NCBI GenBank assembly: GCA_019118445.1 | Contig: DWYY01000003.1 | Coordinates: 1 to 64,000 of the forward strand | Direction of reading: 5' to 3' | Origin: Candidatus Eisenbergiella merdipullorum | GTDB taxonomy: Bacteria > Bacillota > Clostridia > Lachnospirales > Lachnospiraceae | Length of the DNA: 64,000 bases | Shown here: positions 1 to 64,000 of the stretch, piece by piece | Numbering within the stretch: the stretch's first letter is position 1 | How the letters are laid out: each line of letters begins with the position of its first letter | Translations under genes and position numbers: made by a program | The notes under the pieces: generated by a model | Database searches by the model: none | Told to the model about the DNA's origin: nothing | What the model saw: the letters and a program-made list of their open reading frames with translations, nothing else

Positions 1-273
1 AGAGCTGAAGAGCATGAGAAATCCTGGACAGCGGGCCTGGCAGAAGGCAGGGCAGAAGGTATCGCAGAAGGCAGGGCAAAAGGTATGGCAGAAGGCAGAA
101 CCCGATTTTTACTGCTGGTCCTGAATCTCCGTGGCACGGTTCCGGAATGGCTGAAGGAGAGGATTCTCTGCGAAAGGGATTCCGAACTTCTGGAAAGCTG
201 GATGAAGGCGGCCGCCAATGCAGTTTCTGTGGAGGACTTTCTGGGCAAAACAGGCCTGAAGGAGTCCGTCTGA
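1..273 (+). CDS. C-terminal part of an Rpn/YhgA-type PD-(D/E)XK nuclease (5' end outside window)
   Basis: The frame is open from base 1 to the stop at 273, so the ATG at 85 in the ORF track is internal and the gene begins outside the window. What remains is a repeat of AEGRAEGI / AEGRAKGM / AEGR units followed by a short helical tail with 'LLLVLNLRGTVPEWL'. Degenerate A/E-G-rich repeats ahead of a short helical tail are typical of the C-termini of Rpn (recombination-promoting nuclease, formerly YhgA-like transposase) proteins in Clostridia. The catalytic PD-(D/E)XK core is not in the window, so activity cannot be judged. Assignment rests on tail architecture only. Confidence 0.6.
   Translation, partial: RAEEHEKSWTAGLAEGRAEGIAEGRAKGMAEGRTRFLLLVLNLRGTVPEWLKERILCERDSELLESWMKAAANAVSVEDFLGKTGLKESV
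40..98 (+). repeat. 24-bp tandem repeat inside the Rpn-type gene tail
   Basis: Two near-identical 24-bp units (40-63 and 64-87) and the first 11 bases of a third encode the AEGRAxGx repeats. The units differ by very few bases, which suggests recent slippage; copy number in such tails usually varies between strains. Confidence 0.7.
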
Positions 274-589
274 GCATTGCTTCTATATAGTTCTAAAGAA
301 TAAAAACTTTTCGCAGTAAAAAGATCAGACATTCCCTGTTTTTCTCCTGTCTGGCGTAAAATAGAAGAAGAAAATAAAATCATTGCACGCCAACACAATG
401 CATGATAACATTGATACAGACAATGAGAAAGGGAGATAGGAAACATGAAATTTCTGTATAAAAATGGAATCAGGAACGTTTTTGCCCATGCAGGATAGCG
501 GACATATTGCACTCTGTATGGGCGGATAACACGATATGTTCTGCTGTTTCTGCACTTCATTTATTTCAGATAAATAAGGAGCGGCAGAA
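274..589. other. intergenic stretch with no clear gene
   Basis: About 316 bp between the Rpn-type gene and the CD3324-family gene. The only coding-like item is a 17-codon ORF at 445-498 (MKFLYKNGIRNVFAHAG) preceded by a GGGAGATAGG ribosome-site-like stretch. No convincing promoter, terminator or RNA fold was seen. Confidence 0.4.
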
Positions 590-847
590 ATGAAATATGT
601 AAATGCAGCAGAAATATTGCCGGAACGATTACTAAAAGAGCTTCAAACTTATATTGATGGAGAAATAGTCTATATTCCAAGATCATCAGCCAAAAGGCAA
701 TGGGGAACCGCCAGCGGTTCACGTACCTTTTATCGGGAGCGGAATAAGGAAATACAAAGACTATATAAAGAAGGGGCTTCCATCCATACGTTAATGAAGC
801 AGTTTAGTTTGGCGTATAGTACTATTAAAAAAATCATATACGGATAA
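590..847 (+). CDS. CD3324-family small helix-turn-helix protein (Mor-like)
   Basis: An 85-residue protein. The N-terminal half (MKYVNAAEILPERLL..IQTYIDGEIVYIP-like) and the closing 'LMKQFSLAYSTIKKII' helix-turn-helix match the small CD3324 family of Clostridia, which is related to the DNA-binding part of the Mor/C phage activators. It probably binds DNA as a local regulator; its target is unknown. ATG 590 follows AAGGAGCGGC at good spacing. An intrinsic terminator follows at 854, so it is transcribed separately from the ABC pair downstream. Confidence 0.8.
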   Translation: MKYVNAAEILPERLLKELQTYIDGEIVYIPRSSAKRQWGTASGSRTFYRERNKEIQRLYKEGASIHTLMKQFSLAYSTIKKIIYG

Positions 848-853
848 TTCAAA

Positions 854-887
854 GACGTCTGCCTCAGGGAATGGCAGGCGTCTTTTT
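854..887 (+). terminator. intrinsic terminator after the CD3324-family gene
   Basis: GACGTCTGCC pairs with GGCAGGCGTC across a 9-base loop with one G-U position, followed directly by TTTTT. It sits 7 bp after the stop codon. Confidence 0.85.
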
Positions 888-919
888 GTGGTGATTTTAC
901 TTATAGTAATTCTTGCTCC

Positions 920-948
920 TTGTGCCTGTATTCTGTCGTTGCTAAAAT
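920..948 (+). promoter_or_regulatory. sigma-A-type promoter for the ABC exporter pair
   Basis: TTGTGC, 17-bp spacer, TAAAAT, ending 32 bp ahead of the ATG at 981. Found by eye; only the spacing and consensus similarity support it. Confidence 0.5.
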
Positions 949-980
949 AAAAAACAAATGATTCACGGGAGGGAACATCC

Positions 981-2723
981 ATGGCGGAGGATCTGAAATT
1001 CGTTTTCCACATATGTTTTCAATGCAGCAAACGGGCGGCATGTTTGAAAATCCTGGCCGCTGTAATGAGCGCTGCGCTGACCGCGGCAAATCTCGTGATC
1101 CTCCAGAAGCTGATCGACAGTATCGTGGCTGCATCGGGCAGAAATTTCAGCTTCCAGATCCCGGTCTGGGCTGTGCTGCTTGTCACGTCGGAATTTCTTT
1201 CTTCCAACAGGAACCATTTTGGTACACTGATCGATCTGTCCCTGGAAAGGGGACTGAACCGGTATCTTCCTGAAAGGATCGTAGAAAAATGCCGGACTAT
1301 CAGTTATGCTTCCTTTGAAAATAAAGAAAAGCAAGACATTCTGAAACGGGTCAACGAACAACCCGTAGCAAAAATAATGTACATTTTCAATCTGGCCTGT
1401 GCGGTATTGTCAGATCTTTTGTCTGTTTTCAGCCTGACCTTCCTTTTTTTAACGATAAGTCTTCTGCTTCCTGTCTTTTTTGCTGCCGCGATGTTGCTGG
1501 TGGCAAGACTGACCTTTCTGGCTTCCGGGCTGATGGAAGACCTGTTTTTTGAACAGACCGTTTCGGAACGGAAGATGGAATATTTCAGGAGCCTTTTTCT
1601 GGACAGGCATTCTCTGGCAGAATTGAAGTTCTTTCATGCTATTGATCATATAAAGGGCAGATGGGAAAAATGCGCGGACAGCGTGCTGCGTGACAGGCTG
1701 GCTGCAACGATGCGGTCACAGAGATATTTTGCCATGTCCTGCGGGGTACTGGTAATCTGGGTTGCCCTGGTTACCGCTGTTCTGATCGGAAGATTAAGCG
1801 GCGGCCATATCACCATAGGCGTTTTTGTTTCCATGGTCAGTTCTTCCTTCACGGTTTTGGATCTGGGAAATCAGATTGCCCGAAATCTGGCGGATTTTTC
1901 ACGGAAAGCTCTGGAAGTGAGATATCTGAAACTTTTCTTCAATCTTCCGGACGAAGAAAACAGGGATGCCGGAATACCGAAAAATACCTGTATTGAGTTC
2001 CGGCACGTCTCTTTTCAATATCCGGGAACAGAGCGGATGGTGCTGAAGGACGTATCATTCCGGATCGAGCCCGGAGAAAGCGTTGCCATCGTGGGAGAAA
2101 ACGGCGCTGGGAAATCCACCCTGATCAAGCTGCTCTGCGGGCTGTATCCTCCCACGCAGGGAAGCGTTACGATCGGCGGAATGGAAGTAAGCAGGATCAG
2201 CCAGGAAGTCCTGTCACGGATTATCAGGGTTGTTTTTCAGGATTTTCAGGATTACTGGTTCTCTTTAAGAGAAAATGTGACGCTTGGAAACAGGGAGCTA
2301 AAGCACCATGATACGGAGATCCGGGAAGCCCTGGAAAACGTGAATTTTTCCGGAATCGCTTCTCTGGATATGCCGCTTGGCAAGCTGGAGGAACATGCTG
2401 CAGACTTATCCAGAGGGCAGTGGCAACGGCTGGCGATCGCAAGGGCATGCTTTGCAGATAACAAACAGAGCCTTATGATCTTTGATGAACCCTCGGCTTC
2501 CCTTGATCCAATTGCCGAGAGCAGAATGTATGCCATGATCTATGGACTTTTAAAAGGTCGTTCCTGTATCCTGATCTCCCACCGGCTGGCAAGCGCGAAA
2601 ATGGCAGACCGGATCCTAGTATTTAAACAGGGAATGCTGTCAGAGGATGGGACGCATGAAGAATTGATAAAACAGGGTGGAGATTATTGTAAAATGTGGT
2701 CTGCTCAAAGCAGTTGGTATTGA
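981..2723 (+). CDS. ABC exporter half-transporter A (membrane domain fused to ATPase)
   Basis: A 580-residue fused permease-ATPase of the type I exporter class, in the cytoplasmic membrane. Residues ~1-320 hold the hydrophobic membrane region. The ATPase follows with Walker A GENGAGKST, Q-loop region VVFQDFQDY, signature LSRGQWQRLAIARA, Walker B LMIFDEPSASLDP and H-loop ISHRLAS. The signature has R in place of the usual second G. ATG 981 is placed by GGGAGGGA just upstream. The next gene starts 17 bp after its stop and encodes a second half-transporter, so the pair probably forms a heterodimer. The substrate (peptide, lipid or drug) cannot be told; no clear precursor peptide or maturation enzyme lies beside it. 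Confidence 0.9.
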   Translation: MAEDLKFVFHICFQCSKRAACLKILAAVMSAALTAANLVILQKLIDSIVAASGRNFSFQIPVWAVLLVTSEFLSSNRNHFGTLIDLSLERGLNRYLPERIVEKCRTISYASFENKEKQDILKRVNEQPVAKIMYIFNLACAVLSDLLSVFSLTFLFLTISLLLPVFFAAAMLLVARLTFLASGLMEDLFFEQTVSERKMEYFRSLFLDRHSLAELKFFHAIDHIKGRWEKCADSVLRDRLAATMRSQRYFAMSCGVLVIWVALVTAVLIGRLSGGHITIGVFVSMVSSSFTVLDLGNQIARNLADFSRKALEVRYLKLFFNLPDEENRDAGIPKNTCIEFRHVSFQYPGTERMVLKDVSFRIEPGESVAIVGENGAGKSTLIKLLCGLYPPTQGSVTIGGMEVSRISQEVLSRIIRVVFQDFQDYWFSLRENVTLGNRELKHHDTEIREALENVNFSGIASLDMPLGKLEEHAADLSRGQWQRLAIARACFADNKQSLMIFDEPSASLDPIAESRMYAMIYGLLKGRSCILISHRLASAKMADRILVFKQGMLSEDGTHEELIKQGGDYCKMWSAQSSWY

Positions 2724-2740
2724 AGGATACGGAGGGGATC

Positions 2741-4492
2741 ATGAAAAAAGAAGCTTTGGGGAAGGTTGTTTTCAGAACCTGGAAAACGGTCTGGAAGGCC
2801 GCACCTTTCAGTGCGGGGCTGGCGCAGGTATACTATCTGCTGGAAGGATCTTTTCCCGCCTTTTTTACCGTTGTGACGGCAATATTTTTTGACCGGGCTT
2901 ATGCCTGCGTGGAAGCGCAGGGAAATTTTCGTTCCCTGTACATGCCGGGCGCGGCATTGGCAGCCGGATATTTTGTCAGGTACCTGCTGCAATACCTTTC
3001 GAGCATGGCGATCAATGCGGGTGTCTATGAAAAAAACACCTGCTTCCAGAAAATGCTGGTAGGAGGTAAAAACGCCAGACTGCCGCTGCAGATGCTGGAG
3101 GACCCCTCCGTTCTGGACATGCAGAAGAGGGCTCTGGAAAGTGTTGACAGGGAAATCCTCAGTTCTTTGTATATGACGTCTTCCGTTTTTCTGACCAACG
3201 TCATTGGTGTGGTTTCGATCCTGACCGTTCTTTACGGATACAGCGGTATCCTGGTTCTCATTTCCGTTCTGAGCGTGGTTCCCTTCCTGTTCATCCGGCT
3301 GCTTAGGGGGAAGGAATTCTACACAATGAAAACCAAACAGACCGGAGAGCAGAGAAAGACCGATTATTATTGGTCCCTGTTGACCGAAAAGGACAGCGTA
3401 AAGGAACTGAAACTCCTGAATGCAATGGCTTTTGTCAGGGAAAAATGGAATGCTTCCAGAAAAAAGATTGAAAGGGAAACACAGACGCAAAAAAAGAAAG
3501 AGACGTTTTCCATGCTGTTCTGCGATTTTCTGCGGATATTGGGATATGGGGCAAGCATCGGTCTTGTGGTATGGTATGTAATGCGCGGCAGGCTCGGCAT
3601 CGGAATATCGGGTGCGTGCCTTACCGCTTTCCTGAGCATGCAAGACCAGACCCGAAACTTTCTGACCGAACTGGGAAGGATGTCTGAATATGCCGCATAT
3701 GCGCAGGATTATTTTTCTTATATGGATCTTCCCGAAGAAGAGGTGAAGGAAGAAAAAAAAGATACCGCACCTTCCTTCGATTCTCTGATCGTAAAAAACC
3801 TCTCCTTCCGTTATCCGTCTTCCCCCAAAAAGGCGCTTCAAGATATCAGCTTTCAAATCGGCCGAAAGGAAAAAGTGGTCATTGTGGGCGAAAACGGATG
3901 CGGAAAGACGACGCTTGTGAAACTGCTTTTGGGATTCTATACTCCGGAAGAAGGAGAGATCGTCTGGAACGGAAAAAACAGTACAAATGTCTCCATGGTA
4001 TTGCAGGATTTTACCAGATATGAGATGTCCATCCGGGAAAATGTGACAATATCCGATATTGCCCGCCAAAAGGACGATGCCGGAATAAAAAAGGCACTTA
4101 CGGACGTGGGTCTGAAAACATATGCGGGGGAGGACCGGCTGGATGAAGTGATCGGAAGAAAGTTCGGAACGCTTACATTATCCGGCGGTCAGTGGCAACG
4201 GCTGGCGATCGCCAGAGGCATTTTCCGAAAGCATGAGATCATTTTTCTGGATGAGCCCACAAGCGCTCTGGACCCCTACGCGGAATACGAAATCCTGCAG
4301 CAGTTTTTAAGGATGATCAGGGATAGGACTGCAGTCATCGTATCTCACAGGGTGGGGTTGTGCAGATTTGCGGATAAGATCATCATGATGCAGAACGGAA
4401 CGATCGCTGAGGTGGGAAGCCATGAGGAACTGATGAAGAAAAAGGGGCTCTACTTCCGGTATTACAGCGAACAGGCGAAATGGTGCCACTGA
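2741..4492 (+). CDS. ABC exporter half-transporter B (membrane domain fused to ATPase)
   Basis: A 583-residue partner of the preceding half-transporter. I place the start at ATG 2741, behind GGAGGGG at 2731, rather than the tracked ATG 2696, which overlaps the upstream gene and lacks a ribosome site. It has an N-terminal membrane region, Walker A GENGCGKTT, signature LSGGQWQRLAIARG, Walker B IIFLDEPTSALDP and an H-loop at VSHRVG. Its ATP site motifs are canonical, while partner A has a degenerate signature; such asymmetry is common in heterodimeric exporters. It ends 13 bp from the convergent AI-2E-family gene. Confidence 0.9.
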   Translation: MKKEALGKVVFRTWKTVWKAAPFSAGLAQVYYLLEGSFPAFFTVVTAIFFDRAYACVEAQGNFRSLYMPGAALAAGYFVRYLLQYLSSMAINAGVYEKNTCFQKMLVGGKNARLPLQMLEDPSVLDMQKRALESVDREILSSLYMTSSVFLTNVIGVVSILTVLYGYSGILVLISVLSVVPFLFIRLLRGKEFYTMKTKQTGEQRKTDYYWSLLTEKDSVKELKLLNAMAFVREKWNASRKKIERETQTQKKKETFSMLFCDFLRILGYGASIGLVVWYVMRGRLGIGISGACLTAFLSMQDQTRNFLTELGRMSEYAAYAQDYFSYMDLPEEEVKEEKKDTAPSFDSLIVKNLSFRYPSSPKKALQDISFQIGRKEKVVIVGENGCGKTTLVKLLLGFYTPEEGEIVWNGKNSTNVSMVLQDFTRYEMSIRENVTISDIARQKDDAGIKKALTDVGLKTYAGEDRLDEVIGRKFGTLTLSGGQWQRLAIARGIFRKHEIIFLDEPTSALDPYAEYEILQQFLRMIRDRTAVIVSHRVGLCRFADKIIMMQNGTIAEVGSHEELMKKKGLYFRYYSEQAKWCH

Positions 4493-4505
4493 AAAACTCA
4501 TACCT

Positions 4506-5609
4506 TCAAAGAAGCGTCTCTGCCTCCCCCTTCCGGAACAGTTCCATGAGCACCACGAGGGAAAGCGGCCCCTTCAGGATTCCGGACAGGCCGAACAGCT
4601 TCACACCCGCGTATACGGACAGAAGCATGAAGACCGGATAAACGCCCGTCCGCTTTCCCATCAGCTTAGGCTCCAGAAATTCCCGCGCGCCCACGCAGCA
4701 GATATAGACCGCCAGGCACCACAGAGCCGTTCCGGCTCTTCCGCATATGAGCTGCCAGAGCGCCGTAGGAAGGAGGATGACGCCGGTGCCAATAAACGGA
4801 AGGGCATCCAGGATTCCCGCAAAAAAGCCGAGGACAAAGGCGTTTCCCACCTTTCCCAGCCAAAGTCCGGCAGAGGCGATCGTCATGATCACCAGGAGGA
4901 TCAGCGCCTGGGCCTTCACATATGCTGCGGCCAGGCAAATAATCCGTTCCGCAGTCTCCAACACCGTTGCAAACAGCCTGCTTCCTGCCTCTTTCTGTTC
5001 TGTTTTCTGTCCCTTCTGTCCGAGTCTGCGCATCAGGCTGTCATAGTCCCGGCACAAAAGGAGGGAAGCGATGAAGCCCACGCCTAGGAAAGCGGCTGCG
5101 GAAATCAGCTTTCTGGCATACCACCACGACTCCTTCATCAGATTCGGGACCAGCTCCACCCTAAGTTCCTCGATAAAAACCTCCACCCGTTCCAGAACTA
5201 CCTGTTCTACCTTCCGGGCGTCCAAACCGAAATGTTCTTCTACGAACATACAGCAGTCTCCCAGGAAAATCTGAAGCTGTCCGCCCACCTTCCCGGAAAT
5301 GCCGTCCCAGTTTTCCACAAGCAGCCCCGCCTCACCGGCCGCATACTGAAGCAGCGCCGCCAGAAGCCCCAGCGCCAGGGCTGCCGCAAGCACCAGCACC
5401 AGGGCAAGCAGGATCTCCTTTTTGATATGTGTCTTCTTCTGCACCCGGTTCAGCCAGGGATTTAACAGATAAACAATGCAAAAAGCGAGCAGGAACGGCG
5501 AAACCAGTGGAAACAAATACCGAAATCCCACATATACGCCAATTCCTGCCCCGCAGACAGACAATATTTTCTTCTGATCTTCCTTCCAGACATTTCCCAT
5601 ACCGGCCAC
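4506..5609 (-). CDS. AI-2E family (PF01594) integral membrane permease, YtvI-like
   Basis: A 367-residue protein with about 8 hydrophobic segments. The family pattern is clear: an N-terminal pair of helices, a large hydrophilic loop (~80-150), and the conserved C-terminal stretch with 'GILDALPFIGTG' and 'FLEPKLMG'. The family includes quorum-signal AI-2 exporters and sodium/proton antiporters. The sporulation protein YtvI is the nearest well-known Firmicutes member, so the transported species is uncertain. The tracked start is GTG 5609 behind AGGGA; ATG 5600 (MGNVWKED) is an equally possible start. It is the last gene of the minus-strand operon, 54 bp after the O-antigen-ligase-like gene. Confidence 0.85.
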   Translation of the reverse strand: MAGMGNVWKEDQKKILSVCGAGIGVYVGFRYLFPLVSPFLLAFCIVYLLNPWLNRVQKKTHIKKEILLALVLVLAAALALGLLAALLQYAAGEAGLLVENWDGISGKVGGQLQIFLGDCCMFVEEHFGLDARKVEQVVLERVEVFIEELRVELVPNLMKESWWYARKLISAAAFLGVGFIASLLLCRDYDSLMRRLGQKGQKTEQKEAGSRLFATVLETAERIICLAAAYVKAQALILLVIMTIASAGLWLGKVGNAFVLGFFAGILDALPFIGTGVILLPTALWQLICGRAGTALWCLAVYICCVGAREFLEPKLMGKRTGVYPVFMLLSVYAGVKLFGLSGILKGPLSLVVLMELFRKGEAETLL

Positions 5610-5663
5610 CCATTCCCTGAAGCTTGTTCCTTACAGGATTAGTGTGGATGGTTTGAGGTTAAA

Positions 5664-7457
5664 CTACCCTGGTATTTCCTGCCTGTTTTCTCGTTTCCGT
5701 TCCTCTGCCCGCCGCACCAGACACTCCGAAAGGCCCAGGATCAGGAACAGAAACGGCGTACAGCAGACCTGTTGATAACAGAAAAAATTGTGGGCAGAAT
5801 AAGAACAAATAGCCAGAAGCCCCATCAGCACCTCCGGATGCTCCTTTCCGATCCGGTAAAAACGCCGCGCACCCGCCCCAAGCAGGAATAGGAACGAAAG
5901 CAGGCCGACCGCACCGATGCAGATCAACAGGTTCAGGAACTCATTGTGCGCATTCGTCAGCACATCCGGCTTCCAGTAATCGTTCAGCCTCTGTGCGTAC
6001 TCCGGCACGCTGTAGCTGTAAGCCATGAAGCAGTCCGGTCCGACACCAAAAATCTTGTGCAGGAAGGGAAGCCCGGCAAAGATCCGGACAGCCATTTTCC
6101 AGTTAAATCCCCGGTTGCTCCCCCACTTATCGTTAAAAAGCAGATACTGGTTGTCGCTGAAAATGCCAAACCATTTTCCCAGCAGACCGGTGGTATTCAG
6201 AACGATCGCGCCGATCGCTGCGATGATGAGGCCTCCGGCCAGGATGCAGGCCAGCCGGAACAACAAGCGTCCCGTCTTTTCCCAGCTTTTTCCCGGGAAT
6301 TCCCCTCTTTTGTTCAAAGAAGACCCACGTTTTTCCTCCAGATGCAGAAGCAGGATATAAAATGCCGCTCCAGCCAACAGCATGATCCAGCTTATCGCTC
6401 CTTTGGAAAAAGCCTCCGACAGGCTTCCCAGCTTCACCGCCTGCGCGGGAAATGCCTGCTGCAGGAGACCGACGGCCTTAAAAGAGACTGCACAGAGGAT
6501 CACCACCTCCAAAAACCGCTCCATCCTTTTCGGAGAAATACAGGAGGAAAGAAACAATCCGAACAGCATGGCCGCCAGAGCAGCGAAAGCGCTGTCGCTG
6601 TTCTGCGTAACCAGGGTCATAAAGCCCAGCGCGCAGTAGACACCGGAAACCAGCCGTACTTTCGTTCTGTGCGATGCATAAAACAGACACAGCCCTATGG
6701 GAAGCACGGTACAGACAAAACTGGAATACCAGGTCGCCTGTCCGATGGTGGACAGGAAACGCAGGGTAGTGTCGCCATCCAGCCCCTGATAAAAGCCTAA
6801 GGGATCAATGGAAAAACGGTGCAGGACGCCGATCAGGAAGGCAATTCCGGATCCCAGCATGGCGCCCGCCAAGATCAGTTTCTGCCGCCGCAGCGGAAAG
6901 AACCGCGACAGGAGAAAATAGGCCGCACCCATGAGAAGCTGGGTGCGCAGCCCCATATTCCAGCCGTCTGCGCCCGCCCAGGCGTCCTCACGAAAACCGC
7001 TTCCGAGAAAGGAAAGAAGATTACACAGAAGATACGCAAGCACGCCTGCATCCAGCCAGGAAAACTGTGCCCGCATGGCTTTCCAAACCCCTGCTGTCCT
7101 CTTTGCACTGCCCCGGCCTCCATTCGGCTGTCCATCCGTTCGAACATCTTCCGGCTGTCCGTCTTTCCTGCTGCAAAGCAGTTTTCCAACCGCATAAACG
7201 ATCCCCAGCACCGTTCCCGGCACCAGAAACAGCGTGGAGATGCCGGAGAAAAAAGAAAATTTGTAAGCGCCAATGTCCTGATAATGGTCGATCACATAGA
7301 CCGGGAAGACCGTCAGCATCAGGAAGGTCCAGCAGGCCGTCAGAAATTCCACGCAGTCCTTCACATTTCCCAGGAACCACTCCGGTCCCCGTTCCGGCTG
7401 TTTTTCCTCTGTTTTCGGTTCTGCCTGCAGCAGTCTTTTTGGTTCCGATCCCGTCAT
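5664..7457 (-). CDS. O-antigen ligase family (Wzy_C-type) polytopic membrane protein
   Basis: A 597-residue protein with about 12 hydrophobic segments and a large exposed loop in its second half. It carries 'TNAHNEFLNLLICIGAVGLL', the diagnostic AHNEFL-type motif of O-antigen ligases and polymerases (PF04932). Members join glycan chains to lipid or protein carriers on the outer face of the membrane; the glycan here is unknown. ATG 7457 follows AGGAGGAGC. It lies 35 bp after the pseudouridine synthase, so it is probably cotranscribed. No glycosyltransferase genes accompany it, which is unusual for a polysaccharide locus and makes the acceptor unclear. Confidence 0.85.
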   Translation of the reverse strand: MTGSEPKRLLQAEPKTEEKQPERGPEWFLGNVKDCVEFLTACWTFLMLTVFPVYVIDHYQDIGAYKFSFFSGISTLFLVPGTVLGIVYAVGKLLCSRKDGQPEDVRTDGQPNGGRGSAKRTAGVWKAMRAQFSWLDAGVLAYLLCNLLSFLGSGFREDAWAGADGWNMGLRTQLLMGAAYFLLSRFFPLRRQKLILAGAMLGSGIAFLIGVLHRFSIDPLGFYQGLDGDTTLRFLSTIGQATWYSSFVCTVLPIGLCLFYASHRTKVRLVSGVYCALGFMTLVTQNSDSAFAALAAMLFGLFLSSCISPKRMERFLEVVILCAVSFKAVGLLQQAFPAQAVKLGSLSEAFSKGAISWIMLLAGAAFYILLLHLEEKRGSSLNKRGEFPGKSWEKTGRLLFRLACILAGGLIIAAIGAIVLNTTGLLGKWFGIFSDNQYLLFNDKWGSNRGFNWKMAVRIFAGLPFLHKIFGVGPDCFMAYSYSVPEYAQRLNDYWKPDVLTNAHNEFLNLLICIGAVGLLSFLFLLGAGARRFYRIGKEHPEVLMGLLAICSYSAHNFFCYQQVCCTPFLFLILGLSECLVRRAEERKRENRQEIPG

Positions 7458-7492
7458 TCATGCTCCTCCTGATCTTCGTCCGCCCGTCCCGG

Positions 7493-8287
7493 TCATCCAG
7501 CTTTACCGCATCGCGTCAGGATGTCCGTCCAGGGATATTCCGTTGTTTTAAATTCCATCCGTTCTCCCGTAACGGGATGATAAAAGCACAGCCGGCAGGC
7601 GCACAGGCAGATGGAACGGATCCCCAGCCGCGCGGATGCTTCCCGGCTCCTCGCGCTTCCATAGCGCGCATCGCCCAGCAGGGGCAGTCCCGCATGGGCG
7701 AGCTGAACACGTATCTGATGATGCCTGCCGGTATGAAGCCGTACCGAAAGGCTTGCATAACAATTTTCCGCTTCACCTGCTTCTTCCACAGTCCGAAAGG
7801 ACAGGCTGGCGCGCTTCGCACCGGTGGTTCCTGCCGGAACCACACGGGAAAGATTCTGCCCCGGCTCTTTTTTCAGAAAATCCACCAGCGCCCGCTCCGT
7901 TCCCGGCTCCGGCAGAAAAGCACCCTCCTCCACAAAAACCAGCGCCCGGTATTCCTTTTCCATATGATTCCGGCACGCCGCTTTTCCGGCTCCATTTTCC
8001 GAAGCGTCAGAGCCGGATGCCTGACGGGAAAGCGCTGCGGCAGCCCCCGGCGTTTTCGCAAATACAAGGATGCCGGAAACCGGCTGATCCAGCCGGTGCA
8101 CCAGCCCCAGATAAGGGGCAGTCTTTCCTCTTTTCCTCGGTTCCTGCTTCTTCTGAGAAGCTGCCAGATAGTTTTTCAGCTCGCTAACCATATCCACTTC
8201 TCCCGGCCTGGCGCTCTGAACCGCCAGCCCCGCAGGTTTGAAGCATACCAGGATCTGATCGTCCTCTGCCAGTATCTTTGTCTTCAT
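7493..8287 (-). CDS. RluA-family RNA pseudouridine synthase
   Basis: A 264-residue protein. The start is ATG 8287 (MKTKILAEDDQILV), with AAGGAG upstream, not the longer tracked ORF that runs into the MFS gene. The catalytic motif is 'GLVHRLDQPVSGILVFAKT' (family HRLDxxxSG with the catalytic Asp), and 'GRHHQIRVQLAHAGLPLLGD' is the second conserved block. It isomerises specific uridines in rRNA or tRNA in the cytoplasm. There is no N-terminal S4 domain, as in the shorter RluA members. Its ATG overlaps the MFS stop (ATGA), indicating translational coupling. The exact RNA target cannot be read from sequence. Confidence 0.92.
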   Translation of the reverse strand: MKTKILAEDDQILVCFKPAGLAVQSARPGEVDMVSELKNYLAASQKKQEPRKRGKTAPYLGLVHRLDQPVSGILVFAKTPGAAAALSRQASGSDASENGAGKAACRNHMEKEYRALVFVEEGAFLPEPGTERALVDFLKKEPGQNLSRVVPAGTTGAKRASLSFRTVEEAGEAENCYASLSVRLHTGRHHQIRVQLAHAGLPLLGDARYGSARSREASARLGIRSICLCACRLCFYHPVTGERMEFKTTEYPWTDILTRCGKAG

Positions 8288-9501
8288 CGACGTCTCCTTT
8301 TCTTTTCCAGGTAGTTCAGGCGCTCGGACGCTGCCAGCATGAGAAGGGCAAACAGGAACAGATATCCCGCAAATAATCCGATTCCCCAAACGGAGGAAAG
8401 GACCCCGAACAGCGGCGGCATCAGCGTAGTTCCCACATAGGCACAGGCCATCTGGATTCCGATGATCGCCTGAGAATTCTCCCTTCCGAAATGATCCGGC
8501 GTGGCATGGATAATGGAAGGATAAATGGGCGCGCAGCCGAAACCGATGACGATCAGTCCCGCCAGAGCCAACTGGTCCATTTGTACAGGAACAGCGACCA
8601 GCACAATTCCCAGGAAAACCACCAGCGTCCCAAGGCGGATCATCCGCTTATCCCCCATACGGTCCGCCACAAAACCGCACAGGAAGCGTCCCGCCGTGAT
8701 TCCGATGCAGAACATGGAAGCGAATCTGGCCGCCACGGATGCATCGATTCCGCGAGACTGCACAAGAAAGCTGCTGGCCCAGAGCATCGTGGTCTGTTCC
8801 AGCGCGCAGTAGGAGAAAAAGGCGATCAGCACCAGCCATACGCCGCGGATCTGAAGAGCCTGCAGAAGCGTCAGAGGTTTTGCGCTCTCCACCGCAGGTG
8901 TGCCTTCCGCTGCCGCTTCCTTCACCGCCCTGACAGCCGCCTGCTGCGAAAGGTGCGCTTTTTTCCAGACCGACAGGCTGAGAAACAGAACTGCCGTAAG
9001 CCCAAGCTGCAGAAGAGAAACGGTACGGTAGCCCTGCTGCCAGCCAAGTCCCCCCATCAGGCTATGACTCATGATATAGGGGCTGATGATGGTGCCAACG
9101 CCCCAGAAGCAGTGCAGCCAGCTCATATCCCGGGAGGAATAGTGAAGGGCAACATAGTTATTCAGTGCCGCGTCCACAGCTCCCGCTCCCAGCCCATAGG
9201 GGATGGCCCAGAGACACAGCATCCAGAATTCGCTGGAGATGGAAAAACCGAAAAGAGCGGCAGCCGTCATCAGAACGCTGACTGCAGTGACAGGTCCGGC
9301 TCCGAATTTTCTCGTCAGCCAGTCAGAAAAAAGGCTGGAAATAATGGTTCCCGCTGAAATGATCATGGTGACAAGCCCGGCCCAGGAAACCGGAACGCCG
9401 AGCATCTCATGCATCACGGGCCAGGCGGATCCCAGAAGGGAATCCGGAAGACCAAGACTGATGAAAGCGGCATAAATGATCACAAGCAAAAGCGAATACA
9501 T
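8284..9501 (-). CDS. MFS transporter
   Basis: A 405-residue protein starting at ATG 9501 (MYSLLLVIIYAAF) behind GAGGAAATA; the tracked ORF runs 29 codons too far upstream. It has 12 predicted membrane helices, the loop 2-3 signature 'SDWLTRKFGAGPV' and a matching 'ADRMGDKRMIRLG' in the second half. The N-terminal 'FISLGLPDSLLGSAWP' resembles the FucP/Bsc6-like sugar MFS branch, which suggests a sugar or small-molecule importer, but the substrate is not assignable. It is the first gene of the operon MFS > RluA > O-antigen ligase > AI-2E. Confidence 0.88.
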   Translation of the reverse strand: MYSLLLVIIYAAFISLGLPDSLLGSAWPVMHEMLGVPVSWAGLVTMIISAGTIISSLFSDWLTRKFGAGPVTAVSVLMTAAALFGFSISSEFWMLCLWAIPYGLGAGAVDAALNNYVALHYSSRDMSWLHCFWGVGTIISPYIMSHSLMGGLGWQQGYRTVSLLQLGLTAVLFLSLSVWKKAHLSQQAAVRAVKEAAAEGTPAVESAKPLTLLQALQIRGVWLVLIAFFSYCALEQTTMLWASSFLVQSRGIDASVAARFASMFCIGITAGRFLCGFVADRMGDKRMIRLGTLVVFLGIVLVAVPVQMDQLALAGLIVIGFGCAPIYPSIIHATPDHFGRENSQAIIGIQMACAYVGTTLMPPLFGVLSSVWGIGLFAGYLFLFALLMLAASERLNYLEKKRRRR

Positions 9502-9606
9502 GGGTATTTCCTCATTTCCGGCAACAATAACTTCTGCATGGCAGAGACGTTTCCGGAAATAGATTATCATATGCAGTGCAAAATGCAAGAGAAAATTCGT
9601 TTTTCT

Positions 9607-10953
9607 CTACCCTTCATTCCACCCGCCGATCCTGGTCAGGATGATTTCCGGATATCCGTACAGGCTGGCCGGATAATTGCGCAGATTGCCCGTGTTGGAG
9701 TCCACCAGGTAATCCACCACCTCGCCCTGCGGGTCCGTCACCGCAGAGGCGATCACCACCGTATGTCCCCAGTCACCGTCAATCCCCATGTGGAGCAGAT
9801 CGCCGGGTTCACCGGAAAAATAGGGGGCTTCTGTCTCAGCAGTCAGGCCGTATCCGGTGTTGGCCGCCGCATATTCCACAAACTGGTCCACGCCGGTCCA
9901 GGAACTGGAACGGCCCTGTGCGCCCGGACCATTAGATACCTCGTCCGAGTACCATTTCCATACCGCGTCTCCATAAATATCCATGGGAATCCCTCCCGCC
10001 AGAAGAACCTGGGAGGCATAATTCTGGCAGTTGCCGCCGCTTCCGGCATAGTCGGGCCACGCATCGTTCCGCTCGTCCACATACCTGTCCGCATAGGCCG
10101 CAGCAGCCTGTCTGTCATACGGATTCTGCGCCTGCAGTTCCTCCGGCTCCCTGTCCCGGTCCGCCTGTCTGGCAAGCTGCGCCTCCTGTGCCCGCTCCAG
10201 ATACTCCGGAACCGCCTGCGCGTACCGGAGCGCGGCCTCCTCTCCGCCTCCTTCGCTCCAGAGCATCATATAAACCGCATCAAACATCATATGGCTTCTG
10301 ATCTTCCACGTCCCGTCCACTTCCTCCAGTTCAAACTGCTGAAAGCCTCCGTACCGTTCGGAAGCGGTTTCCGGGTTCTGGTTAAAATTCTGCACACTGT
10401 CCTCTCTTGCGAAGATATGCACGGAGCCGTCCTCCTGCTGCGTGATCTCGCTCAGGGTCAGGACATAGCTCCATGAGGCCAGCGTATAGTCCGCATCCTG
10501 CATCTGCCTCAGGCTGATCTGAAAATCAATGGCACTGTCCGCAAGCTCCGCCTGTTCTCCGTCTGAAAAAAGGGAAGTAATTTTCTCCTCCGGCTCAAAG
10601 TCCTCCAGGGACGCGAAATAAAGGTTCATGTAATCCAGAATGAGCCGCTCCTGCTCCTCCTCCAGCGGCTGAAGGCCGGAAGCATAAAGAAGCTCCCCGT
10701 TTCCCCGCATAGCGGGACCGGCACCGCCCCTATCCGACGCGGCCGATTCCGTCATACCATCCACTTCCGTCTCTACAGCTGTGCTTTCCGATTCCGTGCC
10801 CGCCTGCCAGCCGGATTCTGCCGTCTGTATACCCGCATCTGCCGGAGCCTGCGCCTCTCTCGCTGTGCCTTTCATGCTTCCGCAGCCGGTCAGCCCCAGC
10901 AGAAGCGCCAGGCAGACAGCGGCTCCTATCCGGCGTCCTTTTTTCCCATTCAT
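9607..10953 (-). CDS. secreted lipoprotein with C-terminal amidase (Amidase_6) domain
   Basis: A 448-residue lipoprotein. I start it at ATG 10953, behind AAAGGAGGAGAG, because this gives a signal peptide with lipobox LTGC (Cys at ~22); the tracked ORF start overlaps the upstream gene. A low-complexity Ala/Glu/Ser linker and a variable middle domain (~90-250) lead to a C-terminal amidase domain (~290-448) with 'GNCQNYASQVLLAGG' carrying the likely catalytic Cys and 'WGHTVVI' the likely His. Related domains occur in clostridial spore and wall proteins. It is the last gene of the two-component/MoxR/DUF58/transglutaminase operon, 86 bp downstream of the transglutaminase, and probably acts outside the membrane on wall peptide or protein. 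Confidence 0.85.
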   Translation of the reverse strand: MNGKKGRRIGAAVCLALLLGLTGCGSMKGTAREAQAPADAGIQTAESGWQAGTESESTAVETEVDGMTESAASDRGGAGPAMRGNGELLYASGLQPLEEEQERLILDYMNLYFASLEDFEPEEKITSLFSDGEQAELADSAIDFQISLRQMQDADYTLASWSYVLTLSEITQQEDGSVHIFAREDSVQNFNQNPETASERYGGFQQFELEEVDGTWKIRSHMMFDAVYMMLWSEGGGEEAALRYAQAVPEYLERAQEAQLARQADRDREPEELQAQNPYDRQAAAAYADRYVDERNDAWPDYAGSGGNCQNYASQVLLAGGIPMDIYGDAVWKWYSDEVSNGPGAQGRSSSWTGVDQFVEYAAANTGYGLTAETEAPYFSGEPGDLLHMGIDGDWGHTVVIASAVTDPQGEVVDYLVDSNTGNLRNYPASLYGYPEIILTRIGGWNEG

Positions 10954-11039
10954 CTTGATCTTCTCTCCTCCTTTGTCTCTTGCTTCTTTCGTCAGGCAGA
11001 GGGAAAGGCCCGTGCAGCGGCACGCGATCCTCTTTTTTC

Positions 11040-13403
11040 TCATGCAAACGCCTTTATATACCGGAAAACCATCCTTTTCTTCCACCCAAGTTCCTGATAC
11101 AGCGTATCCGCCGCGCGCACATATGTTTTTCTGACGAATTCCTCCTCCGCTTCTTCCGGCCGTTTCGCCCCGTAAGCAGCCCTTTCCACGATCTTTTGCA
11201 GCCTTACGGCATCCGCGGCGGAAAGGCCGCAGACGGCGGCCAGCTTTTCCGGGAAATCCTCCTGCGTTCCATCGTATTCCGCCAGGTATCCGCAGAAATG
11301 CAGCATCTCAAGCAGTCTGTCAAAGATGCGCCTGCATCCTGCCGTCTCCATTTTTTCCCGGATCCGCAGCCTCCTGTAATCGAGAAACAGAGGCAGCAAA
11401 AGCAGCGTATACACCATGCAGGCGGCAGACACATGCAAGGCTGTCCTGTGTTCTGACAGAAAAGAGGAAAGCTGTTCCAGCCGATCCACATTCCCTCCCG
11501 TCCTTCCGGATGTCCCGGTTCCGGATCCGTTTCCGGAAAGACTAGGGATGCTCATATCCCAGCCATGCTCCGACATCAGATGTCCCAACTGTTCAGACTG
11601 AACTCCCGGATAGGAGGCGGCCGCCGCTCTTCCGTCCACAGGAGTCACCTCCACGGGGGTCCAGCCGTAATCCTTCAGGAAGATTTCCACCCATGCATGC
11701 GCCTGTTCATCCGTTGCCTCGGCTTCCCAGCTTCCATCTTCCTTCTGCACAAAAGCGGACGGAGGCAAGGCATAGCCGGAAGCATATCTTGCCGGGATCC
11801 CATACAGGCGGTACATCAGCGTTGCCGCGGCCGCATAATGCACACAGTAGCCCCGTTTTCCCTCAAACAGAAAGTATTCCACCACATCCTCATTTAACGG
11901 CGCACGTCCGGGCGTCAGCGTATAGGTGGTATTGCTCTGCAGGGTGTACAGGATGAATGCCGTTATCTCATCCAGCCCCTCCATCGGATTTTCCTCCACC
12001 AGAGCCGTCAGACGGGGCAGAAGCTCTACTGGTACCTGCGTGTAGACGTTTTGGGCCTCCTCTATGTAGGCCGTTTCAACCTGTCGGTACCAGTTCATCA
12101 ATGTCACAAAGTCTTCCGGGATCTCTCCCTCCCCGATCCTCATATCCTGCTGTTCATAATATCGGAAAAAGTAACCATCCTCCATGCTGTCCGGAAAGAT
12201 CAGGCGCGCGCCTCTCTGACTGTAATAGGGGATATAGGTATTGTCGTAGTTCCCGCTGGCATGAAAGATCCGCAGGAACCGGGACAGGGGCATTTCTTCC
12301 TGATATACGCTCTCATTCATCACATAGTACATGCTGTAATACATGCCGCCGATCATATAGGCCCATTCTCCCCAGTGCAGACGCTCCGCCATCTGCTCAA
12401 ACAAAGCCTCATCGTTGGCAGGGATCCAGTTGCCGCCCACATATTTTCCGCCGCCGAAGCCCTTCAGATACAATGTCTGCGTGGGTTTCGCATCTATCCG
12501 CAGGACGAGCTGCACTGTCCCCGTCCGATAATTATTTCCTCTGCTTATCCTTCCATCCGCCAAAGACTCATCCGCCATTCCCGTAATGCTCCTGAAGGTA
12601 CGTGTCAGATATCCTTCCGCATCATATACCAGTCCGTAAAGCTCCTGCTCATGGAGCAGGACGGGAACGGCGGCAGCCAGTATCACTGCGCCGAAAAGCC
12701 CGGCAGCAGCCGCACAGGCCCTGAGCGACAGCCGCGTCTGTCCCATACCGGAAAGAGACCGGCTGCCCCTTCCCCTCGCGGTATGACGGATCACCTGAAA
12801 AGCAATTTGGAACAGCAGAAGAAGCGGATAACAGGCAAGACGTGCGGCACGGATTCCGGACAGAACCCCCCTTCCTTCTTCCCGGATCCCCAGCATGGGC
12901 AGGATCAGGAGCGGCAGAGAAGTCAGGACCAGACAGATACCATGTTTTTCCATCACGCATTCCATCAGGAAAAGGAAAATGGTCAGAATGGCTGCTGCCA
13001 GGACCATCGTATGCGTAATATCCACCGCCTCCCCGTTCGTTCCCGCCGCCATCCGAGAAAGCATTTCCCCCAACTGATCGCAGATCGCATCCCGGAATCC
13101 AAACACATACAGAGCGCCCGCCGGAAGAGTAGCGGACAGGACCAGATAAAACAGCTTTTTCCTCCTGTTCCAGGTAAACCACAGCGTCCAGCCGAGAAGT
13201 CCCGCGGCAGGATAAACGATCAGGCTGTTCATGCGCACGCCATCCAGGGAATGCACGAACAGAAGCAGGCCGGATACACCCGCAAGGAAAAAAGCCAGCT
13301 CCGCCAGGGAACCGCTTTCTTCTCTTTTTTCTTCCTGTTTTCCGCCTCTGATCTCAATACCGTCCATATATCCGCCGTCCTCTTTCTCCTTTCTGCCCAT
13401 CAT
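11040..13403 (-). CDS. membrane-anchored transglutaminase-like protein (TgpA/YebA type)
   Basis: A 787-residue protein. About six membrane helices (~35-270) are followed by an extracellular region with the transglutaminase core: 'RGYCVHYAAAATLMYRLYGI' (Cys ~518), 'EQAHAWVEIF' (His ~567) and a downstream Asp in the 'GWTPVEVTP' block. One more helix (~680) and a DUF4129-like cytoplasmic tail follow. This is the standard partner of MoxR and DUF58 genes. Such enzymes are thought to process or crosslink proteins at the cell surface. ATG 13403 has only a weak ribosome site; ATG 13367 (MDGIEIRGG) lies behind a purine-rich run and is an alternative. Confidence 0.88.
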   Translation of the reverse strand: MMGRKEKEDGGYMDGIEIRGGKQEEKREESGSLAELAFFLAGVSGLLLFVHSLDGVRMNSLIVYPAAGLLGWTLWFTWNRRKKLFYLVLSATLPAGALYVFGFRDAICDQLGEMLSRMAAGTNGEAVDITHTMVLAAAILTIFLFLMECVMEKHGICLVLTSLPLLILPMLGIREEGRGVLSGIRAARLACYPLLLLFQIAFQVIRHTARGRGSRSLSGMGQTRLSLRACAAAAGLFGAVILAAAVPVLLHEQELYGLVYDAEGYLTRTFRSITGMADESLADGRISRGNNYRTGTVQLVLRIDAKPTQTLYLKGFGGGKYVGGNWIPANDEALFEQMAERLHWGEWAYMIGGMYYSMYYVMNESVYQEEMPLSRFLRIFHASGNYDNTYIPYYSQRGARLIFPDSMEDGYFFRYYEQQDMRIGEGEIPEDFVTLMNWYRQVETAYIEEAQNVYTQVPVELLPRLTALVEENPMEGLDEITAFILYTLQSNTTYTLTPGRAPLNEDVVEYFLFEGKRGYCVHYAAAATLMYRLYGIPARYASGYALPPSAFVQKEDGSWEAEATDEQAHAWVEIFLKDYGWTPVEVTPVDGRAAAASYPGVQSEQLGHLMSEHGWDMSIPSLSGNGSGTGTSGRTGGNVDRLEQLSSFLSEHRTALHVSAACMVYTLLLLPLFLDYRRLRIREKMETAGCRRIFDRLLEMLHFCGYLAEYDGTQEDFPEKLAAVCGLSAADAVRLQKIVERAAYGAKRPEEAEEEFVRKTYVRAADTLYQELGWKKRMVFRYIKAFA

Positions 13404-13416
13404 CCGTTTCCGGCTC

Positions 13417-14541
13417 TCAGAGGGGGAAAGTCATTTCCTCCATCTCCTGTTCCAGCCCCTGCACGGAAAACCGTCGGATCAGCTTTCCATTCTGGTACAG
13501 AGCAAGATCCGATGTCAGACAGAATCCCTCAGTTCCATATTCCGGATCCGCCTCTTTCTCCGATCCGGCCTGCGCCTGCCCGTCCGGGAATCCGTCTCTG
13601 TACAGAAGCAGCAGCAGTTCTCTGCAACCTTCCTGATCGGAAATGGGATAGCTGACCACTCTGCCCTTCTCTGCATCCTTCCAGTGCACCTCCGGCCGGA
13701 CTCCCTGCTTCAGAAGTCCCAGCAGCAGTGCCGACAGGAGTTCATAGAAAGCATCCTGCCTCTCCAGCAATGTCTCCTCCCTTTTCTTTCGCCGCATTCC
13801 CTTCTTTTTCGGGCCGGACTGTCCCCTTATCAGAAATACATCCGCCGTTTCTTCCGTCTCCCGTTCATATTCACGGATCCAGAGAGTATCCGTCCTGGCG
13901 CTTTGATTCCAGTGGATGTATCTGCTGAGGTCGCCCATCCGATATTCCCGGATCTGACGGATCTCATCATGGCTGTCACCGCGCCCCGCCAGAGCCTGAC
14001 TCTGTTCCGGCTCCCCATACGCGTTTCCGCAGGAAACCGGTATCATGAGCAGCATTCCGGAGTTTGGAAAAACCGCTGCCGTGATCTCTTCCCGTATCCG
14101 CTTTCCCGAGAAAAAAAGAGAAAGATAATCGTATACCCTGAGCCGCTCCAGTCTGATCCTCATCAGCCCGCAGTGCCCGGCGAACACACGGAAGTACAGG
14201 ATATTTTCTCCCCTGTCACATCCGCCGTACAACACCGCCCTGTGCGCCTCTGTCTGCGTACCGTCATACCATGCGCGGATGCGCAGGCCAAACCGGCTGA
14301 CAGGAAGCCGGCCTTTATTCCTGATACGGATCTCACATTCCAGCTCCGTGTCTTTTTCCGCCGTCCCGCTCCTTCTTGCCGGTTCCAGATGAAGATGCTT
14401 TCTGAAATACAGGGTCAGGCAGAACAGAAAAGGCAGGATCAGGATTTCCGCTGCGCTCAGTACCAGAAGCGGCGGATATCGATACAATCCGGCAATACTA
14501 AATGAAAATATGATAAAAAGGAGAAAAACCGCCCTTTTCAT
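13417..14541 (-). CDS. DUF58 domain-containing membrane protein
   Basis: A 374-residue protein. Two N-terminal helices and a beta-rich segment lead to the DUF58 hallmark 'YRMGDLSRYIHWNQSART', followed by a von Willebrand A-like region. DUF58 proteins are almost always encoded beside MoxR ATPases and are thought to be remodelled by them. ATG 14541 follows GGGGAGAGGAG. It overlaps the MoxR stop by 4 bp (ATGA) and is followed after 13 bp by the transglutaminase, so the three are translationally linked. It is a close fit to the family; a biochemical role is not established. Confidence 0.9.
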   Translation of the reverse strand: MKRAVFLLFIIFSFSIAGLYRYPPLLVLSAAEILILPFLFCLTLYFRKHLHLEPARRSGTAEKDTELECEIRIRNKGRLPVSRFGLRIRAWYDGTQTEAHRAVLYGGCDRGENILYFRVFAGHCGLMRIRLERLRVYDYLSLFFSGKRIREEITAAVFPNSGMLLMIPVSCGNAYGEPEQSQALAGRGDSHDEIRQIREYRMGDLSRYIHWNQSARTDTLWIREYERETEETADVFLIRGQSGPKKKGMRRKKREETLLERQDAFYELLSALLLGLLKQGVRPEVHWKDAEKGRVVSYPISDQEGCRELLLLLYRDGFPDGQAQAGSEKEADPEYGTEGFCLTSDLALYQNGKLIRRFSVQGLEQEMEEMTFPL

Positions 14542-15521
14542 CGGCTCCTCTCCCCCATTGGCGGCCTATCTGTATTTTTCATGATATCCTGGATGATCTG
14601 CTCTTTTTTCATATTTTCCATCATTGCGGGCCTATTGACGACGATCCGGTGCATGATCACATAAGGAAACTGCCTTTCCACATCCGCAGGCGTTGCATAG
14701 TCGCGCCCTTCCAGCCACGCGGAGGCCTTTACCATCCTCACCATTGCGATGGTCGCCCTCGGGCTGGCTCCTCTTTCCACATAAGGATGGCTTCTGGTGG
14801 AGATCACCAGCTTCAGGATATATTCATAAACGGCATCGCTGATATAAACGCTATGGACCGCGCTCTGCATGGAAAGCAGCGTCTCCCGGTCTAAGACCGG
14901 CAGGGCCAGCAGCGTCCGTTCTTCCTCCCCGACGCCCTTCGCCAGGGCGAGCTCGCTCTCCCAGTCCGGATAGCCCAGGGTCATCGTGATCATGAAACGG
15001 TCCACCTGCGCTTCCGGCAGAAGCTGGGTTCCCATGCTCCCCGCAGGATTTTCCGTCGCGATCACCAGAAACGGCCGGGGCACCTCTCTTGTCACTCCTT
15101 CCGCCGTCACCCTGCGTTCCTCCATCACTTCCAAAAGCGCCGACTGTGTTCTCGGGGAAGTCCTGTTGATCTCATCTGCCAGAAGCAGATTGCAGAAAAC
15201 ACAGCCGGGTTGATAGACGAACCTCTCTTCCTCACGGCGGTAAACGGAAAAGCCGGTCAGATCTGACGGCATCACATCAGGCGTGAACTGGATCCGCCTG
15301 TATTCCAGCCCCAGCACTCTGGAAAATGCTACGGCAAGCGTTGTTTTTCCCACACCGGGGATGTCCTCCAAAAGAATATGGCCGTTCGCCAGGATCGCTG
15401 TCATGACTTCCGAGATTTCTTTTTCCTTGCCCAGTATAACGCGGCATACCTGCGCCACAGCTTCCTGTGCCTTTTCCTGATCTGATGTCAATCGTTCCAC
15501 CTCCGTCTGGATGAGGTCCAT
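14538..15521 (-). CDS. MoxR-family AAA+ ATPase
   Basis: A 327-residue AAA+ protein. It has Walker A GVGKTTLA, Walker B LLLADEINR, a sensor-1 'IATENPAG' and 'LPEAQVDRF' box 7, all standard for MoxR. MoxR ATPases act as chaperones that insert or mature cofactor- or envelope-linked proteins. I prefer ATG 15521 (MDLIQTEVERL) with AGGAT upstream. The tracked start is a GTG at 15551 that would overlap the kinase by 26 bp and has its GGGAG only 2 bases away. With ATG 15521 the gene begins 4 bp after the kinase stop, so kinase and ATPase are tightly coupled. Confidence 0.9.
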   Translation of the reverse strand: MDLIQTEVERLTSDQEKAQEAVAQVCRVILGKEKEISEVMTAILANGHILLEDIPGVGKTTLAVAFSRVLGLEYRRIQFTPDVMPSDLTGFSVYRREEERFVYQPGCVFCNLLLADEINRTSPRTQSALLEVMEERRVTAEGVTREVPRPFLVIATENPAGSMGTQLLPEAQVDRFMITMTLGYPDWESELALAKGVGEEERTLLALPVLDRETLLSMQSAVHSVYISDAVYEYILKLVISTRSHPYVERGASPRATIAMVRMVKASAWLEGRDYATPADVERQFPYVIMHRIVVNRPAMMENMKKEQIIQDIMKNTDRPPMGERSR

Positions 15522-15525
15522 ACTT

Positions 15526-17043
15526 TTATCCTGCCTGATCTGACTGCGCACGGCTCCCTTTTGGAGAATAGCGGAACCAGAAAATATTCAGCCCGTCCCG
15601 GCAGTCCACTCCATACTCCATTCCATGGGCCTGCAGGATCGTGCTGACGATGGAAAGACCCAGCCCCGTTCCCTCATGGCGTCCGCCCTGATGCTGGCTG
15701 CGCTGATATCTCTCCCAGATCAGTTCCCGCTCTTCCTCCGGAATGGCCTCTCCGGGATTCTTTACCCGAACCGTGCTCTGCCCGTCTTTTTTCTCGATCT
15801 CCACCGTGATCTCCATCCCGTCCTTTGTGTGGTTCACCGCATTGTACAGAAGGTTTCGTACCACCTGGCTGATCTTCAGCGCGTCCACATACGCCGCTAT
15901 CTCCCTTTCCGGCGCATCCAGATGAAGAGTGATCTGATGCTCTGCCGCGCTCTGCTCGCACAGAAGCACCTCCGAATCCACGATCTCTACCAGATTGTAC
16001 CAGTCTCTGCGAAGCTGCAGATATCCTGCCTGAAGCTGAGAATAGTCAAGGATATCGCTCACCATCTCGCTCATGCGGTGGGATTCCCTGATGATCAGAT
16101 CCAGATCTTCCTCTCTTTTCTCCCGGTCCTTCCAGTGAATGTCCCGCACCATCTCCGCATAGCCGCTGATCAGCGCCAGAGGGGAACGCAGCTCATGGGA
16201 CACGTTCGCGATGACTTCCTTGCGCAGATCGTCCACCCGCTGAAGCGCACGGCCAAGCTGCCTGACAGACTCCGCAAGCTGTCCGATCTCGTCCTTTCTG
16301 ACCAGATCCGGCTCTGCTGTCAGATCTCCCTTGGCAAGCTCATCCACCGTTCCCTTGATGATATGGATCGGCTTCGTAAAGCTTTTGGAAAGCAGCGCCG
16401 CCAGCACGGCGGAGACAATGCTTAAAAGGATGCTGAACGTCACGAGCTGCTTCCGGTTCATATCCAGCACCTCATACAACTCTGTAAAGGAATGGTACAG
16501 GATCACATAGGCGTCCTGTCCCTCATACTTCACTGGGATGCCCATTTCGTAGGAATACAGACGTCCATCCTTTCTTTTTTCCCGGGTATAGCTCTCTCTC
16601 TCCAGAACGCTCGCATAGGAATCACTGTTCTGAATATCCTGCCATACCGTGATCTCCTGGGAATCGCTCTCCAGGTTGATGGGCAGGCCATAGCTGTACA
16701 TCGCCGTCAGCCCTCCTTTCCCGTCCACAAGAAGCAGCTTTCCATCCGCCGCCTTGCTCAGATAGGGGATCAGATTCTCATTTTCAGCCAGGTCATCCGT
16801 CATCAGCTCCTCCATGATGGGATCCAGCCTGTCCTGGATGCCGTCCACGGCCATGTTCACATAATTTCTCTCCATGATCAGCACCTGGATCAGCCACATC
16901 AGAATGACTGTGAAAACCACCAGGACCATCATGATGAGCCAGAGACGCACCGCCATTCTGGAGTAAAAGGGGATCTTCCTTGAATCTGAGGGCTGCCCGC
17001 GGCGCGCGTCCCCCGTTGTTTTTTCAGGATTCTTTGTATTCAA
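15526..17043 (-). CDS. membrane sensor histidine kinase
   Basis: A 505-residue kinase. A first helix (~31-53) and a second (~200-220) enclose a ~145-residue extracellular sensor domain. HAMP follows at ~220-270, then the HisKA box 'NVSHELRSPLALISGY' with His283 as the phosphorylation site, and a HATPase domain with N-box 'VVRNLLYNAVNHT' and G-box 'GTGLGLSIV'. It overlaps the upstream response regulator by 20 bp and leads directly into MoxR. It should phosphorylate that regulator in response to an envelope or extracellular cue; the ligand is unknown. Confidence 0.93.
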   Translation of the reverse strand: MNTKNPEKTTGDARRGQPSDSRKIPFYSRMAVRLWLIMMVLVVFTVILMWLIQVLIMERNYVNMAVDGIQDRLDPIMEELMTDDLAENENLIPYLSKAADGKLLLVDGKGGLTAMYSYGLPINLESDSQEITVWQDIQNSDSYASVLERESYTREKRKDGRLYSYEMGIPVKYEGQDAYVILYHSFTELYEVLDMNRKQLVTFSILLSIVSAVLAALLSKSFTKPIHIIKGTVDELAKGDLTAEPDLVRKDEIGQLAESVRQLGRALQRVDDLRKEVIANVSHELRSPLALISGYAEMVRDIHWKDREKREEDLDLIIRESHRMSEMVSDILDYSQLQAGYLQLRRDWYNLVEIVDSEVLLCEQSAAEHQITLHLDAPEREIAAYVDALKISQVVRNLLYNAVNHTKDGMEITVEIEKKDGQSTVRVKNPGEAIPEEERELIWERYQRSQHQGGRHEGTGLGLSIVSTILQAHGMEYGVDCRDGLNIFWFRYSPKGSRAQSDQAG

Positions 17044-17695
17044 ATTTATATCCTACCCCCCATACTGTCTGGATCAGCCTCCGGTACTCGCCAAGATGCT
17101 CCCGCAGCGATTTGATATGCGTATCCACCGTCCGGGTATCTCCGTAATATTCATACCCCCAGACCGATTCCAGAAGCTGTTCCCGCTTCAGCACGATGTG
17201 CTCATTATGCGCCAGCTTCACCAGAAGATCGAATTCTTTAGGCGGCAGGGAGATCGTCCTATCCCCAGCCTTTACCAGCCGCTCCGCCGTCTGAATACAG
17301 AAATCACCGAAACGCAGCGTGGCACCGGCTGCGTTTCCCGTCCGCTTCAGCACGGCGTTCACCCGTGCCATCAGCTCCTTAGGGCTGAACGGCTTCGACA
17401 CATAATCGTCCGCTCCCAGATTAAAACCGAACAGTTTGTCATACTCCTCGCTTCTGGCCGTCAGCATGATCACCGGCACCTGCGAATGCTCCCGGATCCT
17501 GGACAGCGCTTCAAACCCATCCGTTCCCGGCATCATCACATCCAGGATCACGATATCAAATTCCGTCTGCTCCGTATTTCTTACCGCTCCTTCCGCATCC
17601 TCCGCTTCCGTACACTGAAAATCCTCCAGCTCCGCATACGTCCGCACCAGCTTACGCAGATGAGCGTCATCATCCACAATCAGCATTTTTTTCAT
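17024..17695 (-). CDS. OmpR/PhoB-type response regulator
   Basis: A 223-residue regulator. The receiver domain holds acidic residues VDDD at 8-10, the phospho-acceptor Asp52 in 'ILDVMMPGTDG', Thr79 and Lys101 in 'SKPFSPKE'. The C-terminal winged helix has 'KEFDLLVKLAHNE' and 'YGDTRTVDTHIKSLREHL'. It is the first gene of the six-gene minus-strand operon and partner of the adjacent kinase. It is expected to control this operon or envelope genes elsewhere. ATG 17695 follows a purine-rich AGAAAGAGAGAG run. Confidence 0.93.
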   Translation of the reverse strand: MKKMLIVDDDAHLRKLVRTYAELEDFQCTEAEDAEGAVRNTEQTEFDIVILDVMMPGTDGFEALSRIREHSQVPVIMLTARSEEYDKLFGFNLGADDYVSKPFSPKELMARVNAVLKRTGNAAGATLRFGDFCIQTAERLVKAGDRTISLPPKEFDLLVKLAHNEHIVLKREQLLESVWGYEYYGDTRTVDTHIKSLREHLGEYRRLIQTVWGVGYKFEYKES

Positions 17696-17804
17696 CCGGA
17701 TCTCTCTCTTTCTTATTATTGAGTTTAAATGATTTATTTAGAAAAGGGTATCTTTAAATTGTAATAAATTTGTGAAGAATCTCTGAAAAATAAGTGGGAA
17801 AACA

Positions 17805-17840
17805 GGACGCGCCCTCAGACACTTTCCAAAGGCGCGCTCC
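17805..17840 (-). terminator. terminator-like hairpin after the flavodoxin gene
   Basis: On the minus strand GGAGCGCGCC pairs imperfectly with GGCGCGTCC, then TGTTTTCC follows. It separates the flavodoxin from the two-component operon. Confidence 0.55.
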
Positions 17841-17913
17841 CGTTCTCATAGGATTCGATTCTGTTTAAGATAAGAAAAAAGATAAAATAGTGATCTCTGA
17901 TCCCAAAGCGCCA

Positions 17914-18450
17914 TCAGTCGGCGCGTACACCGAGATAATCGACCAGCGGTTCCAGATAGCTCCGGTCCGTCCAGTCACAGGACCTTCCTGCTGCTTCCAC
18001 CAGCGCCCTTTCCCACGGTTCAAGCGCTTCCTTATCCTTCTTTTCCAACGACTTCATGAGAAGATGACACAACGTCCGGTCTGGAAGGCTCATGCCTTCC
18101 TCATTCCAGGCCCCCCTGCAGTAAAAGCAAGGGATTCCATTCATCCCGTCCTTGAAATTATGTGAATAAAGCTTCTGAAACGCCTTTTCCTCATAAGGCG
18201 ACGCTCCCACACAGAATACCGCGATCTTTTTCCCTTCCAGCTTCTTCAGATGCTTCTTTAAGAACCCGAGCCCGGCGATTCCCGACGCATAGATCCCTCC
18301 GCCCAGCACGATCGTATCATAACGCCTCAGCTTCTCCACGGAAGCCTCCTTTGTCTGCATGATATCAAAACAAGTCTCCTCTCCCAGCCATTCCGCATAT
18401 TTCGCCGTCGCCCCATATTTGGAACGGTATAAGATAATTCCCTTCTGCAT
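17914..18450 (-). CDS. flavodoxin-domain protein (Flavodoxin_5 / HemG-like)
   Basis: A 178-residue cytoplasmic protein. The FMN phosphate loop is 'YRSKYGATAKYAEWL' (~8-22), and 'DTIVLGGGIYASGI' and 'VFCVGASPYEEKAF' are the two other FMN-contact segments. This places it in the Flavodoxin_5 group, whose best-known member is the protoporphyrinogen oxidase HemG, but in Clostridia these proteins are generic electron carriers. ATG 18450 (MQKGIILYRS) is the only sensible start. It stands alone, with a terminator-like hairpin downstream. Confidence 0.88.
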   Translation of the reverse strand: MQKGIILYRSKYGATAKYAEWLGEETCFDIMQTKEASVEKLRRYDTIVLGGGIYASGIAGLGFLKKHLKKLEGKKIAVFCVGASPYEEKAFQKLYSHNFKDGMNGIPCFYCRGAWNEEGMSLPDRTLCHLLMKSLEKKDKEALEPWERALVEAAGRSCDWTDRSYLEPLVDYLGVRAD

Positions 18451-18595
18451 GGACTATAGTATCCTTCTTTCCTGTATTTTTTATGAACACCCCCGCGATC
18501 GCCACTCTATCGCAGTCTGTTTTATCATAAAACAAACTCCGGGAAAGAATCTACCATAGTTATGTAAAATGTTTTTCTGATCTGTTGACACGCTT

Positions 18596-19385
18596 TTGAA
18601 CCTTCATATGATAATCTCAAAAGCCGCTCCTATGGCTGGAAGGGAGTTTCTTCTGATGGGTATTTATCTGAATCCGGGTAACGAAAACTTTAAAATGGCT
18701 CTGAATTCCCTTTTCTACCGGCTTTCGATCGCTTCCCACACCAGCTACCGTCAATACCTGAATCAATACAACATGATTTTTCTCAATATACAGACATTCC
18801 TGGGACGTGCGGGAAATATCTCCGGAATGATAGATCTCAATTATCGATGAATGGGACTGTATTTTTAGGGAACAAAGGATGAACGCAGATTCCCAGCGGC
18901 AGTATCTGGATTTTAAGTATCTGGATTTTATCAGAAGTCTCTTAAAGGACCAGGGCTATGTGGCGCTCGCCTATATGACCGGAATCCTTCCCACTAAAAA
19001 GTACGGGGCTCATTCGGCGCTGAATATGTTCGATGAATTTTCCATGTCACCCCCCGGACCTCTGGCCGAATTTGTCGGCTTTATGGAAACCTAAGCGGAA
19101 CATCTGTGTACTTTCTGGCGTATGAATCCGGAAGAAATGAAACAATGGTATGACCTCTTTCTATTCCGCAGACGATGTGCTGGCGCTCCTGATCCACCTG
19201 GGATATCTGTGGTACGACCTGCGCACCGGAAAGGTTTTCATTCCCAATTCGGAAATTTCCTCCGAATTCTGTAACGCGGTGCAGGCGGCCGGGCTCTTCT
19301 TGTAGGCATCAGCTATGATCCAAAGACCAAAAAGCATTCCTGCCAGATTGAAGAATACCAGAAAAGCAAAAATCCTGATCAAACA
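18596..19385 (+). pseudogene. remnant of an AAA-ATPase-like / PDDEXK nuclease-family protein
   Basis: Fragments in several frames line up in the order of one family (AAA-ATPase_like, PF09820, with PDDEXK_9). They are 'GREFLLMGIYLNPGNENF' near the N-terminus, 'LNQYNMIFLNIQTFL', 'KDQGYVALAYMTGILP' with 'HSALNMFDEFSM', then 'DDVLALLIHLGYLWYD' and 'GKVFIPNSEISSEF', and the terminal 'GISYDPKTKKHSC'. The stretch that should carry Walker A and B is missing, and at least two frameshifts and a stop interrupt the rest. It is a decayed accessory gene. A second, smaller remnant lies at 23.5 kb. Confidence 0.8.
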
Positions 19386-19403
19386 CATCCTTAAATTCCA
19401 AAG

Positions 19404-19441
19404 GGGCTGTGAAAAAATGAGAAATTATTTTTTCACAGCCC
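19404..19441. terminator. long terminator-like hairpin downstream of LysR
   Basis: GGGCTGTGAAAAAA pairs perfectly with TTTTTTCACAGCCC across a 10-base loop. It lies between the AAA-ATPase remnant and the LysR stop. The stem itself is U/A-rich, so it may end transcripts from both sides. Confidence 0.6.
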
Positions 19442-19468
19442 TACTACTGCTATGTATTCAGACGAAAA

Positions 19469-20344
19469 TTACCCAAAATTTCGCTTCAGTTCCTCAAGAA
19501 GCAAAGATGCGACCGGGCTGAACACCTGATACTTTTTCCAAATGATATACATGGGCGATGTGAGTGCCGGTTCCAATGGCCGGAAACACAGATCGCTGTC
19601 AGGGCCGGTGTAGACCAGCCCGTCAAATCCCAGGACGCAGCCAAACCCTTCCCGCATCATGACGGAAGTGTTGAACAATAAATCGTAGGTCGCCACCACA
19701 TTCAATTTATCCTGCGTTTCACCGAACCAGCGCGGCATTTCCTCCCTCATGGCCTGTCTGGACAAAATCAGGGGTATCTCGGTCAGGTCATGCAGATGGA
19801 TACAGGAATGTTCTGCCAGAGGATGATCCTTGCGCATGATCAGCCCCCAGTGATCTTTCGACGGCATTTTCAGATAATTATACTTCGCCAAGTCCACCTC
19901 CTGGATGATGATGGCAAAATCCAATAGTCCCCGGTCCAGCCGCTCGTTGACAGCATCGGTGCCGCTGCTGTAAAAGTGGTAACGGATACGGGGATATTTT
20001 TCATTTAGCTTCTGGATGACTTGTATAAAAGGCGCTATCCCGTTGGACTCCGCACATCCGATATGAATATCGCCGCCATTGATCTCGTCCAGAGACTTAA
20101 ATTCTGCAAGTGTTTTATCCGTCATATCCAGAATGTCCTCAGCGCGCTTGCGAAGGAGCATCCCTTCTTCCGTTAAACTCACGCTGTAATTGCTGCGGGT
20201 GAACAGCTTCTTTCCCAGTTCTTCTTCCAGTTCTTTGATCTGGCGCGACAGCGTGGGCTGTGAAATATGAAGCCGCTGGGCGGCGTGGGTCACATTGCCT
20301 TCTCTTGCGACCTCCAAAAAGTAACGCAATACACGCAGTTCCAT
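19469..20344 (-). CDS. LysR-family transcriptional regulator
   Basis: A 291-residue regulator. The N-terminal winged helix is 'VTHAAQRLHISQPTLSRQIKELEEELG' and the rest is a substrate-binding-protein-like effector domain. ATG 20344 follows AGGAGGAAGG. It is divergent from the flavodoxin/aldo-keto reductase genes, the usual arrangement for a LysR protein and its targets. A perfect inverted repeat with a T-N11-A core lies in the shared intergenic region (20403-20425) and overlaps its own -35, which predicts autorepression and control of the divergent operon. The effector is not known. Confidence 0.92.
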   Translation of the reverse strand: MELRVLRYFLEVAREGNVTHAAQRLHISQPTLSRQIKELEEELGKKLFTRSNYSVSLTEEGMLLRKRAEDILDMTDKTLAEFKSLDEINGGDIHIGCAESNGIAPFIQVIQKLNEKYPRIRYHFYSSGTDAVNERLDRGLLDFAIIIQEVDLAKYNYLKMPSKDHWGLIMRKDHPLAEHSCIHLHDLTEIPLILSRQAMREEMPRWFGETQDKLNVVATYDLLFNTSVMMREGFGCVLGFDGLVYTGPDSDLCFRPLEPALTSPMYIIWKKYQVFSPVASLLLEELKRNFG

Positions 20345-20387
20345 TTTCCTTCCTCCTGTTCCATTTTTGCCTAAAATCAGTATAGTC

Positions 20388-20417
20388 AGTATAGCGCAAA
20401 GCAGATATTCATATCAA
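20388..20417 (-). promoter_or_regulatory. probable lysR promoter
   Basis: Minus strand: TTGATA (20412-20417), 18-bp spacer, TATACT (20388-20393), 43 bp ahead of the lysR ATG. The -35 sits in the centre of the inverted repeat at 20403-20425. Confidence 0.55.
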
Positions 20418-20425
20418 GAATATCT
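20403..20425. promoter_or_regulatory. probable LysR operator
   Basis: AGATATTC-N7-GAATATCT is a perfect 8-bp inverted repeat. It contains the T-N11-A pattern of LysR sites and lies 19 bp upstream of the -35 of the divergent operon. Confidence 0.6.
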
Positions 20426-20444
20426 GGGTATAGGAATCAAATAT

Positions 20445-20473
20445 TTTACATCACTGCCAGGTGGCCCTATAAT
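20445..20473 (+). promoter_or_regulatory. sigma-A-type promoter for the flavodoxin/aldo-keto reductase operon
   Basis: TTTACA, 17-bp spacer, TATAAT, ~114 bp upstream of the flavodoxin-family ATG. It is the best -35/-10 match in this intergenic region. Confidence 0.6.
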
Positions 20474-20501
20474 AACCTATAATAAAATGAAGTTTCCCGA
20501 C

Positions 20502-20566
20502 TGGAGAAGCTGGACGATGAGGCAGGCGTGGACACCCTGCGGGAATGGGAAAAAGAAATGGCATAA
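20502..20566 (+). pseudogene. possible C-terminal remnant of an unidentified protein
   Basis: The stretch encodes LEKLDDEAGVDTLREWEKEMA and then stops, 21 bp before the flavodoxin-family ATG. It has no start of its own and reads like the helical tail of a lost gene. The family is not recognisable. Confidence 0.3.
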
Positions 20567-20587
20567 GCCGGAAAGAAGGTTATTACA

Positions 20588-21214
20588 ATGAAGGTTCTTT
20601 TATTCAATGGAAGTACAACAAAAGACGGCTGTGTTTACCGGGCCTTATTTGAGGTAGCGTCAGCGCTCGATCAGGAAGGCATTGATACGGAGATTTTGCA
20701 GATGGGAACCGAACCCATCTGGGACTGTATGGGCTGTGATTTCTGCCATAATGGCGGCAAAGGCAGGTGCATCCATGAGGACATGGTCAATGACTGGCTG
20801 GAAAAAGCCGCCGGGGCGGATGGTTTTGTCTTTGGCTCTCCGGTCTATTACGCCCACCCCACTGGTCAGTTTCTGTCCCTGCTGGACCGGATGTTCTACG
20901 CCGGCGGAGAGTATTTCCAATTTAAGCCGGGCGCCGCTGTGGTGACGGCCCGCCGCGCGGGAACTACCGCATCCCTGGACGTTTTGAACAAGTATTTCAC
21001 GGATGCCTGTATGCCTGTGGTATCCTCCACATACTGGAATATGGCCCACGGCAATGCACCGGAGCAGCTGGAACAGGATCAGGAAGGGTTACAGACTATG
21101 CGGAACCTTGGACATAATATGGCATGGATTTTGAAATGCCTGGAGGCAGGCAAAGAAAAAGGGATCGTTCCCGCCGCCCCTGAAACGGTCCACTGGACAA
21201 ACTTCATCCGGTAA
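20588..21214 (+). CDS. flavodoxin-family NAD(P)H-dependent FMN reductase
   Basis: A 208-residue flavoprotein of the FMN_red/Flavodoxin_2 type. It has the N-terminal 'LLFNGSTTKDGCVYRAL' phosphate loop, a cysteine-rich 'CMGCDFCHNGGKGRC' segment typical of the Clostridia subgroup, and the 'FVFGSPVYYAHPTGQFLSLLDRM' motif around the flavin. It probably reduces quinones, azo or nitro groups, or metal chelates using NAD(P)H. The start follows AGAAGG. It is the first target gene opposite LysR, and the aldo/keto reductase begins 10 bp after its stop. Confidence 0.9.
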   Translation: MKVLLFNGSTTKDGCVYRALFEVASALDQEGIDTEILQMGTEPIWDCMGCDFCHNGGKGRCIHEDMVNDWLEKAAGADGFVFGSPVYYAHPTGQFLSLLDRMFYAGGEYFQFKPGAAVVTARRAGTTASLDVLNKYFTDACMPVVSSTYWNMAHGNAPEQLEQDQEGLQTMRNLGHNMAWILKCLEAGKEKGIVPAAPETVHWTNFIR

Positions 21215-21224
21215 GGAGGGCTAA

Positions 21225-22025
21225 ATGGAATACTTGACTTTGAATAACGGCGTAAGGCTGCCGATGATCGGTTTTGGCACCTGGGATGTGCGTAGCGAAG
21301 CGGGTAAGAAAGCGATCCTGACCGCGCTGGAGGCGGGCTATCGCCTGATCGACACCGCCCAGATGTATGACAATGAGGATATTGTGGGAAAGGCTGTTCG
21401 GGAGAGCGGCCTTTCCCGGCAGGATGTTTTTCTCACCACCAAGCTCTACCGCCCCAGCAACAGCTATCAAAAAGCAAAAGCCGGCATTGAGAGATCCCTG
21501 CAGGCATTGCAGACGGACTACATCGACCTGCTGCTGATCCACGAACCCTATGAGAACGCGCTTGAAATGTATGACGCGCTCAAAGAAGCCTATGAAACAG
21601 GCACCGTGCGGGCCATCGGCATCTCCAATTTCGGGAAGAAGGAATATGACCGCTTCCTACGACATTGCGGAGTCGTTCCTGCCGTCGATCAGGTAGAGTC
21701 CCATGTCTATTTTCCGCAGATGGAACTGAAGGAACATCTTGTCCGCCACGGTACGCAGATGCAATCCTGGGCGTCCTTTACCGAGGGCAGAAGGAATATT
21801 TTTGCCGAACCGCTGCTGAACCGGATCGGCGCAAAATACGGCAGGACAGCCGGTCAGGTGGCGCTGCGCTATCTGACCCAGAACGGGATCGCGGTCATTC
21901 CAAAATCCGTTCACCGGGAACGCATGGAGCAGAATCTTCACAGCTTAGACTTTACTCTGACACCGGATGATATGGCTGAAATCAGCCGCCTGAATGAAGG
22001 ACGTTCTTTATTTGGGTGGTATTAA
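21225..22025 (+). CDS. aldo/keto reductase
   Basis: A 266-residue cytoplasmic NADPH oxidoreductase with the (beta/alpha)8 fold. The catalytic tetrad is visible: Asp43 and Tyr48 in 'LIDTAQMYDNE', Lys73 in 'LTTKLY', and His106 in 'LLLIHEPY'. 'GISNFGKKEYDRFL' and 'IPKSVHRERMEQNL' are the later signatures, the second contacting the cofactor phosphate. It reduces an aldehyde or ketone that is not identifiable from sequence. ATG 21225 follows TAAGGAGGGC. A truncated acetyltransferase follows in the same operon. Confidence 0.92.
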   Translation: MEYLTLNNGVRLPMIGFGTWDVRSEAGKKAILTALEAGYRLIDTAQMYDNEDIVGKAVRESGLSRQDVFLTTKLYRPSNSYQKAKAGIERSLQALQTDYIDLLLIHEPYENALEMYDALKEAYETGTVRAIGISNFGKKEYDRFLRHCGVVPAVDQVESHVYFPQMELKEHLVRHGTQMQSWASFTEGRRNIFAEPLLNRIGAKYGRTAGQVALRYLTQNGIAVIPKSVHRERMEQNLHSLDFTLTPDDMAEISRLNEGRSLFGWY

Positions 22026-22031
22026 AAAGGG

Positions 22032-22334
22032 GTGTTTGCATTGGGATATGAAGAAATTGAAAAGCGGGCCGCCGAGATGGGCCTTCCCGTTTACCAGTAT
22101 CAGCGCGTTGCTGCGCAGCGCCGTCAGCATACTCGTCCGGCTCCTATCGTGATCGGGAAAAACGTTTGGATCGGCGCAAACGTGACCGTCACCCCCGGTG
22201 TGACCATCGGAGATGGAGCCATTGTGGCTGCCGGAGCGGTGGTAACAAAAGATGTCCCGCCCATGACGGTGGTGGGCGGCGTTCCGGCAAAAATCATCAA
22301 AACGATCTCATCCGGAAAGGAGGCAAAGAAATGA
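22032..22334 (+). pseudogene. C-terminal fragment of a hexapeptide-repeat (maltose/galactoside-type) O-acetyltransferase
   Basis: Only ~98 residues remain of a family usually ~190 long. The left-handed beta-helix tail is intact: '[19 protein letters not shown]', '[20 protein letters not shown]' and '[11 protein letters not shown]'. The first ~25 residues do not match the family's N-terminus. The acetyl-CoA-facing part of several coils and the catalytic His region are lost, so activity is unlikely unless it works as an accessory subunit. The start is probably TTG 22041 or GTG 22032 behind AAAAAGGGG. Its stop overlaps the next ATG (ATGA). Confidence 0.7.
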
Positions 22335-23376
22335 AGAAAATTTTGGCACTGGTTCTGACATTTACTTTTCTGTTTGGTATGACCGCCTGCGGTCAAACAC
22401 CGCAGGAAGCCCCCGCCGCCAGCGAAAGTGCCGGTACGGGCAGTATGGAGCCCCCGGCTTCCACGGAGAGCGGCACAAACGAGGAATCGGCAAGCGAAAC
22501 CGCGGAAGAAAGCACTGTGCCTGACACAGAGCAGGAAGCGGTCCCTGAGTCAGAGGATCCGGGAAATTTTGATTTTGAGACCCATACGGTCACTCTGAAC
22601 AGCGGATATGAGATGCCGATCATGGGCCTTGGCACCTATTCCCTCAGCGACGAGGAATGCTACAACTCGGTCACCGCCCTGCTGGAAGCAGGCGGACGGC
22701 TAATCGACACGGCTTATATGTACCACAACGAAGCCGCTGTAGGCCGGGCGGTCCGGGATTCGGATGTGCCGCGGGAAGAGATCTTTGTGATCACCAAGCT
22801 TTATCCTACTCAGTTCGATGACCCGCAGGCTGCCATTGATCTGGCGCTGGAGACGCTGGACATCGGATATATTGATATGATGCTGCTCCATCATCCCGGA
22901 ACGGGTGATGTGGAAGCCTATCTCGCGATGGAGCAGGCTGTGGCGGATGGTAAAATCCGCTCCATCGGCCTTTCCAACTGGTATATCGAGGAACTGGAGG
23001 ATTTTCTGCCGCAGGTGAACATTACCCCGGCCCTGGTGCAGAATGAGATCCATCCCTATTATCAGGAAGCGGAGGTAGTACCCTATATCCAGAGCCTTGG
23101 CATCACGGTACAGGGCTGGTATCCTTTCGGCGGGCGGGGCCACACTTCGGAGCTGCTGGGCGACCGGTGATCTCTGCCATCGCTGAGGCTCACAGCGTCA
23201 CCTCCGCCCAGGTGATTCTGCGGTGGAACCTCCAGCGCGGCGTGGTGGTCATCCCCGGCTCCAGCAACCCCGACCACATCCGGGAGAACCTCGATCTGTT
23301 CGGTTTTGAGCTGGCGGATGAGGAAATGGCGCAGATTGCCGCGCTGAACCGGGATGAAAAGCACGATTGGTATTAA
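22331..23376 (+). pseudogene. lipoprotein-anchored aldo/keto reductase, frameshifted
   Basis: The product starts at ATG 22331 behind AAAGGAGGC. It has a signal peptide with lipobox GMTAC (Cys20) and a ~65-residue Glu/Ser/Thr-rich linker, then an aldo/keto reductase domain with 'LIDTAYMYHNE', 'VITKLYPTQF', 'MMLLHHPG' and 'SIGLSNWYIEEL'. The frame breaks near 23164 after 'SELLGD'. The remainder continues in the next frame as 'VISAIAEAHSVTSAQVILRW' to 'EKHDWY' (stop 23376). Restoring one C (GACCGG to GACCCGG) rebuilds a full domain. So it is either a fresh pseudogene or a sequencing error. An aldo/keto reductase exported as a lipoprotein is unusual. Confidence 0.8.
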
Positions 23377-23389
23377 AAAGGAGTGTTTG

Positions 23390-23481
23390 TAGTGGGTTCC
23401 ACATACTGAAATATGGCGTATGGGCAGATGCCGGGGGTTGTAGAGAAAGACGATATGCCGGAGGTTAAGGGGAATTTGCTT
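23390..23481 (+). pseudogene. remnant of a flavodoxin-family reductase C-terminal segment
   Basis: Reading from GTG 23392, GSTY-stop-NMAYGQMPG mirrors 'SSTYWNMAHGNAPE' of the intact flavodoxin at 20588, with TGG changed to TGA. It is preceded by AAAAAGGAGTGTTTG, nearly the same linker that follows the first aldo/keto reductase at 22.02 kb. It suggests an old duplication of this gene block. Confidence 0.6.
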
Positions 23482-23483
23482 TA

Positions 23484-23674
23484 GCGGGATGCAGCAGCGC
23501 CTCTTCCGCAAATACGGAAGCGTCTCTGCCAACGACTTCTGTAACGCAACTCCGAAAGGGGACAGCCGGACGGTTGCCGATTTGCTGGAACCTTCCCAAG
23601 CGGGAACATCCATTCTGACTTACCCGGCTTCTTCTTGCAGGCATCAGCTAAAAAAATAAAAATCCTGATCAAAC
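23484..23674 (+). pseudogene. second remnant of the AAA-ATPase-like/PDDEXK family
   Basis: The patch encodes 'RKYGSVSANDFCNA' and 'GDSRTVADLLE' style pieces of the family's C-terminal half. It then shares CTTCTTGCAGGCATCAGCTA (one mismatch) and AAAAATCCTGATCAAAC exactly with the 19.30-19.38 kb remnant. About 50 bp between these two shared strings is missing here. Confidence 0.55.
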
Positions 23675-23677
23675 CCC

Positions 23678-24115
23678 TCACTCAAGCCACTGCACAAATG
23701 CTGTTTTGTCCGTACAGTTATACCCAGCCTTCACATAAAAATCCAATGTACTCTGCTTTTTAGAGCCGGTTAAGAGCATTATCTTATAGCAGTTGTTTTC
23801 CATCGCGATCTTTCTTGCATAATTCAGGCACTCCGTCGCATACCCCTTCCCCCTGTAGTTCTCATGGGTAACCACATTTTCAATGAGAGCATATGGTCTG
23901 ATCCCTCTGGTGAGATTTGGGATAATGACGCAGACACAGGAGGATACCAGAACTCCATCTGCCACATTCAGCAGGATATGATGATTTTCGTCATTCATGA
24001 TCGCATTCCATGTTTCCCGCAGAGCCTGAGAATCCTCTGGCATTTCCTGCTCATGCAGATACAGATAAAGCTGCAGCAAGGCATTCAGATCTTCTTTCTT
24101 CGCTTCTCGTATCAT
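23678..24115 (-). CDS. GNAT-family N-acetyltransferase
   Basis: A 145-residue protein with the complete GNAT fold. 'IENVVTHENYRGKGYATECL' is motif A with the acetyl-CoA pyrophosphate loop (R/Q-x-x-G-x-G/A form), and 'NCYKIMLLTGSKKQSTLDFYVKAGY' is motif B. The acceptor is unknown. ATG 24115 follows GGAGGACTG. It begins 33 bp after the response regulator on the same strand and may be cotranscribed with the kinase/regulator pair. Confidence 0.9.
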   Translation of the reverse strand: MIREAKKEDLNALLQLYLYLHEQEMPEDSQALRETWNAIMNDENHHILLNVADGVLVSSCVCVIIPNLTRGIRPYALIENVVTHENYRGKGYATECLNYARKIAMENNCYKIMLLTGSKKQSTLDFYVKAGYNCTDKTAFVQWLE

Positions 24116-24148
24116 AACAGTCCTCCTGCCTTCCTCATCCCGGCGGGT

Positions 24149-24838
24149 TCACACCTTAAACCGATACCCCACTCCCCATATCGTTTCAATATACTGCGGG
24201 TTGGCGGTGTCCGTTTCGATCTTTTCCCGTATCTTTTTGATATGCACGGTTACGGTCGCGATATCGCCGATAGAATCCATGTCCCAGATCTCCCGGAACA
24301 GCTCCTCCTTGGTGAAAACATGGTTCGGGTTCTCCGCCAGGAAGGTGAGCAGATCGAATTCCTTGGTGGTAAAAGCCTTTTCCACGCCGTTGACAAAGAC
24401 ACGGCGGGCGGTCTTGTCGATCCGGATGCCGCGTATCTCCACGATATCGTTGGTCTTCTGATTGGAGCTGACCAGACGGTCATAACGGGCAAGATGGGCC
24501 TTCACCCTGGCCACCAGTTCGCTGGGGCTGAAGGGCTTCGTCATGTAATCGTCCGCGCCGAGGCCAAGGCCGCGGATCTTATCGATATCGTCTTTTTTCG
24601 CGGAAACCATCAGGATCGGGATATTCTTCTCTTCACGGATGCGGCGGCAGATTTCAAAGCCGTCTATGCCCGGAAGCATCAGATCCAGGATGATCAGATC
24701 ATAATTACCATTCAGGGCAGCTTCCAGACCCTTCTCTCCATCATTTTCTATCTCCACCTGAAATCCGGAAAGTTCCAGATAATCTTTTTCCAGGTCCGCT
24801 ATCGCTTCTTCGTCTTCAATGATCAATATTTTACTCAT
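24149..24838 (-). CDS. OmpR/PhoB-type response regulator
   Basis: A 229-residue regulator. The receiver has acidic residues at 8-10, Asp52 in 'ILDLMLPGIDG', Ser79 and Lys101 in 'TKPFSPSE'. The winged helix has 'KEFDLLTFLAENPNHVFTKE' and 'IATVTVHIKKIREKIE'. It overlaps the upstream kinase stop by 8 bp, so the pair is translationally coupled, in the less common order kinase first and regulator second. Targets are unknown. Confidence 0.93.
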   Translation of the reverse strand: MSKILIIEDEEAIADLEKDYLELSGFQVEIENDGEKGLEAALNGNYDLIILDLMLPGIDGFEICRRIREEKNIPILMVSAKKDDIDKIRGLGLGADDYMTKPFSPSELVARVKAHLARYDRLVSSNQKTNDIVEIRGIRIDKTARRVFVNGVEKAFTTKEFDLLTFLAENPNHVFTKEELFREIWDMDSIGDIATVTVHIKKIREKIETDTANPQYIETIWGVGYRFKV

Positions 24839-26315
24839 TTTCTTCTGCCTCCCTGTATTTTCTTATCACAAAGTGCAGGCATGTGCCTTCACCTTCTCTG
24901 CTGGTCGCCCAAATGTAACCGCCGTGATCCTCGATGATCTTTTTCACGATGGAAAGGCCGATTCCGCTGCCGCCCGTAGAAGAATTCCGGGAAGCGTCTG
25001 TCCGATAAAACCGCTCAAAGATCTTACCCAGATCCTTCGCGGAGATGCCTTTTCCGTTATCCTCGATCTCCACCCGCACCGAGTCCACCTCATCCAGGAT
25101 CCGGATATTGATGATACCCTTGGGCTTATCCATGTATTTGATGCTGTTGCCGATGATGTTGTCGATCACCTTTTTGAGCTGTTCCGGGTCTGCGATGATC
25201 AGAGTGGACGGATCTACCAGATTGGAATAGTTCAGCTCAATATTCTTGGACTCCAGATCCAGTCCCACATCTTCCACACAGTCCTGGAAAAACTCCGCCA
25301 GATTGATGCGTTGGAAATTGTAGGGGATCCGGTTGCTGTCGATCCCGGAATAATAGGTCAGCTCATTGATCAGCCGGTTCATATCGTTGGCCTTGGTGTA
25401 AATGGTCTTGATATAGCGGTCCATTTTCTCCGGTGTATCTGCCACGCCGTCCATGATCCCCTCCACATATCCCTTGATCGCTGTGATCGGGGTCTTCAGA
25501 TCGTGGGAAATGTTGCTGACCAGTTCCCGGTTCTGCCGTTCGTTCTGGATCTTTTCCTCCGCGGATTCCTTCAGCCGCAGACGCATGTCCTCATAATTGC
25601 GGTACAGCTCCCCGATCTCATTGGTATCCTCCGAGGTCAGGCTGTATTCAAAATTTCCTTCCGCGATCTGCTGCATGGCCACCTTCAGTTTATTGATCGG
25701 TTCAAAAAATCCTTTATACACCCACTGGGTCAGCACGATGCTCGTCAGCACCAGGATGAACACAATGGCGGAAAACAGATAGATCAGGAAGGATCGGGAA
25801 ATCACGCTGTTCACCCTAGTCACAAGGAACAGGCTCCCTTCCTCTCCGTCGGAAAATTCGAAATCGATCTGCTTCACCAGCTTCTGCATGTCGTTATAGT
25901 AGAAACCGGAATTGGAATCCTGGCTTTCAAACCCATAGGCAGGCAGCCTGCTGAAAAAACGTCCGCTCATTTCTTCATTGCCGGTATAATACTCCTTCGT
26001 TCCCTTCCGCACTACGATATAAGAAGAAATCTGCTCGGCTTCCTCATTCAGCTCATCCAGGAACGCCACATCCTCCAGCTTCTCCTCATTTTCCTCCGCA
26101 ATATTTTCCAGCCTGAGGTACATCGCATTTGTCATATTGCTGAGCGAAGCCAGGGAATCTGACAACGTGTTGTCATCCGAGATCTCAATCTGAAAATTCA
26201 TGTCGGAATTATGGATCACCATGGTCCCAACGGCAACAAAGGCGATCACGGACAAAAGGATCGGCAGGAGGATCACGATCAGGAATGTAATGATCAGCTT
26301 TGTCCGAAACTTCAT
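24831..26315 (-). CDS. membrane sensor histidine kinase
   Basis: A 494-residue kinase. Two helices (~6-31 and ~176-198) flank a ~145-residue acidic extracellular domain. HAMP follows, then the HisKA box 'NISHDLKTPITAIKGY' with His271, N-box 'VIDNIIGNSIKYM', and G-boxes 'DNGKGI' and 'GGSGIGLSIV'. ATG 26315 follows AAGGAGAT. A strong minus-strand terminator-like hairpin stands immediately upstream, suggesting leader attenuation. The gene is divergent from perR and shares an intergenic region holding two ACAGTTATT-containing candidate sites. Confidence 0.92.
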   Translation of the reverse strand: MKFRTKLIITFLIVILLPILLSVIAFVAVGTMVIHNSDMNFQIEISDDNTLSDSLASLSNMTNAMYLRLENIAEENEEKLEDVAFLDELNEEAEQISSYIVVRKGTKEYYTGNEEMSGRFFSRLPAYGFESQDSNSGFYYNDMQKLVKQIDFEFSDGEEGSLFLVTRVNSVISRSFLIYLFSAIVFILVLTSIVLTQWVYKGFFEPINKLKVAMQQIAEGNFEYSLTSEDTNEIGELYRNYEDMRLRLKESAEEKIQNERQNRELVSNISHDLKTPITAIKGYVEGIMDGVADTPEKMDRYIKTIYTKANDMNRLINELTYYSGIDSNRIPYNFQRINLAEFFQDCVEDVGLDLESKNIELNYSNLVDPSTLIIADPEQLKKVIDNIIGNSIKYMDKPKGIINIRILDEVDSVRVEIEDNGKGISAKDLGKIFERFYRTDASRNSSTGGSGIGLSIVKKIIEDHGGYIWATSREGEGTCLHFVIRKYREAEENE

Positions 26316-26333
26316 ATAATCTCCTTCAATCTT

Positions 26334-26362
26334 TCAGTAAAAAAAACGCCCGTCCAGCGGGC
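26334..26362 (-). terminator. intrinsic terminator in the leader of the histidine kinase gene
   Basis: On the minus strand GCCCGCTGGACGGGC is followed by GTTTTTTTT, ending only ~18 bp before the kinase ATG. No minus-strand gene lies upstream, because perR points away. It is therefore best read as an attenuator or as a block to antisense transcription from perR. Confidence 0.65.
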
Positions 26363-26372
26363 AGTCTTTTCC

Positions 26373-26389
26373 GTTACAGTTATTTTAAC
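26373..26389. promoter_or_regulatory. candidate Fur/PerR-type half operator on the kinase side
   Basis: GTTACAGTTATTTTAAC has GTTA/TAAC ends and shares ACAGTTATT with the larger palindrome at the perR promoter. Inference only. Confidence 0.35.
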
Positions 26390-26450
26390 ATAAAATAAAA
26401 AACTGTATATTAAAACGGAAAAATAAATTTATAAAAAAAATATAAACAGG

Positions 26451-26479
26451 TTGACAGATCACTTTCCCTTTGCTATAGT
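26451..26479 (+). promoter_or_regulatory. strong sigma-A-type promoter of perR
   Basis: Consensus TTGACA, 17-bp spacer, TATAGT, followed ~45 bp later by the GTG start of the Fur-family gene. Confidence 0.75.
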
Positions 26480-26484
26480 AACAG

Positions 26485-26505
26485 TAACAGTTATTATTTC
26501 TGTTA
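26485..26505. promoter_or_regulatory. candidate PerR/Fur operator at the transcription start
   Basis: TAACAG-N9-CTGTTA, with an AT-rich centre TTATTATTT, lies directly downstream of the perR -10. Its position over the start point and its overall shape suit autorepression by a Fur-family protein. Confidence 0.5.
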
Positions 26506-26523
26506 GAGAGGAGGCGGTACAAG

Positions 26524-26919
26524 GTGCTGAAATACAGCCGCCAGCGGGAAGCCATCAAAAGATTCCTGATGACCAGACGCGACCATCCGACGGCAGATGT
26601 AGTTTACAGCAATGTGAGAACAGAATTCCCAAATATAAGCCTTGGAACTGTTTACCGTAATCTGACATTGCTTGCCGATCTGGGTGAGATATCCCGGCTG
26701 CGCGTCGGGGACGGTGTAGATCATTTCGACGCGGATACCCGCCCGCATTACCATTTCGTCTGCAATGAATGCGGCGGAGTGAGCGATCTGGAGATGGATG
26801 ATGTCAGCGGCGCCCTGAATGCCGCGGTCAGAGATTTTGACGGATCGATCGAAGGACATGTCACCTATTTTTATGGTCTGTGTCCACATTGTGCGAGAAG
26901 CGCACAGAAAACCTCATAA
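26524..26919 (+). CDS. Fur-family peroxide/metal regulator, PerR-like
   Basis: A 131-residue regulator. The winged helix is 'HPTADVVYSNVRTEFPNISLGTVYRNL' and the metal-binding half has 'HYHFVCNECG' (Cys80, Cys83) and 'LCPHC' (Cys120, Cys123), the structural zinc site. The start is GTG 26524 behind GAGGAGGCGG. Location directly ahead of reverse rubrerythrin and superoxide reductase argues for PerR rather than Fur or Zur. It should repress these peroxide- and superoxide-scavenging genes until metal-catalysed oxidation. A palindrome lies on its own promoter. Confidence 0.88.
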   Translation: MLKYSRQREAIKRFLMTRRDHPTADVVYSNVRTEFPNISLGTVYRNLTLLADLGEISRLRVGDGVDHFDADTRPHYHFVCNECGGVSDLEMDDVSGALNAAVRDFDGSIEGHVTYFYGLCPHCARSAQKTS

Positions 26920-26984
26920 GTTAGCCTGCAGCCGCATCTGCGGCCGCTCACTATAAATTTTTTTCAGAAAAGGAGATCAAAACT

Positions 26985-27527
26985 ATGAAATTCGTATGTC
27001 AAGTATGTGGTTATGTTTATGAAGGAGATGCAGCGCCGGAGAAGTGCCCTGTATGTGGCGCACCCGCTGAGAAGTTCACCGCTCAGACCGGATCCCTGGA
27101 ATGGGCTGCCGAGCACGTTGTAGGCGTAGCTCAGGGCGCAAGCGAGGATATCATGGAAGATCTGAGAGCCAATTTCTCCGGTGAGTGCACGGAAGTTGGT
27201 ATGTATCTTGCAATGGCAAGAGTTGCTCACAGAGAAGGCTATCCTGAGATCGGCCTGTACTGGGAAAAGGCTGCTCATGAAGAAGCTGAGCATGCTGCGA
27301 AGTTCGCAGAGCTGCTGGGCGAAGTGGTTACCGATTCCACCAAGAAGAACCTTGAGATGAGGATTGAAGCTGAGAACGGCGCTACCGCGGGCAAGTTCGA
27401 CCTTGCAAAGCGTGCGAAGGCTGCCAACCTGGATGCGATCCATGACACCGTTCATGAGATGGCCCGCGACGAGGCCCGTCACGGCAAGGCTTTCCAGGGA
27501 CTGCTGGAGAGATACTTCGGAAAATAA
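26985..27527 (+). CDS. reverse rubrerythrin (NADH peroxidase component)
   Basis: A 180-residue protein. A rubredoxin domain comes first (Cys5, Cys8, Cys21, Cys24) and a four-helix diiron domain second, with '[21 protein letters not shown]', '[10 protein letters not shown]' and '[12 protein letters not shown]' providing the carboxylate/His ligands. This inverted order defines reverse rubrerythrins, which reduce hydrogen peroxide (and oxygen) in obligate anaerobes. ATG 26985 follows AAAAGGAGATC. It lies 65 bp after perR and ends ahead of a strong terminator. Very purine-rich optimal codons suggest high expression. Confidence 0.94.
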
Positions 27528-27588
27528 TTCATGCCAAGCCGTCTGACTGCCTTCCAGGCGTCTGAACGATGTAGCTGAATCAACCACG

Positions 27589-27619
27589 GCGCCGGATTTC
27601 TGATCCGGCGCATGTTTTT
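27589..27619 (+). terminator. terminator between reverse rubrerythrin and superoxide reductase
   Basis: GCGCCGGAT pairs perfectly with ATCCGGCGC over a 5-base loop, followed by ATGTTTTTA. It would cap or reduce readthrough into the superoxide reductase gene, 21 bp further on. Confidence 0.7.
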
Positions 27620-27640
27620 ACCAAGGAGGGAAAGAGAATT

Positions 27641-28009
27641 ATGGAATTTTATATTTGCAGACACTGCGGCAATATCGTTACCAAGCTGACCGACCATAAG
27701 GTTCCCGTCATGTGCTGCGGGGAAAAGATGGAGCTTCTTGAAGCGGGCGTCACCGACGCTGCTGTGGAAAAGCATGTTCCTTCCTGCAGCGTAGATGGAA
27801 ACGTGGTAAACGTTCAGGTGGGCTCCACCGAGCATCCCATGATCGATACGCACTGGATCGAGTGGATCACCGCGGAAACCAGCCAGGGCTTCCAGACCAA
27901 GTGGCTGAAGCCGGGAGACAGCCCTAAGGCTTCCTTTGTCCTCGCGGACGGCGAAGAGCTGAAGGCTGTGTATGCTTACTGCAACCTGCATGGGCTGTGG
28001 AAGGCGTAA
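27641..28009 (+). CDS. dfx: superoxide reductase / desulfoferrodoxin
   Basis: A 122-residue non-haem iron protein that reduces superoxide to hydrogen peroxide. The N-terminal desulforedoxin-like centre I has Cys6, Cys9, Cys25 and Cys26. Centre II ligands are visible as 'EKHVP', 'TEHPM', 'HWIEW' and the terminal 'YCNLHGLW' (Cys and His). This is the two-centre (class I) form. Its peroxide product is removed by the reverse rubrerythrin encoded upstream. ATG 27641 follows AGGAGGGAAAGAG. It is probably within the PerR regulon by readthrough past the 27.6-kb hairpin. Confidence 0.94.
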   Translation: MEFYICRHCGNIVTKLTDHKVPVMCCGEKMELLEAGVTDAAVEKHVPSCSVDGNVVNVQVGSTEHPMIDTHWIEWITAETSQGFQTKWLKPGDSPKASFVLADGEELKAVYAYCNLHGLWKA

Positions 28010-28057
28010 GGCAGCCGGACACTCTCCTGCTCAATAGAAAGTTTTTCAAATAAGGTT

Positions 28058-28104
28058 CCGGCGGAACAGTCCTGAAAAGGGATATTCCGCCGGTTCTATT
28101 TTAT
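28058..28104 (+). terminator. terminator after superoxide reductase
   Basis: CCGGCGGAA pairs with TTCCGCCGG, then TTCTATTTTATTT. It separates the oxidative-stress genes from the convergent sugar permease gene. Confidence 0.7.
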
Positions 28105-28111
28105 TTGGTAT

Positions 28112-29014
28112 TTATTCCTTTACCGCCCCGATCAGAACTCCTTTGGTGAAATATTTCTGGATAAAAGGATAAATGCATAAAATCGGCGCTGTCGCAACAA
28201 TAATCGTTGCGTAACGTACCGTAATGGCGATCGGCTCCGTATCTCCCTGCGGAGCCAAGAGAACTTCCCGCAAAATAACCTGTAACGGCAGTTTATTCCG
28301 TTCCCGGATCAGAACGGAAGCCCAGAACCATCCGTTCCATATGCCCACTCCATAATACAGCACCAGAACCGCCAGGGTCGCTTTGGACAGCGGCAGTACG
28401 ATCCTGGATAAGATCGTCATATGCCCTGCGCCATCAATCTTTGCCGCTTCGATCAGGCTGTCCGGCAGCCCCTCAAACGCTGTCCGGAGAATGATCATAT
28501 TATAAGTATTGATGCAGAATGGAATGATCAGTCCCCAGCGCGTTCCCGTCAGATGAAGCTGCTTCATATTCAGATATGAGGGAATCAATCCGCCGCTGAA
28601 AAACATGGTAAACATGATGAACAGCATGAGAGGCCTTTTCCACAGCACATTTTTCTGGGCGAGAACATAGGCCCCCAGGCAGGTAAAGATCATATCCAAT
28701 ATTACGCCGATGATCAGAATAAAAAATGTATTGAAATATCCCGAAAGAATATTGGGATTACGGGATACCATTTGATATGCCTCTGTGCTGAGTCCCTGAG
28801 GCAGCAGCATTGGCCCGGAATACAGGAGCACCTTCTGATGATCGCTGATCGATCCCATAGCCACATACCATAGCGGATATAGGCACAGGAGTCCTAACAG
28901 GATCAAGAAAATATTGTTGCAGAGCTGAAAGCTTCTTTCTCCCACAGATTTTTTCATTTTCACAGTAGTCTGATCCACAGTAGCCTGAATTTTTCTGTTT
29001 TTCTCTGGTTTCAT
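28112..29014 (-). CDS. carbohydrate ABC transporter permease, LplC/YtcP type
   Basis: A 300-residue inner-membrane permease with six helices. The ATPase-contact EAA loop is 'LIEAAKIDGAGHMTILSRIVLPLSKA', and the C-terminal 'KYFTKGVLIGAVKE' is typical of the LplC/YtcP branch. It pairs with the LplB-type permease encoded 12 bp upstream and with the lipoprotein before that. The family imports oligosaccharides such as plant-wall or host-glycan fragments; the sugar is not identifiable. No ATPase gene is present, so a shared MsmK-like ATPase encoded elsewhere is expected. Confidence 0.92.
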   Translation of the reverse strand: MKPEKNRKIQATVDQTTVKMKKSVGERSFQLCNNIFLILLGLLCLYPLWYVAMGSISDHQKVLLYSGPMLLPQGLSTEAYQMVSRNPNILSGYFNTFFILIIGVILDMIFTCLGAYVLAQKNVLWKRPLMLFIMFTMFFSGGLIPSYLNMKQLHLTGTRWGLIIPFCINTYNMIILRTAFEGLPDSLIEAAKIDGAGHMTILSRIVLPLSKATLAVLVLYYGVGIWNGWFWASVLIRERNKLPLQVILREVLLAPQGDTEPIAITVRYATIIVATAPILCIYPFIQKYFTKGVLIGAVKE

Positions 29015-29026
29015 CCGCTTTTCCTC

Positions 29027-29953
29027 CTACCACAGACTGCTTTTTGTCATTTTTCTGCTCACCGCATTCGCGGTTATCAAAAGAATGCAGTTCACTACGG
29101 AATTCATCAGCCCGATCGCGGTGGAATAGCTCCAATTCTGTTCCAATAATCCGGAGCGGTATACATAGGAAGAAATGATATCCGCGGTCTCATAAGTGGC
29201 TTCATTATACAGCAGGATCGTTTTCTCATATCCCATTCCCATCAGACTGCCAAAGCGCAGGATCAGCATCATGATAATGGTAGGCATCAGTCCCGGGATC
29301 GTAATGGAAATTGCCTGACGCAGCTTCCCCGCCCCGTCAATGGCCGCTGCTTCGTACAATTGGGCGTCGATCCCGGAAAGGGCCGCCAGATAAATGATGG
29401 AGCCCCAGCCCACCTCCTGCCAGATACCGGAGAGTATATAGATCGGCCGATAGAGGGAGGGCTGCTGCAGCAACGGGATCCTTTCCCCTCCAAATGCCGC
29501 TATGATGTCGTTCAGCAGACCATCCGTCAGGCAGAAATCCTTGATCAGGCCGACGATCACCACCAGAGATATGAAATGCGGAAGATAGGTTACCGTCTGT
29601 ATGATCCTCTTGAATTTTCCGTTTTTCACCTCATTCAGAAGAAGGGCCAGCAGGATAGGCGCCGGGAAGCCGAACAGCAGGCTGTAAAAGCTGAGCAGCA
29701 GCGTATTGCGCATCAGCCGTACAAAATAATAACTGTCAAAGAAACGGATAAAATGCTTCATCCCCACCCATTCGCTGCCCCATATTCCTTTGGCCGGGCG
29801 GTAATCCTGAAATGCGATCAGCGCTCCATACATGGGCTTATAACAGAACAGCAGATACCAAAGCACGACAGGAACAGCCATCAGGTATAACATTTTATTT
29901 CTGTACCAGTCTTTTCTGACCTGATTCCCAAACTTACTCTTCTTTTTCATCAA
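29027..29953 (-). CDS. carbohydrate ABC transporter permease, LplB/YteP type
   Basis: A 308-residue six-helix permease. The EAA loop is 'LYEAAAIDGAGKLRQAISITIPGLMPT', and 'VPVVLWYLLFCYKPMYGALIAFQDY' is the conserved first helix and loop of the LplB branch. It pairs with the adjacent LplC-type subunit. The gene begins downstream of a terminator-like hairpin after the binding protein gene, which should lower permease expression relative to the binding protein. Confidence 0.92.
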   Translation of the reverse strand: MMKKKSKFGNQVRKDWYRNKMLYLMAVPVVLWYLLFCYKPMYGALIAFQDYRPAKGIWGSEWVGMKHFIRFFDSYYFVRLMRNTLLLSFYSLLFGFPAPILLALLLNEVKNGKFKRIIQTVTYLPHFISLVVIVGLIKDFCLTDGLLNDIIAAFGGERIPLLQQPSLYRPIYILSGIWQEVGWGSIIYLAALSGIDAQLYEAAAIDGAGKLRQAISITIPGLMPTIIMMLILRFGSLMGMGYEKTILLYNEATYETADIISSYVYRSGLLEQNWSYSTAIGLMNSVVNCILLITANAVSRKMTKSSLW

Positions 29954-29966
29954 TGCAACTCCTTTT

Positions 29967-29993
29967 AAAAAGAGGGCGCCTTCAGGCGCCCTC
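29967..29993 (-). terminator. attenuating hairpin between binding protein and permease genes
   Basis: GAGGGCGCCT pairs perfectly with AGGCGCCCTC with a 2-base tip, followed on the minus strand by TTTTT. It is placed right after the solute-binding protein stop, a common means of making excess binding protein. Confidence 0.7.
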
Positions 29994-30003
29994 CTGTCCG
30001 GGT

Positions 30004-31668
30004 TTATCTGCTCAGATAGCGGTCATACGCGGCCTGTCTCATTTCCACAGCTCTTTCCAGTCCCATACTCTCCAAGGTATTCAGATATTCATCAAATCCC
30101 GTCTCCACATCTTCGGTTCCCATGATAAATTTTGCATTCATCTCACTCACATACGTCTGCACTTCATTCATGATCGACACATATTCATCGTTGTCTTCGT
30201 CCGCAATATACAGGGTAGGAAGCAGATGCTCTTTGGCATTGGTATCCGCCCAGGTGCTCAGGGCTTCCCTGGCTTCATCGATCTGCAGGATCTGGGTCTG
30301 ATAATCCCAGGACTGTATGAATGCACCGTTGGCAGGAGCGATTGCATATTTGCACCATGCCTGTGTGATGTTCCATCCATCCGGATTGTTTGTCACTTCC
30401 TCCGTCATGGTGGGCTTTCCGTCTACCATTGTATAGGATACGCCCTCCACGCCGAAATTGGCCAGCAGGGATCCCGCTTCCGTATATTCATAATCCAGGA
30501 CCTGCGCGGCCAGCACAGGATCCTTACAGCTTGCGCCGATCGCGATTCCACCATAGCTGTATCTGGATTCCATGTACCCGTATTCCGGTTTTTCTCCCTT
30601 ATTGAGCACCGGCCATTTAGTGGCGATCAGGGTGTAATCCGGATCTTCCTCCCTGGCCGCCAGCGTAACATTCTGCAGTCCGCTTGCCACCCACATGTAG
30701 GTTGCCCCGGAAGCGCCGTTCGTCATTTTCACAGATGTCAGATCGTCGCCTCCGGAAAACATATCTTTGTCCAGCAGTCCCTCTTCCCACCAGGCTGCCA
30801 TCGTCTTTAAATATTCCTTGTAATCTTCTGTGGCAGCCGTATAGATCACCTGATCCCCCTCCAGGCGGAATTCATCCCCAACTCCATAGGCATAAGACCA
30901 GATCAGCCCATGACTCGGCGTATAGGGAGCTGTTGCACCCATCTGATCCTTAAAGGCAGTCAGGACGGTATGCCATTCTTCCACCGTCTCCGGAACTTCC
31001 AGCCCGCATTCCTCCAGCCAGTCCTTGCGGATCATGGGACCTCTGGATGTGCACATAGCTTCCACCTCCCGGATCATGGGGAAGCTGTAGTATCTGCCGT
31101 CTTCCGTCTGGATTTCCTTATCGATATCCGGATTCTCGTCCAGATAAGCGCGCAGGGCGGGACAGTATTCATTGATGAGATCCGTCAGATCCAGGATGAT
31201 GCCCTCATCAATCGCCTTCCCGGGCCCGCCGGGATAATTTTTCCAGTTATACTCCCACAGATCCGGATAGGTACCGTCTGCGATCATCAGGTTAAACTGT
31301 TCATTCGTCTGTCCAGAAGCCGGATGCTGGAATTCAATGGTCACCCCCGTCTGCTCCTGCCACTGCTTCCCATACTCCGTTTCCCCAAGGCTGCTGAAAT
31401 TGGCCGCCACATTTGCATTAAGCTCTCCCCAATAAACCAGGGTCTCATCCGTCTTTAGAGGATAGACGACCTCTCCTCCGGCCTCCTGGCTTTCCGATGC
31501 AGCGGTTTCGGAAGCCTCCTCGCTCTGGGAGGGTTCTTCTGAAACAGAAGCCTCCTGCTGCGCTGTACTCTCATTTGTCTGCGCAGTCTGTCCGGAACCG
31601 CATCCTGCCAGAGCGGATGCAGCAACCATTGCCGCAAGCAACATGGCTGATACTTTTTTCTTCTTCAA
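30004..31668 (-). CDS. extracellular solute-binding lipoprotein of a sugar ABC transporter (LplA/YtcQ type)
   Basis: A 554-residue lipoprotein. The signal peptide ends in lipobox LAGC (Cys ~22) and an acidic Ser/Glu-rich linker to ~70 follows. The mature domain has 'EFQHPASGQTNEQFNLMIADG' and 'YPDLWEYNWKNYPGGPGKAI', both seen in this large family-1 binding protein group. It captures an oligosaccharide at the cell surface and passes it to the two permeases. It is clearly paralogous to the binding protein at 52.4-54.1 kb. ATG 31668 follows AAGGAGG. A terminator for the upstream AraC gene implies that it has its own promoter. Confidence 0.92.
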   Translation of the reverse strand: MKKKKVSAMLLAAMVAASALAGCGSGQTAQTNESTAQQEASVSEEPSQSEEASETAASESQEAGGEVVYPLKTDETLVYWGELNANVAANFSSLGETEYGKQWQEQTGVTIEFQHPASGQTNEQFNLMIADGTYPDLWEYNWKNYPGGPGKAIDEGIILDLTDLINEYCPALRAYLDENPDIDKEIQTEDGRYYSFPMIREVEAMCTSRGPMIRKDWLEECGLEVPETVEEWHTVLTAFKDQMGATAPYTPSHGLIWSYAYGVGDEFRLEGDQVIYTAATEDYKEYLKTMAAWWEEGLLDKDMFSGGDDLTSVKMTNGASGATYMWVASGLQNVTLAAREEDPDYTLIATKWPVLNKGEKPEYGYMESRYSYGGIAIGASCKDPVLAAQVLDYEYTEAGSLLANFGVEGVSYTMVDGKPTMTEEVTNNPDGWNITQAWCKYAIAPANGAFIQSWDYQTQILQIDEAREALSTWADTNAKEHLLPTLYIADEDNDEYVSIMNEVQTYVSEMNAKFIMGTEDVETGFDEYLNTLESMGLERAVEMRQAAYDRYLSR

Positions 31669-31777
31669 TCCCGTTTCCTCCTTTTCTTCCTCCGGTTCTT
31701 TTCTTTCTCCGGTATTTCGGTTTTTATCGGCAAATCCATCATAGCCCCCTTTTTTCTCTGATTGATAGGCTCAATTT

Positions 31778-31821
31778 GCAAAAACAGGTTGGCAAATAAC
31801 CAACCGGCCGCCAGCCTGTTT
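31778..31821 (-). terminator. terminator of the first AraC sensor-regulator gene
   Basis: On the minus strand GGTTGG-ttattt(g)-CCAACC, extended by an outer AAACAGG/CCTGTTT pairing, is followed by a T-rich run. It lies between the AraC stop (31827) and the binding protein gene. Confidence 0.65.
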
Positions 31822-31826
31822 GCTTT

Positions 31827-34127
31827 TTAACTATGATTTTCTTTTTTGTCGATCCCCTGAAATTGTCCCGGAGTCACCCCCACCATTTTACGGAAAACCC
31901 TGATAAAAGCAGAACTGTCACGGAATCCGGTGCGCACAGCGGTTTCCTGAACGCTCACACCCTGCTTCAGCAGCCTTTTCGCTTCCTTGATCCTGGTTTC
32001 ATTGATGATGGTCAGCAGGCTTTTTCCGGTCTGTTTCTTCAGGATGGCGGATAGATACGCCGGTGTCATTTGAAATTTGAGGCCAGTCTGTGCCACATTC
32101 AGATCAGGATCCCTGTAATTCTCTTTTACATATGTCAAAATCTCCTGACACAGCTTATGATGCTGATGAGTTTTCCGGTCGACTTCCATCTCTGTCTCGA
32201 GATTCCTTCCCGTCTCTTCCATTCCCGCCGTCAGATCCAGCACCGTCTGTTTCAGGATCATCTTATTATCTTCTATGGATATTTTCATGGAAATCCGGCT
32301 CAAACCCGCAATGTCCGTGCCGTTTCTTCCCATACGGTCCGCCGCTCTCCTGACGGTAGCGCAGATATTATACAGAAGGCATTTGAATACTTCCGGCGCG
32401 TCCCTGTTAAGCAGCATGTTCGTATCCAGAATTTTTTCTATCATGGATACGGCATATTCTCCATTTCCGGAAACGATCGCCGTAATGATCAGCTCTTCTG
32501 TCTCAACCGGATAGTCATAACAGTTTACAGCCTCTGTTCTGATGTCACGATAGCTGATATAGTCGTCATCCTCCAGGGCAAGGAATTCTTCCGTCTGACA
32601 TGCTTCCTCGTAAGAAAGATTGATCCCTTCTGGTCCCTTGTGAATGCTTCCCGCTGCCGCCAACACTTTAAACTGAAAGTGCTTCTGGATAAAGTCCTGG
32701 TATTTTTCCACAGTTTCCTGAATTTCCGCTTCCACATCTTCTTCGTTCATCCGGACTGCAACGGCAACCGTATCCCCCAGATATGCTGTCTTCTGAAAAT
32801 AATGCTCGCCTATCCCTTCTTCAAAAACATTCCTGATGATGAAACGTCTGAGGTTGTTTGTCGAAATCCGGTCTGCCTCATTTTCCGCCGGATATTTTTC
32901 TATTTTAAGAAGGAGCACCATGCAGTATTTTCCCTGAAACATTTCCTTGAGCTTTTGCAGTTCCGGCGTATTTTCAAGCATTCCGCAGGGCATCCGGAAC
33001 AGATTCTCCAGATAATATTCTTCGACCACATGGTTCATATACTCCATTTTCTGCCGAAATCCGGACCGTTCCTCAAACAGCTTTCTGGATTTTTCCTCCA
33101 GATACAGATATTCATTTTCCACACCGCTGCCGTTTCCTTCCTCTCCGGAAGAAGAAAAAAGCTCCACCAGCCTTCGCAGAGGCCCATAATTGAGTTTCAT
33201 CAGATACCTGGAGATCAGAACCCCCACCATCAGGCAGAGCACATTGGTAACCACGAAAAAATTACGAACCTTTCCGGTTACTCCTGTGATCAGATTTTCC
33301 GGCATCAGGATAACATATTTTAAATTTCCGTTCTGTGAAGGAAGCGAACGGACAAGGTACTCTTTTCTGTTCCAATTGAGCTTAAAATCTCCGCCTTCTT
33401 CCAGATCCTCACTGCGGAACGCCAGGCCATTCACCCCGCGGGAGCACAGAATCACATCTTCCTTCTCATCAACGATCGCCCATTCCAGATTTTCATTCCA
33501 GGCACCCGACTCTATTCTTGCGCTCAATACATCCACATCCATCCAGATCCCGATGACTGCCGGGGAGGTTTTCCCTTTTTTTAAAGACGGCTGCAATATC
33601 AGGATCGAGGAATGATCCTGCGACCACTTTGCTTCCATAGAAAGGATCCGCTCCGGTTTCTCAGACAGCAGACTTGCTTTCAACAGATCCGCTTCTTCGA
33701 TATGATCCGTGCAGAAATAATCGATGTAAAAATCCAGATCCATGCGGCCCTTACTGGACGCAACTACATCCTGATCCTTAAAATACACAAAAATATCAGA
33801 ACAGTAGGATTGGTCTAATTCCTGAATCTCATGACAAAGAGAAGCGATATTCCAATCTCTCTTTTTTATCAATTCTTCATTATCACTGTATATTTCAGCT
33901 ATCTTGCCGTTCATCACCAACTGTACCAGACAGTTCTGTGCATATTGGAATTCTCTGTCGCAGGTCTTTTGAGTATTGATCAAATAATTTCGATTGGAAA
34001 TATCTGTCTGTCCTTTTACCACATGATAAGTATTGAAATAAAAGACAATGCCCGCGCAGACGGGTATCAACAAAATCATGATATAAGATACAGCCTGCCT
34101 CCGATAATATTTCCCATTTCTTTGCAT
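31827..34127 (-). CDS. membrane-bound AraC-family sensor-regulator (YesS/YtdP type)
   Basis: A 766-residue single-chain sensor and regulator. A first helix (~12-32) and a second (~280-305) flank an extracellular Cache-like sensing domain. A cytoplasmic linker follows, then two AraC HTHs at the end: 'TGLKFQMTPAYLSAILKKQTG' and 'SVQETAVRTGFRDSSAFIRVF'. I prefer ATG 34127 over the tracked GTG 34136, since AGAGGGTGGAG precedes it. It should sense an extracellular sugar, or binding-protein state, and activate the adjacent transport operon. Here it lies upstream of the transport genes; in the second system it lies downstream. Confidence 0.92.
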   Translation of the reverse strand: MQRNGKYYRRQAVSYIMILLIPVCAGIVFYFNTYHVVKGQTDISNRNYLINTQKTCDREFQYAQNCLVQLVMNGKIAEIYSDNEELIKKRDWNIASLCHEIQELDQSYCSDIFVYFKDQDVVASSKGRMDLDFYIDYFCTDHIEEADLLKASLLSEKPERILSMEAKWSQDHSSILILQPSLKKGKTSPAVIGIWMDVDVLSARIESGAWNENLEWAIVDEKEDVILCSRGVNGLAFRSEDLEEGGDFKLNWNRKEYLVRSLPSQNGNLKYVILMPENLITGVTGKVRNFFVVTNVLCLMVGVLISRYLMKLNYGPLRRLVELFSSSGEEGNGSGVENEYLYLEEKSRKLFEERSGFRQKMEYMNHVVEEYYLENLFRMPCGMLENTPELQKLKEMFQGKYCMVLLLKIEKYPAENEADRISTNNLRRFIIRNVFEEGIGEHYFQKTAYLGDTVAVAVRMNEEDVEAEIQETVEKYQDFIQKHFQFKVLAAAGSIHKGPEGINLSYEEACQTEEFLALEDDDYISYRDIRTEAVNCYDYPVETEELIITAIVSGNGEYAVSMIEKILDTNMLLNRDAPEVFKCLLYNICATVRRAADRMGRNGTDIAGLSRISMKISIEDNKMILKQTVLDLTAGMEETGRNLETEMEVDRKTHQHHKLCQEILTYVKENYRDPDLNVAQTGLKFQMTPAYLSAILKKQTGKSLLTIINETRIKEAKRLLKQGVSVQETAVRTGFRDSSAFIRVFRKMVGVTPGQFQGIDKKENHS

Positions 34128-34168
34128 ACGCTCCACCCTCTTTTTTGCAGTTTCTCCCTAACATTACT

Positions 34169-34205
34169 ATTATAAATTCTTTTTTGCATCCAAAAAATAT
34201 GCAAA
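34169..34205 (-). promoter_or_regulatory. -10 element and overlapping inverted repeat ahead of the first AraC gene
   Basis: Minus-strand TATAAT (34169-34174) with a poor -35. TTTGCAT (34183-34189) and ATGCAAA (34199-34205) form an inverted repeat over the -35 zone, a possible self-regulatory site. Confidence 0.45.
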
Positions 34206-34463
34206 TTTCCAAAACCGATAGGCATATCGCAAAATAGCTGTTTTCTGAGTCATTTTTTGCAAAGAATCCACTTGAATTATTTCTTATTTGGATTTATGAA
34301 TTTAGACACAGAATGTTCACAGTTTTGTCTTAAAATTGAAATTGATTTCACACTATATTTCAGCAGATAACCTGGGCCCTGGTGGACGTGCAGCATCTGA
34401 CGCAGCCGAGAAACCTTTGCAATGGACCATATCCCCAGGATCAGTCCCGGAAAGGAGACTATC
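34206..34463 (+). promoter_or_regulatory. divergent control region and long leader upstream of cysD
   Basis: About 260 bp up to the TTG start of cysD. A weak promoter fits TTGAAT (34272-34277), 17 bp, TATGAA (34295-34300). That leaves a ~150-nt leader containing a GGGCCC palindrome and a GC-richer block (34370-34420) of unknown role. I could not match it to a known riboswitch class. Confidence 0.3.
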
Positions 34464-35363
34464 TTGAAGCCTTTAGACCATCTGAGCACTCTGGAGGCGG
34501 AATCCATCTATATCATGAGGGAGGTCGCTGCAGAGTGTGAAAAGCCTGTCATGCTCTATTCTATCGGGAAGGACAGTTCTGTCATGCTGCACCTTGCCAG
34601 AAAGGCTTTTTATCCGGAGGATCCTCCATTTCCTTTTCTCCACATTGATACTACCTGGAAATTTCATGAAATGATCGAATTCCGTGACGCGACCGCCAAA
34701 AAGTACGGTCTGAACATGCTGGTCTATACCAACATGGACGGCGTGCGTCAGGGCATCAATCCCTTCGACCACGGCGCTGCATATACGGACATCATGAAAA
34801 CCCAGGCGTTGAAAGCGGCACTGAAGCAGTATGGCTTTACGGCAGCCTTTGGCGGCGGCAGACGGGACGAGGAAAAATCCAGAGCGAAGGAGCGGATTTT
34901 CTCCTTCCGGAACGCCGAGCAGACCTGGGACCCCAAAAACCAGCGCCCGGAGATGTGGAAGCTGTACAACACCAGGATCCACAAGGGAGAGAGCATCCGG
35001 GTCTTCCCTCTCTCCAACTGGACGGAGGCCGACATCTGGCAATACATCAAACGGGAAAATATTGAGATCGTCTCCCTGTATTATGCCAAGGAGCGTCCCT
35101 GCATCTACCGCGACGGCAACATCATCATGGTGGATGACGACAGGCTGAAGCTGCGCCCCGGCGAAAAGATCGAATATAAAAAGATCCGTTTCCGCACCCT
35201 CGGCTGTTATCCCCTCACAGGCGGCATGGAATCGGATGCGGATACATTGGATAAGATCATAGCTGAAACGCTCGGAGCCGTATACTCGGAGCGCACCAGC
35301 CGCGTGATCGACCACGAAGCGGCCGGCAGCATGGAACGCAGAAAAAGGGAGGGGTATTTCTGA
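34464..35363 (+). CDS. cysD: sulfate adenylyltransferase subunit 2 (CysD)
   Basis: A 299-residue ATP sulfurylase small subunit that makes adenosine 5'-phosphosulfate from ATP and sulfate in the cytoplasm. The pyrophosphatase-loop motif is '[11 protein letters not shown]' (~32-42), followed by '[12 protein letters not shown]' and '[20 protein letters not shown]', which are strongly conserved in CysD. I start it at TTG 34464 ([20 protein letters not shown]), because AAAGGAG stands 6 bp upstream and none precedes the tracked ATG 34422. Its stop overlaps the cysNC ATG by one base. The sulfotransferase downstream suggests that the product feeds sulfonation. Confidence 0.95.
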
Positions 35364-37192
35364 TGAAGGACCTGTTAAAATTTCTTACCTGCGGCAGCGT
35401 GGACGACGGAAAATCCACGCTGATCGGCCACATGCTTTATGACAGCAAACAGCTCTACGCGGATCAGGAACAGGCGCTCCAGCTTGACAGCCGGGTCGGC
35501 AGCGCGGACGGCCAGATCGATTATTCCCTGCTGCTGGACGGACTCATGAGCGAGCGGGAACAGGGGATCACCATCGACGTGGCCTACCGCTATTTCAAGA
35601 CGGAGGCGCGCAGCTATATCGTGGCGGACGCCCCCGGTCATGAGGAGTATACCCGCAATATGGCCGTGGCCGCCTCCTTCGCCCAGCTTGCCGTCATCCT
35701 TATCGACGCCTCAAAGGGCGTTCAGATCCAGACCAGACGCCATGCCCGGATCTGCTATCTGATGGGTATCCGCGACATGGTCTTTGCCGTCAACAAAATG
35801 GACATGGTGGGATACGACAGACAGCGCTTCAAGGAAATTGAAAGCGCCATCCATGAGATGACAGAGCCTTTTCCCTTAAACAGCCTTGCCATCATCCCGG
35901 TTTCCGCCACAATGGGAGACAATATCACGGAGCATTCTGACCGGATGCCCTGGTACAGCGGGCCTTCTCTTCTGGACTATCTGGATCAGGTCGAGATCGC
36001 TCCTTCTACGGAGAGTACGGATTTCACCATGCCGGTGCAGAGGGTGTGCCGTCCCAATTCCTCCTTCCGGGGCTTTCAGGGCCAGATCGAGAGCGGAAGC
36101 GTCCGCGTCGGCGATGAGATCCGCAGCCTTCCCAGCGGAGAAACCGCTGTGGTAACCGACATTCTCACAGGCTTTGATGAAGTGGAGGAAGCCGTGGCCG
36201 GACAGCCCGTGACCATTCAGCTCGGCCGGGAGATCGACATTTCCCGGGGCTGTGTGCTGGTAAAAGGAAAGGGCCATCCCATTTCAGAAAGCTTCACCGC
36301 CACGCTTTTGTGGATGGACGAATCCCCCCTGATGCCAGGCGTCAATTACATTCTCAAGCTGGGGACCAAAATGACAAACGCCACCGTCATGGACATCCAG
36401 TATAAGGTGGACATCCACAGCGGACGCCATGTCCCCGCCGACCGGCTTTATAAAAACGAGATCGGCGTCTGCAATATCCTGGTATCGGAAAAGATCATCC
36501 TGGATACCTTTGAAAAAAGCCAGCCCATGGGCGGCCTGATCCTGATCGACCAGGTCACCAACCATACCTGTGCGGGAGGAACGGTGAAAGCCGTCACATC
36601 CGGCTATGGGGATCTGTTCTGGCATGATTTTGACCTCACCAGGGATATCCGCGCCAGAAACATGGGGCAGAATCCCCTTACCATCTGGTTCACCGGACTG
36701 TCCGGCTCCGGGAAATCCACGCTGGCCAACGCCCTGGAAAAGAGGCTGTACGCCATGGGCATGCATACCATGGTGCTGGATGGGGATAATATCCGTCTGG
36801 GCCTGAACCGGGACCTGGGCTTTTCCGAGGAGGACAGGATCGAGAATATCCGCAGGATCGCCCAGGTGGCAAAACTGATGAACGACGCCGGCCTGATCGT
36901 GCTGACCGCCTTTATCTCCCCGTTCCACAGGGACCGGGACAACGCCCGCAAGATCATCGGCGACTCTTTTATCGAGGTCTATGTGAACACCCCTCTGGAG
37001 GAATGTGAGCGCCGCGATATCAAACACCTCTACCAGAAAGCGCGCAAGGGAGAGATCCATGATTTCACCGGGATCAGCAGTCCATATGAGGTCCCTGAAA
37101 ATCCGGATATCACGGTTGATACCACCGGACGCGCCGTGGAAGCCTGCGTCTCCGATATTCTGGAGAAGCTTGCGCCTTACCTGAAAAAATGA
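35363..37192 (+). CDS. cysNC: bifunctional sulfate adenylyltransferase subunit 1 / APS kinase (CysNC)
   Basis: A 609-residue fusion. Residues 1-~430 form the CysN GTPase with G1 'GSVDDGKST' (11-19), 'DAPGHEEY' and 'NKMD', plus two EF-Tu-like beta barrels. Residues ~435-609 form APS kinase with P-loop 'GLSGSGKST' and 'LDGDNIRLGLNRDLGF'. With CysD it makes APS at the cost of GTP and phosphorylates it to PAPS, the universal sulfonate donor. No PAPS reductase or sulfite reductase gene is nearby, so PAPS for transfer rather than reduction is the likely purpose. The sulfotransferase begins 29 bp later. Confidence 0.95.
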   Translation: MKDLLKFLTCGSVDDGKSTLIGHMLYDSKQLYADQEQALQLDSRVGSADGQIDYSLLLDGLMSEREQGITIDVAYRYFKTEARSYIVADAPGHEEYTRNMAVAASFAQLAVILIDASKGVQIQTRRHARICYLMGIRDMVFAVNKMDMVGYDRQRFKEIESAIHEMTEPFPLNSLAIIPVSATMGDNITEHSDRMPWYSGPSLLDYLDQVEIAPSTESTDFTMPVQRVCRPNSSFRGFQGQIESGSVRVGDEIRSLPSGETAVVTDILTGFDEVEEAVAGQPVTIQLGREIDISRGCVLVKGKGHPISESFTATLLWMDESPLMPGVNYILKLGTKMTNATVMDIQYKVDIHSGRHVPADRLYKNEIGVCNILVSEKIILDTFEKSQPMGGLILIDQVTNHTCAGGTVKAVTSGYGDLFWHDFDLTRDIRARNMGQNPLTIWFTGLSGSGKSTLANALEKRLYAMGMHTMVLDGDNIRLGLNRDLGFSEEDRIENIRRIAQVAKLMNDAGLIVLTAFISPFHRDRDNARKIIGDSFIEVYVNTPLEECERRDIKHLYQKARKGEIHDFTGISSPYEVPENPDITVDTTGRAVEACVSDILEKLAPYLKK

Positions 37193-37221
37193 GCTGTTAC
37201 TATGAGAAGGAGAAATACGGG

Positions 37222-38430
37222 ATGAAAGGAAAGAAGACAAAGCTGTCATTTATCTGCATCGGATTCCAGAAATGCGGAACCACATCCCTGTACGATCTGC
37301 TCAGACAACACCCAAACATCTATCTGACAGAAGACGTGAAGGAACCGATGTTTTACCGGGTTCATCTTGTCCGCCGGATCCTCGGCTCCGGCTGGTATCG
37401 GAAAAGATATTTCGGGCATCTGGAGGAAGCCAGACAGATGCCTCCCGCCGCGCGGCGCAGAACCTCTGAAAACGTAGGGCTTCTCACCGGACGCCGGGGG
37501 AAGACGTCCTCCGCCGGTACAGATCCATCCAAAGCCTGCGCAGCCACTTCCAAAGCCTGCGCAGCCGGACCGGAAGACAGCGCTGTATCTGTTTCAGGAA
37601 CGGATCATGCTGCGCCGGCAGCTTCTGACCAGAGCCAGGCAGACGGCAGACATGCTTCCGTCCTCTATCCGGGAGAGATCAACGCGGGCCTTGGTTTTAA
37701 CGGCTGCGCCCGCTGGCTTGGCAGGGATTTTACCCACGACACAAAGCTGATCTTCATGATGCGTGACCCGGCGGACCGCTGCTATTCCGCTTATAAATAC
37801 TTTCTCGCCCTCGGCTTCCTGCCCATGTCTGTGGCGGCGGATGATAAAAAAAGAGGACATGCTGCGGCCTTCGACAGCTATGTCCGCTCTGTCCTGCTCA
37901 ATCCACACCGCCGGAAGGAGATCAGGAGGCACCGCATGAAATATCTCTGCTTTTCCCAGGGCAACTACGCCTGCTGCATCCGGGAATACCTGCGCAGTTT
38001 CCCCAGAGAAAACATGAAGTTCATCTTCTTTGAGGAGTTCATCCGAGATGAGGAAGGCGTGACGAAGGATCTTCTCCGGTTTTTGCAGATTCCCGAAGCT
38101 CCGGGGATGTCCTATCATGTGAAAAGCAACGAGACCAACTTTCGGGCGGCTTCTCCGGTCTGCGCCAAAATCCTTCTCCTGTTCCAGGGTATGTACTATC
38201 TGTTCTTTGAATTTTTAAACATGGGACGCCGCTGCCCGGGATTTTTCCGGAAATTCATGGCATTCTATGACTGGAGCATGGATAAATGCACCCGTCCGGA
38301 AACAGATGCCTCCAAAATGCTGCCATCCACCAGAAAGCTCCTGAATCGCTACTATCAGAATGAGATCAGGAAAGTGGAGGAGCTTTCCGGCCGCAGCGTG
38401 CCTGAAAGCTGGGCACGCTGCGGAAAATAA
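37222..38430 (+). CDS. PAPS-dependent sulfotransferase
   Basis: A 402-residue sulfotransferase. The 5'-phosphosulfate loop is 'GFQKCGTTSLYDLLRQHP' (14-31) and the 3'-phosphate site is 'MRDPADRCYSAYKYF' (~178-192). A C-terminal 'PESW' ends the fold. I choose ATG 37222 behind GAAGGAG over the tracked ATG 37189 that overlaps cysNC without a ribosome site. An Ala/Ser/Cys-rich insert (~100-150), encoded partly by a 21-bp direct repeat, interrupts the domain. No membrane helix or signal peptide is seen, so it acts in the cytoplasm. The acceptor is unknown; it could be a glycan, lipid or small molecule. Confidence 0.88.
   Translation: MKGKKTKLSFICIGFQKCGTTSLYDLLRQHPNIYLTEDVKEPMFYRVHLVRRILGSGWYRKRYFGHLEEARQMPPAARRRTSENVGLLTGRRGKTSSAGTDPSKACAATSKACAAGPEDSAVSVSGTDHAAPAASDQSQADGRHASVLYPGEINAGLGFNGCARWLGRDFTHDTKLIFMMRDPADRCYSAYKYFLALGFLPMSVAADDKKRGHAAAFDSYVRSVLLNPHRRKEIRRHRMKYLCFSQGNYACCIREYLRSFPRENMKFIFFEEFIRDEEGVTKDLLRFLQIPEAPGMSYHVKSNETNFRAASPVCAKILLLFQGMYYLFFEFLNMGRRCPGFFRKFMAFYDWSMDKCTRPETDASKMLPSTRKLLNRYYQNEIRKVEELSGRSVPESWARCGK
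37528..37569 (+). repeat. 21-bp tandem repeat in the sulfotransferase insert
   Basis: Two copies of TCCAAAGCCTGCGCAGCC with a 21-bp period encode SKACAAT and SKACAAG. They lie in the low-complexity insert. Confidence 0.8.
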
Positions 38431-38486
38431 CCAGAGAAAAGGGATTCCGGCGCAGGCGGCGGAACAAACGGGAATGGAACCGGCTG

Positions 38487-39746
38487 TCAGATTAAGAACC
38501 CTTCGTTTCTCAGAATATCCTGCACTTGTCTTACATCGACGTTGCGCACATTCGTATGATCTTTTACTGCGACGGCGACTGCTGTCCCCGCTGCCTGACC
38601 CAGTTCTGCGCAGTATGGCATGATCCTGTAAGATGCCTGCGCTTCATGTGTGGAAGAGATGCAGCGCCCAGCCACCAGCATGTTATTCATATGTTTCGGT
38701 ATCAGGCACCGGTAGGGGATCTCATACCACTGCCCGGCCCCAAAATAGTAATGTGTGGTCCCCGAACCTTCCGGATTATGGATATCTATATCATAGTTTG
38801 CTGTCGCAATGGCGTCAGGAAAGCGGGCAAGCGATTTCAGATCCGTTTCTGTCAGCGTATATTCCCCGTCAATTTTCCGGCTTTCCCGTATGCCTATCTG
38901 AATCGCGGTGGAAAGCACTCTTGCATTTTCAAACCCTTCGATATTATCTTTGAGGAAGCGATATAACTCAAAGACCTGCTCTCTCGCTTCAATCTCAGCT
39001 TTTGTAATGTCAAAAGGATCGGTAGGATCTCTCTTTACTATTCTTGTACTGTTAAAATGCAAAACGCCATCATTATAATTTTCAAAAATCAAAACATCCT
39101 CCCGGGGATTTTTGATCAGTCCTTTTTCTTTCCATTCCTGGTACAGCGGATTGATCTTCGACCGGTTTTTCTGAAATTTCTCCTTATCAACACCGCTCAT
39201 CCTGAAGCAAAGCGTCATTGGCTGACACAATCCGTCCGCTTCTCTGCCCACCTGGCTGGAGCATCCTGCCAGCATCGAAAGCTCCGCATCCCCTGTCGCA
39301 TCAATAAAATGATCCGCCCGAAACGACAGCGGCTTTGATTTTCCCAAGACCTGGATGGACATAAGATTTCCATCGGATACAGAAGCCTCCACAACGGTCG
39401 CGTCAAAAAGCAGGTTCACCCCATACTTTAATGCCATTCTGTTCAGGACAAGCTTTAAAACCTCTTCATCAAAATGGACAAGCTCATCCTTCGTATTCAT
39501 GATCTTGTTCATTTCTGAAACAATTTCCAAAAACAGACCGCCGCTGAGAAATTTTTTTTCTTTTTCTCCCGGCATATTTGTCCAATAGCACATAAACGGC
39601 ATGATCAAAGAACCCACCGCCGCGCCGCCAAGAGCGTTATACTTCTCTATCAGCAGCACCTCCACGCCCTGCTTTGCAGCGGAAATAGCCGCCGCTGTAC
39701 CGGCAAATCCGCCGCCTACTACGATCAGTTCATACTTGTCTTTCAT
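38487..39746 (-). CDS. FAD-dependent oxidoreductase (FAD_oxidored, PF12831)
   Basis: A 419-residue flavoprotein. The dinucleotide-binding motif is 'VVGGGFAGTAAAISAAKQGVEVLLIEK' (9-35), followed by 'NALGGAAVGSLIMPF' and 'HFIDATGDAELSMLAG'. It ends with 'THEAQASYRIMPYCAELGQAAG', the C-terminal FAD contact. This group is abundant in gut Clostridia and Bacteroidota beside carbohydrate genes, but its reaction is mostly unknown. ATG 39746 follows GTAGGAGGGC. It stands alone and converges on the sulfotransferase with a 56-bp gap. It is a relative of the second flavin domain of the 971-residue protein at 45.3 kb. Confidence 0.88.
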   Translation of the reverse strand: MKDKYELIVVGGGFAGTAAAISAAKQGVEVLLIEKYNALGGAAVGSLIMPFMCYWTNMPGEKEKKFLSGGLFLEIVSEMNKIMNTKDELVHFDEEVLKLVLNRMALKYGVNLLFDATVVEASVSDGNLMSIQVLGKSKPLSFRADHFIDATGDAELSMLAGCSSQVGREADGLCQPMTLCFRMSGVDKEKFQKNRSKINPLYQEWKEKGLIKNPREDVLIFENYNDGVLHFNSTRIVKRDPTDPFDITKAEIEAREQVFELYRFLKDNIEGFENARVLSTAIQIGIRESRKIDGEYTLTETDLKSLARFPDAIATANYDIDIHNPEGSGTTHYYFGAGQWYEIPYRCLIPKHMNNMLVAGRCISSTHEAQASYRIMPYCAELGQAAGTAVAVAVKDHTNVRNVDVRQVQDILRNEGFLI

Positions 39747-39895
39747 AATGCCCTCCTACCTTTCTTTTTTTGTATGATACTCTGCATCGCAGCGGATTTC
39801 TACAATATATTCGCCTTAAAATTGAACAAAAGAGCTATTTCTATTTTAATAACACACGATTTATTATTTTTGTTCAGGTGGTTATGGTCCTGACA

Positions 39896-39937
39896 TGAAA
39901 AGGACTGCGAAAAAGCGTAAAATCTTTTCCGCAGTCT
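39896..39937 (-). terminator. terminator of the adenosylhomocysteinase gene
   Basis: On the minus strand ACTGCGGAAAAG pairs with CTTTTTCGCAGT (one G-U pair) over an 8-base loop, then CCTTTTC. It lies 28 bp after the ahcY stop. Confidence 0.65.
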
Positions 39938-39964
39938 CCTGAATCATTCCATCTCTTTTGCTTT

Positions 39965-41212
39965 TTACACCAAAGACTTATTCAGATAAGCCTCCTGCTC
40001 AGGCGTGAGGGTATCGATCTTCTTACCGAGGAAGCTGAGCTTTCTTTCCGCCACTTCCCTGTCGATCTCCGCCGGGACATCGATCAGCTTCTCGGTCAGT
40101 TCCTTCCCATGCTCCACCAGGTATTTCGCGGACAGCGCCTGGATCGCAAAACTCATGTCCATGATCTCCGCCGGATGTCCGTCCCCGGCCGCCAGGTTCA
40201 CAAGCCGTCCCTCTGCCAGGACGCAAATCCACTGTCCGGTGGGCAGCTTATAGCCTTGGATGTTCTTTCTCATCTCTTTGGTCTCAACCGCCATCTCGCG
40301 CAGTCCGGCCATATCGATCTCGCAGTCGAAGTGACCCGCATTGCAGAGGATCGCGCCCTCCTTCATCTCCACGAAATCTTCCGCATCAATGACCTTGTCG
40401 CATCCCGTCACGGTGATGAAGAAATCGCCAATCTTTGCGGCTTCCTTCATGGGCATCACCTCGAAGCCGTCCATTACCGCCTCGATGGCCTTAACAGGGT
40501 CGATCTCCGTCACGATGACCTTCGCTCCCAAGCCCTTCGCTCTCATGGAAACTCCCTTGCCGCACCATCCGTAACCAGCCACGACCACATTCTTGCCGGC
40601 CACGATCAGGTTGGTGGTGCGCATAATGCCGTCCCATACGGACTGGCCCGTGCCATATCTGTTGTCGAAGAAGTGTTTGCACTGTGCGTTGTTGACGCGG
40701 ATCATGGGGAATTCCAGATCGCCCGCGCGGTTCATGGCCTCCAGCCGGATGATGCCGGTGGTGGTCTCCTCACAGCCGCCCAGGATATTCGGGATCAGAT
40801 CGCGCATCTCGGTATGAACCATGTGCACCAGATCGCCTCCGTCATCGATGATGATGTTCGGACCAGCGGACAGCGCCGCGCGGATGTGGGAATTGTACTC
40901 CTCCTCTGTCGCCCCGTACCAGGCATGCACTTCAAGCCCTGCCTTTACCAGAGCCGCTGCTACGTCATCCTGTGTGGAGAGCGGATTGGAACCGGTAACA
41001 TACATTTCCGCTCCGCCTGCCGCCAGCACCTTGCACAGGTACGCGGTCTTTGCCTCCAGATGCACGGAAAGAGTGATCTTCTTTCCCGCGAAGGGCTTCG
41101 TCTGGCTGAATTCCCCTTCCAGCATACGAAGCAGGTCGCAGTTTCTCTTCACCCATTCAATTTTCTGTTCGCCGGATTCGGCCAGGTTGATGTCTCTGAT
41201 TTCGCTGCTCAT
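39965..41212 (-). CDS. ahcY: adenosylhomocysteinase (S-adenosylhomocysteine hydrolase)
   Basis: A 415-residue NAD-dependent enzyme that cleaves S-adenosylhomocysteine to homocysteine and adenosine, ending the methylation cycle. It has 'LSVHLEAKTAYLCKVLAAGGAEMYVTGSNP' near the N-terminus, 'IDDGGDLVHMVH', the substrate segment 'NNAQCKHFFDNRYGTGQS', and NAD-binding 'VVAGYGWCGKGVSM'. It lacks the ~40-residue insert seen in some bacterial forms. ATG 41212 follows AAAAGAGGTAG. Many Clostridia use Pfs/LuxS instead, so this route is notable, since it yields no AI-2. Its leader holds two hairpins. Confidence 0.95.
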   Translation of the reverse strand: MSSEIRDINLAESGEQKIEWVKRNCDLLRMLEGEFSQTKPFAGKKITLSVHLEAKTAYLCKVLAAGGAEMYVTGSNPLSTQDDVAAALVKAGLEVHAWYGATEEEYNSHIRAALSAGPNIIIDDGGDLVHMVHTEMRDLIPNILGGCEETTTGIIRLEAMNRAGDLEFPMIRVNNAQCKHFFDNRYGTGQSVWDGIMRTTNLIVAGKNVVVAGYGWCGKGVSMRAKGLGAKVIVTEIDPVKAIEAVMDGFEVMPMKEAAKIGDFFITVTGCDKVIDAEDFVEMKEGAILCNAGHFDCEIDMAGLREMAVETKEMRKNIQGYKLPTGQWICVLAEGRLVNLAAGDGHPAEIMDMSFAIQALSAKYLVEHGKELTEKLIDVPAEIDREVAERKLSFLGKKIDTLTPEQEAYLNKSLV

Positions 41213-41226
41213 TTCTACCTCTTTTC

Positions 41227-41285
41227 CTGCCGCCGTCAGGCGGCTTTTGATCCAGAGAAATTGGACGCAAGTTCAATTCTCTCTC
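41227..41285 (-). promoter_or_regulatory. hairpins in the ahcY 5' leader
   Basis: Transcribed on the minus strand, AGAGAATTG pairs with CAATTTCTCT (one bulge). GCCGCC-TGAC-GGCGGC (41229-41244) then stands just ahead of the ribosome site. They could be control structures, but I cannot match a known riboswitch. Confidence 0.35.
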
Positions 41286-41453
41286 AATTTGCAGTTCAGC
41301 CGAATTTTTATTATAGTGATGGTCGTCTGTCCTGTCATCACTGTTTTGTCCGTACTTATGGTAACAAAAAAGCGGCCAGATTGCAAGAACCGTATCCTGA
41401 GCACTGTCTGCCACGTATCCTGAGCACTGTCTGCCCGGCGAAGTTTTCTCCGT

Positions 41454-42101
41454 TTAACCGACCGTAAAGAGCTGCTCTATGACCAGAAAATTATCCCCGC
41501 CTGCCTTCACACGGTCAAAATGGCTTTCCGGATCGGCCGCCAGCCAGCCTTTGATCACTTCGGACTCCTGTTCCGGCTCATTTTTGATATTCACGTTGAA
41601 CCGGGGTTCCTCAAAATAGGAAAAAAGGATGTTTTCATGCATGGCGATGCACTGGTACTTGTCTCCCTTTAAAAGTCCTTCCTCCACGATGGCCTGGTGC
41701 CAGCGGGCATAGGAAAACACCTTATCCGGCCAGAGAAAGGCGATGCGGCCGATCCGCTTCTTGCCTTCCGTCCGTTCCTTCTGCCAGTCTGATATGTCTC
41801 CCGGCACGCTGTGATGGAAGATGTGGTACATATAGGCCCAAGGCGTCTTCCCGTTTTCCTCCGGCCATTCTTCCAGGAAGGGAGTGAGGGCGGAAAGAAA
41901 ATCCGTTGGACGGATGTTTTCCTCCAGCGCTTCATAATAAAGGAAACGCATGTTTTTATAACGATAGAGGGAAGCGGTCAGGATCTTTCCCTCTTCCACC
42001 GCGGCCTGCGCGGCTTCTGCGGCCGCATTTACCGCTGTCTCCAGTTCTTCCGGCTTCCAGCCTGTTTTCAGACAGGCTCTGTATTGTTTTCTTTCGATCA
42101 T
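41454..42101 (-). CDS. conserved-looking protein of unknown function
   Basis: A 215-residue, soluble, Trp- and Tyr-rich, slightly acidic protein with no membrane helix or signal. An Ala-rich N-terminal helix (~18-40) precedes a globular part with 'RYKNMRFLYYEALEENI', 'WPEENGKTPWAYMYHIFHHS' and 'FLWPDKVFSYARWHQAIVEEG'. I do not recognise the family. ATG 42101 has an excellent AAGGAG ribosome site, and codon use matches its neighbours, so it is a real gene. It is monocistronic between ahcY and the divergent Schlafen-type gene. Confidence 0.7.
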   Translation of the reverse strand: MIERKQYRACLKTGWKPEELETAVNAAAEAAQAAVEEGKILTASLYRYKNMRFLYYEALEENIRPTDFLSALTPFLEEWPEENGKTPWAYMYHIFHHSVPGDISDWQKERTEGKKRIGRIAFLWPDKVFSYARWHQAIVEEGLLKGDKYQCIAMHENILFSYFEEPRFNVNIKNEPEQESEVIKGWLAADPESHFDRVKAGGDNFLVIEQLFTVG

Positions 42102-42228
42102 TTTCTTCTCCTTAATCCCTGATCAACATCAGCGTGATTTCTGTGTCTGTCCGCGAAATAATCTACAAAGTGATTATAGTCTATCTGATGAAGAAAAACA
42201 AATTCTGGTATGAAACCAATCATATCAG

Positions 42229-42264
42229 AATCGAGTCAATCAAATCAAGCGTGTTGACTCGATT
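42229..42264. promoter_or_regulatory. palindromic operator upstream of the Schlafen/AlbA-type gene
   Basis: AATCGAGTCAA and TTGACTCGATT form a perfect 11-bp inverted repeat with a 14-bp spacer. The right arm contains the -35, so bound protein would block transcription. Confidence 0.6.
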
Positions 42265-42282
42265 GATTCGATTTGATATGAT
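42254..42282 (+). promoter_or_regulatory. promoter of the Schlafen/AlbA-type gene
   Basis: TTGACT, 17-bp spacer, TATGAT; the ATG follows at 42316 behind AAAGGAGAAGG. Confidence 0.7.
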
Positions 42283-42315
42283 ATATTTATTCAGCCAAAT
42301 AAAGGAGAAGGTATA

Positions 42316-43665
42316 ATGCTTTTTCGGGAAAGTGAAACCATAGAGTTAAAAGAAATCGTCGTAGATGATATCAAAAAGGAGATCATAGCTTTTGCTAACT
42401 GTGATGGAGGAAAATTATATATAGGCGTTCGAGATGATGGCGAAGTAGTTGGGCTTAATGATCCGGACAATGTATCTCTGCAAATCAGCAATATGGTAAG
42501 AGATGCCATCAAACCTGATGTGACAATGTTTCTGCATTATGAAACAATAGAGGAAGGTGGAAAAGAAATTGTTGTTGTAGATGTTCAGCGTGGAACCGAC
42601 CGTCCTTACTATCTGGCCCAAAAAGGGATGCGACCGGAAGGTGTATACGTCAGGCAAGGATTTTCTTCTGTTCCCGCCACAGATACGGCCATACGCCGTA
42701 TGATCAAGGAAACAGATGGAGACCGCTTTGAGACTATGCGCAGCTTAAACCAGGAACTCACATTTGAAGCAGCAAAAAAAGAATTTGAGCTTAGGAAAGT
42801 AGAATTCGGTCAACAGCAAATGCATACTTTGAAGTTAATCGACCAAGATAACCTTTACAGTAATTTGGGATTGCTTTTATCCGACCAATGTATGCATACG
42901 ATCAAGATTGCTGTTTTTCAGGGGACAGATCAGACGATTTTCAAAGACCGCCGGGAATTTGCCGGATCGTTGCTCCGGCAACTAAATGAAGTGTATGATT
43001 TTATTGACTTCCGCAATCAAACCCGTGCAACCATAGAAAAACTGTTAAGAATCGATGTCAGAGACTACCCGGAAATCGCCGTCAGAGAAGCTTTATTAAA
43101 TCTGTTGGTCCACCGGGACTATTCTTTTAGCGCAAGTGCACTTATCAGTATTTATGCTGACCGGATTGAATTTGTGTCTATTGGCGGATTGATGCCCGGG
43201 ATTGAATTGGAAGATATTATGATAGGCATTTCTGTATGCCGAAATCAGAACCTTGCAAATGTATTTTACCGGCTCAAGCTGATCGAGGCTTATGGTACCG
43301 GAATGAGAAAAATTTTAAAAGCATATGAAAACATGGAGGAAAAGCCGAAGATCGAAGTTACAAAAAATGCCTTTAAGCTCATATTGCCGAACGTCAATGC
43401 GAAGCACACGCCAGAGACGGAATCCGGACTTCAGGCAAAAGTCGGTAATAACTCCGCTCCAAGACCGCAGAACCAATTAAGCAATGAAGAAAAAGAAATA
43501 TTAGAATACGTCCGGGAACATGGAGTTATTACAAAAAAAGAAGCAGTCAGATTACTGAAAGTGAGTGCCTCCACTGCTGCCAGAGTCATCCGGAAAATGG
43601 TAGAAAACAACCTGCTAAAGCAGAATGGAAAAGCAAGAAACACCAATTACACTCTGAGATTATAA
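42316..43665 (+). CDS. Schlafen/AlbA_2-domain ATP-binding regulator with C-terminal HTH
   Basis: A 449-residue protein. The AlbA_2 (Schlafen core) nucleic-acid-binding domain comes first, 'ESETIELKEIVVDDIKKEIIAFANCDGG' and 'YIGVRDDGEVVGL'. A GHKL-like region follows, 'IAVREALLNLLVHRDYS' and 'EAYGTGMRKIL' (HATPase_c_4). A winged-helix segment closes it, 'HGVITKKEAVRLLKVSASTAARVIRKMV'. Such proteins act as regulators of accessory or defence loci. Codon use is AT-richer than its neighbours, suggesting acquisition. A perfect palindrome overlaps its promoter, consistent with autorepression. The stop overlaps the convergent GNAT gene by 6 bp. Confidence 0.88.
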   Translation: MLFRESETIELKEIVVDDIKKEIIAFANCDGGKLYIGVRDDGEVVGLNDPDNVSLQISNMVRDAIKPDVTMFLHYETIEEGGKEIVVVDVQRGTDRPYYLAQKGMRPEGVYVRQGFSSVPATDTAIRRMIKETDGDRFETMRSLNQELTFEAAKKEFELRKVEFGQQQMHTLKLIDQDNLYSNLGLLLSDQCMHTIKIAVFQGTDQTIFKDRREFAGSLLRQLNEVYDFIDFRNQTRATIEKLLRIDVRDYPEIAVREALLNLLVHRDYSFSASALISIYADRIEFVSIGGLMPGIELEDIMIGISVCRNQNLANVFYRLKLIEAYGTGMRKILKAYENMEEKPKIEVTKNAFKLILPNVNAKHTPETESGLQAKVGNNSAPRPQNQLSNEEKEILEYVREHGVITKKEAVRLLKVSASTAARVIRKMVENNLLKQNGKARNTNYTLRL

Positions 43666-44271
43666 AGCGAGCCTCTCCCACTCCTCCCTCAGCATCCGAT
43701 ACTCCACCCGGTCATGCATCCGGCCGTCCATCCAGACCTTCTGCTTCATATCCCCCTCTTTGATCAGGCCGCACTTGACCATCACCCGTTCCGAGCCCTT
43801 ATTTTCCGGGTCGCAGCCGGTGGTCAGGCGGAAAACGTTGTTCTCTTCAAAGGCGAAGCGGAGAAGCTCCCGGAACGCCTCCGTCATGTATCCCTGGCCC
43901 CAAAATTTTCTGCGGCTGAAATAGCCGGCGTGGACCAGCCTTCCCACCGGGGTTTCCTGCGTCACCGTATAGCCGGTCTCGCCGATCAGCTCACCCGTCT
44001 CTTTGTCTTCCATCCGCAGAAAATACTCTTTCCTGTCCCGTTTTCCGATGGCCTCAATGGAGGACGCCAGATCCGCTCTGGATTCCTCCGGATCATGCGT
44101 CAGGATGTCCGGCAGATAGTACATAACCTCCGGGTCGGAGATCAGCCCGTGATGGCTCACAAGATCCTCCCATCTGTGATCCCGCAGGATCATCCGTTCT
44201 GTCTCCAGCCAGATTCCTCCGGCTTCCAGGATTTCCCGGCGGATGGCGTCTTTCTTCTTTTGCTGATCCAT
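43660..44271 (-). CDS. GNAT-family N-acetyltransferase (RimJ/RimL type)
   Basis: A 203-residue protein. I start it at ATG 44271 (MDQQKKKDAI) with AAGGAGAG upstream; the tracked ORF adds 12 codons without a ribosome site. 'LETERMILRDHRWEDL' is the standard RimJ/RimL opening, 'YFSRRKFWGQGYMTEAFRELL' is the acetyl-CoA loop and 'GSERVMVKCGLIKEG' the late motif. It may acetylate a protein N-terminus, an amino sugar or an antibiotic; the target is unknown. It is probably monocistronic. Confidence 0.88.
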   Translation of the reverse strand: MDQQKKKDAIRREILEAGGIWLETERMILRDHRWEDLVSHHGLISDPEVMYYLPDILTHDPEESRADLASSIEAIGKRDRKEYFLRMEDKETGELIGETGYTVTQETPVGRLVHAGYFSRRKFWGQGYMTEAFRELLRFAFEENNVFRLTTGCDPENKGSERVMVKCGLIKEGDMKQKVWMDGRMHDRVEYRMLREEWERLAL

Positions 44272-44302
44272 GTTGCTCTCCTTTTTTTCACGATATTTTT
44301 GC

Positions 44303-44377
44303 GGCATGCGCTTTCTGTTTTCCGGTGAGACGGCATGCGCTTTCTATTCTCTGGTGAAGCTGCATAAGCTTTCTATA
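44303..44377 (-). repeat. 29-bp imperfect tandem repeat, 2.5 copies
   Basis: Units start at 44303, 44332 and 44361, each with GCATGCGCTTTCT or its variant GCATAAGCTTTCT. The last partial unit contains the stop codon of the XRE-methyltransferase gene. Function unknown; slippage or 3'-end regulatory debris is possible. Confidence 0.7.
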
Positions 44378-45203
44378 ACGGTTTTCTGGCAAAAACGGTA
44401 TCCATGCAGTGTTTATGGGGAATACCGCTGCTGCTGCAGTCAAAGATCTTCTCCCGGCAGTCCTCGATCACCCAGTCTTTATAATAAGTAAAGAGTTCCC
44501 CGGAAATCCAGTTTTTCCAGTTGTTTCCGTCCGCTTCCGCATCCGGCGGGGTGGGAAGGAATGGCTTTTCCACGAAAACATTGACGGCATGCAGGCCGCC
44601 CGGCGCGGTATGGGACAGATAATCCTCCATCAGCTCTTTACGCAGAGGAGGCAGAATGTGATGGAACACGCCGGAGCTGTAGATGATGTCATATTCCTCA
44701 TTCAGGCGGAAAGTGCGCAGATCCGCCTGGAAGAATCGGATCTCAACCTGATGGATGTCAGCCAGCCGCTTCGCCTTCTCAATGCCGGAGTCCGTGGCAT
44801 CAAATGCCGTTACCTGGTAACCGCATTTTGCCAGGAAAACAGCGTCTTTTCCTTCTCCGCAGCCGATCTCCAAAAGACGCAGGGGCCTTGTCGGATAGAT
44901 CCGCTTCAGAAGCTCCAGACACATATCATTGGGCCGGGTACCCCAATAGTAGCCTTCCGTCCGATACCGTTCCTCGTAGGGCGTGATCTGCCTTTTCCCC
45001 GGGATATAACCCATCAGGGTATCGATATCCGTTTCCAGCAGCCCGGCGAGGCGGGGGAGCAGGGTGATATCCGGCAGCGACTGGGCGTTTTCCCATTTGG
45101 AAACCGCCTGCGCCGAAAGATTCAGCTTTCCCGCAAGCTCCTCCTGGGTATATCCCTTTAATCTTCGGAAGCGCGCGATATTTTCTGCCAGTATGGTTTT
45201 CAT
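44373..45203 (-). CDS. XRE-type HTH fused to SAM-dependent methyltransferase
   Basis: A 276-residue two-domain protein. Residues ~4-60 form an XRE helix-turn-helix, 'IARFRRLKGYTQEELAGKLNLSAQAVSKWENAQ'. Residues ~75-276 form a class I methyltransferase with motif I 'LLEIGCGEGKDAVFLAKCGY', 'AFDATDSGIEKAKRL' and post-I 'YDIIYSSGVFHHI', close to TehB/UbiE-like enzymes. The fusion suggests a regulator whose binding or output is tied to methylation, or an enzyme that represses its own gene. ATG 45203 follows CTGGAGGTAAG. It has no operon partner. Confidence 0.88.
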   Translation of the reverse strand: MKTILAENIARFRRLKGYTQEELAGKLNLSAQAVSKWENAQSLPDITLLPRLAGLLETDIDTLMGYIPGKRQITPYEERYRTEGYYWGTRPNDMCLELLKRIYPTRPLRLLEIGCGEGKDAVFLAKCGYQVTAFDATDSGIEKAKRLADIHQVEIRFFQADLRTFRLNEEYDIIYSSGVFHHILPPLRKELMEDYLSHTAPGGLHAVNVFVEKPFLPTPPDAEADGNNWKNWISGELFTYYKDWVIEDCREKIFDCSSSGIPHKHCMDTVFARKPL

Positions 45204-45294
45204 GCTTACCTCCAGGATTTTCTTTCATCGCCTTTATTGTAGCAGATAAATCCCGGAGATAAAACAACGGATCAAGAGAACCGACAAAGGGTTT

Positions 45295-48210
45295 TCAACC
45301 TGTGGTTGGGTTCAAGATCTGATATGCCCTCCTGCGCAAGATATAATGTACATCTGTAAGCCCTCTCTCCAGGATCTCCTTTCCCAGTTGGCTTCCACAT
45401 TGATACAGGGCCTCTCCTAAAGAAAGTTCCATATAGGCACTTTGATAATACCTGCCTGTGCAGCGATCCTCCTGCCCGCTTTGAAGCGCTTCATTCTGTC
45501 TTTCATTTCCCAGGAATCCCAAAAGCCCCTCCCTTTCTGCCAATCCTTCCAGAGCTGTCAGATATTTTGGGGACGGCTTTTTTCGGATGTAGAGCAGCAA
45601 TGTCCTCAGCCTGTCATAATGAGGGATTTTATGTAAATCCCAGCGTCTTGAAACATATTCCGTATCAGAACGCATGGTACTTCCGCCGGAAGTAAACTTT
45701 TCTAGCAAAGTCCGTACACTTTCGGTTATGCCCTCTTCTTCCAGAAGAGCAAACACCGTAAGCAGCTGATTGATCCTCCAGTAATCGCTGTTCTTCCCCA
45801 CAATGCCTCCCAGATTATTTCCGGGCTTTATCATATTTTTATCATTATAGTCGTCAATGTTCTCCTTTTCCGCCAGATCCTTCAGAACGGTTTTTAACCG
45901 GGGGACCGCTTCCCTTTCTCCAAACCATGCGAGAGCCAGCCCAAGGGGAAGGTTGTCCGGATGCTTCAAATATTCCTCCATTACAGCGGATACTGCTTCT
46001 TTCGCAGGAAGGCACAGGACTTGACGCATGCTGTCCGCGTCTTCCGCTTTCAATCCTTCCAGCAGGTCTTTCCTGTCGTAATGGCTTTCCCGCTTTTTAA
46101 AGTGTTCCGCGTCCAAAATGTGCATATGCCGTAATATTCCCTGCAAGGTATCCATGCGGATATCCCGGATATCACAATGCTCTGACACCGCCATCGCGGC
46201 GGCAATTCCGATAGCATAGCCCCTGTTCTGCAGATCTCCGGCCATACGCAGGAAAGCGGCGGCATCCTGCGTACCGCTGATACTTTTGGAAGCAGCCAGA
46301 AGTCCGCTGATCCCTTTGGGAATACATGCCCGGTATGGAACCTCCACAGCATAGGCATCTCCATGAAAAGGCATCATCCCCATGTAGCTTAACAGGGAGC
46401 TCATCTCTCCATGTGGATCATTGTCCGTATAGGCCATTGCAATGGCATCGGGAAACCTTGTCTTCAGAAATATATCTGACATGCTGATAACATATTCCCC
46501 TTCAAAGGTCCTTCCTTCCCTGGGGGTGAGAAGGGGAGAAAAATCAATCCCGCCCCCGAAATGGTGTGCCATCCTGACCGCCCGCAGCACCTCTTCATAT
46601 TTACTTTGAAAAACAGCATCCAGATTATATCCGCCTCCATGGTAATGCATCAGGCCGCAGTCCTGGACATTCCCGCTGTCCTTCGCTCCCAGGGAGCATG
46701 GCACGCCGGCGTATTCCATTAAGTCCCCGTCTCCTGTTGCATCCACGATCACGTCGCCGCAAAGCCTTCCCCATTTTCCTTCATGCACGACAACAATCCC
46801 CCGAACGGCATCCGCCTCTTTTATCACGTCACAGACGGTCATATTATTATATCTCTCAATTCCCTCCTGCTCCATGGCATGTCCATACCACAGCATTCTC
46901 CCCGCTATGGAATTTTTCAACCCATAAGCTTCCATTTCCTTCGTGAACTGATTGGCAAACCCATCCTTATGGCAAAAATAATATCCCGTAATTGCCCCAT
47001 AAGTCTGTGTGCCGCCAAAACCGCAATGATATTCCGCGATCAGTGTATGAGCCCCGTTTCTGGCTGCCCCCATCGCCGCGGCCACACCGGCGGTCCCGCC
47101 TCCAGCTATTATGACCTCAGCTTCTGCCATCTCCGCAAGCTGACCGCTGTTTTTCATCGTGAGCTTCTGCAGCGGCAGCTTCACTTCACAATCATCCCAA
47201 TCCTCTTTTTCAAAATCCGTAAGGTTAAGGACAAGCTCTCCATTCCTGAAAAATTTTTCTGAAAAAACATCTGTGAAAGATGTTTCCGTAACACCATCCG
47301 ACAGCCATGCCTCAATTTTCTCCAGCCCGGAAACAAGCTCTTCCCCTGCATGAATGGAATACAGGTTCTTTACCGTTTTGCATGCTTCCATCCTGCAAGC
47401 CTCCCCTGCGTATGGTTCATAACAGAATAATTCTGCTGTCAGATCCGCTCTGGGGAATACCCTTTGCAGAAGCTTAACCGCTATGAGCATGGCCCTCTGA
47501 CCTTTCAGGAACATACCCCCAGTCTTTTCCGTTTTCCCCACGGGGAAGACCACCTCCAGAAAGGAAGCGTTCCCTTGGGGATATGTCCGGTATAATATGC
47601 CTTCCGCTTCCTTTTTCTCCTGCATCGTTAATGCCGGCCAGGCTGTTTCCAGAGCTTCCACAAGCTCTGTCAGGCTTCCACCCTGCTGCGGTATCTCCTC
47701 ACCCGCTTTAGTCTGATATCTTAATGCGGCAGACGCCATGCTTCTGTGCTCCCACAGCTTTCCATCCGCCATTTCCCTTAAAACTGATTTCTGTCCGGCA
47801 TCCATGATACATTTTCCACGGATCAGAAAATATCCCCATTTACTGCCAAGCAGCACGCCGCAGGCGGTTTCTTGTGTTTCCGTCCGTTCCAGAAATAATG
47901 CGCATGGCTCTAAAAAGAAGAAAACCTGCACATTATTTTCCTCTACCCAATCCAACAGCTTCCTCTTAATATCCCCGATCTCTGCCGGATGTCCTCCTTC
48001 ATCCCGGCATAGGTCCAGCATTTCCCTCACAACAGGATGGCTGCTGTCTTTATTCCCGTCATATTCATGGAAAGTTGCCGTAATGTCGCTTCCCAGAAAA
48101 CCTCTCCGCTCTATCAGCGCAACGCTGCAGCCCCTCCGGCTCATTTCCACGGCCGCCAGGCACCCTGCAAGGCTCCCTTCATAGATAATGTAGTCAAATG
48201 TCTTTTCCAT
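45295..48210 (-). CDS. large two-lobed FAD-dependent oxidoreductase with helical-repeat C-terminus
   Basis: A 971-residue protein. The first lobe (~1-345) opens with 'DYIIYEGSLAGCLAAVEMSRRGCSVALIERR', a dinucleotide fold in which the Gly-rich loop is degenerate. The second lobe (~355-680) has an intact 'VIIAGGGTAGVAAAMGAARNGAH' and a closing 'GTQDAAAFLRMAGDLQNRGYAIG'. A C-terminal ~270 residues are helical and HEAT-like, with 'LEKFTSGGSTMRSDTEYVSRRWD'. The second lobe matches PF12831 and is related to the protein at 38.5 kb. It begins 6 bp after the AraC gene and is the last gene of the second sugar operon. The substrate is unknown. Confidence 0.85.
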   Translation of the reverse strand: MEKTFDYIIYEGSLAGCLAAVEMSRRGCSVALIERRGFLGSDITATFHEYDGNKDSSHPVVREMLDLCRDEGGHPAEIGDIKRKLLDWVEENNVQVFFFLEPCALFLERTETQETACGVLLGSKWGYFLIRGKCIMDAGQKSVLREMADGKLWEHRSMASAALRYQTKAGEEIPQQGGSLTELVEALETAWPALTMQEKKEAEGILYRTYPQGNASFLEVVFPVGKTEKTGGMFLKGQRAMLIAVKLLQRVFPRADLTAELFCYEPYAGEACRMEACKTVKNLYSIHAGEELVSGLEKIEAWLSDGVTETSFTDVFSEKFFRNGELVLNLTDFEKEDWDDCEVKLPLQKLTMKNSGQLAEMAEAEVIIAGGGTAGVAAAMGAARNGAHTLIAEYHCGFGGTQTYGAITGYYFCHKDGFANQFTKEMEAYGLKNSIAGRMLWYGHAMEQEGIERYNNMTVCDVIKEADAVRGIVVVHEGKWGRLCGDVIVDATGDGDLMEYAGVPCSLGAKDSGNVQDCGLMHYHGGGYNLDAVFQSKYEEVLRAVRMAHHFGGGIDFSPLLTPREGRTFEGEYVISMSDIFLKTRFPDAIAMAYTDNDPHGEMSSLLSYMGMMPFHGDAYAVEVPYRACIPKGISGLLAASKSISGTQDAAAFLRMAGDLQNRGYAIGIAAAMAVSEHCDIRDIRMDTLQGILRHMHILDAEHFKKRESHYDRKDLLEGLKAEDADSMRQVLCLPAKEAVSAVMEEYLKHPDNLPLGLALAWFGEREAVPRLKTVLKDLAEKENIDDYNDKNMIKPGNNLGGIVGKNSDYWRINQLLTVFALLEEEGITESVRTLLEKFTSGGSTMRSDTEYVSRRWDLHKIPHYDRLRTLLLYIRKKPSPKYLTALEGLAEREGLLGFLGNERQNEALQSGQEDRCTGRYYQSAYMELSLGEALYQCGSQLGKEILERGLTDVHYILRRRAYQILNPTTG

Positions 48211-48216
48211 CGCTTT

Positions 48217-50526
48217 TCAACCCCTCTGCCTTCTTTTTCGCCGGTACTCCGTTGGCGTGATCCCCTCATATTTTTTGAACAGCCGTAAAAAAGAGACCTT
48301 ATTGTTACAGCCTACCTTTTCTCCGATTTCATCCAAAGTCATATCCGTTGTTTCCAAAAGTTCCTTCGCCTTTTCCAGACGGGTCTGATGAATATAGGAA
48401 AGCAGGTTCACCCCCGTTTTTTCTTTAAAGAAGGTGGACAGATAAGAAATATTCATGTGGAAATACTCGGCGATTTCACTGTTATTCAGATTTGCATCGG
48501 AAAAATGTTCCTGAATATATTCTTTTACCTGCTCTGCGATATTGTCCTTTTTCCCCTTATTTTTTACTACATCCCTGCAGATTTCCGCGATTCTTTCTGT
48601 CAGAAGCCGCCTTATTTCAGATATACTGTCGATTTCCTTCACGCTTTCCAGGAAATTTCTTATATCCGGCAGTTCGATCCTGTCCCTCAATTCACTCTCC
48701 GCCCTCAAAACGCTGGCTGTCAGATTCCATATCAGACATCTGTTCAATTCTTCCGAACCGCTGATGCTCGCAACGCTTTTATCGCAGATTTCCTCAAAAA
48801 GCTGCAGAGCTTCTTTTTCTTTTCCTTCATAAATACACTGAATGAATACTTTTTCATCCTCCAGGGAATACAGGTAGCTGATCTGCGCCTTTTGAACCAT
48901 CTCCAGATAATCCATCACCAGCTCACCGCCCATATTCATCTGATATTCCATCACTCTCAGCGCTTCCGCATAAGCCTTGTGCAGTGTGACAACATGCCTG
49001 TGTACATCACTTATGGAAACCGTTAGAAGCTCCTTCAGACCTTCTCTTGAAGCTTCGCAGGTATTGCGGGAAAACTCCTTCATCTGCTCATAACACGCCT
49101 CTTTTTCCAGCGTTCCGAAATCTACGATACAGACAATTTTTTCATCCAGATTCAGGCTCTCGCAGGAAAAAGCCTTCTGATTCAGTTCCCATACGATCGA
49201 TGTGATACTCTGCCTGAGCATGCGGATCTCTTCCTCACTGACTTTCTGTTCTCCGATGTCGTAAAATCTTTCAAAACCGTTCAGCCGAAACAAAATTACC
49301 ACATAATTTCCAAGATTGACCTCCACTCCGTTTTTTTCCAAAATCCTGTCCGCTTCTTCTGCCCGGATCCTCCCTCTTAAAACAGAAGTCAGGAGCAATT
49401 CCCTTTTCATGCTGTCAACGGAATCCAACTGATTCTGCATGCAATGGTATTCCTTTACGATTTCCTCAATTGCCTTCGCAATTTCCTTATCCCTGGAAAA
49501 GATATGATTCCCGCCTTCTGCCGGCTTATTTTTCAAAATACTTTTGATGCTTCCCCAGGTTTTCTGCTTCCAGACAGAAAAGAGCAGTGATATAGACACG
49601 CCAACAAAGATGCACAGGGCCAGCGCGGCCCAGAAAACACCCAGATTTTTCAATGCCGTACTCCAGAATTCCCGGTAAGGGATCACGGAGATCAGTTTTA
49701 AATCCACATTTTCCAGTTCCACGCAGGATACCATCATGTCTTCCCCTCTGACAGACAGTTTTTCGTATCCGTTCCCGGGAACCGCTTCTTTTGTAAGCTG
49801 CGCCGTATCCATGTCATCCATATTCCGGCTCGCCAATACAGCGTTCTCCCCGTTTACCAGAAGGATCCCGCTGCTTTTCATATTATCCAGTTTACTGAGG
49901 ATTTCCTGGATGTGATCCATATTAAGAGTAAAGATCACATTCTTTTTGACGGTCTTTCCGTATCTGGGCAGGGATGTAAGATAGATAATAAGCCCTTCTT
50001 CCGGATTTCCCAGGATCTTTCTGTCATTGTGCTGCTTCAGCAGCGTTTCCCAGTCTTTTTCGGAATATCCCATGCTTTCCCCAAGCCGCATATAGCTTCC
50101 CGCCATATCCGTATAGGCTTTTCCGACTAACAGCACAAATTCATTATTGGGATAAAACAGCTGCCATGAAGTGATAATATCGTTCCCGCTGCCAATACAT
50201 TCATTCAATGCCTCACTTGCCTTGATCAGCTGATACCGTTTATCCGCATCCAATGACGGGGTCAGGGATTCACAGGTTCTGATATTATCATTATTCTGTA
50301 TATTATACTCTACCGCGACGATTTTCTCGAAAATCCCATCCAGCTCAGAGGCTATGATCTGCAGGGCGACAGCGTTGGAATCACTGGTCTCTTCCCATAT
50401 CGTTAAATAGGTATACAGAAAAAATACCGAACATATCACAATAGGAATAATCAATACGATCAAATATGAGATGATCCAGTCCCTTACATCCGATAGAATT
50501 TTCCCAACACTTTTCTTCCCTTGCAT
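48217..50526 (-). CDS. membrane-bound AraC-family sensor-regulator
   Basis: A 769-residue single-chain sensor. Helices at ~14-35 and ~297-317 flank an extracellular Cache-like domain. The C-terminal AraC pair is 'NNSEIAEYFHMNISYLSTFFKEKTG' and 'TLDEIGEKVGCNNKVSFLRLFKKYEG'. ATG 50526 follows GCGGGAGAG. It sits inside the operon, 12 bp after the LplC-type permease and 6 bp ahead of the FAD protein, so its synthesis is tied to transporter expression (a positive feedback arrangement). It is paralogous to the regulators at 31.8 and 61.7 kb. Confidence 0.92.
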   Translation of the reverse strand: MQGKKSVGKILSDVRDWIISYLIVLIIPIVICSVFFLYTYLTIWEETSDSNAVALQIIASELDGIFEKIVAVEYNIQNNDNIRTCESLTPSLDADKRYQLIKASEALNECIGSGNDIITSWQLFYPNNEFVLLVGKAYTDMAGSYMRLGESMGYSEKDWETLLKQHNDRKILGNPEEGLIIYLTSLPRYGKTVKKNVIFTLNMDHIQEILSKLDNMKSSGILLVNGENAVLASRNMDDMDTAQLTKEAVPGNGYEKLSVRGEDMMVSCVELENVDLKLISVIPYREFWSTALKNLGVFWAALALCIFVGVSISLLFSVWKQKTWGSIKSILKNKPAEGGNHIFSRDKEIAKAIEEIVKEYHCMQNQLDSVDSMKRELLLTSVLRGRIRAEEADRILEKNGVEVNLGNYVVILFRLNGFERFYDIGEQKVSEEEIRMLRQSITSIVWELNQKAFSCESLNLDEKIVCIVDFGTLEKEACYEQMKEFSRNTCEASREGLKELLTVSISDVHRHVVTLHKAYAEALRVMEYQMNMGGELVMDYLEMVQKAQISYLYSLEDEKVFIQCIYEGKEKEALQLFEEICDKSVASISGSEELNRCLIWNLTASVLRAESELRDRIELPDIRNFLESVKEIDSISEIRRLLTERIAEICRDVVKNKGKKDNIAEQVKEYIQEHFSDANLNNSEIAEYFHMNISYLSTFFKEKTGVNLLSYIHQTRLEKAKELLETTDMTLDEIGEKVGCNNKVSFLRLFKKYEGITPTEYRRKRRQRG

Positions 50527-50538
50527 TTTCTCTCCCGC

Positions 50539-51420
50539 TCATCCTTTAACCGCACCGATCATAGCGCCTTTCACAAAATATTTCTGCACAAAAGGATAAA
50601 TACACAGAATCGGAACCGTTGCCACCATAATTGTCGCATACTTGATGCTTTCCGCGATGGCAAGCATATCCCCTCCCTCTCCTGCGGTCATGGAATCTAT
50701 ACTGTTATTGATCAAAATTTCCCGCAGGATCAACTGCAGAGGATATTTTTCCCGATCCCTCAGATAGATAGCCGCATTAAACCAGGAATTCCAATAGCTT
50801 ACCGCATAATAAAGCAATACCACAGCAAGGGAGGCTTTGGCAACCGGAACCATGATCCGGAACAAAATCTTAAACTCGCTCGCTCCATCTATCCTTGCCG
50901 ATTCCTCCAGCGATTCCGGCACAGCTTCCAGGCCGGTACGAAGTATGACCATATTATAGGTTACCACCAGCACCGGCAGGATCAACACCAGCCTGTTATT
51001 TCCCAGTTTCAGCCAGTTGTTGTTTAAGATGTAGGACGGTATCATACCTCCGCTGAAATACATGGGAATTACCATCATGATCATAAAAAATTTCTTTCCC
51101 GGGAAAGGCTTTCTGGACATCACATAAGCCGCCAGAAGCGTAAAAAGCGTGCTGCTCAGGGTCCCCGCAGCCACAAGAAAGACCGTATTTCCGTAGCCGG
51201 ATAGGATATTGGGGTTTTTAAACACCATCCGGTACGCGCCCGTATTAAAATTCAAAGGCACGAGCAGGGCTCCCGTATGTGCGGCCAGATAATTGGAATC
51301 ACTCAAAGAGGCCATCAGCACATACCAGAGAGGATATGCCATGATCACAATAATAAGCAACATGAACAGCGTATTTACAATATCGAATATTCGATCCCCC
51401 AAACTGCGCTTCCTCTTCAT
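50539..51420 (-). CDS. carbohydrate ABC transporter permease, LplC/YtcP type
   Basis: A 293-residue six-helix permease. I start it at ATG 51420 (MKRKRSLGDRIFDI) behind GGAGGG; the tracked ORF extends 7 codons upstream. The EAA loop is 'LEESARIDGASEFKILFRIMVPVAKA' and the C-terminus is 'KYFVKGAMIGAVKG'. It is paralogous to the permease at 28.1 kb. It pairs with the LplB-type subunit 14 bp upstream. The imported sugar is unknown. Confidence 0.92.
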   Translation of the reverse strand: MKRKRSLGDRIFDIVNTLFMLLIIVIMAYPLWYVLMASLSDSNYLAAHTGALLVPLNFNTGAYRMVFKNPNILSGYGNTVFLVAAGTLSSTLFTLLAAYVMSRKPFPGKKFFMIMMVIPMYFSGGMIPSYILNNNWLKLGNNRLVLILPVLVVTYNMVILRTGLEAVPESLEESARIDGASEFKILFRIMVPVAKASLAVVLLYYAVSYWNSWFNAAIYLRDREKYPLQLILREILINNSIDSMTAGEGGDMLAIAESIKYATIMVATVPILCIYPFVQKYFVKGAMIGAVKG

Positions 51421-51434
51421 TTCCGCATTCCCTC

Positions 51435-52355
51435 CTACCATAATGAGCTGCCCTTCAGCTTTTTGGATATCTGATTTGTGATGATCACAAGGGCAATGTT
51501 GATCACGGACTGCACCAGACCGATCGCTGTGGTATAGCTGAACTGCGGATAACTTCCTGACAGTCCCATACGATAGATATAGCTGGAAAAAACATCCGCA
51601 GATTCATAGGTTGTGGTATTATACAGCAAAATTACTTTTTCATATCCCACGCTCATCACATTTCCCACTCTCATGATCAGCATAACGGAAATGGTCGGCA
51701 TAATGCTCGGCAGCGTGATGTATCGCATCTTTGCGAATCTGCCTGCGCCATCCAGATCCGCCGCTTCATACTGCTCCTGATCAATTCCCGCAAGCGCGGA
51801 CAGATAGATGATGGAATCCCATCCCATGGTCTGCCAGATCTGGCTGATCACATGGATCGGCTTATAATATTCCGGCACCATCAGCAGATTCTGATTTTCC
51901 ACAATTCCCAGATGAGAAAGGATCAAGGTGATCAGCCCGTCCGCACTTACAAATTCCTTGATCATTCCACAGATCACGATCAGGGAAATAAAATGAGGCA
52001 GATAGGTTACAGTCTGCACAACTCTTTTAAATTTTGCGTTGCGGATTTCATTCAGCAGAAGCGCAAGAATAATGGTCGCCGGCATGCCGAACAGGATGCT
52101 GCTGCAGCTGATGGTCAATGTGTTTTTCAGCAGTCTTCCAAAATAGGGGTCCTGAAAAAACCGGATAAAATGCTTCAGTCCTACCCAATCGCTGTGAAAA
52201 AAACCGGTTGCGGGTTTATAATCCATAAAGGCTATGATGCTTCCATACATCGCGCCATAATGAAAGATCAGAAAATAGATCAATACCGGAAGAAACATCC
52301 AGTAAAGCTGCCGGTTTCTTTTGATTTCTCTTTTTAATTTCGCTACTTTCCCCAT
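51435..52355 (-). CDS. carbohydrate ABC transporter permease, LplB/YteP type
   Basis: A 306-residue permease. The start is ATG 52355 (MGKVAKLKREIKRN) with GGGAGC upstream rather than the tracked ATG 52400. 'LIYFLIFHYGAMYGSIIAFMDYKPATGF' is the family's first helix-loop, and the EAA loop is 'YEAADLDGAGRFAKMRYITLPSIMPT'. It forms a heterodimer with the adjacent LplC-type permease. No ATPase gene accompanies the set. Confidence 0.92.
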   Translation of the reverse strand: MGKVAKLKREIKRNRQLYWMFLPVLIYFLIFHYGAMYGSIIAFMDYKPATGFFHSDWVGLKHFIRFFQDPYFGRLLKNTLTISCSSILFGMPATIILALLLNEIRNAKFKRVVQTVTYLPHFISLIVICGMIKEFVSADGLITLILSHLGIVENQNLLMVPEYYKPIHVISQIWQTMGWDSIIYLSALAGIDQEQYEAADLDGAGRFAKMRYITLPSIMPTISVMLIMRVGNVMSVGYEKVILLYNTTTYESADVFSSYIYRMGLSGSYPQFSYTTAIGLVQSVINIALVIITNQISKKLKGSSLW

Positions 52356-52423
52356 AAACAGCTCCCATCTGTTTTTCTCGTAAGCTTTGAGGGTGCGCAT
52401 GGCACCCCCAAAAGCATCGCCTG

Positions 52424-54121
52424 CTATCTTGCCATATACCTGTCGTAGCCGGCCTGTTTGATCTCGATCACCCTTTCGATCCCCATTGTTTTCAGGGTAT
52501 CCACAAAGCTGTCATATTCGCTCATATCACGAGTTCCCATGACAAACTTGGTAAGCTCCTCCTCCACATAGGTATTGATCGAAGAAGTAAGCGTAGCCAG
52601 CTCTTCTGATTCTTCCGTCGTCGCCGATATGGTAGGCATGAGAACGTTCAGCGCGTTATCCGCATATTCGTTCCAGGTTGTCATAGCATCTCTCTGTTCC
52701 TGAAGCTGATAATATCCTTCATAATATCTGATATCAATGACCCCCACCGAAGGCTGAGAAGCCCTTGTATATCTTCCAAGCGCCTGCGCCACAGAAAGTC
52801 CATCCGGATTATTCAGGATCAGATCCGTATACTGCGGTTCTCCGTCCACCATCTCATAGCTTAAACCTTCTATGCCAAAATTCTTCAGCATATGTCCTTC
52901 GTCACTGTACCAGTAGTCCAGATAAGCCATCGCGGCTTCAATATCCTCGCAGGCTGTGGTAATTGCAGCCATATTCTGCGTTCTCACATCCCAGCTTCTG
53001 TTGATGAATTCCGGTTCATCTCCCGCATTTACAACCGGATATTGTACGCCGATCAGTTTAAAATCCGGATTGGTCCCCTCATTCGCCTGCGCATTATTGG
53101 TATATGTACCAATGCCGCTTCCGATAAACCCAAACAGCGCACCGGATCTGTCATTTAACAGATTACTTCCCACTGCCGTACCATCATTTCCGAAAATTTC
53201 CGGATCGATCAGTCCTGCCGCATACCACCTCGCCATGGTATCGATGTAGTCCCTGTAACCGTCCTCCAGAATCCCATAATGCACAGCGCCGTCCCTCACA
53301 TAGAATCCGGAATAAGTGCCAAATGCTCCGGCGAACCAGGCATTTGCCCCTATGATCTGATCCATTGTGCCGGTCAAAGGAGCGTCCTCACCCAGTTCAT
53401 CTTTAAAGGCTGTCAGCATTCCTTCCCAGTCTGCCACGGTTTCAGGAGCATCCAGCCCCACGGCGTTCAGCATATCCTCCCGCACGATATAGCCGCTGCT
53501 CACATTCACGGATTCGTCGCCGATGCATGCAAACGCATAGATTTGGCCCTCGTCTGTCGTTACCTGCTTTGCGATATCCGGATTTTCATCCAGGATCTTC
53601 TTATAATTGGGCGCATAGCCCTGCTCCAGGTAGGGCGCCAGATCGATGATGATCCCATCCTCAATTGCCTGCGTGGGGCTTCCAGGATAAGAGCTCCAGG
53701 AATACTCCATGATGTCTTCCAGCTCCATGCTGGCAATTCTCAGATTGAAGGTTTCATTTTCTGTCCCTGTCGCCGGATGAACATAGTTCACGTTCACATT
53801 CACCGCGTCATTCGCTACCTGCATGATTTCCATATCATTTAAGGAGGTAAGAGTAGAAGATGCCCCGAGCAGGCCTCCGTAATAGGAAAGATCTACGGGC
53901 TCCCCTTCTACCACTTTGTATGAAACTTCCGCGGGTTCCTCCCCTTCTTCCTTTGTTTCCTCCGCCGAAGGCTCCTGCACCGTGCTTTCCGGAGTTTCAG
54001 AAGATGCCGTTTCCGTTTCCCCGCTGTCTGCTGAATTGCCGCAGCCCGTCAGGCCTCCCATCACCATACATCCTGCCAGAATGATCGCTGCCATACGCTT
54101 TCTCAATACCCTTTTCCTCAT
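52424..54121 (-). CDS. extracellular solute-binding lipoprotein of the second sugar ABC transporter
   Basis: A 565-residue lipoprotein starting at ATG 54121 (MRKRVLRKRMAAII) behind ACAGGAGG; the tracked ORF is 53 codons too long. The signal peptide ends in lipobox LTGC, with an acidic Thr/Glu/Ser linker after it. The mature part has 'YVHPATGTENETFNLRIASM', 'YSWSSYPGSPTQAIEDGIII' and 'NFGIEGLSYEMVDGEPQYTD', all aligning with the 30.0-kb paralogue. It delivers an oligosaccharide to the two permeases encoded next. It is the first gene of the five-gene operon ending with the FAD protein. Confidence 0.93.
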   Translation of the reverse strand: MRKRVLRKRMAAIILAGCMVMGGLTGCGNSADSGETETASSETPESTVQEPSAEETKEEGEEPAEVSYKVVEGEPVDLSYYGGLLGASSTLTSLNDMEIMQVANDAVNVNVNYVHPATGTENETFNLRIASMELEDIMEYSWSSYPGSPTQAIEDGIIIDLAPYLEQGYAPNYKKILDENPDIAKQVTTDEGQIYAFACIGDESVNVSSGYIVREDMLNAVGLDAPETVADWEGMLTAFKDELGEDAPLTGTMDQIIGANAWFAGAFGTYSGFYVRDGAVHYGILEDGYRDYIDTMARWYAAGLIDPEIFGNDGTAVGSNLLNDRSGALFGFIGSGIGTYTNNAQANEGTNPDFKLIGVQYPVVNAGDEPEFINRSWDVRTQNMAAITTACEDIEAAMAYLDYWYSDEGHMLKNFGIEGLSYEMVDGEPQYTDLILNNPDGLSVAQALGRYTRASQPSVGVIDIRYYEGYYQLQEQRDAMTTWNEYADNALNVLMPTISATTEESEELATLTSSINTYVEEELTKFVMGTRDMSEYDSFVDTLKTMGIERVIEIKQAGYDRYMAR

Positions 54122-54264
54122 TACATTCCTCCTGTTTTTCATTGATCTGTGGCCACGTTTTTCTTTGCAGGTCCAGGATAATGCATCTTGCACATTTTTT
54201 AAAGTAACATTTTCTTGGAAAGGTATCATTTTCTTCAAAATCACACGGATGATCACATAAAAAT

Positions 54265-54293
54265 AGTATATATTTACCAACTCCAGAAGGCAA
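54265..54293 (-). promoter_or_regulatory. promoter of the second sugar transport operon
   Basis: Minus strand: TTGCCT (54288-54293), 17-bp spacer, TATACT (54265-54270). It leaves a ~135-nt leader before the ATG. Confidence 0.55.
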
Positions 54294-54349
54294 TCTCAGG
54301 CCGCTTTCAATTCTATTGTTTGCTTTACAACAAACTGTCTGTTACGGCA

Positions 54350-54381
54350 AAAAGGGCGTGCCGCACGATGTGTGACACGCC
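54350..54381 (-). terminator. terminator of the sucrose phosphorylase gene
   Basis: On the minus strand GGCGTG...CACGCC with an internal paired region is followed by CTTTTTGCC. It lies 32 bp after the stop. Confidence 0.6.
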
Positions 54382-54412
54382 TGTCCTTTTCCTTATGCCG
54401 GTATCTATCAGC

Positions 54413-55861
54413 TTAAAACTCTCTTTCCGTCTCTTCTCCGCCCGGCTCCGCAGTGAACACATGAAACTCTTTTGTCTTAAAGTCCGCGTCCAGCTTCGCC
54501 GTATATCCATCCTTCTCCCTTACGATCACAAGCTTCCCGTCCTCGCATTCCTCCATCCGGAAGCTTCCGCCGAAGGCAGGGAAAGAATTTCTGAATTCCA
54601 TCAGATGGAGCAGCTTCTTTACCACAGGCCGCTCCACCTCTCCCGCGATTTCCTCTTTCGTATAATAATGGCGGTTGATATTGCGTCCTACTTTGGTTTC
54701 CTCCAGGAGCTTCAGATCGTTCTTTCCGGCAAGAAGCCCAACATAGTACACCTGCGGGATGCCGGGCGCGAAGAACTGCACAGCCCTGGCGAGAAGATAA
54801 GCCGCATCGTCATCCCCAAGGGCGGAATAATAGGTGCAGTTCACCTGATAGATGTCCAGGTTGTTGTAGGCTGAGGTATTATAAATCTTCTTCACATTGG
54901 CGCCGAACTTAAAGATATCCTCCTTCGTCCGGTCGATCTCCTCATCCGGAAGCAGGTCCTTCACATCCACCACCCCGATGCCGTCATGGGTGTCCAGCGT
55001 GGTAAACTGTTTTCTGGGGCAGATTTCCAGCCAGTGCTTCAGATAACGGGTCTGTCCGTAGTACAGAGCGTTGATCAGGAGCATGGGCAGGGCAAAATCA
55101 TAGACATAATATCCTTTTTCCTCAATCTTCTTCTGCATGGTGTAGTGTTCATGGATCTCCGGCAGGATCGTCACATCCCAGGGCCTCACGATTTCTGAGC
55201 ACTCATCCAGCAGCTCCCATACGTCCGGCTCAATGAAGAAGCAGCTGGTCCCCGCCTTCTTTGTGGCATAGGCGAAGGCGTCCAGGCGGATCATGGCCGC
55301 GCCGTGGCCGCACATGCCGGTGAGGTTGTCACGGATGAACTTCTTCGCCGTCTCCGACTTGCAGTTGATGTCGATCTGCTCCTCATCAAAGGTACACCAG
55401 ACCTTCTCCGTAGTTCCGTCTGCAAAATGGGCTTCCACATAAGGCGCTCTTGGCTTTCTTTTATAGATTGCGTCCACCTGCTCTTTGGTGGGTTCACCTC
55501 CCTCCCAGAAATCTTTGTAGCGGATAAACAGATCTTTCCACTCCGACGCGTCTTTCTTTTCCAGAAAATCCTGATAGTATCTGCTGTGGGCGGAAATGTG
55601 GTTGATCATATAATCAAACATCAGATAGTATTTCTCCGCCAGGCGCTCCACATCCGCCCAGTCACCAAAGGCCGGATCCACCTTCGTGTAGTCCATAGGC
55701 GCAAAGCCCCGGTCCCCGGAGGAAGGGAAAAAGGGAAGGATATGGACGCCGCCCACCGCGTCCTTAAAATACGTGGAAAGGATCTCTTCCAGATCCTTCA
55801 GGTTATGCCCCATAGAATCGGCATAAGTGATCAGCATGATCTTATTTTCCAGTTTTTTCAT
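54413..55861 (-). CDS. gtfA: sucrose phosphorylase (GH13_18)
   Basis: A 482-residue cytoplasmic enzyme that splits sucrose with phosphate to glucose 1-phosphate and fructose. I start it at ATG 55861 ([18 protein letters not shown]), matching the usual ~480-490 length, with AAGGAG upstream. The nucleophile is Asp194 in 'MIRLDAFAY' and the acid/base is Glu235 in 'ILPEIHEH'. '[13 protein letters not shown]' and '[16 protein letters not shown]' are subfamily signatures. A sucrose 6'-phosphate or glucosylglycerol phosphorylase is possible, as GH13_18 includes these. A LacI-type remnant next to it suggests that it has lost its local repressor. Confidence 0.92.
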
Positions 55862-55969
55862 CGCTTTTTTGCTCCTTTTCTTCTTTTTCTCTAAGATTGC
55901 TATCTTGTTGTACCGCCATCCACAAATTTTACAGGAAGGATAATGCTCTGTCCGACAGGCTTTTTTCAA

Positions 55970-56414
55970 TCAATAACCGCTCAGCTGCACCTGCTGCGGA
56001 ATGCGCACCCCCAGCTCCCTGATCTTTTTCAAGATCAGGATGACATGCACATCGGAGCTGGCAAAGATCCCGTCGTATTCACATACACCGTCTTTGACGC
56101 TCTCTTCCAGAAAGGCATGGAGTTTCCAGAAAAGTCTGGCCCCGCTTCAGCGTTTCGTTTTCCAGATTGGAACCATTTCTGATATAGACCACATTCCGGC
56201 AGCCGGTTTCTATGAAACGGCGGGCCGCCAGCCTTCCACCCTGCGCGTTGTCTCCAGACACGCAGCAGATGCCCTGTCTGGAAAAATGCCGGTCGATAGA
56301 CACTATCAGAAGACTGGCTTCCAGATACTCGTCCAGATTGCTGTAGGTGAGCGCGATCAGACCGTCCACCTTATTCTGCCTTACGGCCAGCTTTTTGTGC
56401 GGTAAGCCCGGCAA
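55970..56414 (-). pseudogene. LacI-family regulator remnant
   Basis: The first frame (56414 down to ~56120) gives 'KVDGLIALTYSNLDEYLEASLLIVSIDRHF' and 'GDNAQGGRLAARRFIETGCRNVVYI', a LacI periplasmic-binding-like core. The frame shifts near 'ETLKRG' and resumes as 'DGIFASSDVHVILI' and 'GVRIPQQVQLSGY', ending at TGA 55970. The N-terminal HTH and the last ~50 residues are missing. It probably once repressed the sucrose phosphorylase gene immediately downstream. Confidence 0.8.
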
Positions 56415-56415
56415 G

Positions 56416-56442
56416 CGGCCGTCATGCTTGCATGAACGGCCA
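56416..56442. repeat. inverted repeat between toroid protein gene and LacI remnant
   Basis: GGCCGT(T)CATG pairs with CATGACGGCC around a short centre. It may terminate the gene at 56444, but no T-run follows on the minus strand. Confidence 0.4.
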
Positions 56443-56443
56443 T

Positions 56444-58078
56444 TTACCGTTCATTCCGTATGGTAATACTCCGCTCAAACTCCGTATAATCCGTAAAATA
56501 CATGGTGAAGCAGTTGGGATCGTTTCCTTCGCTTCCGAACATGCCGGCCAGGTAGGAATGGGTTCCAAAGCCCGGTCCGATCAGCAGGGAATCTTCCTCA
56601 TTGCTCAGCCGCGTCATTCCGTCCTTCACCAGGATCTGCGCCCCCCTCAGGTTCTGCATGCAGAAATGTTCTCCATCCGCATGATCCGCTCCAAGTATGG
56701 CAGCTTCAATCCGAAAAGGTGCTTTTTTTACCCCATGCAGATGGAAATCCACCCGAATGCCATCCTCCACGTCATGAACCTCCACCTCAATGGAAAGATC
56801 CGGCCCCAGCTTCTTCTTTCTTTTACTGTGATCCATCTTCCACCAGTCGCTGGTTTCCTGCGGCTTTCCAAACGGCAGATAGTACCATCCCCTCATCACC
56901 TGGTTCAGCCGGAAGCCATCCTTAGTTTCCTCCATCGTTTCCGCCTGGAAAGCCCTGTGCTCACAGATACAGCCGCCAATCTTCAGTGCCACATCGATGG
57001 ACGGATTGCTGAAATACAGGAAATTGCTCTTTCCCTTCATCAGCGTATAGGTAACGTCCCCTTTCCGGATCCTGGCAATCCCGGACTCGCGGTACAGCTT
57101 CCGAAAATCCTTCTGCTGATAGACCAGACAGCTCTCAAAATCGATCAGATCCGGATGATTCATGTACTCCATCAGGAAATCCGGCGCTTCCAGGTGATTT
57201 TCCTGTGTCAGTTCAAAAATCCGGTTTGCAAAGGCAACGAACTCCGGAATTTCCCTTTTCTTTCCCAGAAACAGGTATTCCCAGTAATACCCGGACGGGT
57301 ATGAACGCTTCCCGTTGTCCTGTCTGGTGGAATTGGCAGTGAAAATCGTCCCGTCCGGCTCCATATAGGTGAGCATCATATACAGATTTCTCACCGCATA
57401 GTCAAAATATTCTTCCTTCCCAGTGTATGTACCGAGATCGATCATGGCGTTGTTATTGACGCAGTTGTATATTCCCGCCGACCGCTCTGCATATTCCCCG
57501 TCCTCATTGCAGTCAATGCCCTCTGCCAGATAAACCTCTGCTGCCTGCGCATATTCTGGCTTCTGAAAAAAGCCGGCACACACCATCAGCGTCGAAGCTA
57601 TCACCCAGCGATGGTTTGGCGTATGGAAGCCGCCGCACAAAAGTCCGTCCGCCGCCTTCCGGGTAAGCCCGTACATCTTCTCATAAATCCGGTCCAGGCT
57701 CTCATCCCTCTGTCTGCCCCTAAGATAGTACAGACAGGGCAGCAGCTCCTTCATGCTGAAAGCCGTATCCGGCGCAGAATGGAAATTGCATTTGATCAGA
57801 TCAAACAGACCGTCCTCATGCTGGTTTCTCTCCGCAAAAGAAAGTCCCGCAAGAATCCGCTCCGCCAGAAGCCCGCTCCGAAAATATGCGCTCTTTTCAT
57901 TGCAATATGCCGCAGTCATGGATTTCACCCTATAAAGCGTATGCCTGGCATCAAACAGGCCGTCTGCATCCGGAAATCCCCCGCAGTATTCGCTCTGCCC
58001 GTCCATATTCTGAATGCGCAGAGATTTTTTCACTCTATGGTCATTGTCCTTTATCATTTTTTCATAATGCGTTCTCAT
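56444..58078 (-). CDS. heparinase II/III-like (alpha/alpha)-toroid protein, putative polysaccharide lyase
   Basis: A 544-residue protein without signal peptide. The N-terminal ~310 residues are helical with repeated aromatic pairs and 'GGFHTPNHRWVIASTLMVCAGFF', 'NCVNNNAMIDLGTYTG' and 'YMEPDGTIFT', resembling the toroid of heparinase II/III-type lyases. The last ~230 residues are beta-rich ('LSIEVEVHDVEDGIRVDFHLHG'), as in their sandwich domain. This supports an intracellular lyase or hydrolase for uronate or sulfated oligosaccharides, but the catalytic set is not certain. ATG 58078 follows AAGGAACAGG. It lies between remnants and the sucrose phosphorylase. Confidence 0.55.
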   Translation of the reverse strand: MRTHYEKMIKDNDHRVKKSLRIQNMDGQSEYCGGFPDADGLFDARHTLYRVKSMTAAYCNEKSAYFRSGLLAERILAGLSFAERNQHEDGLFDLIKCNFHSAPDTAFSMKELLPCLYYLRGRQRDESLDRIYEKMYGLTRKAADGLLCGGFHTPNHRWVIASTLMVCAGFFQKPEYAQAAEVYLAEGIDCNEDGEYAERSAGIYNCVNNNAMIDLGTYTGKEEYFDYAVRNLYMMLTYMEPDGTIFTANSTRQDNGKRSYPSGYYWEYLFLGKKREIPEFVAFANRIFELTQENHLEAPDFLMEYMNHPDLIDFESCLVYQQKDFRKLYRESGIARIRKGDVTYTLMKGKSNFLYFSNPSIDVALKIGGCICEHRAFQAETMEETKDGFRLNQVMRGWYYLPFGKPQETSDWWKMDHSKRKKKLGPDLSIEVEVHDVEDGIRVDFHLHGVKKAPFRIEAAILGADHADGEHFCMQNLRGAQILVKDGMTRLSNEEDSLLIGPGFGTHSYLAGMFGSEGNDPNCFTMYFTDYTEFERSITIRNER

Positions 58079-58431
58079 GGTCCTGTTCCTTTCTGTTTTT
58101 CAGTATTTTCTCTGACCTTTTCCCTTTGCAGGCTCGTCGGTCTTCCAAAACAGATGGGCATACCGATAAGCATGGCATCTGCAGCATACACCTCTAAGGT
58201 CAAAGCTGTCAAATCGTCTTTCCAATAACAGCGGCAACGCTCCGCATCTTTTCTTTTGCAGGGCATACAGCTTCTGCATCCTGTAAAATTTAGACCAAAG
58301 GCGTACAGAGCTTCATTGATCCCACATATATTGTAGTTTCCATGTAAAAGGGTGTCAACTCCGGCGCTGTCGCCCATTGTATCATCCGGTCCGGCACAGT
58401 CGGGATTTTGTACAGTTTCAGGTACTTTCAC
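58075..58431 (-). pseudogene. truncated NAD(P)H-dependent flavodoxin-family oxidoreductase
   Basis: The centre reads 'LNFTGCRSCMPCKRKDAERC', 'WKDDLTALTLEVYAADAMLIG' and 'MPICFGRPTSLQ', the cysteine motif and flavin segment of Flavodoxin_2-type proteins. The N-terminal phosphate loop and the whole C-terminal half are missing. The reading frame runs 4 bp into the toroid protein gene. It is a decayed fragment. Confidence 0.7.
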
Positions 58432-58460
58432 CCTTTAGAACGTGCGCCCGCTGGGTACAC

Positions 58461-58503
58461 ATAAAAACGTGCAGGTTCTCACTATCGTGATTTCCTGCAC
58501 GTT
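58461..58503 (-). terminator. terminator of the beta-galactosidase gene
   Basis: On the minus strand AACGTGCAGG pairs perfectly with CCTGCACGTT over an 18-base loop, then TTTTATG. It is 21 bp after the stop. Confidence 0.75.
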
Positions 58504-58523
58504 TTCCATTTCTGAAACAATCA

Positions 58524-61493
58524 TCATTTAAGATTCATTTTCTCAAAAGCTGCTGCAGTTCCTTCATCTACTGCAAGCGTAAAGGAGAAGGAAAAGCTTT
58601 CTGTCAGAAGCTCATACGCTTTTTCAGGGTCAGGACCGCAGGATAAACTACCCAAGCCGCGTTGTCTTGCATCCAGATATAAGTATTTTTCGGGTGTATG
58701 AATCAGCTCGTTTTTGTGTCGCGCCACTGTCAGATTTTCCAGGGTAAAATCATGACAAGAAAATGCAAAATCACCTATAGCCACGATACCGATATCGTCA
58801 CCATATATACGTACAAACCGAGTATTCTCATGACTACCGGTCTCTTGAGGAACATCATATAAAAAATTCAAATCTCCAATGTTCACATCATAAAGCCCAA
58901 CTGGCGCAGCATGCTTTCTATCCGGATAAGAATCACCGCTGCCGCGGCCAAACCAGCACGCGCGTTTCATTTCTTTTGGAAGTCTCATACGCATACCAAT
59001 ACGCGGCAGAATTTTGGGCGTATTGCCATAAGGCTTTCCCTCCATGGATATCTGTAAAGATCCATCTGCGTACAACGTATAGACCAAAGTCATCTCAAAG
59101 CCCCAATAAAAACTCTGAGGAAGAAATTTGCCTTTCACTGTTAATGTACAGGTATTATAAGCGTCCGTAATCATCTGATCATAAATCCCAAATCTAAGAT
59201 CATATACCAATGCCTCTTTCCACTCGCCCATGTGACGCGGAAAAAGTCCATCGATACCATCATTATCAGTGGGAGCTCTCCAGAAATTAGGGCGAAGCGG
59301 TTCGGTAATCAGCTCTTTTCCTTTTATACAGTAACGAGTCAGCAGACCTTGTTCAAATTCTACAATCGCATTTTCAGAACGCATACAGACATTATAGTTT
59401 TCGTCCGCTTCTGCTGTATGAACAAAAGCGGCAGGAGTTTCTTTTACTTTTTTTGAACGCCCCAGTAAAAACTGTTTATACGCCAACTGTTTTCCTTCTT
59501 TACTAAAAATAAAATCAGCACGAAAATCTCCCAGATATCCTTCTGTAGAAAAATTAATTTCAAAAAAAACATCTTCTCTGGGGCCAATTCCGGTCAATGT
59601 ACAATTTCCGGTACGAATTACATCATTGCTCGCATAAATGGTCCACTCCATTTCCACATCGTCCAAGGGAAGAAAATCATAGGTATTATATACTCGGACA
59701 CCATTTCCTTCCCTGGAAATCCGGATCGGAGCGGAAACTTCACGCAGTTCGCCCCAAACTGGTTTAGCTGTTCCATCGCTGGTATGATAACCATCCAGGG
59801 AGAAATTCGACCAATGATATGTATCTCCAAAATCACCACCATACAAATAGCGTTCTTTTCCATTAGCATCAAGATCTGAGAATCCATGGCTTCTATACTC
59901 CCAAACATAACCCCCACAGATATAGTCATGGGTATAAACAAAATTCCAGATATCCTCAAGACCACCTGGACTGTTGCCCATAGCATGTGCATACTCCAAC
60001 ATCAATACGGGCAGTCCTTCAGGAATAAAGTCCTCCAAAGTGGACATAGGCATATAACCTGTAAAGCGAAAATCTTCTGTAAGACTGCGGCTATAAGAGG
60101 AATATCGCAACGGTTTAACAACAGTCTGACTCCGGAGCCACTGAGCACATTTGTCAATATTTTGGCCAATACCACATTCGTTTCCTATGGACCAGATATT
60201 GATACAGGTTTCATTTTTATCCTGATGATACATTCTGGAAACTCGATCCAGGTAAGCATCATACCAGTCGTCCATCTTTGAAATCCAGCCCTCGTCCCCA
60301 TGGGTGTGGGCCCCATGAGTCTCCAGATCAGCTTCATCCATGACGTAAATGCCAAGTTCAGAGGCAATCTCATAGAATACAGGCTGATTTGTGTAATGAG
60401 AACAGCGGATTGCATTCAGATTACAGGCTTTGATATCTTCCAATTCAGCGCGAATCTGCTGGGGGGTAATTGCTTGACCGGTCCATGGATTGTTTTCATG
60501 CCGATTAACACCCTTTATGCGGATGGGTTTACCGTTTAATAACAGATATCGACCCTCCACGCTGGAAAAACGAATGCCAACTTTCTTAGTATGAATTTCA
60601 CTGACTATCTCTTCTCTGGAAAGGGTCAATACCAACTCATACAAATAGGGGGTTTCCGCTGTCCAAAGCTGGGGATTTTCTACTTTTAATGAGAATATTG
60701 TCTCTGAGGTTGCAGATTTTGTCTGACGGCAAAGTTCCTCCCCGGTCGCACTATAAAGAGCAGCTTCCAAACATGCTTTCTCATCTTGCACATGGCAATT
60801 ACAGGTCAGCTCAAATCCATTCTCCACTGGCAAAACAGTGTAATCCCAAAGGGAATCTTTTCCCAATAAGAGAATGGTCACATCACGAAAAATACCGCTG
60901 GCGAGCAGCATGTCCTGATTTTCCAGATAAGAGCCATCACTGTAAGTATGTACCTGCACTGCCAACAGGTTGTTCCCAGTGTACAGGTATTGTGTGATAT
61001 CAAATTCTGCGGACAGACGACTTCCTTTGGAAAAACCCACATAATTTCCATTGATATAGACAAAATACGCATTATTCACACCATTAAAACGCAAGATTGC
61101 CCGATGTGGGACTTTTCCCAAATAAAAATGTCGGCGATACAGACCTATGGGATTTATGGTGTGGATATAAGGAGGATCTAACGGGAACGGATATACCACA
61201 TTCGGATATAGACAAGTTCCATAACCATGATATTGCCACATGGAAGGAACGGGAAGGATATCCCATTTACTATCATCATATTCGGGCAGATCAAAAGAAG
61301 CGTATTCCTCTGAGATTTTCCCATCGTCCAGATAATGAAAATTCCAGTCTCCATTCAATGAAATGATCATCGCAGAGTCTGTCTGATTCACATGGGTTAC
61401 GCCACGCTTTTTGGCAGGCAAAAGCAGAGAACGGGACGGCAGGCGATTTTCAGATAGTAACTTCTGATTTTCCAGATAATGTCGAAGATTCAT
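58524..61493 (-). CDS. lacZ: beta-galactosidase, GH2 (LacZ type)
   Basis: A 989-residue cytoplasmic glycoside hydrolase with the five-domain LacZ layout. 'NGDWNFHYLDDGK' and 'PSMWQYHGYGTCLYPNVVYPFPLDPPYI' form the jelly-roll entry. 'IKGVNRHENNPWTGQAI' and 'DEADLETHGAH' are in the barrel, the acid/base Glu is in 'NIWSIGNECGIGQN' (~437) and the nucleophile Glu in 'VLMLEYAHAMGNSPGGL' (~498). The small-chain domain ends the protein. It hydrolyses lactose or other beta-galactosides. ATG 61493 follows AGGGAGGTC. Base composition is more AT-rich than most of the window. Its promoter shares a 15-bp motif with the AraC gene upstream. Confidence 0.95.
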   Translation of the reverse strand: MNLRHYLENQKLLSENRLPSRSLLLPAKKRGVTHVNQTDSAMIISLNGDWNFHYLDDGKISEEYASFDLPEYDDSKWDILPVPSMWQYHGYGTCLYPNVVYPFPLDPPYIHTINPIGLYRRHFYLGKVPHRAILRFNGVNNAYFVYINGNYVGFSKGSRLSAEFDITQYLYTGNNLLAVQVHTYSDGSYLENQDMLLASGIFRDVTILLLGKDSLWDYTVLPVENGFELTCNCHVQDEKACLEAALYSATGEELCRQTKSATSETIFSLKVENPQLWTAETPYLYELVLTLSREEIVSEIHTKKVGIRFSSVEGRYLLLNGKPIRIKGVNRHENNPWTGQAITPQQIRAELEDIKACNLNAIRCSHYTNQPVFYEIASELGIYVMDEADLETHGAHTHGDEGWISKMDDWYDAYLDRVSRMYHQDKNETCINIWSIGNECGIGQNIDKCAQWLRSQTVVKPLRYSSYSRSLTEDFRFTGYMPMSTLEDFIPEGLPVLMLEYAHAMGNSPGGLEDIWNFVYTHDYICGGYVWEYRSHGFSDLDANGKERYLYGGDFGDTYHWSNFSLDGYHTSDGTAKPVWGELREVSAPIRISREGNGVRVYNTYDFLPLDDVEMEWTIYASNDVIRTGNCTLTGIGPREDVFFEINFSTEGYLGDFRADFIFSKEGKQLAYKQFLLGRSKKVKETPAAFVHTAEADENYNVCMRSENAIVEFEQGLLTRYCIKGKELITEPLRPNFWRAPTDNDGIDGLFPRHMGEWKEALVYDLRFGIYDQMITDAYNTCTLTVKGKFLPQSFYWGFEMTLVYTLYADGSLQISMEGKPYGNTPKILPRIGMRMRLPKEMKRACWFGRGSGDSYPDRKHAAPVGLYDVNIGDLNFLYDVPQETGSHENTRFVRIYGDDIGIVAIGDFAFSCHDFTLENLTVARHKNELIHTPEKYLYLDARQRGLGSLSCGPDPEKAYELLTESFSFSFTLAVDEGTAAAFEKMNLK

Positions 61494-61558
61494 AAAAGAC
61501 CTCCCTATGTTTAAAAATATTTTTGATATCCTTCTCGTACCAACAGGAATTTGCCTGG

Positions 61559-61587
61559 ATTATAAGATTATCATAACCACAAAACAA
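61559..61587 (-). promoter_or_regulatory. lacZ promoter
   Basis: Minus strand: TTGTTT (61582-61587), 17-bp spacer, TATAAT (61559-61564). Confidence 0.6.
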
Positions 61588-61598
61588 GAAACAATTTT

Positions 61599-61613
61599 TG
61601 AGCATTCAACAAG
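61599..61613 (-). promoter_or_regulatory. candidate AraC-type activator site upstream of lacZ
   Basis: Minus strand CTTGTTGAATGCTCA, 11 bp upstream of the lacZ -35. The same 15-mer with one change occurs at the promoter of the AraC regulator gene (63925-63939). Confidence 0.5.
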
Positions 61614-61671
61614 AAAAATGTATGCTACATTTTCCTGGTGAAAACGCATCTGACAACCATCACCAGATACA

Positions 61672-63861
61672 CTATCCACACTCCCTTTGCCGAAATTCGG
61701 ACGGAGTTAGTCCAGTTTCCTGTTTGAATTTTCTACGAAAGCTGGAAGTATTGATATAACCAACAGCGGCTCCAATTTCATCAATAGAAAGATCGGTCTG
61801 CTTCAGAAGTTCTTTAGCTTTTTCCAAGCGCAGTGTCCAGACATAATCCGCGAAATTCTGGTTCAGCTTCTTTTTGACCAGATTACTTGCATAGGTAAAA
61901 CTGATATGGAGCTTTTCAGCCAATTCATAAATGGAAAAATTAGGCTGACAGTAGGATTCTTCAATAAGCTGTCTTATCCTGGCTGAAGTGATATGGACAT
62001 TGGCTTTTTGCTGGCAGATATCCAGAAGCCTATAAATATTGGACTCTATAGCTTCTGCTTTTTCCGTATAAGAACAGCTCCGGCAAAAAAATAAGGTTTC
62101 ATGGTAAAGATCCTCATAAGCTTCTGGGGCAATTTTAGTCTGGATCATATAACCAATGATAGACGTAGTTAGATCCACCAAAATACTTCTTACATAAAAA
62201 TCCGGTAGAGGATTTTCTTTCTGCACAGCGTCATCAATAATATAGCGAATTTCCTTCAGCACATTTTTAGTTTCATCAAAATTCATGCTCTGCAGCATTT
62301 TGTTCAATTGCTCCAATTGCTCATGTGGATATGTGAAGGAGGTTTTTGCCGGAGGTAGATCCAGATAATCAACAACCGGGATTTCCGGCCATAAGCTGCT
62401 TGCATGTATTGCTCTTTCACACAGAGCAGGAATGTCCAGTGGGGATTTACTCCCATCACTCATGGCGGAAAAGCATCCTTGTTTTCGATAGAAATCATGT
62501 AACAGTTCCCAAAGGACTTTCTTCTTATTTGGTTCCGAACCGATAAAATTGATCAAGAACAGAGCGCTGTCAGCATTCCTTTTAAGGATAATGCAGGAAT
62601 CTTTGTCCGACAATGCCTCTTGAAAGGCGCTTTGGAGCAGAAGATAAGGAATCTCCCCCTGAGGAGTTTTCATCTGTATAGCAAATATTTCTTTGGGAAA
62701 CTCTAAATCAAAGAGTCGGTCAATGTTCGGCAAAGCACCTTGTATATCGAAGTAATTGGGCTCAATAGCGGAGTCCAAAAGTGATTTTTTTACAAAAAGC
62801 TGATATTTTTTAAGTTTTTTCTCTAACAGATGATTCTGCTCTACGACATTGGTAAAAACATCATTTAACTGCTCCAAATACTCCTGACGGTAGGTTGAGT
62901 TATGTATGATTTTTTTAGTCAGCCTGCGCAGAGGAAGATAGGTAATCTTCATAGCAAGAAGAACCAAAAGAAAGCCTGCACAGCTCAAAAGAATAAGCAA
63001 CAGGTAAGAACTGGCATAAGCATAGTCCAACTGACGCTTCAAAGAGGCATTGGATATAAGGGAGACGACTGAAAATCCCCCGGGAATTCCAGTATTTATA
63101 CATATGGAAGAATCAGAATCAATATTGAAGATTCCTGTTTCCAGTGAGAAAGATTCCAGATAAGGGGCTAACTGTTCCGCGTTGACTCCCGTGACAATCT
63201 GCCGGTTACTGTCGATCAGGACCATAGCAGGATTTATGTCAGAAATATTTTTTTTCAGAGATCTCATAATTTCGTTTTTATCAATAAAGAAAAAGATCAT
63301 ATAGTCCAGCGTAGAACTTTGTGCAGGGAAATAAATCAGGTAATTTTCATTTGATAAAAAAATTAATTGTCCGCTAGACATGCCCAAATAAGGCTGCGGA
63401 TCAAAGTCAAGAAAATCTTGGTAATTACCGGCGTTCGTAATGCGAAAAATATTGTCTCTGTAGGAAATTATATTCTTTGTGCTACAGATCGTTTCCGTAT
63501 TATTTTTAACTGTAAAACAGATATCGCTGATCATTTTATTGGCACTAATATATTTCTGTAACTCCTGATGTGTTTCATACGTTTGCCACCCACTTGCATT
63601 ATAACGGTAACGGATCAGCTTGACGTTTGACTGCAGGGAGGAATTGATATGCTCCAGAAATATCAGATCGTCGGTCAGTTCAACAGTCAGATTTTCCAAT
63701 TGTGACATAGACTGTTCACTGAGCTGATTCAGATAACGCCTGGACAGATTATATCTGATGATAAAGAAAAAACCCAGAATCAATACAGAGAATATGATAA
63801 AATAGGACATGAAATATTTCAAATAGGTTGGAATTGATTTTTGTTTTTTAAAATTAATCAT
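61672..63861 (-). CDS. membrane-bound AraC-family sensor-regulator, likely lacZ activator
   Basis: A 729-residue sensor-regulator. I start it at ATG 63861 (MINFKKQKSIPTYL) behind GGGAGG; the tracked ORF is 29 codons longer. Helices at ~15-37 and ~290-312 flank an extracellular Cache-like domain. The C-terminal HTHs are 'SIYELAEKLHISFTYASNLVKKKLN' and 'SIDEIGAAVGYINTSSFRRKFKQETG'. It precedes lacZ on the same strand, 178 bp away, with separate promoters that share a motif. It probably senses an extracellular galactoside-linked signal and activates lacZ. Confidence 0.9.
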   Translation of the reverse strand: MINFKKQKSIPTYLKYFMSYFIIFSVLILGFFFIIRYNLSRRYLNQLSEQSMSQLENLTVELTDDLIFLEHINSSLQSNVKLIRYRYNASGWQTYETHQELQKYISANKMISDICFTVKNNTETICSTKNIISYRDNIFRITNAGNYQDFLDFDPQPYLGMSSGQLIFLSNENYLIYFPAQSSTLDYMIFFFIDKNEIMRSLKKNISDINPAMVLIDSNRQIVTGVNAEQLAPYLESFSLETGIFNIDSDSSICINTGIPGGFSVVSLISNASLKRQLDYAYASSYLLLILLSCAGFLLVLLAMKITYLPLRRLTKKIIHNSTYRQEYLEQLNDVFTNVVEQNHLLEKKLKKYQLFVKKSLLDSAIEPNYFDIQGALPNIDRLFDLEFPKEIFAIQMKTPQGEIPYLLLQSAFQEALSDKDSCIILKRNADSALFLINFIGSEPNKKKVLWELLHDFYRKQGCFSAMSDGSKSPLDIPALCERAIHASSLWPEIPVVDYLDLPPAKTSFTYPHEQLEQLNKMLQSMNFDETKNVLKEIRYIIDDAVQKENPLPDFYVRSILVDLTTSIIGYMIQTKIAPEAYEDLYHETLFFCRSCSYTEKAEAIESNIYRLLDICQQKANVHITSARIRQLIEESYCQPNFSIYELAEKLHISFTYASNLVKKKLNQNFADYVWTLRLEKAKELLKQTDLSIDEIGAAVGYINTSSFRRKFKQETGLTPSEFRQRECG

Positions 63862-63909
63862 CCTAATGCCTCCCAATCCATACTTCGGTGTCTCTCTTAC
63901 TATAAAACT

Positions 63910-63938
63910 ATTATAAAAGAATCCTGAGCATTGAACAA
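63910..63938 (-). promoter_or_regulatory. promoter of the third AraC sensor-regulator gene
   Basis: Minus strand: TTGTTC (63933-63938), 17-bp spacer, TATAAT (63910-63915). The -35 lies within CTTGTTCAATGCTCA (63925-63939), the motif shared with lacZ, so the regulator may repress itself there. Confidence 0.6.
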
Positions 63939-63942
63939 GCAA

Positions 63943-64000
63943 CAGCAATCACACAATATTTTCGCTTTCTTCGAGATGCGAAAATATTGTGTGATTGCTG
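63943..64000. repeat. perfect 23-bp inverted repeat at the window's right edge
   Basis: CAGCAATCACACAATATT.. (63943-63965) pairs perfectly with ..AATATTGTGTGATTGCTG (63978-64000) around a 12-base loop. The repeat reaches the last base and may be longer. It may be a large bidirectional terminator or the end of a small mobile element. Confidence 0.8.

Follow-up and report, generated by a model that had tools for sequence, protein, structure and literature searches.

A PAPS-forming operon with a predicted glycan-type sulfotransferase in Candidatus Eisenbergiella merdipullorum and related Lachnospiraceae

An operon of Candidatus Eisenbergiella merdipullorum, composed of cysD, cysNC and a sulfotransferase gene, is supported by our data as a source of PAPS for sulfation, cysteine synthesis not being its purpose. 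The reading favoured here, with a probability of about 0.6, is that of a self-contained PAPS operon whose acceptor is most likely a sugar residue, carried by a glycan of the cell envelope or by a lipid-linked one and sulfated at the cytosolic face of the membrane. The DNA analysed, hereafter the window (64,000 nucleotides), corresponds to the initial 64 kb of a contig of 79 kb, from an assembly of 3.70 Mb that is 78% complete.

Organization and distribution of the operon

The three genes are located on one strand (+) and overlap or lie at most about 30 nt apart. The features of the region are the following:

34272..34300, + strand: putative promoter (TTGAAT, 17 nt, TATGAA), read by eye; similar arrangement in L059
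34305..34325, + strand: conserved 5' box GACACARAATGTTCAYATTTT, candidate operator or leader element, from the alignment of upstream regions
34464..35363, + strand: cysD, sulfate adenylyltransferase small subunit (TIGR02039 and NF009214 above cut-off; TTG start kept in relatives)
35363..37192, + strand: cysNC, fusion of APS kinase with the large subunit of GTP-driven sulfate adenylyltransferase (NF004035; PF00009 and PF01583 domains)
37222..38430, + strand: predicted PAPS-dependent sulfotransferase with a heparan-sulfate-enzyme-like fold (PF00685, PF13469; AlphaFold model; Foldseek ranks; invariant Lys17 and Glu41)
37471..37641, + strand: variable, disordered sulfotransferase insert (residues 84-140), specific to the clade of the window (alignment; pLDDT <50)

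All three products passed curated family cut-offs, in agreement with the preliminary description, in which the packed genes were read as PAPS synthesis plus one sulfotransferase. CysD scored 483 bits against TIGR02039 (cut-off 397) and 510 bits against NF009214 (cut-off 413). Its longest open reading frame opens at an alternative ATG (34422); the TTG at 34464, previously proposed as the start, proved right, being preceded by AAAGGAG and being the same in relatives. CysNC, whose gene overlaps cysD by 1 nt, reached 831 bits against NF004035 (cut-off 715), with PF00009 and PF01583 also above cut-off, and contains the P-loops GSVDDGKST and GLSGSGKST. The sulfotransferase frame is open from 37189, in an ATGA overlap with cysNC, to 38430; the ATG at 37222 is the likelier start, judging from the AGGAG upstream of it and from the same start in the L059 orthologue. 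The product scored 59.7 bits against PF00685 (cut-off 22) and 44.2 bits against PF13469 (cut-off 27), and by these Pfam domains and its motifs the predicted sulfotransferase belongs to the PAPS-dependent superfamily. None of the NCBIfam models names it, and its clade is without a named family. The 78%-complete assembly encodes no further sulfotransferase of these two Pfam families.

The putative promoter scored under the threshold of the promoter scan and is thus weak. The 5' box is near-invariant 5' of cysD in the window and in loci L059, L060, L062 and L063. An Rfam scan of the region 5' of cysD and of the whole window gave nothing at threshold, and therefore no known riboswitch. A regulon search with the box did not reveal the acceptor; the other genomic matches are near unrelated genes, a gene for a small HEAT-repeat-like protein (genome G000) and a lipoprotein-like gene (genome G107).

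CysD was above cut-off in 75 of 397 genomes of the family. Sulfotransferases are rare in it, PF00685 being present in 19 and PF13469 in 21 of the 397 genomes, and relatives of the window sulfotransferase in eight. A scan with one genome per species yielded 63 loci with sulfotransferase relatives, nearly all from Lachnospiraceae or other Clostridia; CysD was visible in 32 of the 63, and several of the remaining loci are short contigs. The three-gene order, which had been proposed for a search in related Lachnospiraceae, was present in all 14 loci of the close clade (the window, L059-L069, L117 and L120), and the operon is not a product of chance, since this order recurs in independent Lachnospiraceae genomes.

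Protein distances were correlated at 0.97 between CysN and the sulfotransferase, 0.84 between CysD and the sulfotransferase and 0.90 between CysD and CysN, with none of 2000 permutations as high. The first of these values indicates that the genes travel as a unit; as the ancestry of the host species contributes, the correlations reflect joint inheritance, not interaction. The sulfotransferase is the fastest diverging of the proteins (mean distance 0.45 vs 0.14 for CysD), and no close relative of it was found in plasmid and phage records.

Among named relatives, Candidatus Eisenbergiella stercoravium (L059) is the nearest, with identities to the window proteins of 99% for CysD, 95% for CysN and 82% for the sulfotransferase core. 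Genes for a desulfoferrodoxin and an S-adenosylhomocysteine-hydrolase-like protein, among others, are common to both loci, so that the operon is at home in this lineage. A genome of the same genus (G107, 97% complete) is without CysD and without a sulfotransferase of the window type. The Clostridia-type genome assumed earlier is of Lachnospiraceae type, a family in which the operon recurs.

Sulfation and cysteine synthesis

From the gene assignments we infer the enzyme activities of the operon. CysD and the CysN part would convert sulfate and ATP to adenylyl sulfate in a GTP-driven reaction, the fused CysC domain would phosphorylate adenylyl sulfate to PAPS, and the cytosolic sulfotransferase would pass the sulfuryl group from PAPS to the acceptor, the product being a sulfated molecule, not reduced sulfur. 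Sulfate would enter through CHR or TauE/SafE proteins.

The alternative that the operon serves mainly sulfate assimilation to cysteine, with a PAPS reductase encoded in the unsequenced part of the genome, is very improbable, although assimilation normally begins with CysDNC, the assembly reaches 78% completeness and a NirA/sulfite-reductase-type gene is present. This gene is located on contig C197, unlinked to the operon. Next to the three genes, the window encodes no PAPS reductase, sulfite reductase or sulfate transporter, and the only PF01507 (PAPS_reduct) protein in the 78%-complete assembly is CysD itself. A missing reductase could fall in the gaps of this assembly. However, CysH is also lacking in carriers of a sulfotransferase relative that are 98-100% complete (G198, G130, G091 and G060), each with a single PF01507 protein, and NIR_SIR proteins are entirely lacking in G198, G091 and G060. 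Two further genomes, G028 and G347, have one additional PF01507 protein each; these were considered as CysH and rejected, as they reach no CysH, CysD or DndC cut-off. NIR_SIR genes are also present in G107, without any CysD. AprA was represented in the carriers only by flavoproteins of 26-32% identity, the best such stretch in the window genome being a 26% identical flavoprotein that contains stops. No PAPS or APS reductase of an assimilatory operon was thus found, either linked or in the 78%-complete genome, and the 98-100% complete carriers agree.

The CysD loci of the family that were opened are of two kinds. In the cysteine-type operons of Lachnospiraceae, AprA (identified by NF005331), a ferredoxin-like protein, CysD and a CysN without kinase are encoded, as in L028, L033, L047, L140 and L141, not every part being seen in each. 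The second kind, with CysD and CysNC (L128-L138), is often accompanied by CysQ, CHR, other sulfotransferase-like or glycan genes, and the window operon belongs to it. The absence of AprA and of a kinase-less CysN from the window operon argues against assimilation, as does the inclusion of the sulfotransferase gene in the operon throughout the clade. The earlier proposal of a sulfonated molecule instead of cysteine is therefore upheld by the sole PF01507 protein, the lack of a close AprA and the different make-up of cysteine-type operons; a cysH or cysIJ controlled with the operon, which would have spoken against it, was looked for, with no CysH in the genomes searched and the NirA-type gene unlinked. 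A search of G000 for CysQ (PAP phosphatase) gave no close match, the only relative being 29% identical.

Candidate sulfate transporters were present beside the sulfotransferase in relatives, CHR genes in eight and TauE/SafE genes in 24 of the 63 loci. In the window neither is adjacent to it, and pairs of CHR genes are found elsewhere in the genome (contigs C108 and C171); a CHR fragment at a contig edge (G000, C41) had no informative neighbour. The absence of a sulfate transporter, as described previously, holds for the window but not for the wider operon set, which carries these candidates. In the relatives, transporter, PAPS genes and sulfotransferase plausibly form a module for uptake, activation and transfer.

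Fold of the sulfotransferase and its probable acceptor

The AlphaFold model, based on 32 sequences, had a pLDDT of 82.8; residues 84-140, inside the clade-specific insert, were below 50 and are unmodelled. The best Foldseek match in the PDB was 3RNL (E 2e-8; sequence profile E 1e-25). Ranks 2-21 were all chains of heparan-sulfate 3-OST or NDST1 (E 3e-7 to 4e-5), followed by the tyrosylprotein sulfotransferases (E about 2e-4), and a sequence-profile search gave a similar order of classes. SULT-type structures, which act on steroids and phenols, came last; they were considered as the nearest fold class and rejected, appearing only at E >6e-3. According to the model, the nearest characterised fold class is that of the heparan-sulfate-type (glycan) sulfotransferases; the substrate does not follow from the fold class, and the glycan enzymes of solved structure share 12-16% identity with the window enzyme.

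All 32 sequences have Lys17 and Glu41, which align with the Lys and Glu that are catalytic in 3-OST. The PAPS-binding loop GFQKCGTT and the segment RDPADRCYSAY are conserved in the alignment. No signal sequence was seen at the N-terminus, and the acceptor is therefore expected in the cytosol or at the inner leaflet. Helix 312-331 is strongly hydrophobic (mean Kyte-Doolittle value of 1.44 over 19 residues), a hint that it may contact the membrane.

On the basis of the fold class a glycan or glycolipid acceptor is favoured, and among the candidates listed in the preliminary description these two gained weight, while a host steroid or phenol lost it. Sulfation of a small molecule from outside the cell (a sterol, a bile acid, a steroid or a phenol), with the operon as a detoxification or host-interaction cassette, is considered unlikely. 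It would share the gene logic of Bacteroides BT_0411-0416, which acts on cholesterol (PMC9417993), the hydrophobic helix could suit a lipophilic substrate, and a cassette found at different sites without acceptor-making genes is what an outside acceptor would predict; however, SULT-type structures are the most distant class matched (E >6e-3 vs 3e-7 for the glycan enzymes). Still less probable is a role like that of the Xanthomonas rax system, with sulfation of a tyrosine residue on a protein or peptide, for which the position of the tyrosylprotein sulfotransferases as the next fold group and the existence of raxP, raxQ and raxST as a known set of PAPS and sulfotransferase genes (PMC4216712) may be adduced. 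The match to the glycan enzymes is better by a factor of about a thousand, and no recurring gene for a small precursor peptide or an exporter was seen beside the operon.

With respect to genome context, the location of the operon differs between Eisenbergiella, Blautia and unnamed Lachnospiraceae, with no shared acceptor genes, CHR in Blautia excepted. Such varied sites are compatible with an acceptor that is common in the envelope as well as with one from outside. In the loci of the window-type operon, no glycosyltransferase gene or other gene for making an acceptor accompanies it, and the context for this reason names no glycan. Among more distant relatives, CysDNC adjoins three tandem sulfotransferases in an apparent sugar-biosynthesis cluster of G060 (L024), and other CysDNC loci (L133 and L136) adjoin genes for UDP-galactopyranose mutase, a glycosyltransferase or PEP mutase; the occurrence of these distant relatives in sugar-biosynthesis clusters supports a glycan role.

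Comparison with known systems and significance

The architecture is already known from nodPQ/nodH, the rax genes and Bacteroides BT_0411-0416, and the conserved Lachnospiraceae operon is a real example of it. In rhizobia, nodPQ and nodH serve the sulfation of the Nod lipo-oligosaccharide, a system with a known acceptor, and resemble the window operon in that PAPS genes of the CysD and CysNC types are reserved for a sulfotransferase. NodP and NodQ are homologous to the window proteins, with identities of 63% and 46-58%, respectively, whereas NodH (247 aa) is no detectable relative of the window sulfotransferase (BLASTP E 0.14, profile E 0.1) and is without the KEPMxYR segment.

In Bacteroides, also a gut bacterium, the genes for sulfate import, for PAPS synthesis and for a PAPS sulfotransferase are clustered in BT_0411-0416, with cholesterol sulfate as the product (PMC9417993). 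It resembles the window operon by gene content, in that PAPS synthesis and a sulfotransferase lie in one gut-bacterium cluster, but belongs to another phylum, and in the window the sulfotransferase gene lacks a neighbouring importer gene. The PAPS-making genes raxP and raxQ of Xanthomonas serve the sulfotransferase raxST (PMC4216712), which is in an operon with raxA and raxB of a type I secretion system; nothing alike was seen at the window operon.

At the level of the enzyme, the closest characterised fold and profile matches are the heparan sulfate 3-OSTs and NDST1, with which the Lys of the PAPS loop and the following Glu align. These are animal enzymes of 12-16% identity, whereas the window enzyme is bacterial, without signal sequence and with a variable insert. 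The best PDB match by both structure and sequence, 3RNL, is a sulfotransferase of Alicyclobacillus acidocaldarius, a structural-genomics entry named only 'Sulfotransferase' that gives no acceptor.

The earlier opinion that a Firmicutes version was under-described stands in part. In the literature searched, no paper on a PAPS-sulfotransferase operon of Lachnospiraceae, Eisenbergiella or other Firmicutes was found; on the other hand, CysD is common in the family (75/397), often with a fused CysNC, which makes the operon less exceptional. The gut bacterial PAPS sulfation described in that literature is from Bacteroides.

A broader proposal is made tentatively, at somewhat less than even odds: a PAPS cassette of Lachnospiraceae and related Clostridia, present at varied chromosomal sites, may sulfate a common envelope glycan or glycolipid by means of a heparan-sulfotransferase-like enzyme with a clade-specific insert, and these sulfated surface molecules would then form a class not yet described from gut Firmicutes. 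The same operon is carried by a cultured strain, Blautia sp. An81 (L060), which makes the question testable. If true, the conserved module of likely sulfate uptake, PAPS synthesis and glycan-type sulfotransferase would imply that gut Firmicutes produce their own sulfated molecules, and these could affect host lectin recognition, phage binding and local sulfate use.

Conserved box and sulfotransferase insert

Window 34305-34335: conserved 5' box (21-31 bp), GACACARAATGTTCAYATTTT followed by a T/A-rich tail
Window 37468-37665: sulfotransferase insert, low-complexity and fast-changing

The box was nearly invariant 5' of cysD, at the equivalent position, in the window, Candidatus Eisenbergiella stercoravium (L059), Blautia sp. 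An81 (L060) and loci L062 and L063. In Blautia loci a short inverted repeat (CAGGAT/ATCCTG type) lies 5' of the ribosome-binding site. One or two additional copies of the box were present elsewhere in the window's genome and in a same-genus genome without CysD (G107), adjoining unrelated genes.

The insert, placed 3' of the conserved VGLLTGRRG motif and containing the short coding repeat SKACAATSKACAAG, was found in sulfotransferases of the window's clade (window, L059-L069, L117 and L120) and was absent from relatives outside it.

Genes around the sulfotransferase loci

Window 38487-39746 and 45295-48210, minus strand: two FAD-dependent oxidoreductases (PF12831)
One subclade, L074-L118 (e.g. 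L078, 10896-11570): convergent HD-domain gene (PF13023, YfbR-like)

The operon-adjoining oxidoreductase was not kept alongside the operon in L059; genes for AraC-type regulators and for ABC transporters of the sugar type lie in the region surrounding the pair. The HD-domain gene follows the sulfotransferase and TauE/SafE (candidate sulfate transporter) pair and is a conceivable candidate for nucleotide clean-up.

Other arrangements in Lachnospiraceae

L140, L141; CysD flanks in L028, L033, L047 and L049: assimilatory variant
L130, 9890-11041; L135, 4233-5495; L138, 11065-12309: second sulfotransferase-like family, start of HIGTPKTGT type
L024 (genome G060, contig C62, 14000-33900): three tandem sulfotransferases, CysDNC (CysD plus CysN fused to CysC kinase) and CysQ

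In the assimilatory variant, CysD and a CysN lacking CysC occur with an APS reductase of the AprA type and a ferredoxin-like protein; in L140 a NirA/sulfite-reductase-type gene is close by. Genes of the second family are adjacent or close to CysDNC; their Pfam detection was marginal (L138, 0.4 bits under the cut-off) or nil (L130, no match). The L024 sulfotransferases possess an additional N-terminal region and, together with the adjoining CysDNC and CysQ, apparently sit within a sugar-biosynthesis cluster.

Follow-up and report, generated by a model that had tools for sequence, protein, structure and literature searches.

FAD enzymes such as the glycoside 3-oxidases of the GMC type are known to oxidise glycosides in bacterial catabolism (PMC10646112), while the levoglucosan pathway proceeds through an NAD-dependent oxidation-elimination of the sugar (PMC7676230). 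In the xanthan region of Paenarthrobacter an FAD-dependent oxidoreductase is encoded beside ABC permeases, a solute-binding protein and GH38, with no pathway role given (PMC12772297). The PF12831 (FAD_oxidored) family, to which the protein analyzed here belongs, appears to have hardly any characterized member, and in the literature searched a single paper mentions it by name. The literature searched does not describe the architecture of this protein or the gene cassette of its relatives, and combinations with GH38, DUF1537 and HEAT gave nothing on the group; the tandem-lobed family is widespread and apparently undescribed.

The gene lies in a 64,000-nucleotide stretch of contig DWYY01000003.1 of Candidatus Eisenbergiella merdipullorum (GCA_019118445.1), referred to below as the window. 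A preliminary description of this DNA had proposed a 971-residue FAD protein with two tandem flavin folds, the first with a broken glycine motif, and a HEAT-like tail. The open reading frame is real, and the features of the gene and its operon are collected in Table 1. The PF12831 match covers residues ~358-704 (E 7e-60, 203.8 bits against a gathering cut-off of 27), and the start of the protein gave only a weak nucleotide-binding match in Pfam. An AlphaFold2 model built from 40 aligned sequences (mean pLDDT 80.6, pTM 0.88) has one flavoprotein-like fold in residues 1-305 (N-lobe) and another in ~351-710 (C-lobe), followed by an all-helical segment at 713-970. Structure prediction had been set beforehand as the test of the two-fold proposal; it returned neither a single oxidoreductase fold nor a missing flavin pocket, and together with a profile-profile match between the lobes (hhalign E 9e-20) it bears out the tandem arrangement. 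The tail is modeled as helical throughout; no HEAT model of Pfam matched the window protein, and HEAT_2 and HEAT_PBS were each found in 3/40 relatives. At E values up to 1 the window protein also lacked matches to the GMC N and C domains and to GFO_IDH_MocA, nor did it show a separate NAD(P)-binding domain. Foldseek with the whole model matched FAD enzymes, the best being flavocytochrome c3 fumarate reductases; among the best 50 matches no solved structure covered the chain (TM by query length ≤0.19). Sequence searches of solved structures recovered only the dinucleotide-binding segment of other flavoproteins and left the catalytic half unmatched. A frameshift or fusion artefact of a metagenome-assembled genome is ruled out by the same two-lobe length in complete genomes (e.g. 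L059) and in the single-contig G271, and a chance motif by the profile comparison and by ~38 sequences of identical architecture.

Table 1. Features of the two-lobed flavoprotein gene and its operon (window positions; residue numbers refer to the 971-residue protein).
Feature	Position	Strand	Basis or remark
Whole gene, 971-aa two-lobed FAD_oxidored protein	45295..48210	-	ATG start, clean frame, PF12831 match
N-lobe, residues 1-305, degenerate flavoprotein-like fold	47296..48210	-	AlphaFold2, Foldseek, hhalign to C-lobe
N-lobe Gly motif E11-G12-S13-L14-A15-G16, broken GxGxxG	48163..48180	-	alignment of 38 sequences; E11 codon GAA
Low-confidence linker, residues 306-350	47161..47295	-	AlphaFold2 pLDDT ~30
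C-lobe, residues 351-710, PF12831 FAD_oxidored	46081..47160	-	Pfam and AlphaFold2
C-lobe GxGxxG, G370/G372/G375	47086..47103	-	invariant 38/38
C-lobe GGTxTxG loop, 399-405	46996..47016	-	G399, G400 invariant 38/38
C-lobe DATGDGD, 490-496	46723..46743	-	D490, G493, G495, D496 invariant
C-lobe RExR, 564-567, candidate active-site residues	46510..46521	-	R564, E565 invariant; R567 37/38
C-lobe D598-P-H-G601	46408..46419	-	D598 invariant; H600 in window's group, K in most others
C-lobe R655-M656	46243..46248	-	invariant 38/38
HEAT-like helical tail, residues 711-971	45298..46080	-	AlphaFold2 helices 713-970; HEAT in few relatives
AraC-family regulator, 769 aa	48217..50526	-	HTH_18
ABC permease, MalG-like	50539..51441	-	PF00528
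ABC permease, MalF/UgpA-like	51435..52400	-	PF00528; overlaps adjoining permease gene
Solute-binding protein related to AlgQ1/AlgQ2 and 5gub/5xs8	52424..54280	-	
GH13_18 sucrose-phosphorylase-like enzyme	54413..55969	-	TIGR03852 837 bits (cut-off 334); PDB 7qqj 665 bits

An alignment of 38 two-lobed sequences served to measure conservation and identity. Its invariant residues fall in the C-lobe, whose two halves have median pairwise identities of 38% and 36%; the GxGxxG motif, GG loop and DATGDGD motif of this lobe are all intact in the window protein. Because these FAD motifs are invariant, as are R564-E565, D598 and R655-M656, we take the C-lobe to be the catalytic lobe of a PF12831 flavoenzyme, which would both hold the FAD and perform the chemistry.

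The profile of the N-lobe aligns to that of the C-lobe over 141 columns, at the E value given above, which identifies the N-lobe as a copy of the C-lobe's dinucleotide half; an HMM of the C-lobe made from the relatives also matches most N-lobes. Modeled alone, it gave a pLDDT of 72.7 and a pTM of 0.73, and Foldseek placed it nearest to geranylgeranyl reductases, aromatic hydroxylases and halogenases (TM ~0.4-0.58). The loop reads G-x-S/T-x-x-G/A in most members, and six sequences have a full GxGxxG. Serine in place of the second glycine is common in the family (Ser/Thr at position 13 in 27/38), while glycine at position 11 is kept in 35/38; besides the window protein only two sequences have lost this first glycine, and Glu at this position is peculiar to the window protein. 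D137 (33/38) and E34 (23/38), at positions where contacts to the dinucleotide are common in the flavin fold, are both present in the window protein. Median pairwise identity is 26% in the N-Rossmann part and 14.5% in the remainder of the lobe, and in the Lachnospiraceae relatives the lobe is eroded to ~210-276 aa. The glycine motif is therefore broken, at E11 and S13, and the fold degenerate, as the preliminary description had said; its suggestion of a non-catalytic first lobe is probably right as well, N-lobe conservation having been lost while that of the C-lobe stays. We regard the N-lobe as a degraded duplicate, probably structural. On our reading, its ancestor bound a dinucleotide and the window N-lobe would no longer do so in the usual way, whereas in most relatives nucleotide binding may persist, given the retention of G11, D137 and E34.

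An alignment of the first relatives was scanned against 84,980 genomes, since the window protein used alone in order and phylum sampling had given few matches at E 1e-25. The scan added ~35 further proteins of ~850-1200 aa, in almost all of which the parts come in the same order, and the two-lobed architecture is now represented by ~38 proteins in many phyla. The added proteins come from Paenibacillus, Cohnella, Bacillus, Lachnospiraceae, Chloroflexota, Omnitrophota, Victivallales, Planctomycetes, Verrucomicrobia, Spirochaetes and others. These relatives rule out an architecture peculiar to the window genome, and, contrary to the preliminary description, the architecture is not unusual within the family. 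PF12831 matches 40/40 relatives as well as the window protein. When the C-lobe tree is rooted on single-lobe PF12831 proteins, the tandem proteins form one group (100/100). Four proteins inside this group (L075, L079, L091 and L127) consist of C-lobe and tail without an N-lobe, and a permuted one (L046, 10934-13669, immediately preceded by genes for sugar ABC permeases and two GH38 enzymes) has the FAD_oxidored lobe, a HEAT-like tail and then a second flavin lobe; the extra lobe is thus a movable addition, and the state without it, seen near the base of the group, may be ancestral. The window protein groups with L043, L047-L050 and L057, with weak support (85/52). No ortholog of the gene was found among 12 further genomes of the genus, and a profile of the window's group found a strong match in only 3 of ~396 other genomes of the same taxonomic family. 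The window's genome carries a second two-lobed gene (L042), of the GH13_18/GH38 type, and L129, from another genome of the genus, and L072 (Candidatus Eisenbergiella) have identical C-lobes. Twin-arginine-like leaders occur in L047, L056 and L083, consistent with folding around the cofactor ahead of export. These leader sequences suggest that some members are exported with bound cofactor and independent of NAD(P)H, which would leave quinone-type acceptors or a redox-neutral reaction.

The gene was also said to be the last of a sugar-uptake operon, and this is borne out. Its ATG lies 6 bases past the TGA of the regulator gene, so that the two are probably co-transcribed; the two permease genes overlap, and 91 bp separate the FAD gene from the start of its downstream neighbor. 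The solute-binding protein is related to AlgQ1/AlgQ2 and 5gub/5xs8, which are known to bind acidic oligosaccharides. The same association with an AraC-type regulator, two permeases and a solute-binding protein is seen at L043, L050 and L057. The window GH13_18 shares ~50-57% identity with FAD-linked GH13_18 proteins; we discounted it as specific evidence, as it also matches known sucrose phosphorylases very strongly and may be an ordinary sucrose phosphorylase. Rfam gave no match on the operon and the plasmid search none, and promoter and terminator scans, whose sites were no more frequent than in shuffled sequence, were left unused. Several other genes of the window deserve mention. Just downstream of the FAD gene, an HTH domain is fused to a TehB-like methyltransferase (44373-45203, -). 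A further ABC set of the kind seen in the FAD operon, with two permeases and a DUF3502-type solute-binding protein, occupies 28112-31668 (-), with another AraC-type regulator upstream (31827-34136). For a 544-aa protein at 56444-58078 (-), Pfam, NCBIfam and PDB gave nothing beyond noise except a weak match to a PL8 N-domain; it is possibly an alpha/alpha-toroid lyase or hydrolase. Genes for a CysD-like protein with a PAPS-reductase domain, a CysNC-like fusion of GTPase and APS kinase, and a sulfotransferase stand in a row at 34422-38430 (+), giving this gut Lachnospiraceae a cassette for sulfate activation and sulfation.

To characterize the surroundings of the relatives, two-lobed loci were compared with single-lobe loci from the same scan with equal mean flanks. 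Genes for sugar metabolism were concentrated at the former: ROK kinases in 16/41 against 1/42, Fba aldolase in 13/41 against 0/42, DUF1537 kinase in 12/41 against 0/42, GH36-like enzymes in 14/41 against 1/42, GH38 in 17/41 against 3/42 and GH13_18 in 9/41 against 1/42; the p-values of these comparisons are too small, because the neighbor profiles were built from the neighbors of two-lobed genes and related genomes were counted separately. Gene order conserved across distant groups is the stronger point. In Bacillales it runs racemase-like, Fba, GH38, class II aldolase, DUF1537, SIS, ROK, GH36-like, FAD, FGGY, and in Clostridia GH13_18, FAD, GH38, GH38, racemase-like, FGGY, Fba, DUF1537; relatives are also found among MalFG-type ABC permease genes. 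A conserved sugar cassette of Paenibacillus and Bacillus (L054, L058, L061-L063, L066 and L071) comprises GH38, OtnC-like, OtnK-like, GmhA-like, ROK, GH36-like, FAD, FGGY, Fba and racemase-like genes. In NCBIfam the L054 members come nearest to mannosylglycerate hydrolase (GH38, below cut-off), 3-oxo-tetronate kinase (DUF1537, 285 bits, below the cut-off of 350) and 3-oxo-tetronate 4-phosphate decarboxylase (class II aldolase, 127 bits, below the cut-off of 250). Four clusters also encode a metallo-beta-lactamase-domain protein of ~610 aa (L051, 7179-9005; L042, 6780-8609; L054; L065). Around the window gene the GH38, ROK, FGGY, Fba and DUF1537 cassette is absent, with only the ABC genes, the regulator and GH13_18 present; the window's group stands outside the GH38/OtnK clusters, so its substrate may differ from theirs.

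Taken together, these observations make it on balance probable that the protein is a cytosolic PF12831 flavoenzyme of sugar or glycoside catabolism, with FAD and chemistry in the C-lobe, a structural N-lobe and a tail for docking. Redox chemistry on a sugar or glycoside is its likely function, as judged from gene neighborhoods; the earlier proposal, possible oxidation of an imported sugar or a sugar-linked aglycone, is unsupported as stated, the neighborhoods alone pointing there. In the mechanism we envisage, the adjoining ABC transporter would import an oligosaccharide or glycoside in whose catabolism the protein acts, using FAD to oxidize or reduce a sugar or a compound derived from one. 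The N-lobe, with its almost unconserved second half and, in the window protein, without the first glycine of its pyrophosphate loop, would be a packed structural or substrate-shaping lobe that does not bind FAD in the usual way, and the helical tail probably provides a docking or oligomer surface. Electrons would be exchanged with a separate partner, since the protein shows no NAD(P)-binding domain of its own.

One alternative is an internal electron relay, in which the C-lobe binds FAD and the N-lobe a second FAD or NAD(P)H. Its attraction lies in the retention of G11, D137 and E34 at the frequencies given above, in the six full GxGxxG motifs and in the flavoprotein fold that the N-lobe adopts in the model; yet the window protein has lost two of the three glycines, to E11 and S13, the second half of the lobe is barely conserved, the lobe is eroded in Lachnospiraceae and other relatives do without it, and we consider this relay improbable. 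A non-enzymatic role, in which the protein would act as a flavin sensor or as a scaffold to control the transporter or phosphorylase, is less probable still, and indeed very hard to credit: the helical tail and pseudo-lobe do resemble interaction modules and an AraC-type regulator adjoins the gene, but the invariant polar R564-E565, D598 and R655 extend beyond the FAD motifs and argue for catalysis.

Two further readings concern the reaction, and we think each of them unlikely. The first borrows from NAD-dependent glycosidases, which provide an analogy for redox-neutral cleavage: the FAD would transiently oxidize the sugar, for example at C3, the aglycone would be eliminated and the flavin would return the hydride. 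The recurrent placement among glycosidase and sugar genes agrees with this, as does the lack of a recognized electron partner nearby, and for relatives that carry a twin-arginine-like leader NAD(P) would be a difficult partner, should they be exported; against it, the idea comes from an analogy of general knowledge, and the same clusters already contain classic glycosidases of several families. Widened to the whole group, it would make the tandem family a phylum-spanning, flavin-based counterpart of the NAD-dependent oxidation-elimination glycosidases, which would cleave or remodel glycosidic bonds through a reversible oxidation by flavin, with the worn lobe and tail holding large oligosaccharides or partner enzymes, an extension that we likewise hold to be doubtful. 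The second is a tetronate-type route in which a polyol or sugar acid would be oxidized and passed on to an OtnK/OtnC-like kinase and decarboxylase. It would suit the Paenibacillus relative, which adjoins DUF1537 and class II aldolase genes nearest to 3-oxo-tetronate enzymes, and the enrichment of DUF1537 (12/41 against 0/42 loci); both scores nevertheless fall under their family cut-offs, and OtnK/OtnC-like genes are absent around the window copy. The reading as a cytosolic sugar or glycoside flavoenzyme with a single catalytic lobe remains the one we prefer. The tandem group is a clear subfamily of PF12831: its candidate catalytic residues are invariant, and two sugar-catabolic gene orders recur strongly, in cultured Paenibacillus/Bacillus and in gut Lachnospiraceae, which makes the sugar pathway directly testable in culturable strains; it is also an example of a duplicated flavin lobe decaying stepwise.

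Comparison with known systems places the group as follows. Single-lobe PF12831 members, such as the one encoded in the window at 38487-39746 (-) next to an S-adenosylhomocysteine hydrolase gene (39965-41212), have the C-lobe fold and FAD motifs in common with the tandem proteins, but are only ~420-490 aa long, lack the extra lobe and tail, form a separate outgroup (100/100) and are matched by the tandem C-lobe HMM in two pieces and with lower score. Geranylgeranyl reductases, aromatic hydroxylases and flavin halogenases resemble the N-lobe in fold (TM by query ~0.4-0.58) at ~13% identity, and have no tail or second lobe. The Paenarthrobacter oxidoreductase has a similar gene setting (PMC12772297) and may be a member of the group. 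The GMC-type glycoside 3-oxidases (PMC10646112) belong to another flavoprotein family, whose Pfam domains had no match in the window protein. Pathways of the levoglucosan type possibly follow a common logic, in which a redox step precedes bond cleavage; their known examples are NAD enzymes (PMC7676230), whereas the tandem protein, judged by its motifs, would be FAD-based.
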